From the NCBI GenBank assembly GCA_030141605.1, contig JAQGDQ010000044.1, positions 592,001 through 656,000 on the forward strand: DNA of 64,000 nt, in the 5' to 3' direction. Below are positions 1 to 64,000 of the stretch, piece by piece. The translations under genes and the position numbers were made by a program. The stretch is from Tubiluchus corallicola. Taxonomy: Eukaryota; Priapulida; Priapulimorpha; Priapulimorphida; Tubiluchidae. Within the stretch, counting starts at the first letter, position 1. Every line of letters starts with the position of its first letter. The notes under the pieces were generated by a model. It was not told the DNA's origin, made no database searches, and was given only the letters and a program-made list of their open reading frames with translations.

Positions 1-708
1 CAAATGTGTTTTGAGATGTTGTTTAAAACAATCTAATGAATTTGTAGACCGTATAGCAACAGGTAAGTTATTCCAGAGATGTTGTGTTTATTTTACTGTT
101 ATCACTTAAATTTTTAGAAAAAATAACTAGAAAATTTACAAAAAACTGTCTGTAAAGCATAAATTTAAAATATACTACCTCTAAATAGAAATTTTCAGGC
201 GCGGTGGTTGCCACAATTCACTTGAAAATTATGACGTAAGTGGGAGACTTCGTGATGTTTCGTAAGTGCATCGTGGCTTTCTGTAAGCGCCTGCTGCTTG
301 AGCTAATTCAAACTTCTGAGGTTCACACAAAGATATTACAAAATTAGCTATCCATTTTTTTTGTAAAAACCTATTATACCTTTGATGAAGATTGATAGTG
401 CGCTATTTTTCTTCAGAACGAATAAAGGCATTAGAAAAAGAATGGCGTTCAAAATGGGAGCACCCAAAACATGAAGTGATCGCGACTTTAAAGTGATTTT
501 ACTGATTACAGGAGGCGCTCATTGCAGTTTTATTACTAAATCCTTCTAACATTTTTCGGGAACATTGAAATAAGCCTAACTTCCCAGACAATTTGGCCTT
601 TCCTTTTTAGAGGGGGAAGGGGAAGAAGAAAAGACAACTTAAGCAACTACGCCCTTAATATATATATATTATATATATATAATTATTTCTTTATTTACAT
701 ATATATAT

Positions 709-753
<45 letters not shown>

Positions 754-766
754 TATATAATTATTT

Positions 767-801
<35 letters not shown>

Positions 802-1014
802 AATACATATATATTAACCGAATCTATACTTATATATTATATAATATAAGTATATTATATAAGAATATATACTTATTAGATTATATATAATATAATTTTA
901 ATTAGTGTCTAAAAGTTAGTTTACATTTACAGTCGCCATTGTATTGTTCTACATGGGGTTATAGTTAATTACATTTGCCAAAAAAAATTTTTTCATTTCA
1001 TTTAACAATTGTAG
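1..1014. other. Upstream intron or flank of the RhoGEF gene, with AT-dinucleotide tracts
   Basis: No confident exon. Positions about 655-900 are almost pure TA/TATA microsatellite. The stretch ends in a polypyrimidine tract and the acceptor used by the first visible RhoGEF exon at 1015, so it is most likely the 3' part of an intron whose upstream exons lie outside the window. Confidence 0.5.
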
Positions 1015-9595
<8,581 letters not shown>

Positions 9596-9638
9596 ACAGA
9601 TTAATTTTTGATGTAAACTGTCTGTGATGAGATATGTA

Positions 9639-9644
9639 AATAAA
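9639..9644 (+). terminator. AATAAA polyadenylation signal of the RhoGEF gene
   Basis: AATAAA lies 44 bp after the TAA stop, followed by a TTTTATTGTT stretch. The position and context suit a short 3' UTR. Confidence 0.7.
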
Positions 9645-9659
9645 TTTTATTGTTCAGTA

Positions 9660-10388
9660 AAACAGTAGCTTTTAATTGGCTTTTTTCCTTTTTAACTTAT
9701 TGTTCAAACTAGCGATATTATAATCAATATTGCACATGCAAAAGCATTAAAAGAACCTTTCTAAGATGATTAGCACTATTGGCACTAATTGGGAACTCTT
9801 CGCTCTCCGTTTACTAAATGTAGTGTTCGGCTAACTTCGTTTATTTTTAGATACAAATTGTCTCAAACAAGGCCATTAGCTACTCAGGGAAAGAGTTACA
9901 ATAGGAGTGGAAATATGAGTACATTTCCAGAACAAAAGTATTCTTGTAAGTTGAAAGGGAAACAATTTTATAGCAGGAGGTTTCACTGATAACTTGTGCA
10001 TACACAGTCCATTTGAAGAGTTCCACTATTACCTGGTATAGACTGGAAAGCGAAGTTGACAAAGCACGCAGAAAAATATTATCATTGGTAGAGCATTCCA
10101 AGCTAACGGATATTCTTGAAAACTTTAGATTTCCTTGGAAATCAAATCTCACAGTTTTCCGTCATCTGCAGAAGCTGTATTCCTCATATCTGTATAACCT
10201 CAAAGGCCTGTCTCCAAGAGGTGGATCTCGTGGGACTCATCGATACTTATAGCCCCTTTTTGCCCTTCATTCCAATGCAGAAATCGAAGTTTTAACAATG
10301 AGGAGATCATCCTTGTCAATGGCGGTTCCGATCTTTTAGAACTGGCGACCATTTCAAATACACTTGTGGGAAAATCACCAGTGTTATG

Positions 10389-10439
<51 letters not shown>

Positions 10440-11314
10440 ATGCGTGTGTCCAAAATCTTTCAACCAAGAGCTGTGTGTGTGCGTGCGTACGTGCGTGCGT
10501 GTGTATGTCCAAAATCTTTCAACCAAGAGCCGTTGAATTTAACAAAATTCACTAACTGGAATAGTCAATAGAGTGATATAATTCACAAGTACTGCTGAGA
10601 TGAACTAATAGATCATGCGACTACAATACTGCAAAACTATCCGCTTGTTACAGAATAATTTTTTCGAAAGCTCACAATGACTTGGTCAAACCTAACATTA
10701 AAATTTCGTCTTCTGTCTGGATCCTCAGGACTTTTTCTTCTGTCTTTTTGAATTGTCTTTCACAAAGCCAGTTCAGTCAAATTCTGTAGATGTTTCATGA
10801 AATCGCGCGTTTGTGTTTGAAGCAACCCTTCCCTATTCAGAATATGCTGGCCGACAGTATGGCTTCAAACAGTTCCATAAGATCAGAGAGTTATTCAACG
10901 TGTTGGGTTTTGCAAGGTTACACGTGTATGATACAGATTTCTTGTGACGTATCAGCACGACGAATAGGCCACCAATACCAGGTAAGAATTAAACATTTTG
11001 TAAATTAATTTCTCCCAATTTTCATTTACAGAATTTTGTAGTTTGTAAATTTTTGGAAAATTTGTTGATCGTGTTCACACTTATAAAAAAAGTTTTCATG
11101 AAATTATATATTCATTGCATTATAGCTACTGTAGTCTCAGTGTATTTCAAGAAATTAAGATTACGTGTATTTTAGAAGTGAACTAAGTTTTACACCTAAA
11201 TGTTAGTGGATTCTCACCTAGCATTAACGATAACCTACCATTTCTCTAGTTAACGTGCATTGTAGAACAACTTTAAAAAACGTTTTTTATTTGCCATCTG
11301 ACAAAAACGTTTTT
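9660..11314. other. Intergenic region with two unassigned coding-like segments and (GT)n tracts
   Basis: No assignable gene. A plus-strand segment at 10013-10252 is open for 79 codons and reads like protein (WYRLESEVDKARRKILSLVE and onward), but I recognise no family. A second segment at about 10790-10981 sits between an acceptor-like TTCTGTAG and a donor-like CAGGTAAGA. It is protein-like in two frames: one fully open, the other reading YGFKQFHKIRELFNVLGFAR before a TGA. These may be remains of one decayed gene. (GT)n and TGCG tracts occupy 10396-10505. Confidence 0.35.
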
Positions 11315-11796
11315 AGTGTGCATGTCACGTTTAATTTTAGGTTATTGAGGCAAACATCACTTAGACTAGTACAGCAGTTTTTATTCGTTAATTTATAAAA
11401 GAGGTATATTTAAACTTTAGTCAATTATATTCAAAACATTAACGCAGTTACGTACTTAAGGCCTAAACTAATTGTAAGAGAGAAATTTTTAGACGATGCC
11501 ACTGCATACATAAACCATAGGGAATACAGTAATATCAAATTTAATTATCGTCTTTTTATTCAGATTTTCAATTTAGAATAAACACTTGGCACTCACGACC
11601 AAGTGGTCACTAAGCTAACTGTGTTAAACCAATGACACACGGCCGCCAAAACACACAAACCCGCCGACGTCGGCCATGATAACTCTCCTTAACAGGGCTG
11701 TCTCTCCCATTAATGCAAACCAGGCAGTTGCGCAGGGCACCAAATTTTGGTTGGCGTCAAATTCTGGAAGTAATTATTTCATTTTGAAGTTTAGCT

Positions 11797-12430
11797 TAAG
11801 TAATAACATAGCGTATGTGTAATAACATAGCTTAAGTAATAACATTGTGTATGTGTAATAACATAGCTTAAGTAATAAAATTGTGTATGTGTAATACCAT
11901 AGCTTAAGTAATAACATTGTGTATGTGTAACATAGATTAAGTAATAGCATTGTGTATGTGTAGTAATATAGCTTAAGTAATAACATTGTGTATGTGTAAT
12001 AACATAGCTTAAGTAATAACATTGTGTATGTGTAATAATATAGCTTAAGTAATAACATTGTGTATGTGTAATAACATAGCTTAAGTAATAACATTGTGTA
12101 TGTGTAATAATATAGCTTAAGTAATAACATAGCGTATGTGTAATAACATAGCTTAAGTAATAACATTGTGTATGTGTAATAATATAGCTTAAGTAATAAC
12201 ATAGCGTATGTGTAATAACATAGCTTAAGTAATAACATTGTGTATGTGTAATAATATAGTTTAAGTAATAACATTGTGTATGTGTAATAATATAGCTTAA
12301 GTAATAACATTGTGTATGTGTAATAACATAGATTAAGTAATAACATTGTGTATGTGTAATAACATAGATTAAGTAATAACATTGTGTATGTGTAATAACA
12401 TAGCTTAAGTAACAACATAGCGTATGTGTA
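11797..12430. repeat. 36-bp minisatellite, about 17 copies
   Basis: Tandem units built from two related halves, AATAACATAGCTTAAGT and AATAACATTGTGTATGTGT, with scattered substitutions. Because 36 is divisible by three, the minus strand stays open for 241 codons as a 12-residue Tyr/Leu repeat. There is no signal, domain or flanking splice context, so I do not call it a gene. Confidence 0.9.
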
Positions 12431-13029
12431 ATTCTTTAAGTGCGCAACACTAATCAAACGAAACGAACCATAATCTTTCTGTCGAAATGGATAATTCATC
12501 GATGCTAGGAAGTTAATTCCTACAGCAAAACACTTTCTAGTTTAGTTTTATTTGTATTTCTAAGATTACATCATTCCACTCAGACATTTCTTGCGCGTGA
12601 TTTTGCAAGCATTTTCTATTCTATGCATCGAGCAGCCTCGCTACGTAAGTGCTTATTGTAATGACCCTTACGTTAATAAACACTTCTTTCTATAGCATTT
12701 GTCTAATTATGCCAAATAAACTTACAAGAGTCGAAGTGTTTAGGAGCGGAATTATACAGGAAATGAAAAGCAAGAAAGCTAGCGGGTGACGGGTGGCGGG
12801 TGGCGACAATGAACAGCAGAAAGATTCGCCAGTGAAGCATTTGCAACAAAACCAGAGTTATGAAGCAGATGAAGCTAGTGAAATGGATGTACACGAAGAA
12901 AGAAGTTAAAGTTTCAAGGATTTCCTGACGAATAGCTGAGGGAAAATCTAAACAAGAAGAGCTGAAATCACAGAAATTTGATTGCTCCTGTAATAGGGTT
13001 ATAAAGTCAGTTTCAAATTTAGTCAACAC

Positions 13030-13345
13030 AATACAAGCTGTAGATAGGTAATTGACCACACTTAATTAGTTCACTATCACACATGCATAAGTCTAACACA
13101 CAGGTACCATTATACTTTATTATAATATCATACAAGAAAAATTCAAATTTGCTGATGCTGTGTGAACCGGGGTGGAAGGGGTTGACCGTTGTTCAAATTC
13201 CGTCAACACAGCACAAACTGTAGATCTATCACACATGCATAAGCCTAACGCACAGGTAGCATTATACTTTACTATAATATTATACAAGAAAAATTCAATT
13301 TTGCGGGTGCTGTGTGGACCGTGGAAGGGGTTGACCGTTGAAGAG
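13030..13345. repeat. Direct duplication, about 150 bp, two copies
   Basis: A block running from TCAACACA-ACAA-CTGTAGAT through CTATCACACATGCATAAG to GTGGAAGGGGTTGACCGTTG occurs twice in tandem with about 90% identity. It lies inside the inverted-repeat element next to its right arm. Confidence 0.8.
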
Positions 13346-14099
13346 GGGGCGCTAAAACTAATTTTCCCTAAGGCCTACTAAGGAAAATTGTGTTAGCCAT
13401 GACCCCTTAGATCTGAATAAAAAGACGATACTTCAATTTGATATTACTGTACACCACATGGTTTATGTATGTATTTTAAATTTCTCTCATGCAATTAGCT
13501 TAGGTCTTAAGTACGTAATTGCGTTAATGTTTCGAACAGACATCAAAAATAATTCACTAAGAGTTTAAATATACCTGTTTTATAAATTAATAAATAAATA
13601 CTGCTGTACTAGTCCAAGTGATTTTTGCCTCTGTAATTTAAAATTAAACGTGATATGCACACTCAGACTACCTAGAGCCCACCCTGCTCGTTAAATTATA
13701 GAAGCCATTGAAAAGATTCACACTTGTGAAACTACTAGCTGTTCGCGTCTGTAGTGTAATGTAACTACAAAAACTTATAAATTAAGTATCTTAGCGCATT
13801 ATATCGTTGTATGTAAAAATGTCCTACCGAAGAGAGACACTGCCAGTTCAAGCATTTTTCGTTCTTTGATTTGATACAGTGAGTTATCATTGATAGACGG
13901 TGCTATACTTAATTTCTCTAAGGAAAAAGCCAGAAAGGCACTTAGTATATATGCTAAACAGTCCGTTCATCGCTTATGTTTTCCTTTATTGCTATTTTGA
14001 TGATTGCTGTTCATTGCTAGTTTTGCTGCTAGCTAAAATACTCGTGTTTATCTAACTGTCTTTCATGTTTGGCATCAAAATTTCATCAATTGTTGGTTT

Positions 14100-14720
14100 T
14101 TTCCATCCTTAAAGGAAGACAGGGTGATTTTTTTATATACCAGCCCATTTCAAGTCCGATAAAAGGGATACATTTTAACACAATTAATACCGCAAAAGTA
14201 GTTCTCATAATTAAATAATAGATTAAAAATTTAATTAACGGCGGGCTAGCCCACCTATTGATGACATCACCAATTAACATAATTTTCAAAGGCAAAAATA
14301 CTCCACTAGCTTGTTTGAACTGTTTGAAAAGTACAGTGGTATTCAGTGTGTTGTATCAAAGCAAGGCAAGTTTTAATATAAAAATTCAAATTTCAGAATA
14401 AGTGCTGTGCTCACGCATGAGCTGTCGAATGTTTGTAGTTCGTCGCAAACTAACGCATCTGAACAGAGAGGCACAGCACCTGTTTTTTGTGCATTGCGTT
14501 TCTGAAATGCAGGCGCTAGTGCCCGTCTAGCTAACGAATGGCGAAATGCATGTAACAGCGAAGAACTAGTGGCGCGAACGTGAAATTGTATTTCTGGGGT
14601 ATTAATTATTTCACGTAAGTCATTTTTGAAAAAAAGAGTATGTTTCCTTTCAATATTTTAAAGAGTAGATTGTTTTGACCTACAGTTTAAGATTAGGCCT
14701 GGTTTTACTTTAATAATAAT
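14100..14720 (+). repeat. Dispersed ~600-bp repeat, copy 1
   Basis: Collinear with 62380-62990. Both contain, in order, AATTAAATAATAGATTA, a TTAATTAACGGC segment, ATGACATCAC-AATTAACATA, CACAGCACC-GTTTTTTGTGCA, TGTAACAGCGAAGAACTAGT, and the 3' block GATTGTTTTGACCTACAGTT. Identity is roughly 80-85% by eye. No coding capacity is visible. It is probably a non-autonomous transposon; termini are not defined. Confidence 0.8.
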
Positions 14721-15529
14721 AATCTTGATTCTAGTTACTCAATTAAGTCATTAATTTTCCACAGAAATTTCAGGATCAAAATTGATGTTAATTGTTAGAT
14801 TCACTCCAGTGTAAGAGGTCTAACAGTGGAAATGCTGAAATTAGTTTACCAAACAAAAAGAATGAACTTTGGGCTGCTTTAATCATTGGAAATAGGGAAA
14901 TAGGGAGACAAAATCCAGGCTGTATCCCATCTATTTTCAAATTTCCTGTCTCTGGGCTTTAGTATCAAAATTTAATTTACTGTATCTTTGTTCCATCATT
15001 CATGTTCTGTCATTGTTTTAATTTTGTCGGAAAAATTTATTTGACCCAACATCTTGGTCTGTGGATAGTTTTTTCCTAGAAACGGAGAAGGGTTTTTATG
15101 GGATATGAAAAAGGGTGGTTATATTTTCACTGTTTGTGACGTTTTTCTGCCTAGACCCGAAGTCTCATTTTCATTTTCTTTTCGGGACTGTGCAGTGATT
15201 GTAAAATGCTTAGCAAGAAAAACATTTTTACGTTTTAATTTGGTTTTCCCACAAAAATAAATCTGTGTATACGAGTTACGTGCCTATTCCGACAGAACTA
15301 TAACTACAATGTATTACCGGTTTATTTCCTAAACGCTATTTCGCCAACTTAAACATCGAAATTTTAAGTTTCGAAGTTTTACAAACGACGAGTAAAATCA
15401 TCAGCAATACAAGTGCACTAATTCTCAGATTATTTTCCCACTAAACTGTGAATTTTACTCTTGTTGTTGGAGTGTGTCCCATTCTTTTGTGCTTGCTAAA
15501 CTATTTTGGGATAAATTGCGCTAAGCATT

Positions 15530-15796
15530 CTTTCATGTAAGTCATTTTTGAAAAAAAATAGTATGTGTCCTTTTAATATTTTAAAGAGTAGATTGTTTTG
15601 ACCTACAGTTTAAGATTGGGTCCGGTTTTACTTTATATAGTATGTTTCCTTTCAATATTTTAAAGAGTAGATTGTTTTGACCTACAGTTTAAGATTGGGT
15701 CCGGTTTTACTTTATATAGTATGTTTCCTTTCAATATTTTAACGAGTAGATTGTTTTGACCTACAGTTTAAGATTGGGTCCGGTTTTTACTTTATA
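15530..15796 (+). repeat. Three tandem 79-bp units derived from the 3' end of the dispersed repeat
   Basis: Units begin at 15560, 15639 and 15718 with AGTATG(T)TTCCTTTCAATAT and end near TTTTACTTTATAT. The lead-in at 15530 (CATGTAAGTCATTTTTGAAA) matches the same position in the copies at 14100 and 62380. This is therefore a third, truncated copy whose tail expanded. It ends 130 bp before the chitinase signal-peptide exon. Confidence 0.85.
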
Positions 15797-15926
15797 TTAT
15801 ACTTTATATATTTTACTTTAATTTATAACACGGAATTATATAGAATAATTTTTGCTTGCATTACAATTTTTTTCTACTAATGATTGATAACTAACGATCA
15901 TGAAAATACTCGATTATTTTTGCAGT

Positions 15927-17105
15927 ATGCAGGGGATAGGTGTTTGCCTGGTATTGGTATTACTGGCAGGACTATCATCTACTGAAACTCAGCCAGGTAA
16001 GTATTAATTTGGTTTCACATTTTAAATACAGTTTGACGTCGGTTAGTTAAATTATTTCGCCATTATTAGGTGTAAGACATTAAGAAAATGAACATATCTG
16101 TATCTCTATAAGTTCAGCAGTTGTTTCACTGATTGTTTGATTGGTTTTTTTCAACATGAAATTTTGACAGCAAATGTCTGGAGAATCTTAATTAACGCTG
16201 GCGCAATTTTTGGCAAATTCTTTTTTTCATTTACGGTTTGTGTGGGATTTTGATAAAAGTAAATCAAATGTTATTGATATGAACCTTTGTTTCCGTGCCT
16301 GTGCCGTTAATGAAACACCATTGTTTAGTAGCCAAATTAGCGATGTTACTATGTTTTAAATGTGTTAATCAGAATTTAACAATCCATTGCGATTCCTTCC
16401 ATCTACGATTAACAGCTATCTGTTGGTGAGCATAAACCGCAATCGTTTGTTAAATTCTTTGTTTTCACACTACAATCAAAGACTAATTATCCAAAACACC
16501 ATATTATGGTTAGGTAATTAGTAATTACAGTAAACAGTTAAGTGTAAGTAAACTAACAGTTCCCTTGGTTGGTGACCTAATATTATGCAATAATGAACGC
16601 TAATCCTAAAGAATTTTAAGATACTTTTCTTTCAACTCTTTTTTTTCATAACTAAACATACATGTTTATCCACTTTTGCTAGCTTCAAGCGGAAAATTAA
16701 TTTTTTTTCTTCCTTTGACTCTAGGTCCTCATAATATTAATTTTAAATACGTAAAGGTTAAATTATTATTAAAAGATAGGCACGTGTGTCTCTTCTTTCC
16801 CATTATTGAACATTATTTTATTATAAACTAACACATTCGTATAACGTTCAATTTTCATTCGTCTTAAATGCAAAATCTGATAATTTTTTATTATCTGATA
16901 CATGCGCATTAACTAATTAATTATATTAGTAACAATTCTGAGAGGGTGGCTGACCTCGATGACTTATAGTTCTTTCGCCACCCTTTCACCACTAATCAAT
17001 AATTACTTTTGCACTTTGTAATGTTGTATTATTGTATGTTGTATAGATTTATAAATCTGTTAGTTATGTATTTTGCTATTTTAAAAATGGTGATAAACTA
17101 ATAAA

Positions 17106-17151
<46 letters not shown>

Positions 17152-20100
17152 TACTCATGGGATTGAATTAAGAACGCCCGCGTTCACACGTGTCTGTGTT
17201 GTCTAGTCATTGGTTTGAATTCCAAAGGTTTCTGGTTCAAATATATTGTGTTCACTTTACCAATAACTGATAATCTCGAATTTAAACTTATAACTAATTA
17301 GCTAATTATTTTATTTAATTACTTTCCAGAAGTTCCAAGTCATCTTCATGACTACGATTCCTACGTGCGGTTCTGCTTTTACCCGGGGGAGGCAGCTCGA
17401 CGTCCCGCGCCAGCCACGTTCTTACCAGAAGACATCGACCCCTCAACTTGCACGCACATCGTGTTTGGATACGCCACAATATTGGATAATGAGCTGACGG
17501 CCAAGTCAGAGTCAGATTTAGGTAAGTTGCTTGTTGCAAAGTGCTTTTGCCAATATGGTGTTATTGTTTACCATCCAAAGAAATTTCTGTGCTCATTGCG
17601 ATGATGATGATGATTATGGCGACGACGACAACGATGATGATTCAGCTTTAAGTAGAACAGACAAACAAAGCTGCAATGAGATTTTTTATTGCCCACGATA
17701 AATTACGAATTACAACTACATAACAGAGATTAGTCACACAGGGCAACTACACGTAGCATTTTTTAATTTTTTTATATGACTGTCTTTCGTATCGAACACG
17801 CAACCTCCTGTACGGAGCTCGGACGTTTTACCTATCAGGCTACGCAGCCACTGTATTTGCCTAAGTGTTTGAAGAGAGACAGTACGACGTGACTATTAAA
17901 CGAATACACAACATTGTCGTTCTGGCTATTGAGATTGCAAGCTGAGGTAAAAAGGTATCGAGGTTTAGGGACTGAAGTCGTGGACACTGGGTAGTGGGTT
18001 TTGAGTTTAAACAGGTACTGTGGGTAGAAATACCAAAAAACGTCAGGTCTATTTTATACACTCCCGAAATACTTTTCAGATTGCACGCAAAGTGTTAAAA
18101 TTACTTGAAGATCACCAGTCGAATATTCATTCACGAAAAAAGGTTTATAAATAGAAGTAAATAAGTATAATCATTTTACTAGTTTTACAATCTGTTCACA
18201 AACCTACTAAATTGACAATATGATAAAAATCATGGTTTTTTGGTTCTTTTCTTAGAGAAGCGGTACGAAATCTCGACTTCACACTTAATCGCATTTAGAT
18301 ATAGATCTAGTAACTAATTTAATCTACAGCCAAAGGGAAGAAATAAAATGAGGTCTGCAACATCTTGATGGCTCTGCTTGTTAAATGGTTTCAGCTTATC
18401 GTAGCCCCGAATGCACCACTCATATTTTACGCCTAGCACACGAACGCAGCGCACCCTGTGCTTAACTCCCCAGCCTGTGGTATCATTGATGACTTTCTTT
18501 TCTGGCTAATTATCACATTGGACACAATTCAATTCAATTCAATAATTTTTTATTTGGCTGATTTGCAACACAAAACATTAAACTATATACGTAATGATAG
18601 CAACAATGCGATAACAAAAACAGGTATGGTTTGAAAATTCTACAGAGTAGGATCGTGAACTTTCCAGACTCACCCCGAGACATGTCTTCTGTTCCTGAAA
18701 TGGTAACTCGCGTAATTTCGTAACTTTGAAGCTCGTAGCTCTAATTTTAAATGCTTTTACTCACTTTCTGCATATAGTATTTTTTAGCACTTCTAGTTTT
18801 AGTCTAGGTAAATTTTAATTGTATGTTTTTGTGGCTTTTATGCTGAAATAAATAGTACAATGAATGGATCAATCATAAATCAATCATTCTGACATGCTCT
18901 TCTCCTCACTTCTTAGCTTAACAAACCCAAATGAGGTTCAGTTTTAGTTATTTCAATGGCAAATAAAAAAAATTGATTTAATTTTGCTTTAATTTTGTTG
19001 CGTTTTTCCAACTTTTTTGTTAAATGATAAAGCACATAAAAATTGACGATATAAAACACATTGAAAAATCCCTGGTAAAGACCTACTTAACAATAACCAA
19101 GGTACACGGTGCAAGAAAGCAACAAACTGAACAAAGACCTGATCAAGTAAAAGTGCATTCAAAGCTGTGGTACAAGGAAAAAACCTAATGAAGCAATGAG
19201 TATTGAAGTAACTTTCCACAAATTTTATATTTTGTCAGAATTTCAAGAGGCCATTTATGCACTTTAACCCATGTCACAAAAATGATGTGTCGCATTCATT
19301 GTTAAACCAAATTTTGAGCTAAACGTTTTTTAAAACATCGTTATTGCATTGTTTAAGACGCTGGTTGGGCTTTAAATTGCTATTTGCAGTAATACCTAAC
19401 TAAAAAATCCGTTTGCACTAACTGTTTCTGTCGAAGCATTTAATAAAATTCTTTTTTAGAATTGTTTCAGAGAATCCTGGCCCTAAAAAACCAAAATCCA
19501 GATCTGAAGGTACTGCTAGCAGTAGGCGGTTGGGCAGAAGGTTCACAGCGTTTCAGCAATATGGCGTGGTCTCTCAACTCACGTCTTACCTTTGTTAATT
19601 CTGTACTTCATTTCCTGAGACAATATGGTTTCGATGGACTAAATGTCGACTGGGAGTTTCCGGGCTACGAACGAAGAGGTGGACATCCTTCAGATAGAGA
19701 CAATTTACCACTGCTCTTAGAGGTATTGATATAAAAATATTAGTAGTATTTGACAGGCTATAACACTCTAACTGCTTTGCTCTTGAAATTCATCTTTTCA
19801 AGCATTTTAAAGCAGGTTGTTAGTTCTGCTAGTTGACCGTCGGTTCTTCGTGTCTATATGGTGTAGTTTTGGCTTGAACAAATTAATGCAAAGTGAGGAC
19901 TCTTCTTACCCAATATCTCTGTGTCAATTTTAAATTTATGTACAATTGTGTGTTTAATTTTTAGGAGCTTCACAAGATCTTTACGATGGAAGCCAAGTTT
20001 TCCGGCAACAATCAACTAATCTTGGCCACCACGATACCGGGCGCTAAATACTGGATAGATTTGGGTTACGACATCCCGAAAATCTCTTCGTGCGTTTATA

Positions 20101-23100
20101 AATACGTTTCTTATTTTTGATGAAAATAATTGGTACTAATAACGCTATTTAAAAGTTGAATTATCAGTGAATGATAAATTATTATGTAGAAGATAACCGC
20201 CCTGCAGGTCAAGTGACTAACCTCAAAATTGTCCTTGAAATCTATCATCTACTACCATTAATCCTTGCAAAGCGCCTTGTGTAAAAAACATCTCTGGTTA
20301 TTTGTGCTCAAAGAGAAAAAGCTTCTCATAATATTCTTGATTTCTAAATGCAGGTTTAGTGATTATTTACCAATGATGACTTATCACCTTAATGGAATAT
20401 GGAACAAACACGCTGGTCATGGAAGTCCTTTGCATCCTCACTCCTACGATGTGGACAAAACTGCGAATATTGTAAGTGAAGAGGTCGCCTTTGAAATATC
20501 TTTGTTTTTAGTAATTTCAGTTAAGTGTAAGACAACTTGGAAAATCACACACAAGCAAGGGCAGCATTTTTGTGTCATGTGTGTGAAAGGGATAAATTAT
20601 TGGAAAATCACGGAAGCACTTTTGAGACTAATAGCTATGAAGATGCGGTATGATCGTTTTCCTTAGATAACCTAGTAATCTTCCATGCCATATAGTGTTC
20701 CTTGGTTTTTAGGGTACTTGGATAACCTAATAATCTTCCATGCCATGTAGTGTTCCTTAGTTTTTAGTGTACTTGGATAACCTAATAATCTTCCATGCCA
20801 TGTAGTGTTCCTTAGTTTTTAGTGTACTTAGATAATCTAATAATCTTCCATGCCATATAATGTTCCTTAGTTTTTAGTGTACTTAGATAACCTAATAATC
20901 TTCCATGCCATGTAGTGTTCCTTAGTTTTTAGGGTACTTAAATAACCTAGTAATCTTTCATGTCATATAGCGTTCCTTAGTTTTTAGTGTACTTAGATAA
21001 TCTAATAATCTTCCATGCCATGTAATGTTCCTTAGTTTTTAGTGTACTTAGATAATCTAATAATCTTCCATGCCATGTAATGTTCCTTAGTTTTTAGCGT
21101 ACTTAGATAATCTAATAATCTTCCATGCCATATAATGTTCTTTAGTTTTTAGTGTACTTAGATAATCTAATAATCTTCCATGCCATGTAGTGTTCCTTAG
21201 TTTTTAGTGTACTTAGATAATCTATTAATCTTCCATGCCATGTAGTGTTGCTTAGTTTTTAGTGTACTTAGATAATCTAATAATCTTCCATGCCATGTAG
21301 TGTTCCTTAGTTTTTAGTGTATTTAGATAATCTAATAATCTTCCATGCCATATAACGTTCCTTAGTTTTTAGTGTACTTAGACAATCTAATAATCTTCCA
21401 TGCCATATAGCGTTCCTTAGTTTTTAGTGTACTTAGATAATTTAATAATCTTCCATGCCATATAGCGTTCCTTAGTTTTTAGTGTACTTAGATAACCTAA
21501 ATCCTATTATCGTTGCTTTTTTTTAAGGAATTCATCGTCCAATATTGGATAAACCATGGAACGGATCCAAAGAAATTGCTGCTGGGAATTCCTCTTTTTG
21601 GACAGACTTACACTCTCCAAGACCCATCTGACCACATGTTAAATGCACCTATTGTAGGAAGTGGCAAGGCTGGACACATGTATCAACAGGAAGGAATGAT
21701 GCCGTACTACGAGGTTTGTGCCCACAAAACTTTGCTTGAGCTTATTCTTATTAAGATTTTCGGCTTCTTGTGGATTGGTAAACACCAATCTTATTACTGC
21801 TTAAGTGATAGATTTAGCCAACTGAACAACTGATAATGCTTCTTGCGAATATTTTTTGAATGACTTACAGATCTACGTCTTCACTCATAATAAATGAATA
21901 AATTACGACAAAATTTGCAGATTATAAAGATTCGCAAATCTGTTTCGGAAAATTCACAAACATTTTAATGGTACCAATGTGCGGCATTTGTCACATTTGC
22001 AAATAAATAAAAATTGTGGTTTATTTCTATTAATTTTAATGACTTGCATTACTTAAATCTTTTGTAGGTGTGTTCTGAAGTGATGCCAAGCTATGAAAGC
22101 TTTTGGGTTGAAGATCAGCTTGTTCCATTTGCTTACAAAAATGACCAATGGATTGGCTACGAGGATTCAAGGAGTATTAGTGAAAAGGTAACAATCCTTT
22201 GCAGTATATTTGGACAAGTTCTAGAACTTCCATCACCAAACTTTCACTAATTTTTTTGTACGTATTGTTGACCACAGTTAGCATTCAACTGGTTACTGAT
22301 CACCAACTTTTGTAATTTTTGCAACGCATTTGCATGTTATCAACGGGCCTCATTTTTCCCTGACTGACAATAGGGTTCGTCTAACTAGTTTTTGTTTGTA
22401 GGTCAAGTATGTGATCGACAATCACCTTGGAGGCGTTATGGTCTGGGCATTAGGTTTTGATGATTTTAAAGGTCATTGTAATCATGGAAGGAATCCTCTG
22501 TTGACCACAATAAAAACAGAATTGCTGGAAGTGACACAGGTGACCTATGTAATCCACACAAAATCTTCAAATGTTTTACAGCAGTTGCCGCACAAGTATG
22601 AAACGGGTGCAGTAGAACCACATTATGCAACATCACATCACGGTGAGACGTACAGGCGTCATACTGTGCAACATCGGCGACACTACGTACAACATGTATC
22701 CCATCAGCAAGAAGGACAACACCCTGTTCATGGATATGATGAGCACCATGCCTACCATGGGCACAGTCGCAGTCGCAGAGTGGAGTCATCATATTCACGG
22801 CACGGGAATTATCACGATGCGTATCCTCATCAAACACAAGGAAGTTACATACCATATCAAGAACACGAAATGATTCCCCACGAAACGTACAATTACGAAA
22901 CATATCCACACAGAGATGCATATGAAGTCTACCCTAGCAACAGCTATCCTTATGACGCTCACAATTATGTAATATATCTGCCGGAGCAGTATGACGTGCA
23001 CCCTCATCAAACACATGAGAATTACGGTGCATATTCAGCACATGGACAGTATGATGATTTCGAAGTACATCCTCGTGAAAGTTCTGAAATATATCCAGTA

Positions 23101-25554
23101 AACGAGCCGCATGCGTACCCTTATGAAAAAAGCAATTATTACGATACTTACCCTGGGTCTGAACTCTATGAAGTTCATCCTTATGAAAGTTATGGTTATG
23201 AAACACACCCTGATGAACTGTATGCTGAACATGGACATTATGAAGGGCATCCTCGTGAAACATACCCTGAACATGGACATTATGAAGGGCATCCTCGTGA
23301 AACATATCCTGAACATGGACATTATGAAGGGCATCCTCGTGAAACATACCCTGAACATGGACATTATGAAGTGCATCCTCGTGAAACATACCCTGAACAT
23401 GGACATTATGAAGTGCATCCTCGTGAAACATACCCTGAACATGGACATTATGAAGTGCATCCTCATGAAACATACCCTGAACATGGACATTATGAAGTGC
23501 ATCCTCGTGAAACATACCCTGAACATGGACACTATGAAGTGCATCCTCATGAAACATACCCTGAACATGGACATTATGAAGTGCATCCTCGTGAAACATA
23601 CCCTGAACATGGACATTATGAAGTGCTTCCTCATGAAACATACCCTGAACATGGACACTATGAAGTGCTTCCTCATGAAACATACCCTGAACATGGACAC
23701 TATGAAGTGCATCCTCATGAAACATACCCTGAACATGGACACTATGAAGTGCATCCTCGTGAAACATACCCTGAACATGGACATTATGAAGTGCATCCTC
23801 GTGAAACATACCCTGAACATGGACATTATGAAGTGCATCCTCATGAAACATACCCTGAACATGGACATTATGAAGTGCATCCTCATGAAACATACCCTGA
23901 ACATGGACATTATGAAGTGCTTCCTCATGAAACATACCCTGAACATGGACACTATGAAGTGCATCCTCATGAAGCGTACCCTGAACATGGACACTATGAA
24001 GTGCTTCCTCATGAAACATACCCTGAACATGGACACTATGAAGTGCATCCTCATGAAACATACCCTGAACATGGACACTATGAAGTGCATCCTCGTGAAA
24101 CATACCCTGAACATGGACATTATGAAGTGCATCCTCGTGAAACATACCCTGAACATGGACATTATGAAGTGCATCCTCATGAAACATACCCTGAACATGG
24201 ACATTATGAAGTGCATCCTCATGAAACATACCCTGAACATGGACATTATGAAGTGCTTCCTCATGAAACATACCCTGAACATGGACACTATGAAGTGCAT
24301 CCTCATGAAACATACCCTGAACATGGACATTATGAAGTGCTTCCTCATGAAACATACCCTGAACATGGACACTATGAAGTGCATCCTCATGAAACATACC
24401 CTGAACATGGACACTATGAAGTGCATCCTCATGAAACGTACCCTGAACATGGACACTATGAAGTTCATCCTAATGAATTATATCCTCATGAAGAGTATCC
24501 TGAACATGGACACTATGAAGTGCATCCTCATGAAACGTATCCTGAACATGGACACTATGAAGTGCATCCTCATGAAGAGTATCCTGAACATGGACACTAT
24601 GAAGTGCATCCTCATGAAACGTATCCTGAACATGGACACTATGAAGTGCATCCTCATGAAACGTACCCTGAACATGGACACTATGAAGTGCATCCTCATG
24701 AAACGTATCCTGAATATGGACACTATGAAGTGCATCCTCATGAAACGTACCCTGAATATGGACACTATGAAGTGCATCCTCATGAAACGTACCCTGAACA
24801 TGGACACTATGAAGTGCATCCTCATGAAACGTACCCTGAACATGGACACTATGAAGTGCATCCTCATGAAACGTACCCTGAACATGGACACTATGAAGTG
24901 CATCCTCATGAAACGTACCCTGAACATGGACACTATGAAGTGCATCCTCATGAAACATACCCTGAACATGGACACGATGCATATGAAAGCTATCCAGGCC
25001 ACTATGATACGTATCCATCACATGTTTCCACAGTTGGTATTCCATTTCCACACCATACAGCTTATTCTTATGAAGGGTATCCTACAAATCAATCCTATGA
25101 ACAATATCCACGTAATACTTACAACGATTATGAATTACCTGGTACTGTTGGACACGAGACATATCCCAGTAATACTCATGGGGGCGAAAGCCTTGGCCCA
25201 GTAGTTGCCCAGGAAGAGCAGAGGCCATATAATCCAGAATTGGAGGAAACAAAACTTTCGGATTCCGGTTCATCTGCTTCTGGAAGAAACGGCGCTGTGG
25301 GAATGGCTACAGAAAGTACGCAATGTGAGGTGAAAGGACCAGGTCCCTCTTGCTCCGGACATTCGCACATGGTAATGGCAAATCCAATAAACTGTCGCAA
25401 GTACTATCTATGTCTGTGGCAGAACACACCCAATGAAATGCGTGTTCCAATGAACTGCCCGGAGGGAACAGTCTTTCATCCATTCAAATACATGTGTGAT
25501 GATAAGGAAAATGTTGATACATCCGTAATATGTAAATGTGGAGAAGAGTCGTGA
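15927..25554 (+). CDS. Secreted GH18 chitinase-like protein with a giant His/Glu/Tyr repeat and C-terminal CBM14
   Basis: Eight coding exons with consistent phases: 15927-15996, 17330-17521, 19460-19722, 19965-20089, 20354-20471, 21528-21713, 22068-22187 and 22402-25554, giving 1,408 residues. The start follows an acceptor by one base and opens a signal peptide (GVCLVLVLLAGLSS). Residues ~35-390 are a GH18 barrel: FLPEDIDPSTCTHIVFGYA, LLAVGGW, FDGLNVDWEFPG, MTYHLNG, LLLGIPLFGQTYTL, GGVMVWALGFDDFKGHC. The DxxDxDxE motif has Asn at the second Asp, and MxYD has His for Asp; the catalytic Glu is kept. A His/Tyr-rich linker and 42 units of YPEHGHYEVHPHET follow, then a CBM14 (peritrophin-A) domain with six cysteines. 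Chitin binding is well supported. Hydrolysis may be weakened. Metal binding by the repeat is inference. Confidence 0.93.
16938..17155 (+). mobile_element. 3' tail of a LINE/SINE-like retroposon ending in (CTTG)n
   Basis: GAGGGTGGCTGACCTCGATGACTT and following sequence ends in an ATAAACTTG microsatellite tail at about 17100-17150. A related GGGGTGGCTGATTCGAT block with a (GATTT)n tail occurs at 48463-48596. Short microsatellite tails are typical of some CR1/L2-like LINEs and their SINEs. It lies in chitinase intron 1. Confidence 0.5.
20664..21495 (+). repeat. 55-bp minisatellite in chitinase intron 5, about 15 copies
   Basis: Units of exactly 55 bp (for example at 20721 and 20776) contain TAATAATCTTCCATGCCAT and GTTCCTTAGTTTTTAGTGTA. 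They fill most of the 1,056-bp intron and stop about 30 bp before the exon 6 acceptor. Confidence 0.95.
23227..24975 (+). repeat. Coding 42-bp tandem repeat (42 units of a 14-residue motif)
   Basis: Within chitinase exon 8. The consensus is YPEHGHYEVHPHET. Variants include HPRET, EVLPHET, EGHPRET, EEYPEHG and two EYGHY units. One five-residue insertion (NELYPHEE region, near 24475-24495) is the only length change, so the frame is strictly preserved. The first part mostly uses ACATACCCT and the last third mostly ACGTA(C/T)CCT, which suggests separate local homogenisation. Each unit carries four His, about three Glu and two Tyr. Confidence 0.98.
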
Positions 25555-25694
25555 TATGTAGCAGTAGACTAATTTGTTTTTGTGTGCCAGTCCTTGCTGT
25601 TTACCTGTGACCATGTTTAATCCCTTTTCAAAAGTGGGAGGAATAGTGTCCTAGTAATGCTTAGCAGTATCTTTTTATTACCTAGATCATTGGA

Positions 25695-25700
25695 AATAAA
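25695..25700 (+). terminator. AATAAA polyadenylation signal of the chitinase-like gene
   Basis: AATAAA lies 141 bp after the TGA stop. Further AATAAA-like strings occur near 26250 and 26530, so longer transcripts are possible. Confidence 0.6.
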
Positions 25701-26755
25701 TGTAATTGACTAAAGCAGCAACCGAATTGCAACAGCGGAAAACTGATAATTTCATTTCTGCCTTTTTGAACATCATCGATCAGGTTTTATTACTTGAGGT
25801 AATATTTTTTTTAAAAGGAAACACTTGTTTTGTAGCTGAGCAGAACTTCCTTAGCCTTTCGTTTAAGACTTTGGTGCTCGGTACTCTTGCTGCTTATGCC
25901 CAAAACAACTAGACCTGCTACTGCCGGCAAAAGTATATTTTTTCCAAAGTTACTAGTAGAAGCTTTAGTGTAGTTCTATAGCTTTATTTACAGTATGTTT
26001 TAGTGATAGTATTTATGTTGCTAGTAGTTGATTTAGGCCAAAGCTACAGAGCTATAATCTGGTTTTTTTCCTTCATTAGCTGGTTCTGTTTCGATTACTT
26101 TATTCCTCAAACTGATTTTAAAAACAAGTGATTTTCTCAACATTATTATCTGTATATTCGTGCCAAAATTTGGGCATCGTTAACTTATTGATTATAATGA
26201 TTTCAGTTTATAATTCCTAATACAATTTAAATTACGCGTAAGTTCAAAATTTAAATAAAAAGAATTTTTGTGCATGAAATTAATGTTATGTTGTTATAGC
26301 AACGTTCACTTTGTTGTTGATGTTTTGTCGTTTATTGTTAAGACAGAATGCATCTTTTGCATACCGTTGTTGTTATCCTTGTTAATAGTATTGTTATTAT
26401 TTTTGCATAAAATTGATTTTGAATTATGCACATTCTAAAGCGAGCAAAATGACATTAAGATTGGAGTACACTGTAAAAATGAATAAAAATTATGCCCAAT
26501 AGCGTAATTTTTGTAATTCAGTTTTATTAATAAAGCTATAATGCAAAATCGTTGAGTATTATGATAATTTTTATTATTTGTACAAAAACTACATGTTGTT
26601 ATCGCAATTGTGACATTTTAAGGCCGTTTTTATATATTTGTAATAAATCTATATACAAAACTAATTCTAAGGACTTAATCCAACAGTAAAATTTAACATT
26701 GCAATTTTTTGATAACCGGAAGTAAGTAATGCTTCATGCATGCCCTGAATTTAAC
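25701..26755. other. AT-rich convergent intergenic region
   Basis: Lies between the chitinase-like gene (plus) and the Tyr-rich gene (minus). I see several candidate poly(A) signals on both strands and no further gene or clear repeat. Confidence 0.5.
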
Positions 26756-29087
26756 TTAATAACAATAACATCGTTGGCCACCTACTGGACGATGTAAAGT
26801 GTTATCATGGCGAATCGGACTCGTTGAATATCCATGCTGTCGGTATTTACTGGGATGGCCGTAGCTGTAATCGTCGTTAGCATATCCGCCATTGTGATAA
26901 GTTTTCGTTGATGGATAATCGTAGCCGTAGCCGTCGTAAGAATGGCTTAATATTGGTCGAACTATGTCGTACTTGTATAACGTTTCTGGTTGATAATATT
27001 CATGGCCTTCCCTAGGACAAGAAGCAAAGCATTTAATTATGTTCATCGACTTGTTAATTAAACTATATTAACCCCGATGTATATACTCGGTGTAGCAATA
27101 GATGCATTTCAAAAAAAGAGTTAAAATTCAAGCGAGACCACGTGACTAAAATACACATGCAATCGCTGCAGTTGGGTGTTTAAATAAACTTGTTATTCTT
27201 TATAGTAAAATATTTCGTTAAAATATTTTTATAGTAAAAGAGAAATAAAAAGCGGTTTCTACTGAAAAATTTTCGTATGTCTACGATTTAACTTCTAATA
27301 AAGTCATAACTTACTTTACTGATATTTTGGTAATTGGTTAAAAATATATTAACATAGCTTCTGTTTTAATAAATTTAATAATTTTACGAAGTGCACTGTA
27401 GTGACATCTATTAACGAATAAGTTAATTAATCAGTGTTCTGTGCCCACTGCGAACCTTACAAACTGGTTTTAGGCATGATTGCGTTATCCATCGTTAAAC
27501 AAGAAATTTAATAATCACGATCAAGTGAATTTAAACAAGTGAACAGCTGTTTTAAAAGCAAACAAACTAAGTATGATTTCAGTAACACTTGATTTCAGAC
27601 AATGTTGTTCATATAATTTGCCAGATAATTACTATCAAAACAATTTGTTACTTTTTGGCGCTTGTTAAATTGCAAAACAATATAATAAGTTTCAGCCGTT
27701 TTGAATTATAACTTTAGTTTAGTTTTGTTTAGTTTTGTCTGTATGCTTACTTGTAATCGTAGTCGTAACCTCTAGATTTTGCTGAGGTCTCCTTCGCGTA
27801 GGATTTATCTTGACTAGTCAAAGTTCCGTGAGCCCGACCAGAGCGAGAAAATGAGGTTTCGCTACTTTTCTGCCCATCTCCTTCCAACTTGCCTTTGCTC
27901 ACCGGTCCGTACGTTGTGGTGTGAAAATAAGTTTTTGGAGCTGGTGCTACTTTGTGATAGGCTGCTGTGTTGCCCTTATAGCCGTGTGGAACAGCACCTC
28001 CGGGAGCAAACGCCACATCGTTCCGGTACGATGGCCCACTGGCGCTTACCATGCTAAGTACAGCAACGGCTAGAACGGCAACAAGAATCGTATCCCTGCA
28101 ACGAAAATTTGCATTAGCCTTGTGTTAAGTGCACAGGTAAGAAGTGTATCATCATCATGATCATCGCCGTCGTCTTCATCGTAGTTGCATTCATCATTCG
28201 TCATTATCATCATCAAAACAGCAGCAGCAGCAACAGCAATAGCAACAACGACAACAACAACAACAATTACTTCTACAACTACATTACTATTACTGCTACT
28301 GCTACTAAAACTACAACAATAATTACAACAACAGTAGCATGATTAACAGTAACAACGACGGTAGCATCAGCAACAAGCAACATCAACATTATAACTACCC
28401 GGAACTGGTATTTGCCAGATGATAAAGTTCCCAACTCTTACAAGCATGGGTCTAAATTCAACTTAAAATTTGAAACAAAAACTTTTGCAAAATTTAGATT
28501 TACAGTTTAAGAACGTGGTCCTAATTCTGAATTTTCGCATCTTTTTAACATGTTTATTTAAAAAATCAATTAATTGAATAAGCTTTGAAATCAGTAATGA
28601 GCATAAGTATCCACTTTTTTAAAGAAAATTGCACAAACGTGGATGTAAAAATACGTCAAAAGCTTGTTGTGCGCTTCAGTACTAAGTTCGCACTATAATT
28701 TGCAAATTTTACAAATAAATTTACATTTCATTATTAACAAGAAGATAATATTATTAGATAACATTATTGTAATCCTTTTATAGAATATTTCAATTACAAG
28801 CTGTTATTTCGATACTATTTTTGTAGTTTTAAACTTCAAATCAAACGTTTGCACATTTTTTTTTAAATTGATTATTTATGCTGACTGCTGAATTGAGCAA
28901 ATTAGACTAGACTGCTGATCAAAAATTTTAAACTTGCTAATAAAAAACATTTTCAGAAAATGAATAGGACTCTGTGCATCGTTAATTTATAAAGCTAGCA
29001 ACTAAATGACTTTTTACAGATTTATCAAAATCATTCAAACGTTTACATCAAGTTTTGAAATAAAAAAACAGTTACTCGCACTTACAT
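26756..29087 (-). CDS. Tyrosine-rich secreted protein, 200 residues, start codon split by an intron
   Basis: Three exons on the minus strand: exon 1 ends at 29086, exon 2 is 28095-27751 and exon 3 is 27011-26756. Exon 1 ends CAAAAT before GTAAGTG and exon 2 starts GGATACG after TTGCAG, so the ATG forms only when AT joins G. The product begins MDTILVAVLAVAVLSMVSA, a clear signal peptide, and the mature protein starts near SGPSYRND. The middle is Lys/Ser/Thr-rich; the last 85 residues are rich in Tyr, Gly and His (SYDGYGYDYPSTKTYHNGGY) and end RCYCY. The exon 2/3 junction restores AAG and keeps frame. I know no named family. It resembles cuticular, byssal or shell-matrix proteins that cross-link through tyrosine, which is inference. 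Confidence 0.8.
28150..28345. repeat. Imperfect trinucleotide tract (CAT/CAG/CAA)
   Basis: Low-complexity ATCATC, AGCAGC and ACAACA runs in intron 1 of the Tyr-rich gene. The Asn/Thr-rich reading frame is an artefact. Confidence 0.85.
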
Positions 29088-29169
29088 TTTGAAGTTTTGC
29101 TCTCTGACCGTAGGCCTGCGATTGTGGAACAATTTGACAACTGTGGCAGTCGGGAAAATGTGGAAAGCA

Positions 29170-29175
29170 TTTATA
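29170..29175 (-). promoter_or_regulatory. TATA box of the Tyr-rich protein gene
   Basis: The minus strand reads CTCTATAAATGC. A start 25-30 bp downstream would give a 5' UTR exon of about 55 bp with no upstream ATG before the split start codon. Confidence 0.5.
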
Positions 29176-29299
29176 GAGGCCAATTAGAAACGTCCTCCAA
29201 ATGATAGCGGTCATGGCGTAAAAACTGGGTGCCAATTTCAGGAAAATGCACTAGTTTCTGGGCGGAAAATTACCATCGTTAGCGTATATACAGGATATT

Positions 29300-30220
29300 A
29301 AGCCCTACATTTATAGACAATAACGCTGTGTTAATGTTTAAAGGTTTCCAGCAAGAAACACGGGTTAGTTGTTCGTTTTTTTCTATTTTTATGTGTTAGG
29401 CAAACGTGGACACCAAAACTTTAGTATAAATTATCGAAACTTCAGTATAATGACGAATTGGTTTATGACAATTTATAAGTGACTCCTCAATTAGACATAT
29501 TACGTACGTTGTGTTTCAGGAAATGATAATTCGTTGTATTTTCTAAAAAATAATCATATGTATCTGTAAACTTAATAAAGATTTAAATTGTTTATTACAG
29601 AAAAATATCCGTTTCATAGACAGATCATTGTATAACAAGTTTCAATAAATTTTTATTAGAAAAATGCAGTGTTTCTACTACATCATTTCCGGCCACCCGT
29701 CTTACTTGAATACACAGTTACTTTGCAAACCTTTCAATTATTATGTCTTTTTTCGCTATATTACATCAACCCATATACATTTGTACCTCTAATGATATCG
29801 AAAAAGCAAAATATTTAATGACGACTACGTGTTTTAACAAGCTCGGTTATACGTGTTAGCAACTTGTGCAACTTAGCAACAACGAACATGATAGCAACTT
29901 TTTGACATTTGTTTTAAACTTACGAATTCTAATTAATATTACTCTAATTAATAGCAGTTGTGAATTGAGTTCGATTCCTCCAATGTTCACTGTTTAAATA
30001 AGTACTTGACTGTGGTTACGTTGTGCTGATGCTTTGCTGCTGTTATTCACTATGAGATTTTGCAGTATTATTTGTTCACTTAACATGCTTCATTCAATAG
30101 GACTTTCTGGACAACCCAATGCCCATTCTTAAAAGTTACGTCTCTTTGCGGTGTAGAAGGTATTGGGTTCGACTCTTCAGTCCCTTATAAGCATCTCGTT
30201 GACAAAACTAATGTCTAATG
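29300..30220. other. AT-rich intergenic region
   Basis: No gene, RNA or repeat that I can support. It lies between the Tyr-rich gene promoter and the hexanucleotide satellite. Confidence 0.4.
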
Positions 30221-30225
30221 TGTCT

Positions 30226-30960
30226 AGACATAGACATAGACATAGACATAGACATAGACATAGACATAGACATAGACATAGACATAGACATAGACATAGA
30301 CATAGACATAGACATAGACATAGACATAGACATAGACATAGACATAGAACATTTATTTTCTCCAATTAGTTTAACATCAAACGTTTTTTAAATATTAAGT
30401 AATTATAATCATGGAGCAGGGCAGGGAAGGACCGTAGGGTCTTCTAGTCTCCTGCCATTTCTTATAAATAGATTAAGACATTAAAAATTAACGGTGATGC
30501 TGCAGATAACAAAAACAAAAACAAATAAGAAAAAAATAATAATAAAAACAGTATAAATGATACAAATTATTCAAAAAGAACTGAAAACAAAAAATAATAA
30601 AGTTAGATCTAAACAAAACAATACAATTATTCAGTAATTAGGATTATTATATGTAGTAGTTTCAAATGGGGTCTTATTAACAGGGGAATTTGGCCAAGGT
30701 TAGTGAGTAAAGTTAAAAACTGAGAGTACGGAAAGAAAAAAATAAGCATAAAAAGTGTAATATAGAAAAATTTATGAGAAAAAGTAACTATGAGAAAGAG
30801 CAACAATTACTTAGGAGATGAGTTTACTCTAGGTAAACTAATGTGTGGAATTATAGTACTAGTTACAAATTAGTCAGTGCGTGCCCTTGAGATGTATGCA
30901 ACTAAGCAGAGTAGGACTAAACCCAATAATTATTTGTAAACCTGTAAATTGGTGAGCAAG
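30226..30960 (-). mobile_element. Probable retroposon 3' end ending in a (TCTATG)n microsatellite
   Basis: On the minus strand, a segment containing GGAGACTAGAAGACCCTACG and CCTGCCCTGCTCCATGATTA leads into AAATAAATG and then about 20 copies of TCTATG (plus strand AGACAT, 30226-30347). That layout suits a LINE or SINE with a microsatellite tail. The upstream boundary is not defined. Confidence 0.45.
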
Positions 30961-31305
30961 CTTCGCAGTAAACCGTTTGCCGTAAAAATAGATGCGCATA
31001 TTATGAACAATACCAAGTTTTAAATACGAATACAGAATTTGGAGATTCTAATGTGAATTAAACGAAAAATTCAAATTTTCAAAAAATATCTTTTATCCAT
31101 TAAGTTAAATCATTACTGACTTTAAAAAACTGTTCGATACCTTTCTGACACTTTAAATCGTTTTCTCTTGATTGGAAGTTGAAGTGGTGAGAGCGAGTAT
31201 CTGTGCACTATCCTGATTTTTTTGTATTTTTAATTTCAATGCCAAAAATGTTTGCTTGTTCATGTACATCATATCTATGTTAACTCGTCTTAAGAAACTG
31301 CTAAT

Positions 31306-31424
31306 GTCTACGGCCATATCACATTGAATACACCGGTTCTCGTCTGATCACCGAAGTTAAGCAATGTAGAGCGTGGTTAGTACTTGGATGGGGGACCGCC
31401 TAGGAATACCACGTGCTGTAGACT
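31306..31424 (+). rRNA. 5S rRNA gene, copy 1
   Basis: A 119-bp sequence from GTCTACGGCC to GCTGTAGAC, with the internal promoter region around CTGATCACCGAAGTTAAGCA and GGTTAGTACTTGGATGG, then a TTTTT terminator. Terminal stem GUCUACGGC/GCUGUAGAC pairs fully. The inner stems CACATTG/CAATGTA and GCGTGG/CCACGT differ from common metazoan 5S sequences but still pair. GGGGGACC replaces the GGGTGACC of most other copies. Confidence 0.85.
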
Positions 31425-32128
31425 TTTTAGCTAGTGACTATTAACTATCAAAGTGTGTGCACAACACGACCGTTTCATTTTGACAGTATTGTTTTTGATT
31501 TTTGGAAGTTGAAGTGGTGAAAATAAATGTCTGTCTCGACATTATGTTGATTTTTTTTGCATTTTAATGTGAAAGACTATCTACTTGTTGCATTTCTCCA
31601 ATATTATACAAAGTAAGGAAAAATGAAAATAAAACTAGAAAATCAGCCACTGTCCTTCAAAAATGATTTTTGATTTTCATAAAAAATCAAAACAGATACT
31701 TTGTTACTACGTTCACCTTCATCTATCTATTATTTCTATATTATCTGTCTATAACAAAATGCAGAAGTTAAGCAACCTCAAACCTGGTTTTGCGTTTGAA
31801 TGGGTGACTGCCCGGTACTTACATTTTTCTAAATGATCAGGAAGGGTGATGACAAATGCTGTAAGATCTTTTTCACCACTCAAAAATGGATTTTTGTTCT
31901 GACAAATATTTTTAAATGAAGAATCTTTTTGCTTGTTCATGCTTGATCATTCCCATGTTTAATTATGTCATATCTAGAAGGTAATATACTTAAGCACGGT
32001 ATTCAACCTCCCTGACATTTTATAATTTCATGTGATATTTCTGTTTATACTTTGCATTAAAATGCTAAAAAGGTTTACTTGTTCATGTACATCATTTCTA
32101 TGTTAACTCATCTTAAGAAACTGTTAAT

Positions 32129-32247
32129 GTCTACTGCCATATCACATTGAAAACACCGGTTCTCGTCTGATCACCGAAGTTAAGCAATGTAAAGCGTGGT
32201 TAGTACTTGGATGGGTGACCGCCTAGGAATACCACGTGCTGTAGACT
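32129..32247 (+). rRNA. 5S rRNA gene, copy 2
   Basis: 119 bp with intact internal promoter and TTTTT terminator. Compared with copy 1 it has GTCTACTGCC at the 5' end, which breaks one terminal-stem pair, and GAAAACACC in place of GAATACACC. It could be transcribed; product quality is uncertain. Confidence 0.75.
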
Positions 32248-32412
32248 TTTTAGCTAGTGACTATTATCTATCGAAGTGTGTGCACAACACGACCGTTTCA
32301 TTTTAACAGTATTGTTTTTGATTTTTGGAAGTCGAAGTGGTGGGAATAAGTGTCTGTCTCGACATTATGTTGATTTTTATTTGCTTTGCATTTTAATGTC
32401 TAAAACTATCTA

Positions 32413-32661
32413 GTAGTAGTAGTAGTAGTAGTAGTAAAATCTTTATTCGCCATTATAAAACATTGACCATCATATTAAAAGACAGACAATCAGTGTTAGT
32501 CCATATAAAAAACATACACTGTTCTAGGCAAATGCGTCTGGTGCAAGCTAAACTATAAGTGCAACTAGAAATTCAAAAAATAAAATATAAACTAGTTTAG
32601 TAAGGTCTAGGAAAAATGAAATTATGATTTGAGTAAGTATCATCGTGTTCGTATGTCGGAT
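32413..32661 (-). mobile_element. SINE-like retroposon inserted in a 5S spacer, with target-site duplication
   Basis: About 250 bp not present in other spacer copies. It starts on the plus strand with (TAG)n and AAAATCTTTATTCGCC, so on the minus strand it ends in an (ACT)n tail. It is flanked by direct repeats of the spacer sequence AATGTC(T/A)AAAACTATCT at 32395-32412 and 32662-32679. Other units carry this target once. Confidence 0.75.
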
Positions 32662-33014
32662 AATGTCAAAAACTATCTATTTGCTACGTTTCTCGAATAT
32701 TACACAATGTGAAGAAAAATGAAAATAAAACTAGAAAATCAGCCACTGCCCTTCAAAAATTATTTTTGATTTTCATAAAAAATCAAAACAGATACTTTGT
32801 TCCTACGTTCACCTTAATCTATCTATTATTTCTATATTATCTCTTTTCAACGAAATACAGAAGTTAAGCAACCTGGAACCTGGTTTGGTTTTGTGTTTGA
32901 ATGGGTGACTGCCCTTGGCTTACATTTTTTTAAATGGACGGGAAGGGTTCTGACAAAAGCTGTAAAATCTTCTTCAACACTCAAAAATGGATTTTTGTTC
33001 TGACAGATATTTTT

Positions 33015-35079
33015 GTAAAACTATGTCACGAAGATTTTGCATATTGTGTTTTTTTGTTCCACATGTGTGCGCCATTTTTGTTCCAGTGGCAAAATTCGAT
33101 TTTATGCGTGATAAACAATTTACAGTTTTAAATAAATCTTTTTGTATTAAATAATTGGAACTTATCCGTGATTGTATTTATATTTTGGTACGGAACTGCC
33201 GGGAAAAGAGACCTTTAGATGAGTATGGCTGAGTGTGATAAAATTAAACACTCTAGAAGTAGATCCAAGGGTTGGGTGAAGACTGGCATAAAATTACTAA
33301 AAGAGGCGATGTCTAGTGAAACGCCTAACTTTGTGTTTGTTCAGCAAAAATTAGAGAACCTTGGAAAATATATTGCCACCTTTAATGAAACAGAAGTGTA
33401 GTTAGAAGATTATTTAGAAGGTGAAGAACTTGAACAAGCGATTATAGAGGCAAGTGAATTAATCAACACAGCGGAATTAATTTCTGCTCAGGCACTAAGT
33501 TTGCTAAAACCAGATTCAAGACCATGTAGTCCTAGTGATTTCCAGCGACATGCAAGTGATAATGATTTTGTCTTGCGACGAGTGAATAACTGTGATTTAG
33601 CACGTAGTGAAAGTGCAGCGAATTTACCAACTAATAATGTAGTCGGTGCAGAAGTCACCAACATAAAACTACCTAAATTGCAACTGCCAACTTTCAGTGG
33701 TGACCCATTGAAGTTTTACGAATTTTGGGACATGTTCGTTGCCTCTGTGGATGCTAAACCTGTACCAGACGTTCATAAACTTGTTTACTTAAAGAGCTTA
33801 CTTAAAGGTGAAGCTGCTCATGTGATAGATGGCCTGCAGCCTGTAGATGGCAATTATAAGGAAGCTGTTTCTTTGTTAAAGGAGAGATTTGGTGATAAAG
33901 ACGCAATCGAGATGTCATTGTTAAAAAAACTGTGGCAGTTAAAGCCCATCACCGATTCGAAAAATATTGAAGCACAAGGAAGTTTTGTAGATGAGCTTGA
34001 AGTTGTTATAAGAGGCCTCAGTGCAATGGGACTTAGTACAGAAGAATTAGGTAAAACCCTAAAACCTCTCTTTCTAGCAAAAATTCCATATGCTTGGCGT
34101 GTTGAATGGGAGTGAATGAGAAGGCGTGAAGATGACAGCGTGAAGATGACACAACATGCTTTGAAAAATTTCGACAGTTCATGAAAAGCGAAGTTGATAT
34201 TAGACGAAAGGCTGCTTCATATACTCGCCATAGAGAGTCTGGTGAATTTAGTCGTCGTGCTGGGTATAAGAATTTAGGTGTGAGGAGCACCCTAGATTCA
34301 GTTTCTCTTCTTCAGTCTAGTGATTTTTGTGGAAACACCAAAAATGCGCCTACAGCTTCAAAGAATTCCCATTGTTTATTTTGTGGCAGAGCTCAACATA
34401 TGTGGCTTGATTGTGCGTCTCTTCCTACTAAGACTTTGCAAGAGCGAAAACAGAAGGTTGCTGAGCAGCACCGTTGTTTTTTGTGTCTTGGTTTAAACCA
34501 CAGAGCTGATACTTGCCGTAAACCTCCATGCAACCGATGTAGTAAATGGCATCATTATTTATTGTGCAATTCAATTGCTGGCTGCTTCCAGGTGAGTCCT
34601 TATGTTAAAAGAGGTTCAAATACTTCTGATGCAAGTGTTGATGTTCCATCAGTTCATTTACAGTCTTTTTGTACGAATGTTGTGTTCTTAATGACTGCGA
34701 CTGCTGTTTTGGAAGATACCAAATCGTCAATTCCTATTCGTGTTTTTATAAATCCTGGTGCCACTACCTCTCTTATTTTGTGTGATGTTGCAGAGCGAGC
34801 AGGTTGCGAAATTATAGGCGAGCGTAATCTTTCGTTAGCTATTATGGGTGGACTTAGCACACCGCAACAGAAATGCCACATTGTTCGTGCTAAACTTCGA
34901 ACAAATACAGGAAAAATTGTGACCTTTAATGCCACCACCCAAGATAAACTAGTGAGACCCTTTCCGGCATGTTCTGAGGGTGATTGGTTAGGAGACTTAA
35001 AGGGCATGATCCTAGGTGACCCAGAGATTCTTTGTGGCAATCCACGAGAAATTCATCTACTGGTTGGTATCCCCCAAAG
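33015..35079 (+). mobile_element. BEL/Pao-type LTR retrotransposon remnant (gag and protease region only)
   Basis: Foreign sequence between two 5S spacer segments. A possible primer-binding site, TGGTACGGAACTGCCGGG, lies at 33186-33203 after an AT-rich, LTR-like lead (about 33015-33184). Two broken reading frames follow, with the DUF1759 gag-like domain, zinc knuckles and a DUF1758 protease-like domain typical of BEL/Pao. Reverse transcriptase, RNase H, integrase and the 3' LTR are absent. The copy is non-functional. Confidence 0.8.
33219..34115 (+). pseudogene. BEL/Pao gag-like ORF (DUF1759), broken
   Basis: A gag-like reading frame with the DUF1759 signature LPKLQLPTFSGDPLKFYEFW and a following helical capsid-like segment. 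An in-frame TAG stands at 33399-33401, and the frame ends at a TGA (34113-34115). Beside the break is a direct duplication of GCGTGAAGATGACA, which may have caused the frame change before the next ORF. Confidence 0.8.
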
Positions 35080-35083
35080 ATGA
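34181..35083 (+). pseudogene. BEL/Pao zinc-knuckle and protease-like (DUF1758) ORF, truncated
   Basis: Contains two CCHC knuckles (CLFCGRAQHMWLDC and CFLCLGLNHRADTC), a Cys/His-rich third segment, and a retropepsin-like domain. The expected catalytic D-S/T-G reads N-P-G in FINPGATTSLI, so the protease active site is lost. The element sequence breaks off at LLVG, where family members continue into the end of the protease and then the polymerase. The next bases are 5S spacer. Confidence 0.8.
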
Positions 35084-35412
35084 TTTTTGATTTTTATAAA
35101 AAAAAATCAAAACAGTTTACCTTGTTCTTGTGTTTCGCTTAATCTATCCATTATTTCTACGTTATCTGTCTGTAACAAAATGCAGAAGTTGAGCAACCTC
35201 GAACCTGGTTTTGCGTTTGAATGGGTGACTGCCCAGGACTTGTAAATTATGTCATATTTAAAAGGCAATATACTTGAGCACGGTATTTCCACCTCCCTGA
35301 TACTTTACAATTTCATGTGATATTTTTATTTATACTTTGCATTACAATACTAGAAATATTTGCTGTTCATGTACATCATTTCTATGTTAACTCGTCTTAA
35401 GAAACTGCTAAT

Positions 35413-35531
35413 GTCTACGGCCATATCACATTGAATACACCGGTTCTCGTCTGATCACCGAAGTTAAGCAATGTAGAGCGTGGTTAGTACTTGGATGGGT
35501 GACCGCCTAGGAATACCACGTGCTGTAGTCT
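35413..35531 (+). rRNA. 5S rRNA gene, copy 3
   Basis: 119 bp, identical to copy 1 over most of its length, with GGGTGACCGCC and a TTTTT terminator. The 3' end reads GTAGTC instead of GTAGAC, leaving one unpaired position in the terminal stem. Confidence 0.8.
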
Positions 35532-36370
35532 TTTTAGTGATTGACAATTATCTAGCGAAGTGTGTGCACAACACGAACACTTTAGATTGTCTTTGATTTT
35601 TGGAAGTTGAAGTGGTGGAAATAAATGTCTGTCTCGACCTTACGTTGATTTTTATTTTTTTGCATTTTAATGTGAAAAACTATCTATTTGTTACGTTTCT
35701 CGAATGTTACACAAGGTAAGGAAAAATGAAAATAAACTAGAAAATCAGCCACTGCCCTTCAAAAATGATTTTTGATTTTCATAAAAAATCAAAACAGGTA
35801 CTTTGTTATGCTTGGAAATCGTAGTAATCGTAGTATGCGTAGAAAATCAGCCACTGCCCTTCAAAACTGATTTTTGATTTTCATAAAAAATCAAAACAGG
35901 TACTTTGTTACTACGTTCACCGTAATCTATCTACTGTTTCTATATTATCTCTTTTTAACGAAATGCAGAAGTTAAGCAACCTCGAACCTGGTTTGGTTTT
36001 GCGTTTGAATGGGTGACTGCCCGGCGACTGCTGATGCTGGTAACTTCTTAACTTGGTGCTTAGACTTTTTTAAATGGTCAGGAAGGGTGATGAAAAATGC
36101 TGTAAGATCTTCTTCACCACTCAAAAATGGATTTTTGTTCTGACAAATATTTTTAAATGAAGAATATTTTTGCTTGTTCATGCTTGATCATTCTCATGTT
36201 TAATTATGTCATATTTAGAAGGTAATATACTTGAGCTCGGTATTTCAACCTCCCTGATACTTTATAATTTCATGTTATATTTTTATTTATACTTTGCATT
36301 ACAATACTAAAAAGGTTTGCTTGTTCATGTACATCATTTCTATGTTAACTCGTCTTAAGAAACTCCTAAT

Positions 36371-36436
36371 GTCTACGGCCATATCACATTGAATACACCA
36401 GTAATCGTCTGATCACCGAAGTTAAGCAATGTAGAC
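36371..36436 (+). pseudogene. Truncated 5S rRNA gene (first 66 bp) fused to a minisatellite
   Basis: Matches the 5S gene through AAGCAATGTAGA, with CCAGTAATCG in place of CCGGTTCTCG, then runs directly into the 17-bp satellite. The intermediate element and C box are lost, so it cannot act as a normal 5S gene. Confidence 0.85.
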
Positions 36437-37207
36437 TATTGTCTACAGTGCACTCTTGTCTACAGTGCACTCTTGTCTACTGTGCACTATTGTCTACAGT
36501 GCACCCTTGTCTACAGTGTACTCTTGTCTACAGTGCACTATTGTCTACAGTGCACTATTGTCTACAGTGCACTCTTGTCTACTGTGCACTCTTGTCTACT
36601 GTGCACTATTGTCTACAGTGCACTATTGTCTACTGTGCACTATTGTCTACAGTGCACTCTTGTCTACTGTGCACTCTTGTCTACTGTGCACTATTGTCTA
36701 CTGTGCACTATTGTCTACTGTGCACTATTGTCTACAGTGCACTCTTGTCTACTGTGCACTCTTGTCTACTGTGCACTATTGTCTACTGTGCACTATTGTC
36801 TACAGTGAACTCTTGTCTACTGTGCACTATTGTCTACAGTGCACTCTTGTCTACTGTGCACTCTTGTCTACTGTGCACTATTGTCTACTGTGCACTATTG
36901 TCTACAGTGAACTCTTGTCTACTGTGCACTATTGTCTACCGTGCACTATTGTCTACCATGCACTATTGTCTACTGTGCACTATTGTCTACTGTGCACTCT
37001 TGTCTACAGTGAACTCTTGTCTACTGTGCACTATTGTCTACAGTGCACTCTTGTCTACTGTGCACTCTTGTCTACTGTGCACTATTGTCTACTGTGCACT
37101 ATTGTCTACAGTGAACTCTTGTCTACTGTGCACTATTGTCTACCGTGCACTATTGTCTACCGTGCACTATTGTCTACAGTGCACTATTGTCTACTGTGCA
37201 CTATTGA
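36434..37207 (+). repeat. 17-bp minisatellite, about 45 copies
   Basis: Units of GTCTACTGTGCACTATT, with CAG, CTC and GAAC variants. GTCTAC is also the first six bases of the 5S gene. Because 17 is not a multiple of three and the unit has no stop in any forward frame, all three plus-strand frames stay open as the same Cys/Leu/Tyr-rich periodic peptide. I reject these as genes. Confidence 0.95.
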
Positions 37208-38701
37208 GCTTTAAAACCAAGACTTCGTATACTTAAAAGTAAAAGGTCATTTACTGCCATTGTCAGCAAAAACAATGGAGAAAAATCGTGGCATGGATTT
37301 TTTGCAAAAAATTACGGATTCATGCAACCAAAGTCCACTGCAAGATGCTGCAGACTTCGACGAATTATCAGCAGCTCAGAAAATTACACAGAAAAAAGCT
37401 TAGAATCAATGCGATTAGCTGCATTAAAGACCTTCGGTTACACCAAGAGACTTAGCTAATTAACTTCAGTAATTGCTATAATGTAGTTGCTTTGTGACAT
37501 ATGCTGTGATTACAATCCCACATATTCGCCTGTTTTTCCATTACTTCCTTGTATAATTGTTGTCTGATAAACAGTTTCTCTGTCTGTTCTTTGTTCTCTG
37601 CTTGATTGGTTGGTTGGGTGGCATACTAGCTGTCAGACATTGGTTGATTGGTTGTTTGGTGAGTAAGTCGGTTGTTCAGACAACCGATTGGTTGGTTGAC
37701 TGATTGAGAAGTAGGTGTAGTTCTGAATGTGCTTGTCGTGTTGTACACTGGATGCATGTCTCCTAGCTTGCTTACTTGGAAAGCTTTTTAGGTGCTTTGC
37801 AGAGTAGTGAGTTGATTGTGTGTTTTCTTTTATTTGACTGATTAATTTTCAAGTTTAATTTGTTTCCATGACACTTTCGCGTTAACTGTATTTTGCCGCT
37901 TGATATTGTTGGGATATTTCTCAGATATAAGGCATTACATGTGTTCCATTAATGTAATTAGTCAATTGTGTTCGTGATTTCGCTCTTTGTCCCTTGTATA
38001 GCTGTTTTCCATGTAACAGATTTCTGTGTATTATCTGGTCTTCAATATAAAAATCATGTACGTCTTTATGTTATTACTTTGTAAGCTTTGTACCTTTACT
38101 AAATTTAGCTGCTTATGTTTGCATTTGCATACAAACCTTAGTTCACATTTTTATAGTTATTTGTGCTATTTGTACTTTACTTTTCATTAATTTCTATTAA
38201 CTGTAGAACTTATTGTTAATATATTATAATGTTAATATAATATAACAATTATCATATTGACAATTTTGCTGTTCTTTTTTACAAAAATTTATTTCTCACA
38301 AAGAAGAGTTTCAGAATTATACACAACCGATTTAGATTTCTATTTTTAACGTCTCATGATAAACGTGCAGCGATTAACTTTTAATTTATTTTCTTTGTAT
38401 GGAGAATCCTCAAAACGACTCGAATCGAAACAAGGGAATATTTTACCTTCACATACAGATATAGTAAAGATAACTTAGACTAGCATTTACATCTTTTACA
38501 TTAGAAAAACATTGAAAAGGCAGTCTGAAATATAACAGCTACAAGTGGATCTGAAACAAACGTGGATATATCAAGGAGAAGTGGATCTACGTCAAGCACG
38601 GATGGACTCCGGATCTGTTGAAGAACTATTCTACTGTCCATAACTGTAGAAGTATTGTAAAAAGAATGTTCAATCTATGTTCAACTTGGGAATCACAGGA
38701 T
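37208..38701. other. Intergenic region with one short coding-like ORF
   Basis: Mostly AT-rich, non-repetitive DNA. A 42-residue plus-strand ORF at 37275-37403 starts in a good context (AACAATGG), reading MEKNRGMDFLQKITDSCNQS then an acidic helix-like stretch and a Lys-rich end. It has no recognised family and could be chance. Confidence 0.3.
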
Positions 38702-39653
38702 TTACCAGAAACCACCACCGTATCCACGGCCATAAGATACACGTCCGTAGCCACCAAGTCCACCGTATCCACGTCCGTAGTAACCACGGCCATATCCACC
38801 ATATCCACCAAATCCACCATATCCACGTCCGTAGTAACCACCGCCATATCCACCAAATCCACCGTATCCACTTCCATATCCGTAACCTAATCCACGTCCA
38901 TAGCCAAGGCCACGTCCATAGCCCAAGCCTCGTCCGTAGCTGCCACCATAAAATCCGCTGGCACTGACTACAGCAACCTACAAATGTATTATCAATGAAA
39001 CTGTTGTACAAATGAACTTATCAATGAAACTGTTGTACACGTGAACTTATCAATGAAACTGTTGTACAAATGAACTATCAATGAAACTGTTGTACAAATG
39101 AACTATCAATGAAACTGTTGTACAAATGTACTTATCAATGAAACTGTTGTACAAATAAACTTATCAATGAAACTGTTGTACAAATGTACTTATCAATGAA
39201 ACTGTTGTACAAATAAACTTATCAATGAAACTGTTGTACAAATGAACTATCAATGAAACTGTTGTACAAATGTACTTATCAATGAAACTGTTGTACAAAT
39301 GAACTTATCAATGAAACTGTTGTACAAATGAACTTATCAATGAAACTGTTGTACAAATGTATTATCAATGAAACTGTTATACAAATAAAAACTTCTTGTT
39401 CTTTTAACTTCTTTTGTCTCCAAATGTAATTAAATAGTTTGACTGAAATGTTGTTGGCTAACACAAACCAATGCCAAGTACATGTGTCGACGTACTTTGA
39501 TTGATGCAGTAAAGGCTACGTTGTATTAAATAGAAACGTGAATGTAAATTAACTAGGTGTGGTACTCGAACATGAACAATTGGCTAAATTGTGAAATTCC
39601 GTCCATAGACGACTTACCAAAACGGCAAGGAGGAAAGCTAGAGTGATCTTCAT
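38702..39653 (-). CDS. Gly/Tyr-rich secreted structural protein, 103 residues
   Basis: Two coding exons on the minus strand: 39653-39618 encodes MKITLAFLLAVL, and 38977-38702 encodes the rest, joined in phase 0. Together they give a signal peptide (MKITLAFLLAVLVAVVSA) and a mature chain starting SGFYGGSYGRG. The mature part is almost only Gly, Tyr, Arg, Phe and Leu in YGRGLG, GYGGFGGYGG and YYGRGYGG repeats and ends GGGFW. The composition resembles shematrin-like and cuticular glycine-rich proteins. Antimicrobial Gly-rich peptides are an alternative. A non-coding first exon probably ends at 40490 (donor GTAAGTATT), with the acceptor just upstream of the ATG. Structural role is inference; the gene call is firm. 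Confidence 0.85.
38982..39385. repeat. 29-bp minisatellite, about 14 copies, in the Gly/Tyr gene intron
   Basis: Units of TATCAATGAAACTGTTGTACAAATGAACT with 27-29 bp spacing variants. It starts at the exon 2 acceptor and fills the branch-point side of the intron. Confidence 0.95.
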
Positions 39654-40565
39654 TTTCCTAACAAGAAAAAATATTTAATTAACAAACTAGAACTTGAATG
39701 GGCATTCGATAAAAAATCAATAATTGTCATTTTCCAAATTATTTTAGCATAAAACTGACAATGCTCTAATGATCAATGTTGTTTGGTGAAGAGACTGCAA
39801 TCAAAAGTGATGAAAACTCACCTAATGCTGATCAAGGGTTAAATAAAGTGTTTGATACATGTATTAGTACAACATGTATTATACTAAATTTCGCAAAAAA
39901 GAAGACAATTAGTCAGTTTGTGCTAAATTTCTTTGGTAGCCAAAGTTAAGCAGTCGCAAAAAGACTGTGAAGCATCAATGAACGCCTGGATTAAGTTTAG
40001 ATTATGCCGGTTTAGTAGCGGAAACCGTTTAAAACAGAATTTTGATACGTTCAATATTTTGATGGCTTAGAGGTAAACGTATTATGTAAAATTTGCAATA
40101 AATTAAGACATTTGTGCTAAATTTCCTTCTTAGCAAAAATTAAACAAACTCGAAAAGCTAAAAGAGACAAAAACGGGGATAGGTATGTACATTTTACGTT
40201 TTCAAACAGTTTCCCTTACTGACTCGTACGTTTCAAAATGTAAAATAATTTCGTCTCAATCTTGCTACTCCTATATTGTAGATAAAGTTTGTCGTAAATG
40301 TTAAGATAAAACGAAACATCTTGTAAGTTTACTCTTCAAAAAATACCACTGAATGTATTACCAAGAAATCTTTCAAACATTTTAAAAAAAGTTGCCGTTT
40401 GTAACGATAAAAAACGCAGTTCGTAAGATGACTAGGTCATATACTAAAACTTCAAAATGCTTACTTTAGTAATAGTAAAAAATACTTACAATTATAAGTT
40501 GAGTTGAGATTCGTGTGGTACCACAGACGACAGGCGTATGGTAGCAACACCGGTCTCATCACGCC

Positions 40566-40572
40566 TTAAATA
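40566..40572 (-). promoter_or_regulatory. TATA-like box of the Gly/Tyr-rich gene
   Basis: The minus strand reads GAAGTATTTAAGGCG. A start near 40540 gives a short non-coding exon ending at the donor at 40490. The layout matches that proposed for the Tyr-rich gene. Confidence 0.5.
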
Positions 40573-40929
40573 CTTCCATCGGCTGGTGACCATGAGAGTC
40601 AAGCTCTTAATCACAGATACCTGAAGTCAGCAGCAGCAGTAGCAGCCGGATTTTTAACGAACAACCTTCTGTCACCCATCAAAATAAAAGTGTTGTTTTC
40701 TGTCCTGAGAGACCGCGCATGTAATTTAAAGCCCTAGCAAGGCAGTTACTGAATATGAAACAAACAGAAAAACAATGACGTCTCTGTGCATTACCAGTGT
40801 AAATTAACGTTAGTGGAAGGTTGGAAAAACGCCTTTTATTTGAATGCATGTGTTTTGTTGATACTGATAATTATTTTCCCTAAAAAAACTTGAAGGGTAC
40901 AGGGGGTAAGTGATTTGTAGTTAATTGTG

Positions 40930-42298
40930 CTCAACAGAAAATTGGAGACATAGTTTAGACAACAAGCAATACATTTTAGCGGCATTTTTGGATTTAAGTA
41001 AAGCATTCGATAGCATTAACGCTCGAACTACTTTACGATAACTTAAAACAAATCAGATTTTATTCGATATCGTTAAAACTGATAGAAAATCATCTCAAAG
41101 ATGGACAAGAACGAGTAATGATACAACCAACTTTTCTGACTGGGCAACGTTAAACAGACGTATACCGCAAGGAACACTACTACTTTATTATTTTGCCTAT
41201 ATATAAACAACATATCCAGTGTATTACAACACTCACAAATAACGCTGATGACACTACAATCTACATAGCCCATGAAAATATCCAAACTGCAAAAATTTAT
41301 TTAGAAAAAGATATAAAAAATATAAATACGGCATTTAGTCATTACAAGCTAAATATGAATAATGACAAAACATAAACCATGATACTGTCACCCTCATTAA
41401 ATACTAATGATGCATCATCAACCACTTTGACAATAGATAATGCTGTAATCAAACAAACTAATAATGATAAATTTCTGGGCATACAGGTAGACAATAATCT
41501 TTCACGGGATGACACTTTAATAACATATACACAAAAATGGCATCAAGCACATCATATCTCCGACAAGTTAAAGGGCAGCTAATAAAGGAAACTAAGTCAC
41601 TAATATATAAAACTTTAGTTCTACCACACTTCTTATATGGATGTACGCTACTTCAAAAAACCAAAAGAGAAAATTACTTAAAATTAAATCTCCTTCAGAA
41701 CTATGTGTTGAGATTAATAGCTGGGTACTCATACAAACGTAAGGCAGGTAGACAAAAATTTAAAGCTTCAACAACTAACCTGAGAAAAACGTAAAAATTC
41801 CCAATCATTGAAGCACACAAAGAATATTTTACTCTGCTTTTTACATTTAAATACATTAACAACATCAGCAAACCATTCCGGAATAACAGATTTACCTTTT
41901 TTCCAAGTCTAATCGTTAATTCCAGAACAAGCAATCTAAAACAAATTAGGACAAATACCCACTATGGAACGAACTCTGTAATCAAACAAGCAATTCTACT
42001 TTGGAATTCTCTACCATTACAGGTTAAACAAATCAAGTCCCTATCAGCATTTAAAACAAAATTAAAATAACTAATATTAACCTAATATGAAATATCATCA
42101 CACCAGTACGACAACATACACACTAATTCAGAATTTATATATCCACGGCCATATTAATTAAATCATACTTTTTTCGTTTTTTGTTCATAGTTGTAAATAT
42201 GCTTGATTTTATTCGTCATTACTGCACAGTAAGTTTAGCAGTGTAAGTTTTTATTAACTAACACTGATTGATCATCTCTGTAAAGTTACTCTTACTTT
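40930..42298 (+). pseudogene. Degenerate LINE reverse transcriptase (CR1/Jockey-like)
   Basis: Broken plus-strand frames show AAFLDLSKAFDSIN (RT palm), IPQGTLL, a changed catalytic box ADDTTIYIAHEN, FLGIQVDN, LVLPHFLYGC, and the C-terminal LLWNSLPLQVKQIKSLSAFK typical of such elements. Several stops and frame shifts make it non-functional. It ends in a (TCAC)n tail. Confidence 0.85.
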
Positions 42299-42419
42299 AC
42301 CTCACTCACTCACTCACTCACTCACTCACTCACTCACTCACTCACTCACTCACTCACTCACTCACTCACTCACTCACTCACTCACTCACTCACTCACTCA
42401 CTCACTCACTCACTCACTT
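42299..42419 (+). repeat. (TCAC)n microsatellite, about 30 copies, at the LINE 3' end
   Basis: Directly follows the LINE 3' sequence and directly precedes the inverted 5S pseudogenes. It is probably the LINE's tail. Confidence 0.9.
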
Positions 42420-42424
42420 ACTCC

Positions 42425-42635
42425 TGCAGCACCTGGTATTCCTTGTTGGTCCCCCATCCAAGTACTAACCCCCCTCTTCGTTGCTTAACTTCGGTGATCA
42501 GAAGAGAACCGGTGTCTTCAACGTGATTTGAACCTAGTATTCCTTGTCGGTCACCCATCCAAGTACTAACCCGCCTCTTCGTTGCTTAACTTCGGTGATC
42601 AGACGAGAACCCTTGTCATCAACCTGTTTTGAACA
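42425..42635 (-). pseudogene. Two tandem 5S rRNA pseudogenes, inverted and of a different sequence class
   Basis: The minus strand carries two copies of GATCACCGAAGTTAAGCAAC followed by GAAGAG-GGGTTAGTACTT and GGATGGG(T/G)GACC. They use AACGAAGAGG where the arrays have AATGTAGAGC, so they come from another 5S lineage. The second copy ends CCAGGTGCTGCAGGAG and both lack clean 5' ends. A 5S-derived SINE is an alternative. Confidence 0.8.
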
Positions 42636-42931
42636 ACCGGTATTTTCAACGCCGTAATTGTGTATAAGCAGATGCGCGTGATATACAAGAATTGCAAACT
42701 TGCTACATAGGAACATGTACTAATGCGTATAAATTGTCCTCAAATACCAGTAAAATCCACACTAAGTTTCGTTTATTAACAATCAGTATGCAAATCAGTA
42801 ACAACAGTATACAAACATGTTTAATATTAGCCTATATCGATTCGATTTTTTTACTTTTTCAAGAACGGAAGTGAACGAGTTAAAAAAAGACAAAAATTCG
42901 GATTTCCGTGATAAGTAATCTAGCTTGTCGC

Positions 42932-43155
42932 CTAGAATTCACAAATATACGGAAATTTTGCTGTATCACACGAGAAGTCATTCCACGTGTTCCCATTTGC
43001 CCGCAAGATGGCGCAGCTTTCGCCATCGCCGTAATTTTCTGGTTGGCCATCTGCTACATCCCAAGAAGTAAAAAGGGCAGGTCGACCTGTTGCAAACCAC
43101 CTCCAGTCACCCTCCTCGTGTATGTCCATTAAACCAATCCAAAAATGCTCACCAG
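42932..43155 (-). CDS. C-type lectin-like domain, 3' exon
   Basis: Minus-strand exon opening after an AAAG acceptor, reading GEHFWIGLMDIHEEGDWRWF, then SW-DVADGQPENYGDGESCA and NTWNDFSCDTAKFPYICEF, ending in TAG. These are the C-terminal half of a C-type lectin fold: WIGL, the long loop, WND and two conserved cysteines. The sugar-specificity tripeptide is QPE rather than EPN or QPD. Upstream exons were not found; the preceding intron may be long, or this may be a gene fragment. Confidence 0.75.
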
Positions 43156-43348
43156 CTTTATTAAAAACAAAATATAATTAATATTAAATTTGGTTATTTA
43201 CCATTATATTTTCATATAATATAACAGTTATTTAACTTTTATACATTCCTCGGCAATTATAACGTACTTTACCACTCCCATGAAACACTAAAATAACAAA
43301 TATTACCAGTGATTTTTTTGAAATTTTTTTGCTCAAACAGCCTGCAGA

Positions 43349-43483
43349 AAAAAACGTTCTGACGGCACCTGGTGGGACTCTCGAAGGGAGATATACAGCT
43401 CTTTAGAAAGGGGAAGAACAGGGCTATACGATGATGTGGGCTATATTAGGACACGTCCATCAAGAGCAGTGACGACGACTTAA
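43349..43483 (+). CDS. Possible terminal coding exon, unassigned
   Basis: After acceptor-like CCTGCAG the plus strand is open for about 44 codons to TAA, reading KRSDGTWWDSRREIYSSLE, then GLYDDVGYIRTRPSR. It is Arg- and Tyr-rich, like a cytoplasmic tail, with several tyrosines in YxxL/YxxV-like contexts. No partner exons were identified, so chance cannot be excluded. Confidence 0.3.
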   Translation, partial: KKRSDGTWWDSRREIYSSLERGRTGLYDDVGYIRTRPSRAVTTT

Positions 43484-43756
43484 TTAGATGTTCTATTTTT
43501 GGCAATTTTCGCTTGGAAAACTGCTGACGCAAAGCCATTGTTGTGACGTCATCCATTATACTCTGCCTGTAACTTTAATTCAGTAAAAGCTTCTGGCTTT
43601 GCGTTAGATAAACAGACAAACACTAGGTAGAATGTTTGCGCATATTTGATTATGAGTGGATTTATAAGCAAAATTTTTTTGCGGGGCCTTTGCTAGTTTG
43701 TTTATTAATTCACTCAATCGTTTATTCACACACAATCATTCATTCATTTATTCAGT

Positions 43757-43918
43757 TAGTCAGTCAGTCAGTCAGTCAGTCAGTCAGTCAGTCAGTCAGT
43801 CAGTCAGTCAGTCAGTCAGTCAGTCAGTCAGTCAGTCAGTCATTCGGTCGGTCGGTCGGTCGGTCGGTCGGTCGGTCAGTCGGTCGGTCGGTCAGTCAGT
43901 CAGTCAGTCAGTCAGTCA
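43757..43918. repeat. (CAGT)n/(CGGT)n tetranucleotide satellite
   Basis: About 40 tetranucleotide units, CAGT with an internal CGGT block at about 43846-43890. The Ser-Val-Ser-Gln frames are artefacts. Confidence 0.95.
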
Positions 43919-43939
43919 TTCGTTCACTCATTCAGTAAA

Positions 43940-44640
43940 TAATTTAAAAAACTTACAATTACTTATTTATTTGTGTGATTTATCTGCAGACAATTAAGAC
44001 AAAATCAATATTCAAGCTACGAAGAAATAAAAACACAAATAGATAAACAGACAAAATGACACAAAACATACAAATAGTGTAATCTTCAAGAATCACGAAA
44101 TTGTAATGTGACATGCAATGACATAATCGATGAAAAGTTGATCCAAGTTACTCCAAGGTCTTGCATAACCTCACATTTGGTCACTCACTAGCGGAGACGA
44201 AAGGTATGCATCTGAGAAATAATGGGTAAAAGCCCAAGGAGTCAAATCAAATATTGCAAACTGCAGCAATTATCATTTTGAATTTGCCAATGATTGCTTG
44301 ATTTACTATAATAGTTATTTCAGTTGAGAGCTTTACAAGTTGTACAAGATGTACTCAAAAACTAATCACGTACAGTCAAGATGTACACGCTACAGAATCT
44401 CCTAGTAAGACTGCTATTCGTTGTTAATTATTACTAGTAAATTAGTTAATTCCAGTTCTTATCGGTTTAGCATGTCCCATTAACTTGGAAAATGGTCAAA
44501 CGTAACACATTTCTCATTTGTATTTTTCTCATAGGAATATATGATGGCAGCGAAGACAACTCTCTAATCCAATGCTGTTTTATCGTACACCTGGTTTTAC
44601 TAGATTATGAATACTATAAATACTACTTGTGCTGTGCCGA
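43940..44640. other. AT-rich intergenic region
   Basis: No gene or repeat that I can support. It leads into the second 5S block. Confidence 0.4.
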
Positions 44641-44644
44641 GCAA

Positions 44645-44764
44645 GCTACAGCCAAATCACGTTGAAAACACCGGTTTTCGTCTGATCCCCAAAGTTAAGT
44701 AATGTAGAGACCCTGGTTAGTACTTGGATGGGTGACCGCCTAGGAATACTACGTGCTGTTGACT
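44645..44764 (+). pseudogene. Diverged 5S rRNA copy
   Basis: 5S-like over its full length, but with a shortened 5' end (GCTACAGCC), TGATCCCCAAAG in the box A region, an insertion (GTAGAGACCCTGG) and GCTGTTGAC at the end. These break the terminal stem and alter the internal promoter. Probably inactive. Confidence 0.7.
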
Positions 44765-45410
44765 TTTTTGCTAGTGCCTATTAACTATTGAAGTGTGTGC
44801 ACAACACGACCATTTCATTTTTGCAGAATTGTTTCTGACTTTTGGAAGTAGAAGTGATAGGAATAAGTGTCTGTCTGAACATTATTTTGATTTTTATTTG
44901 CTTTGCATTTTAATGTCTAAAACTATCTATTTGTTACGTTTCTCAAATACTACACACAAAAATTCAAAACAGATACTTTGTTACTACGTTCACCTTAATC
45001 TATCTATTATTTCTATATTATCTCTTTTAACGAAATACAGAAGTTACGCAACCTCGAACCTGGTTTGGTTTTGCGTTTGAATGGGTGACTGCCCGGGACT
45101 GACATTTTTTTAAATGGTCAGGAAGGCTGATGACAAAAGCTGTAAAATCTTCTTCAACACTCAAAAATGGATTTTTGTTCTGACTGATATTTTTAAATGA
45201 AGGATCTCTTTGCTTGTTCATGCTTGATCATTCCCATGTTTAATTATGTCATATTTAGAAGGTAATAGACTTGAGCACGGTATTTTAACATCTCTGATAT
45301 TTTAGAATTTCATATGATATTTCTATTTATACTTTGCATTAAAATACTAAAAAGGTTTGTTTATTCATGTACATCATTTCTATGTTAACTCATCTTAAGA
45401 AACTGCTAAT

Positions 45411-45529
45411 GTCTACGGCCATATTACATTGAATACACCGGTTCTCGTCTGATCACCGAAGTTAAGCAATGCAGAGTGTGGTTAGTACTTGGATAGGGGA
45501 CCGCCTAGGAATACCACGTGCTGTAGACT
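45411..45529 (+). rRNA. 5S rRNA gene, block 2 copy
   Basis: 119 bp with an intact terminal stem and TTTTTT terminator. Differences from copy 1 are ATATTACATTG, GCAGAGTGTGG and GGATAGGGGACC. The GGATAG change falls in the C-box region, so activity is uncertain. Confidence 0.7.
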
Positions 45530-46235
45530 TTTTTGCTAGAGTGATTATTAACAATCAAAGTGTGTGCACAACACGACCATATCATTTTGACAGTATTGTT
45601 TTTGATTTTTGGAAGTTGAAGTGGTGGAAATAAATGTCTGTCTCGACATTACGTTGATTTTTTTTGGCATTTTAATGTGAAAGACTATCTATTTGTTACG
45701 TTTCTCGAATATCACACAAAGTGAACAAAAATGAAAATAAAACTAGAAAATCAGCCACTGCCCTTCAAAAATTATTTTTGATTTTCATATAAAAATTCAA
45801 AACAGATACTTTGTTCCTACGTTCACCTTAATCTATCTATTATTTCTATATTATCTCTCTTTAACGAAATGCAGAAGTTAAGCAATCTCGAACCTGGTTT
45901 TGCGTTTGAATGGGTGACTGTCCGGGAATTCTGGTATTGCTAACTTCTTAACTTGGTGCTTAAATTTTTTTTAAATGGTCAGGAAGGGTGATGACAAATG
46001 CTGTAAAATCTTCTGCACCACTCAAAAATGGATTTTTGTTCTGACTGATATTTTTAAATGTGTATTCTTTTTGCTTGTTCATGCTTGATCATTCCCATGT
46101 TTAATTGCGTCATATTTAAAAGATAATATACTTGAGCACGGTATTTGAACCTCCCCGATACTTTATAATTTCATGTGATATTTTTATTTATACTTTGCAT
46201 TACAATACTAAGAAGGTTTGCTCGTTCATGTATAA

Positions 46236-46560
46236 TGTTACAGAGGCACCTGTGTCGGGTGTAGGGCCCTCTACACGCCCTGCTTTCACGTCAGCAGCGA
46301 CTCACCCCTTTTTTGTAGGTCCAGACGTCTTGTTTGGGCCTACACGTGGTGGAAGAAGCCAGCAGCCCTGGAATGCCAGTAAAAAAGCGTGTAGAGGTCA
46401 CTAGAGCCTTGATTTGTGACACAGCTGCTCCTCGGGCGTAGTGCTGTTACTTAGCTATTTTTTGTGTGTGTATTTTGTTCCCCTATAAGTGCTGGTAATA
46501 AACTCCGTACAGTGTAATTTTTGTGTTTTATATTGTGAGAGTTAAATGACATGCTATAAC
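46236..46560 (+). mobile_element. GC-rich insertion, possibly an LTR-retroelement fragment
   Basis: Abruptly replaces the 5S spacer. A protein-like frame (PAFTSAATHPFFVGPDVLFG) runs to a stop at 46401. A TGTGACACAG to TATAACA segment (about 46417-46560) with an AATAAA follows, then CTGGTATTAG, which loosely resembles a tRNA-Met primer site. Family and ends are uncertain. Confidence 0.3.
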
Positions 46561-46645
46561 AGGTATCTGGTATTAGTTCACAGATATTAGCTTAATTAAT
46601 TAGCATAACATTTATAATTAAAAGTAACATTTGTAGTTAAGTACT

Positions 46646-47018
46646 CAGGGCCTCTTTCAGCTTAAGAGAGGCCCGGGAAAGTGGGGCGTGTGAGGCCCCC
46701 TCGAGGGGGAGGGCAAAGCGCCCAGAAAAATTTTGAACTGCTAGAACGCCGGAGAAGCATTTTCGAAGAGAAAACATGGAGTTACACAGTTGTTAAAGGA
46801 AAGAACAATTGAAAGAAAAACTGCTTTATTCTCAAAACCAGTCCTTAATACTTGTCAATACTGGCAAACGGCGCGCGTGCGGCAAGAGAGAGAGAGGGGG
46901 GAGCGGAGGAAGTATGTTCGCATAAAGCAAAAAAATGTTACCTTGGCATCAGGCCCCCTGGAGGGTGAGGCCCCGGGGAATTGTCCCCACTTAACCCCCC
47001 CCCCTAAAATAGGGCCTG
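46646..47018 (-). mobile_element. hAT-type MITE, copy 2, with 8-bp target-site duplication
   Basis: 373 bp, starting CAGGGCCTCTTTCAGC and ending AAAATAGGGCCTG. It is flanked by TAAGTACT at 46638-46645 and 47019-47026. The interior matches the copy at 4057-4471 in reverse orientation (for example GTTGTTAAAGGAAAGAACAA). It lacks a transposase. Confidence 0.9.
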
Positions 47019-47427
47019 TAAGTACTCAATTACATACCGATACAAAATGGGTCTTCATGAACTATTTTCATCAGCATCTTGCAAGGTTAATGACTCGAAA
47101 GAAATCTAATGTTGCACAGTTATGCTTTTGCTGAATAGTTTGTCAGATTTAATTTGGATCAAGAGTTGTGTACGTATGATACAAAATGTTCAGTTAGCAA
47201 GTAAATGGTTTCCTTCAAGACTTGACAGAGAACGTTTGTAGAACTTCACCATATTTAAAACCATAAAAAATTAAATTAATATTGTTAGTGGCAACTCACA
47301 AACGATGTTCAAAAATTGGTTAAAAGTAATTTTATTCACATCCATTATATACAGCTTTATTAAAAGTATGTTATTCATAATATTCATAATGTTATTCACA
47401 AGTAGGCTTATAGCATGCTTAAAACTG

Positions 47428-47430
47428 TTG

Positions 47431-47462
<32 letters not shown>

Positions 47463-47598
47463 TGTGTGTGTGTGCATGCGTGTGCATGCGTGAGTGCGTG
47501 CGTGTGTGTGTGTGTGCGTGCGTGCATACGTGTGTGTGTGTGTGTGTGTGTGCATGCGTGTGTGTGTGTGTGTGTGTGTGCATGTGTGTGCATGTGTG

Positions 47599-47638
<40 letters not shown>

Positions 47639-47700
47639 TGCATGCATACGTGTGTGTGTGTGCGTGTGTGCGTACGTGTGCGTACGTATGCGTGCGTGTT
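47428..47700. repeat. Compound (GT)n/(GTGC)n microsatellite
   Basis: About 270 bp of TG dinucleotide with CGTG and CATG variants. It stops ten bases before the stop codon of the minus-strand P450, so it may lie in or just beyond that gene's 3' UTR. Confidence 0.95.
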
Positions 47701-47709
47701 TATAGTTTC

Positions 47710-58250
<10,541 letters not shown>

Positions 58251-58589
58251 GACGGTAAAATAATTTTTTATGTTAAAATATTCATACACACATACATACA
58301 TACATACACACGGAAGGCGTCGACCACGTGACGCAGCTTTGTAAATACTGTACTATCTCGATTATAAGACCCTAGAAACTGCGCTAGTACCTACTGCGCA
58401 TTCCTGGGTAAATGGCCTTGAGTGGCGTTTATTGATTTGGAACTTATTTACATTAGTAAACATAATACGGACTCCTGGTTCCACAGCCAGCACGCTATAC
58501 GAAATAGACAGCTCTGCTTGCCAACTGGAGTTAGGTTCGCTACTCTGAAACTGCAATATAAAAATTCTGTTTTGTTATCAGCAATAACA
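58251..58589. promoter_or_regulatory. Shared bidirectional promoter region of the P450 pair
   Basis: Only 339 bp separate the two start codons, so both promoters and 5' UTRs must lie here unless an upstream exon is missed. It contains an E-box (CACGTG, 58325-58330) and a palindromic TTATAA (58362-58367). Which factors act is unknown. Confidence 0.55.
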
Positions 58590-60359
58590 ATGTTTCCAAC
58601 GTTGCTCATCGCGGCAGTTTTGCTCATTTTGTTACTATTTGTATGGCAGTGGAAGAAACGTCCCGAAGGGGCACCGCCGGGCCCTGTGGGCTGGCCCATC
58701 GTTGGTTCGATGTTCTCAATGGGAAAGGACCCAACCGCGTATTTTGAAAAGCTCACAAAACGGTATGGCAACATTTTCGGGCTGTACATAGGACCAACTT
58801 TCAACGTGGTCATCAACGATTTTGAAACGGGTCGTGAAGCTTTTCTGAAACATGGAGATGTATTTTCTGGAAGGTTCGAAAGTTTTACAATCGGTGAAAT
58901 TATGGGAGACGATGAAATGCGTGGTAAGTACTGCGATCATATAGCATTTGTAGTTGTGTTTTTAAAGAACCGCTTTCTTAATGTCTAATTTATATATTCA
59001 AAAAGCCAAGATTTCTTTGATCTTGAACAAGTGATTTAAAATATCAGAGACCTTTGCAAAAAAGCTTGAAAATTTTGGTATGTTAACTTATGTAGTTTAT
59101 AAATCCATCCAAGTTAGCAAACGAGTATGGTGGGGAAGTTACACAAATTCCATCCTCACAGTAGTTGCAAAACAGTTGTGTTAGCTTAATGAAGTTATCT
59201 TAATTTTACATACTATTAACAAATAATAGTCTTTCTATCTTTTATATCATCCTATATATATCAGCTTGATTCATTACAGCATTCCATTTTAAGCACTAAT
59301 GTTTTTTTAATCACGATTCACTTTAAATTTTCAGATTATCTCCATTACTTTTTTTCTATCACTGTGTGGGACAATCTAACAAGCCCTGCATTTTGATTGT
59401 CCTCAACACATTTACCTTCGTATATAAGTGAACGGTGTATGAGGCTTTTCCTGTGCAGTATTTCTTATTTGTATTATGTTCATTGTAAGCTCTTTCACTA
59501 GATATTGTACATGAAACTATTGTAAATGTGTAATGTGAAATAGATGACCTATGACTATTCGAGAATAGTACTGCAAACAATGAAGCATTGTGTAATACAG
59601 GTATGCAACTATTTGCTTCATTGGACGTGGACGCTTCAGGTAATTTTGCTAGCCGTATACCTAAAACTTAATCACTAAATTCTTTCGAAGAAAGTCAATA
59701 ATTCAATATTACGACCCAATAATTCAGGGATATTGGTTGGTTGATTGATTTTGCAACATAGATTGTGAACAACATTATTGCTAGATCCTGTTATCCTGTT
59801 ATGCAACTTAAACATCTAATAAGAAACTACAATCCAAAGAGACTAAACAATAAACACTGGACAGTGAAAAGCAAGAAATTACTGTAACATTGTTTGCAAA
59901 GTTATTTCATCATGTAAGTGTGAACAGGCCCTAATGTTGCACTTTTGGATTACAGGGCTTGTGATGTCAGAAGGAAGACGATGGAAAGAACAGAGAAAAT
60001 TTGCTCTGAGTAAACTCAAAGAGTTTGGAATGGGAAAGATTAGCTTGGAGAAGAAGATAAAAGAAGAAATATCAGCCTTTCTGAACGAGCTAAAGGATAA
60101 GGAAGGCAAACCTTTCGATCCTAAACTATATCTTTCAAATACAATTTCAAATGTCATATGTTCCATAGTATTTGGAAACCGTTACGAATACGATGACTCG
60201 GCATTTATCAAGTTAATGGACTACATTGCTCAAGATGTCCAAAATCCTGACATTACTGGGTTTATTGATGTCTTTCCGTGGCTGAGGTATCTCCCAGGAT
60301 TTAGATCAAGGTGGGTCAGACGATCTTACTCATCGTGCAAAACCTGTTGTAGCTAAATT

Positions 60360-62129
60360 AGGAAACAATCTCATTCATGAAGCGCTATTGGCCATTTTGA
60401 GCATTTTTTGGCATTTTTGTTTAACAATCAGTAATTTATTACACTGAAACTACTGATTTTTTGGTGTAGTAGGCTCACATATTTCTTCTTATTCGAGTAG
60501 TTTGGTTTCATCTAAAGTTGTTCCTTTGTTCGTGAGGTGGCAGAGACTGATTGGTAATTGATTACTAGTCGATTGTCGATTGATCACCAAAAAAGCCAAT
60601 CCCCGAATGGTAACACATTTGCGCAAATATTCGTTGCCAATACAGCTCTTCTGTGTTCTAGCGTCAACCTTAGCATTTACTCTCTTTGTTACCAGATGTC
60701 CAATTTATAGAAATCCGGTAATTGTTACAAATTTAGTTACGGTTAACTTTAGAACATTGTTAATTTTTGACATGTGTTACCAGTTATCAATTTCTTTATG
60801 CGCGTAGAGTGTCCGTTCTTACATGCTCTTACAATAAGCCAGTGATTATTAATACCATTTAATTCTTGATGTTTAAAAGTCACCCTGTTCGTTTGTGTGC
60901 CTGGCCTTGAATCCTGCCGCGGCCGCACTAGGCTAAAAATAAAACAACAATATATTTTGTGGAAATAGAGAGCTTCTTTTCAACAAAAATAGATCTCCAG
61001 ACCATTAAGCCACTGGTTACTCTTTGTAGATCAAAGGCTACTAGGTTATGGACTTTGGTCAGAATATTTACCTACATGATAGTCTATTAACGCTAAATTC
61101 AACAACATAAATATAAATAGTGTTGATTGGCGTTTAAATGTTTGGGAACATTGATTATTACGTGTATTATCTGTTACGTGTTAAAGATTGATAAACAGCG
61201 ATTTTGACTCTGTTCTTTTCTTATGCATATAAGTAAAAACCGAATGCCTTCATTTCAATCAGTGGTGTTGAAAAAGTAAAAATACTTCGAGTTATTTGTT
61301 CAGTAAAGCTCATTTCACAGCGAGGACGCAAAGAAAAATGACGTACGGAACTGCTGTCAGAAAATCAGAAAATATTTATGAAAATTTCCAATTTTTCTCG
61401 AAATCCCATTTACATGCAGCAAGGTAGTTCATTTCACAGTGAAATTGCGCGGTTTTTTCCGCACGCGCAGTTAACTCAACTTAACTGCAACTACTTCGCA
61501 AGTTTTATACTGTATAATCATGTTTAAATTAAGTTTTGCTTACCGAATTTCTCATATGCAAAGTACAATTAGCAAAAGTATTTATTAATCAAAGTATTTT
61601 TACACCTGTTTGTTTTTAGTAAAGTTTTACTAATGACTTCAAAATCTAAAAATATACATGTACAGTATAACATAAATATATTCGTTATTTTTGTTTTTAC
61701 GAATATAGCCATCGATGTTGCATTAAAAAAACACAAAATCGTCAGTCTGTTAAAGGAGAAATTAAATCTTAGAAATTAAATCTGCTGAAACGTGTTAATT
61801 GTTGTTCGTTAAATAAGAAACAATTAACAAAGTAGTTAAATTAAAGACTGAATTCTACGAGAATTCTTCAAGAAAATGGAACATACAGGCAAAATTCCTT
61901 ACGAGGAGGACGCATAGCTGCTAGCTGGCAGCAGAATTCCCCAAGAGGAATTGCACGAGGAATTTTGCTGCGCGTCCTCACTGTGAAAGGCGCCATAGAA
62001 AACAATGTGTTTCATTTTCGCGAGGAATTCCTCAAAGAATTTCTCCTCTAGGCATTCTGTTGCGCGTCTTCACTGTGAAATGGGCCTCAGCTTTCCTAGA
62101 AATTAACTGCTTAGTCATCATTATTTCAG
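60360..62129. other. Intron 2 of the plus-strand P450
   Basis: AT-rich and unique except for a block at about 61900-62090 with repeated GAGGAATT-C segments that partly form inverted pairs (AGAATTCCCCAAGAGGAATT). No gene seen. Confidence 0.35.
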
Positions 62130-62379
62130 ATACAAGAAGTTCATGGAAAATGAATTTCACATTATGGACTTTATAAAAAGCCATGTGGACGAACACACGA
62201 AAACGTACAATCCAGATGACTTTGTTTCTCTTATTTAATGAAAATCCATTGTATTAATTCCAAATCCATTCCAGTAACCTAATATTGTACTCTAACTGTA
62301 ATGGTGACAAAATTTTTACATTGGCTTTTGATTATAATGTCTCTAAGCTTTTTTGAGCTGTTTTGTACCTCTCTGAGTA

Positions 62380-62990
62380 AGCAAGACAGGACGATTTTTC
62401 ATATACTACCCCATTTTCAACACTGATAAAAAGTACACATTTTTAGACAATTAATACTACAAACGCATTTCTGATAATTAAATAATAGATTACAAACTTA
62501 ATTAACGGCAGGCGAGCCCAACTATTCATGACATCACAAATTAACATAATTTTCAACAACAAAAATATTCCACGAGTGTGTTGCACGTGTTTGCGAAAGC
62601 AAAAATTGAAGTACAATGCTACTGTAAAATATTCAGCAAGTTTTAAGATAAAAATTCAAATTTCAAATATACCGCTGTGATCACGTATGAGCTTTCGAAA
62701 CGGTGTACGTTTGTCACAGACTAGCACATTTGAACTGAGAGGTACAGCACCCGTTTTTTGTGCAATGCGTTTCCCAAATGCAGGTGCTAATGCCCGTTTA
62801 ACTAGCGAAAGGCGAAAGGCCTGTAACAGCGAAGAACTAGTGGTACGAACATGAAATTGTGTTTGTGTGGTAATAATTCTTTCACGTAAGTCATTTTTGA
62901 AAAAATAGTATGTTTCCTTTCAATATTTGAAAGAGTTGATTGTTTTGACCTACAGTTTAAGATTGGATCCTGTTTTGCTTTAATTTTGGT
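62380..62990 (+). repeat. Dispersed ~600-bp repeat, copy 2
   Basis: Collinear with 14100-14720 in the same orientation. It sits between exon 3 and exon 4 of the disrupted P450 and begins about 140 bp after the premature stop. Confidence 0.8.
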
Positions 62991-64000
62991 TGCAACCATG
63001 TTGACAAAGGACGAGAATCGTGCAAACGACACAGTTTAGAGTAGAAATAAGTAAACGTGGAAAAGCAATTTCAAAAAGCACTTGAAGTCAAATTTTTAAT
63101 AAGTGTAATCAATTTTAATGACGTTGTAGCAGTAAAATAAGATTTCTGACATGATCAGAAGAGAAATGAGTTAAACCCGAGTTGAGATGAGATGGCTTCT
63201 TCATTTTCAATTCTGACACTAAAGAAATGTGTTTACAAGAAAAAAATCAAACAAAATATCAGAGACTTTTAATTCAAAAGTCGAGATGCAAGGTTATTTA
63301 ATCAATTATTGTTCATATAAATTCACAACTAAACCTTGAAATATCTTAAATATGGGGCGATTTGACGTGACAGAGTTCCAGGTTAGCTCACTTCCCTTTT
63401 CTCTGCCTCTTTTAGCATGTTAAAAGGGTTCTAGCATATTAACAACTTCGAAAAATCACTCGAAACACTTAATTATTGTGACACTAATAGATAAATTCAG
63501 TAAAATACAAATTATTGATTTTTTGCAATAATGGGTGCCAAATCTGTTAAAATAGTAAGTATTTAACTTTTTTTCAGTTAGTGAGCTTATGTGGGTTGCA
63601 GCAGACTGTTTCTTTGCTGGAACCGAAACCACGTCATCAACACTTTATTGGGCGTTTATTTACTTGCTGCATTATCCCGATGTACAGAAACGCGTGCAGA
63701 AAGAAATTGATGACGTCATTGGAAAATCAAGGCTGCCATCTGTAGCCGACAAACCAAACATGCCTTTCACGGAAGCAACTTTAACTGAAATACAAAGAAT
63801 GGGTAATGAAAGTGTTGGCAAAAATAAGAAATTTTTTGTTGACCATACTGATGATTTACAAACTATATTAACATTCATTGCTACTATCATCCTAATTTTC
63901 TAATTTTTTCCATGGCACTTTTTTCCATATATATGTAGCTTATATCATAGAACTTACAAAAAGGCTTTTAAAATGTTGTTTCGTATTTACATCCAGAGCT

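Follow-up and report, generated by a model that had tools for sequence, protein, structure and literature searches.

Known chitinases and His-rich proteins that act with chitin

Secreted GH18 chitinases with a C-terminal CBM14 domain, such as CHIT1, AMCase and the mollusc chitinases, have a signal-like start, a complete GH18 barrel, a linker and one CBM14 domain (also known as the peritrophin-A domain). Extended repeats after the barrel also occur: filarial chitinases carry Ser/Thr-rich 14-residue repeats after GH18. In OVGP1, GH18 is likewise followed by extended repeats, mucin-like in that case (available part of PMC1945033), and the order GH18-linker-CBM14 is that of an ordinary chitinase (PMC1945033, PMC9574080, both in part).

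His-rich repeats acting with chitin are described in the squid beak, where the His/Tyr-rich tandem repeats of DgHBP work alongside the chitin-binding DgCBP. The available portions of PMC6884462 and PMC9716703 describe these histidine-rich proteins (HBPs) as built from GHGxY repeats and as a family separate from the chitin-binding proteins. The nereid jaw proteins Nvjp-1 and Nai11527 are also His-rich, with Zn binding proposed for the Nereis jaw protein; Nai11527 is Gly-rich (29% Gly, 16% His), and the accessible part of that text contains none of the words chitin, CBM or chitinase (PMC13120676). In Lepidoptera, BmorCPR152, a member of the insect CPR family of cuticular proteins with 45% His and 2.5% Tyr, is cross-linked by laccase2 with the catechols NADA and NBAD (PMC8062583, in part). 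Mytilus nacre contains five chitinase-like proteins (PMC4517812, in part).

Gene structure and domains

The locus described here lies on the forward strand at positions 15927–25554 of the window, the 64-kb stretch of Tubiluchus corallicola DNA that was analysed. Eight exons, spliced in frame, give a product of 1408 a.a., and in this model, built from the DNA, all seven introns have GT/AG borders and compatible phases. Exon 1 (15927–15996) carries the start codon and a signal-peptide-like segment (MQGIGVCLVLVLLAGLSSTETQP...) up to a GT donor; the signal peptide was called by eye from the N-terminus, and the protein is likely secreted. The N-terminal part of GH18 is encoded by exon 2 (17330–17521; AG/GT borders, fitting phase), and the barrel continues through exon 3 (19460–19722; catalytic motif FDGLNVDWEF), exon 4 (19965–20089), exon 5 (20354–20471; MMTYHLNGIW), exon 6 (21528–21713) and exon 7 (22068–22187). 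Exon 8 (22402–25554), a single open frame of 1050 codons, holds the end of GH18, a His/Tyr/Glu domain, CBM14 and the stop. Because the last GH18 strand, the repeat and CBM14 share this exon, we treat them as one gene model, as the sequence-only reading had. The openness of the frame is by itself weak proof, because a 42-base period without a stop in its unit stays open, and other frames are indeed open in the ORF list (e.g., 700 a.a. in another forward frame).

The GH18 domain (Pfam PF00704) is full-length, matching profile positions 4–317 of 317 with an E-value of 5.8e-78 in a search of the first 631 residues. The CBM14 domain (25351–25515, forward strand; exon-8 residues 984–1038) was recovered by Pfam at 9.4e-9 in the whole exon-8 frame and at 1e-9 in a 212-residue tail fragment, with a profile score of 35.7 bits against a cut-off of 22.1. 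The best solved relative is chitotriosidase (PDB 1guv, 330 bits); identity to the listed mammalian chitotriosidases is 37–42%, the maximum in the GH18 tree set is 43%, and the protein sits in that tree on a long branch (1.26) without a well-supported sister set. The sequence-only reading knew of no description of this domain order, but the order is standard in chitinases (PMC1945033, PMC9574080, both in part); the unusual element is the linker alone.

The His/Tyr/Glu linker

Between GH18 and CBM14 lies a domain of ~880 a.a. (residues 403–1285) with 184 His, 133 Tyr, 155 Glu, only 3 Lys, no Cys and 65 HxH motifs. Its core is a tandem array (23221–24975, forward strand), which is the top-scoring tandem repeat of the window (TRF score 2798). 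Tandem-repeat search and translation resolved 41 full 14-residue units and a partial one from 24958, with an in-frame insertion of five residues (YPHEE, 24481–24495). The unit consensus, YPEHGHYEVHPHET, is matched exactly by 19 of the 41, and the 41 units fall into 16 distinct 42-mers, whose variants cluster by position. Two consecutive 8-unit blocks (23641–24312, forward strand) agree at 334 of 336 bases and, judging by this base comparison, are a recent duplication inside the array.

The 579 a.a. of the array comprise 145 His, 85 Tyr and 126 Glu, with 7.6% Gly and neither Cys nor Lys, a composition that would suit metal or catechol chemistry. Ser and Thr together make up 6.6% of the array and 9.4% of the whole domain; this is not a mucin-like linker of the Ser/Thr-rich kind that the sequence-only reading had called typical, and in this the array differs both from the 14-residue repeats of filarial chitinases and from the repeats of OVGP1. 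With its low Gly and abundant Tyr, it also differs from Nai11527. The available part of PMC13120676 calls a region His-rich if a span of 20 residues contains 8 or more His, or if 10 His follow one another; here, no window of 20 residues reaches 8, the maximum being 6.

The same chemistry continues on either side. The lead-in (22534–23220, forward strand; 229 a.a.) contains seven degenerate [YF][ED]x[HY]P motifs and the tail four, where shuffled sequences are expected to contain 0.118 and 0.044, and none of 5000 shuffles attained either count, for a motif picked after the sequence had been inspected. Since these flanks are not tandem, the enrichment indicates that the chemistry reaches beyond the homogenised array. 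In the array itself, pN/pS is 0.24 in the coding frame, but the test is weak because the two stop-containing frames are almost as low (0.31 and 0.34).

These observations bear on one alternative, an ordinary secreted chitinase of digestion or remodelling whose disordered linker acquired a minisatellite by unequal crossing-over, the repeat being a mere spacer. The duplicated blocks testify to recent turnover of the array, and chitinase linkers do vary widely: within a single insect, the predicted number of O-glycosylation sites runs from 0 to 185 (PMC9574080, in part). Against a spacer of this origin, the composition and the motifs carry on into the non-tandem flanks.

Changes in the GH18 pocket

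We compared the pocket with that of relatives (CHIT1 numbering); of the 209 fetched, 203 contributed a total of 328 aligned GH18 stretches. The barrel carries D136N (in exon 3), D213H (in exon 5), W31E, Y27F, R269Q and E297Q. Histidine in place of D213, the residue that contacts the substrate acetamido group, was found in none of the 328 stretches, which have Asp in 288 and Asn in 33. The D136-D138-E140 triad is incomplete, reading N-D-E, a combination seen in two stretches against D-D-E in 262; Asn at position 136 occurs in four, and W31E and Y27F are similarly rare (five and three). R269Q and E297Q are common among relatives (65 and 22 of the 328). As aligned, the pocket is changed at several substrate-contact sites. 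The proton donor E140 (Glu at residue 153; Glu in 293 of the 328) is nevertheless kept, together with D138, W99, W218, W358 and Y212. A catalytically dead barrel was considered and set aside: with E140 and D138 in place, the barrel may well act as a chitinase.

An ordinary chitinase draws support from the conserved residues and from the two substitutions that are frequent elsewhere, but it sits poorly with the four rare ones and with the His content, as only one of the 209 relatives reaches at least 15% His in any 100-residue stretch, and that one is a fish prediction of Asn/His low complexity. We regard it as rather unlikely.

Relatives and copies

The 3751 candidates that share words with the His-rich stretch include no relative of it at E ≤ 0.001, and protein searches returned no second species with the array. 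Within its own genome, where 150 of 370 candidates were scored, the repeat matches this locus and otherwise gives only three weak matches with 5–6 internal stops, in C1692; this sole candidate for a second family member was rejected. CBM14 matches in the genome number 61 rows, of which 13 are copies of this gene, and a profile built from the fetched proteins found no other CBM14 in the surrounding 164 kb. When ten other GH18 loci of this genome were compared with the fetched proteins, their matches were spread over molluscs, priapulids, annelids and insects with no clear winner, and one locus matched none. Molluscan haemocyanin and annelid haemoglobin-linker families likewise had no match in the genome, although their controls were silent as well.

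The locus is present on 13 contigs. We rejected the view that these are separate gene copies, as all 12 others are identical in exon 8, which points to assembly redundancy; for the same reason, they provide no independent check on the array copy number. Such redundancy would accord with a misjoined or inflated repeat, or with separate genes. Against such an artefact, the units are of 16 types grouped by position, and the GH18 end and CBM14 share one open frame; the unit number could still be wrong, and we give the artefact itself very little credence.

A proposed chitin-anchored matrix protein

We favour, with a probability of about 0.5, a matrix protein that is secreted and anchored in chitin, and in which catechols or metal would cross-link the His/Tyr/Glu linker. 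Judging from their families, the GH18 barrel and the C-terminal CBM14 would hold chitin at both ends, and the ~880-residue domain between them, presumably unfolded, would act as a many-site cross-linker, in which His and Tyr could form catechol/quinone adducts as nucleophiles or coordinate Zn or Cu as ligands. The unit, with three Glu, has a computed net charge of about −3 at pH 8 and is near neutral at about pH 5.5; near pH 8, Glu and neutral His may bind Ca or transition metals. BmorCPR152 offers a precedent for catechol cross-linking of a His-rich protein, although its family and its low Tyr content set it apart. The Zn binding proposed for the His-rich Nereis jaw protein and the chitinase-like proteins of Mytilus nacre are further precedents from other animals.

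The squid beak suggests a different route, a pH-switched coacervate former that is stored and later set in chitin. The tandem units do carry His and Tyr, and phase separation is driven by HBP repeats (PMC6884462, in part). GHGxY is absent, however (0 in 1408 a.a.), the Glu-rich units share one chain with the chitin-binding parts, and HBPs separate upon His deprotonation (PMC6884462, in part), whereas the unit here becomes negatively charged as the pH rises. Because of its three Glu and its charge at pH 8, we would expect no more than condensation as a polyampholyte, either inside acidic granules or together with metal. The sequence-only reading had proposed a scaffold that coacervates or binds metal: its chitin-binding module stands by family, the squid-beak route is doubtful, and we judge a protein of the beak type improbable.

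If the matrix-protein reading is true, a single chain joins a chitin grip to a dense His/Tyr/Glu cross-linking segment, for which squid beaks use separate proteins, and the fold of a chitin-degrading enzyme has acquired a structural role, which the altered pocket residues allow to be tested. How this may have arisen can be sketched tentatively, at somewhat less than even odds: pocket changes would have turned the barrel of a chitinase into a chitin-holding, lectin-like head, and the linker would have become a metal- and catechol-reactive polyampholyte with a charge that flips between acidic-granule pH and pH 8, fusing independently the jobs that are split in squid beak. The unit YPEHGHYEVHPHET, short, free of Cys and Lys and with a predicted sharp pH-dependent change in charge, is testable as a peptide. 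New here are the [YF][ED]x[HY]P motifs flanking the array and the altered GH18 pocket.

Neighbouring genes

CBM14, as a peritrophin-A domain, would also be at home in a chitin-binding protein of the gut lining (peritrophic), of mucus or of the immune system, with the His-rich part sequestering metal. A metal-binding His-rich glycoprotein in mussel blood (a title cited in PMC9263180, seen in part) lends this some backing; nothing specific tells against it, though two neighbours look structural by composition, and we think it quite improbable. These two nearby, secreted-looking genes encode a Tyr-rich (13.9% Tyr) and a Gly/Tyr-rich product (52.4% Gly, 22.6% Tyr). A structural gene cluster around the locus is only suggested, as a composition scan over 164 kb passed over the Tyr-rich neighbour; the scan flagged the array and the Gly/Tyr-rich gene.

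Gene organization and the His/Tyr/Glu linker

The chitinase-like gene (15927–25554, forward strand) comprises eight exons. Each of the seven introns has GT/AG borders, and the exons join in one reading frame that encodes a product of 1408 residues. Judged by eye, the protein opens with a signal-peptide-like segment (MQGIGVCLVLVLLAGLSSTETQP), followed by a complete GH18 domain (Pfam, E 5.8e-78, profile positions 4–317 of 317) and, with the whole exon 8 frame as the query, a C-terminal CBM14 domain (Pfam, E 9.4e-9). Exon 8 is a single open frame of 1050 codons that begins in the last conserved part of the GH18 domain, as aligned to chitotriosidase, and stops after the CBM14. The sequence-only reading had put the barrel, repeat, and CBM14 within one open gene, and the eight in-frame exons, together with an exon 8 common to the GH18 end and the CBM14, bear this out. 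As the exon 8 frame runs from the end of GH18 through the CBM14, the worry that the two domains belong to separate genes is largely answered from the sequence alone, though an internal splice within exon 8 is possible. We consider it highly probable that the gene model is both real and unusual. Intron 5 carries a 55-base tandem repeat of 15.3 copies (20662–21500).

The 14-residue tandem array within exon 8 has the top TRF score of the window (2798). Where 42 in-frame units had been counted, the repeat itself stands and the exact count becomes 41 full units (from 23221, forward strand) and one partial unit after them (at 24958), plus an in-frame insertion of five residues (24481–24495). Exact YPEHGHYEVHPHET occurs in 19 of the 41 units, YPEHGHYEVHPRET in eight, and YPEHGHYEVLPHET in six, with 16 different 42-mers in all. 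Units 11–18 and 19–26 share 334 of 336 bases, which we read as a recent duplication within the array. The array (residues 632–1210) contains 145 His, 85 Tyr, 126 Glu, and 62 H-x-H pairs, with no Lys or Cys. For the wider domain (residues 403–1285) the counts are 184 His, 133 Tyr, 155 Glu, three Lys, and no Cys.

A 42-base unit that lacks a stop in a given frame leaves that frame open along the whole array. Pairwise pN/pS among the units (40 of 41 used) was 0.24 when read in the coding frame; the remaining open forward frame gave 1.80, and the open reverse frames 3.59 and 0.76. The two stop-containing frames, however, gave 0.31 and 0.34, close to the coding frame, so the test is only mildly supportive of coding and selection. 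The motif [YF][ED]x[HY]P, a pattern picked post hoc with the sequence already seen, occurs seven times in the 229-residue lead-in ahead of the array and four times in the 74-residue tail (shuffle means of 0.118 and 0.044, respectively), with neither count attained in any of 5000 shuffles. These flank motifs argue more strongly for coding and selection than pN/pS does, and our reading is of a long, old His/Tyr/Glu domain that appears homogenised in its middle.

Genomic copies and relatives

The GH18 exons of the gene were found on 13 contigs of the assembly (343.5 Mb, 2344 contigs): C2, C14, C457, C628, C1781, C1850, C2066, C2159, C2185, C2200, C2228, C2254, and C2271. On re-reading, exon 8 was identical in all 12 other contigs, which we read as a redundant assembly and not as separate gene copies; the locus also lies at identical coordinates in three of the 13. 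The 12 other contigs therefore lend no independent evidence, and the assembly total probably overstates the genome size. A six-unit query against the genome recovered the locus, again on those 13 contigs, along with three weak matches on contig C1692 that contain five or six stops apiece (150 of 370 candidates scored). Another contig, C2284, carries a single-exon GH18 gene of 436 a.a with an intact DGLDLDWEF motif (L001 1246–2556).

Protein searches covered 5.8 billion proteins at a threshold of E 0.001, with candidates needing shared exact words. The whole protein retrieved 99 relatives at E ≤ 0.001 out of 5676 candidates, with BLASTP coverage of 11–29% of the query (about barrel-sized or smaller), and the first 502 residues retrieved 224, 120 of them listed. 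Among the matches listed, one of 209 relatives reached at least 15% His per 100-residue stretch (P0088, a fish prediction with Asn/His low complexity and 22% His; next highest 11%), and none contained any 5-mer drawn from the consensus unit. Queried on its own, the His-rich stretch (residues 44–960 of exon 8) had no relative at E ≤ 0.001 among 3751 candidates of ~578–1838 a.a; word-based searches of this kind would miss relatives that are very divergent or much shorter. The sequence-only reading knew of no description of this domain order, but the order is not novel in itself; secreted chitinases commonly have GH18, linker, and CBM14 in this arrangement (PMC1945033, PMC9574080). Among the papers listed from the open-licence literature, none was seen, by title and abstract opening, to describe a chitinase with a His-rich repeat; one on a histidine-rich repeat concerned zinc transporters. 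The type of linker appears to be new.

The GH18 barrel

The best solved relative of the barrel is chitotriosidase (PDB 1guv, 330 bits). In CHIT1 numbering, and with the roles we presume these pocket sites to have, the barrel keeps E140, D138, Y212, M210, W99, W218, and W358, and is changed at D136N, D213H, W31E, Y27F, Y141F, Y267F, R269Q, and E297Q. Across 328 BLASTP-aligned stretches (at least 300 query residues each, from 203 of 209 fetched proteins), the D213 site holds D in 288, N in 33, and H in none; N at D136 occurs in four, E at W31 in five, F at Y27 in three, and the triad N-D-E in two (D-D-E in 262). R269Q (65/328), E297Q (22/328), Y267F (22/328), and Y141F (103/328) are common in relatives, limiting the unusual changes to D136N, D213H, W31E, and Y27F. 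In a tree of 82 rows, picked by taxon from the fetched proteins, the barrel sits on a long branch (1.26) held by no well-supported set.

The barrel may grip chitin and cleave it little or not at all. Residual or full chitinase activity is also possible, in line with the less likely reading of an ordinary secreted chitinase for digestion or remodelling, its repeat being a mere spacer. Limpet radula chitinase transcripts, taken by their authors as chitin remodelling in the excerpt of that paper (PMC9263180), suit such an enzyme too.

Putative function

The likeliest job of the protein would be that of a chitin-anchored, cross-linkable matrix protein, to which we assign a probability of about 0.5. 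Since the linker lacks Cys and is nearly free of Lys, covalent chemistry would fall mainly on its His and Tyr. In the published excerpts, a 45%-His cuticular protein is cross-linked by laccase2 with NADA or NBAD (PMC8062583); the squid beak, with its DgCBP and DgHBP families, has dopa-His and later His-4-methylcatechol cross-links (PMC9716703); a His-rich protein of the Nereis jaw is proposed as a Zn binder (PMC13120676); mussel nacre contains five chitinase-like proteins (PMC4517812); and an AMCase is among the genes with high expression in a tubeworm's collar, the part that makes the tube (PMC8476170). These precedents are other proteins in other animals; they offer analogies to the chitinase-like protein and are not evidence about its own function.

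Computed with standard pKa values and without neighbour effects, the net charge of a unit is +1.1 at pH 5, +0.2 at pH 5.5, −0.95 at pH 6, and −3.0 at pH 8, and that of the array falls from +36 at pH 5 to −114 at pH 8. According to the excerpted source, squid beak HBPs phase-separate once His is uncharged, via His-Tyr contacts in GHGxY (PMC6884462), whereas the chitinase-like protein has no GHGxY in its 1408 residues and would be strongly acidic at pH 8, the pH of seawater, should the animal be marine. If it condenses, the setting would likely be acidic granules or a metal bridge.

Neighbouring genes

A secreted-looking, Tyr-rich neighbour (frames 28124–27747 and 27067–26756, reverse strand) lies 1.2 kb off the end of the chitinase-like gene and is convergent with it; it ends in CYCY and has 13.9% Tyr over 180 residues spliced by eye, in a model missing its first exon. 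Further along is a two-exon Gly/Tyr-rich gene (39653–38702, reverse strand) with a signal-like start and an 84-a.a mature part (52.4% Gly, 22.6% Tyr). Neither this gene nor the first frame of the Tyr-rich neighbour (the frame scanned) matched a Pfam family. Over 164 kb, a composition scan for frames rich in H, Y, and G combined picked out the array, the Gly/Tyr-rich gene, and simple repeats and passed over the Tyr-rich neighbour, so a structural gene cluster around the chitinase-like gene is suggested at most; our own profile found no further CBM14 in the same 164 kb. Two long ORFs at 33402–35083 resemble a retrotransposon gag/protease by look, the second (the one scanned) being without a Pfam match. 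Seven dispersed 5S rRNA matches (31306–45529, both strands) score 40.4 to 113.5 bits. Beyond the structural-looking neighbours, Pfam identifies a C-type lectin exon and six frames matching cytochrome P450 (47710–60356, both strands), which probably represent several P450 genes.
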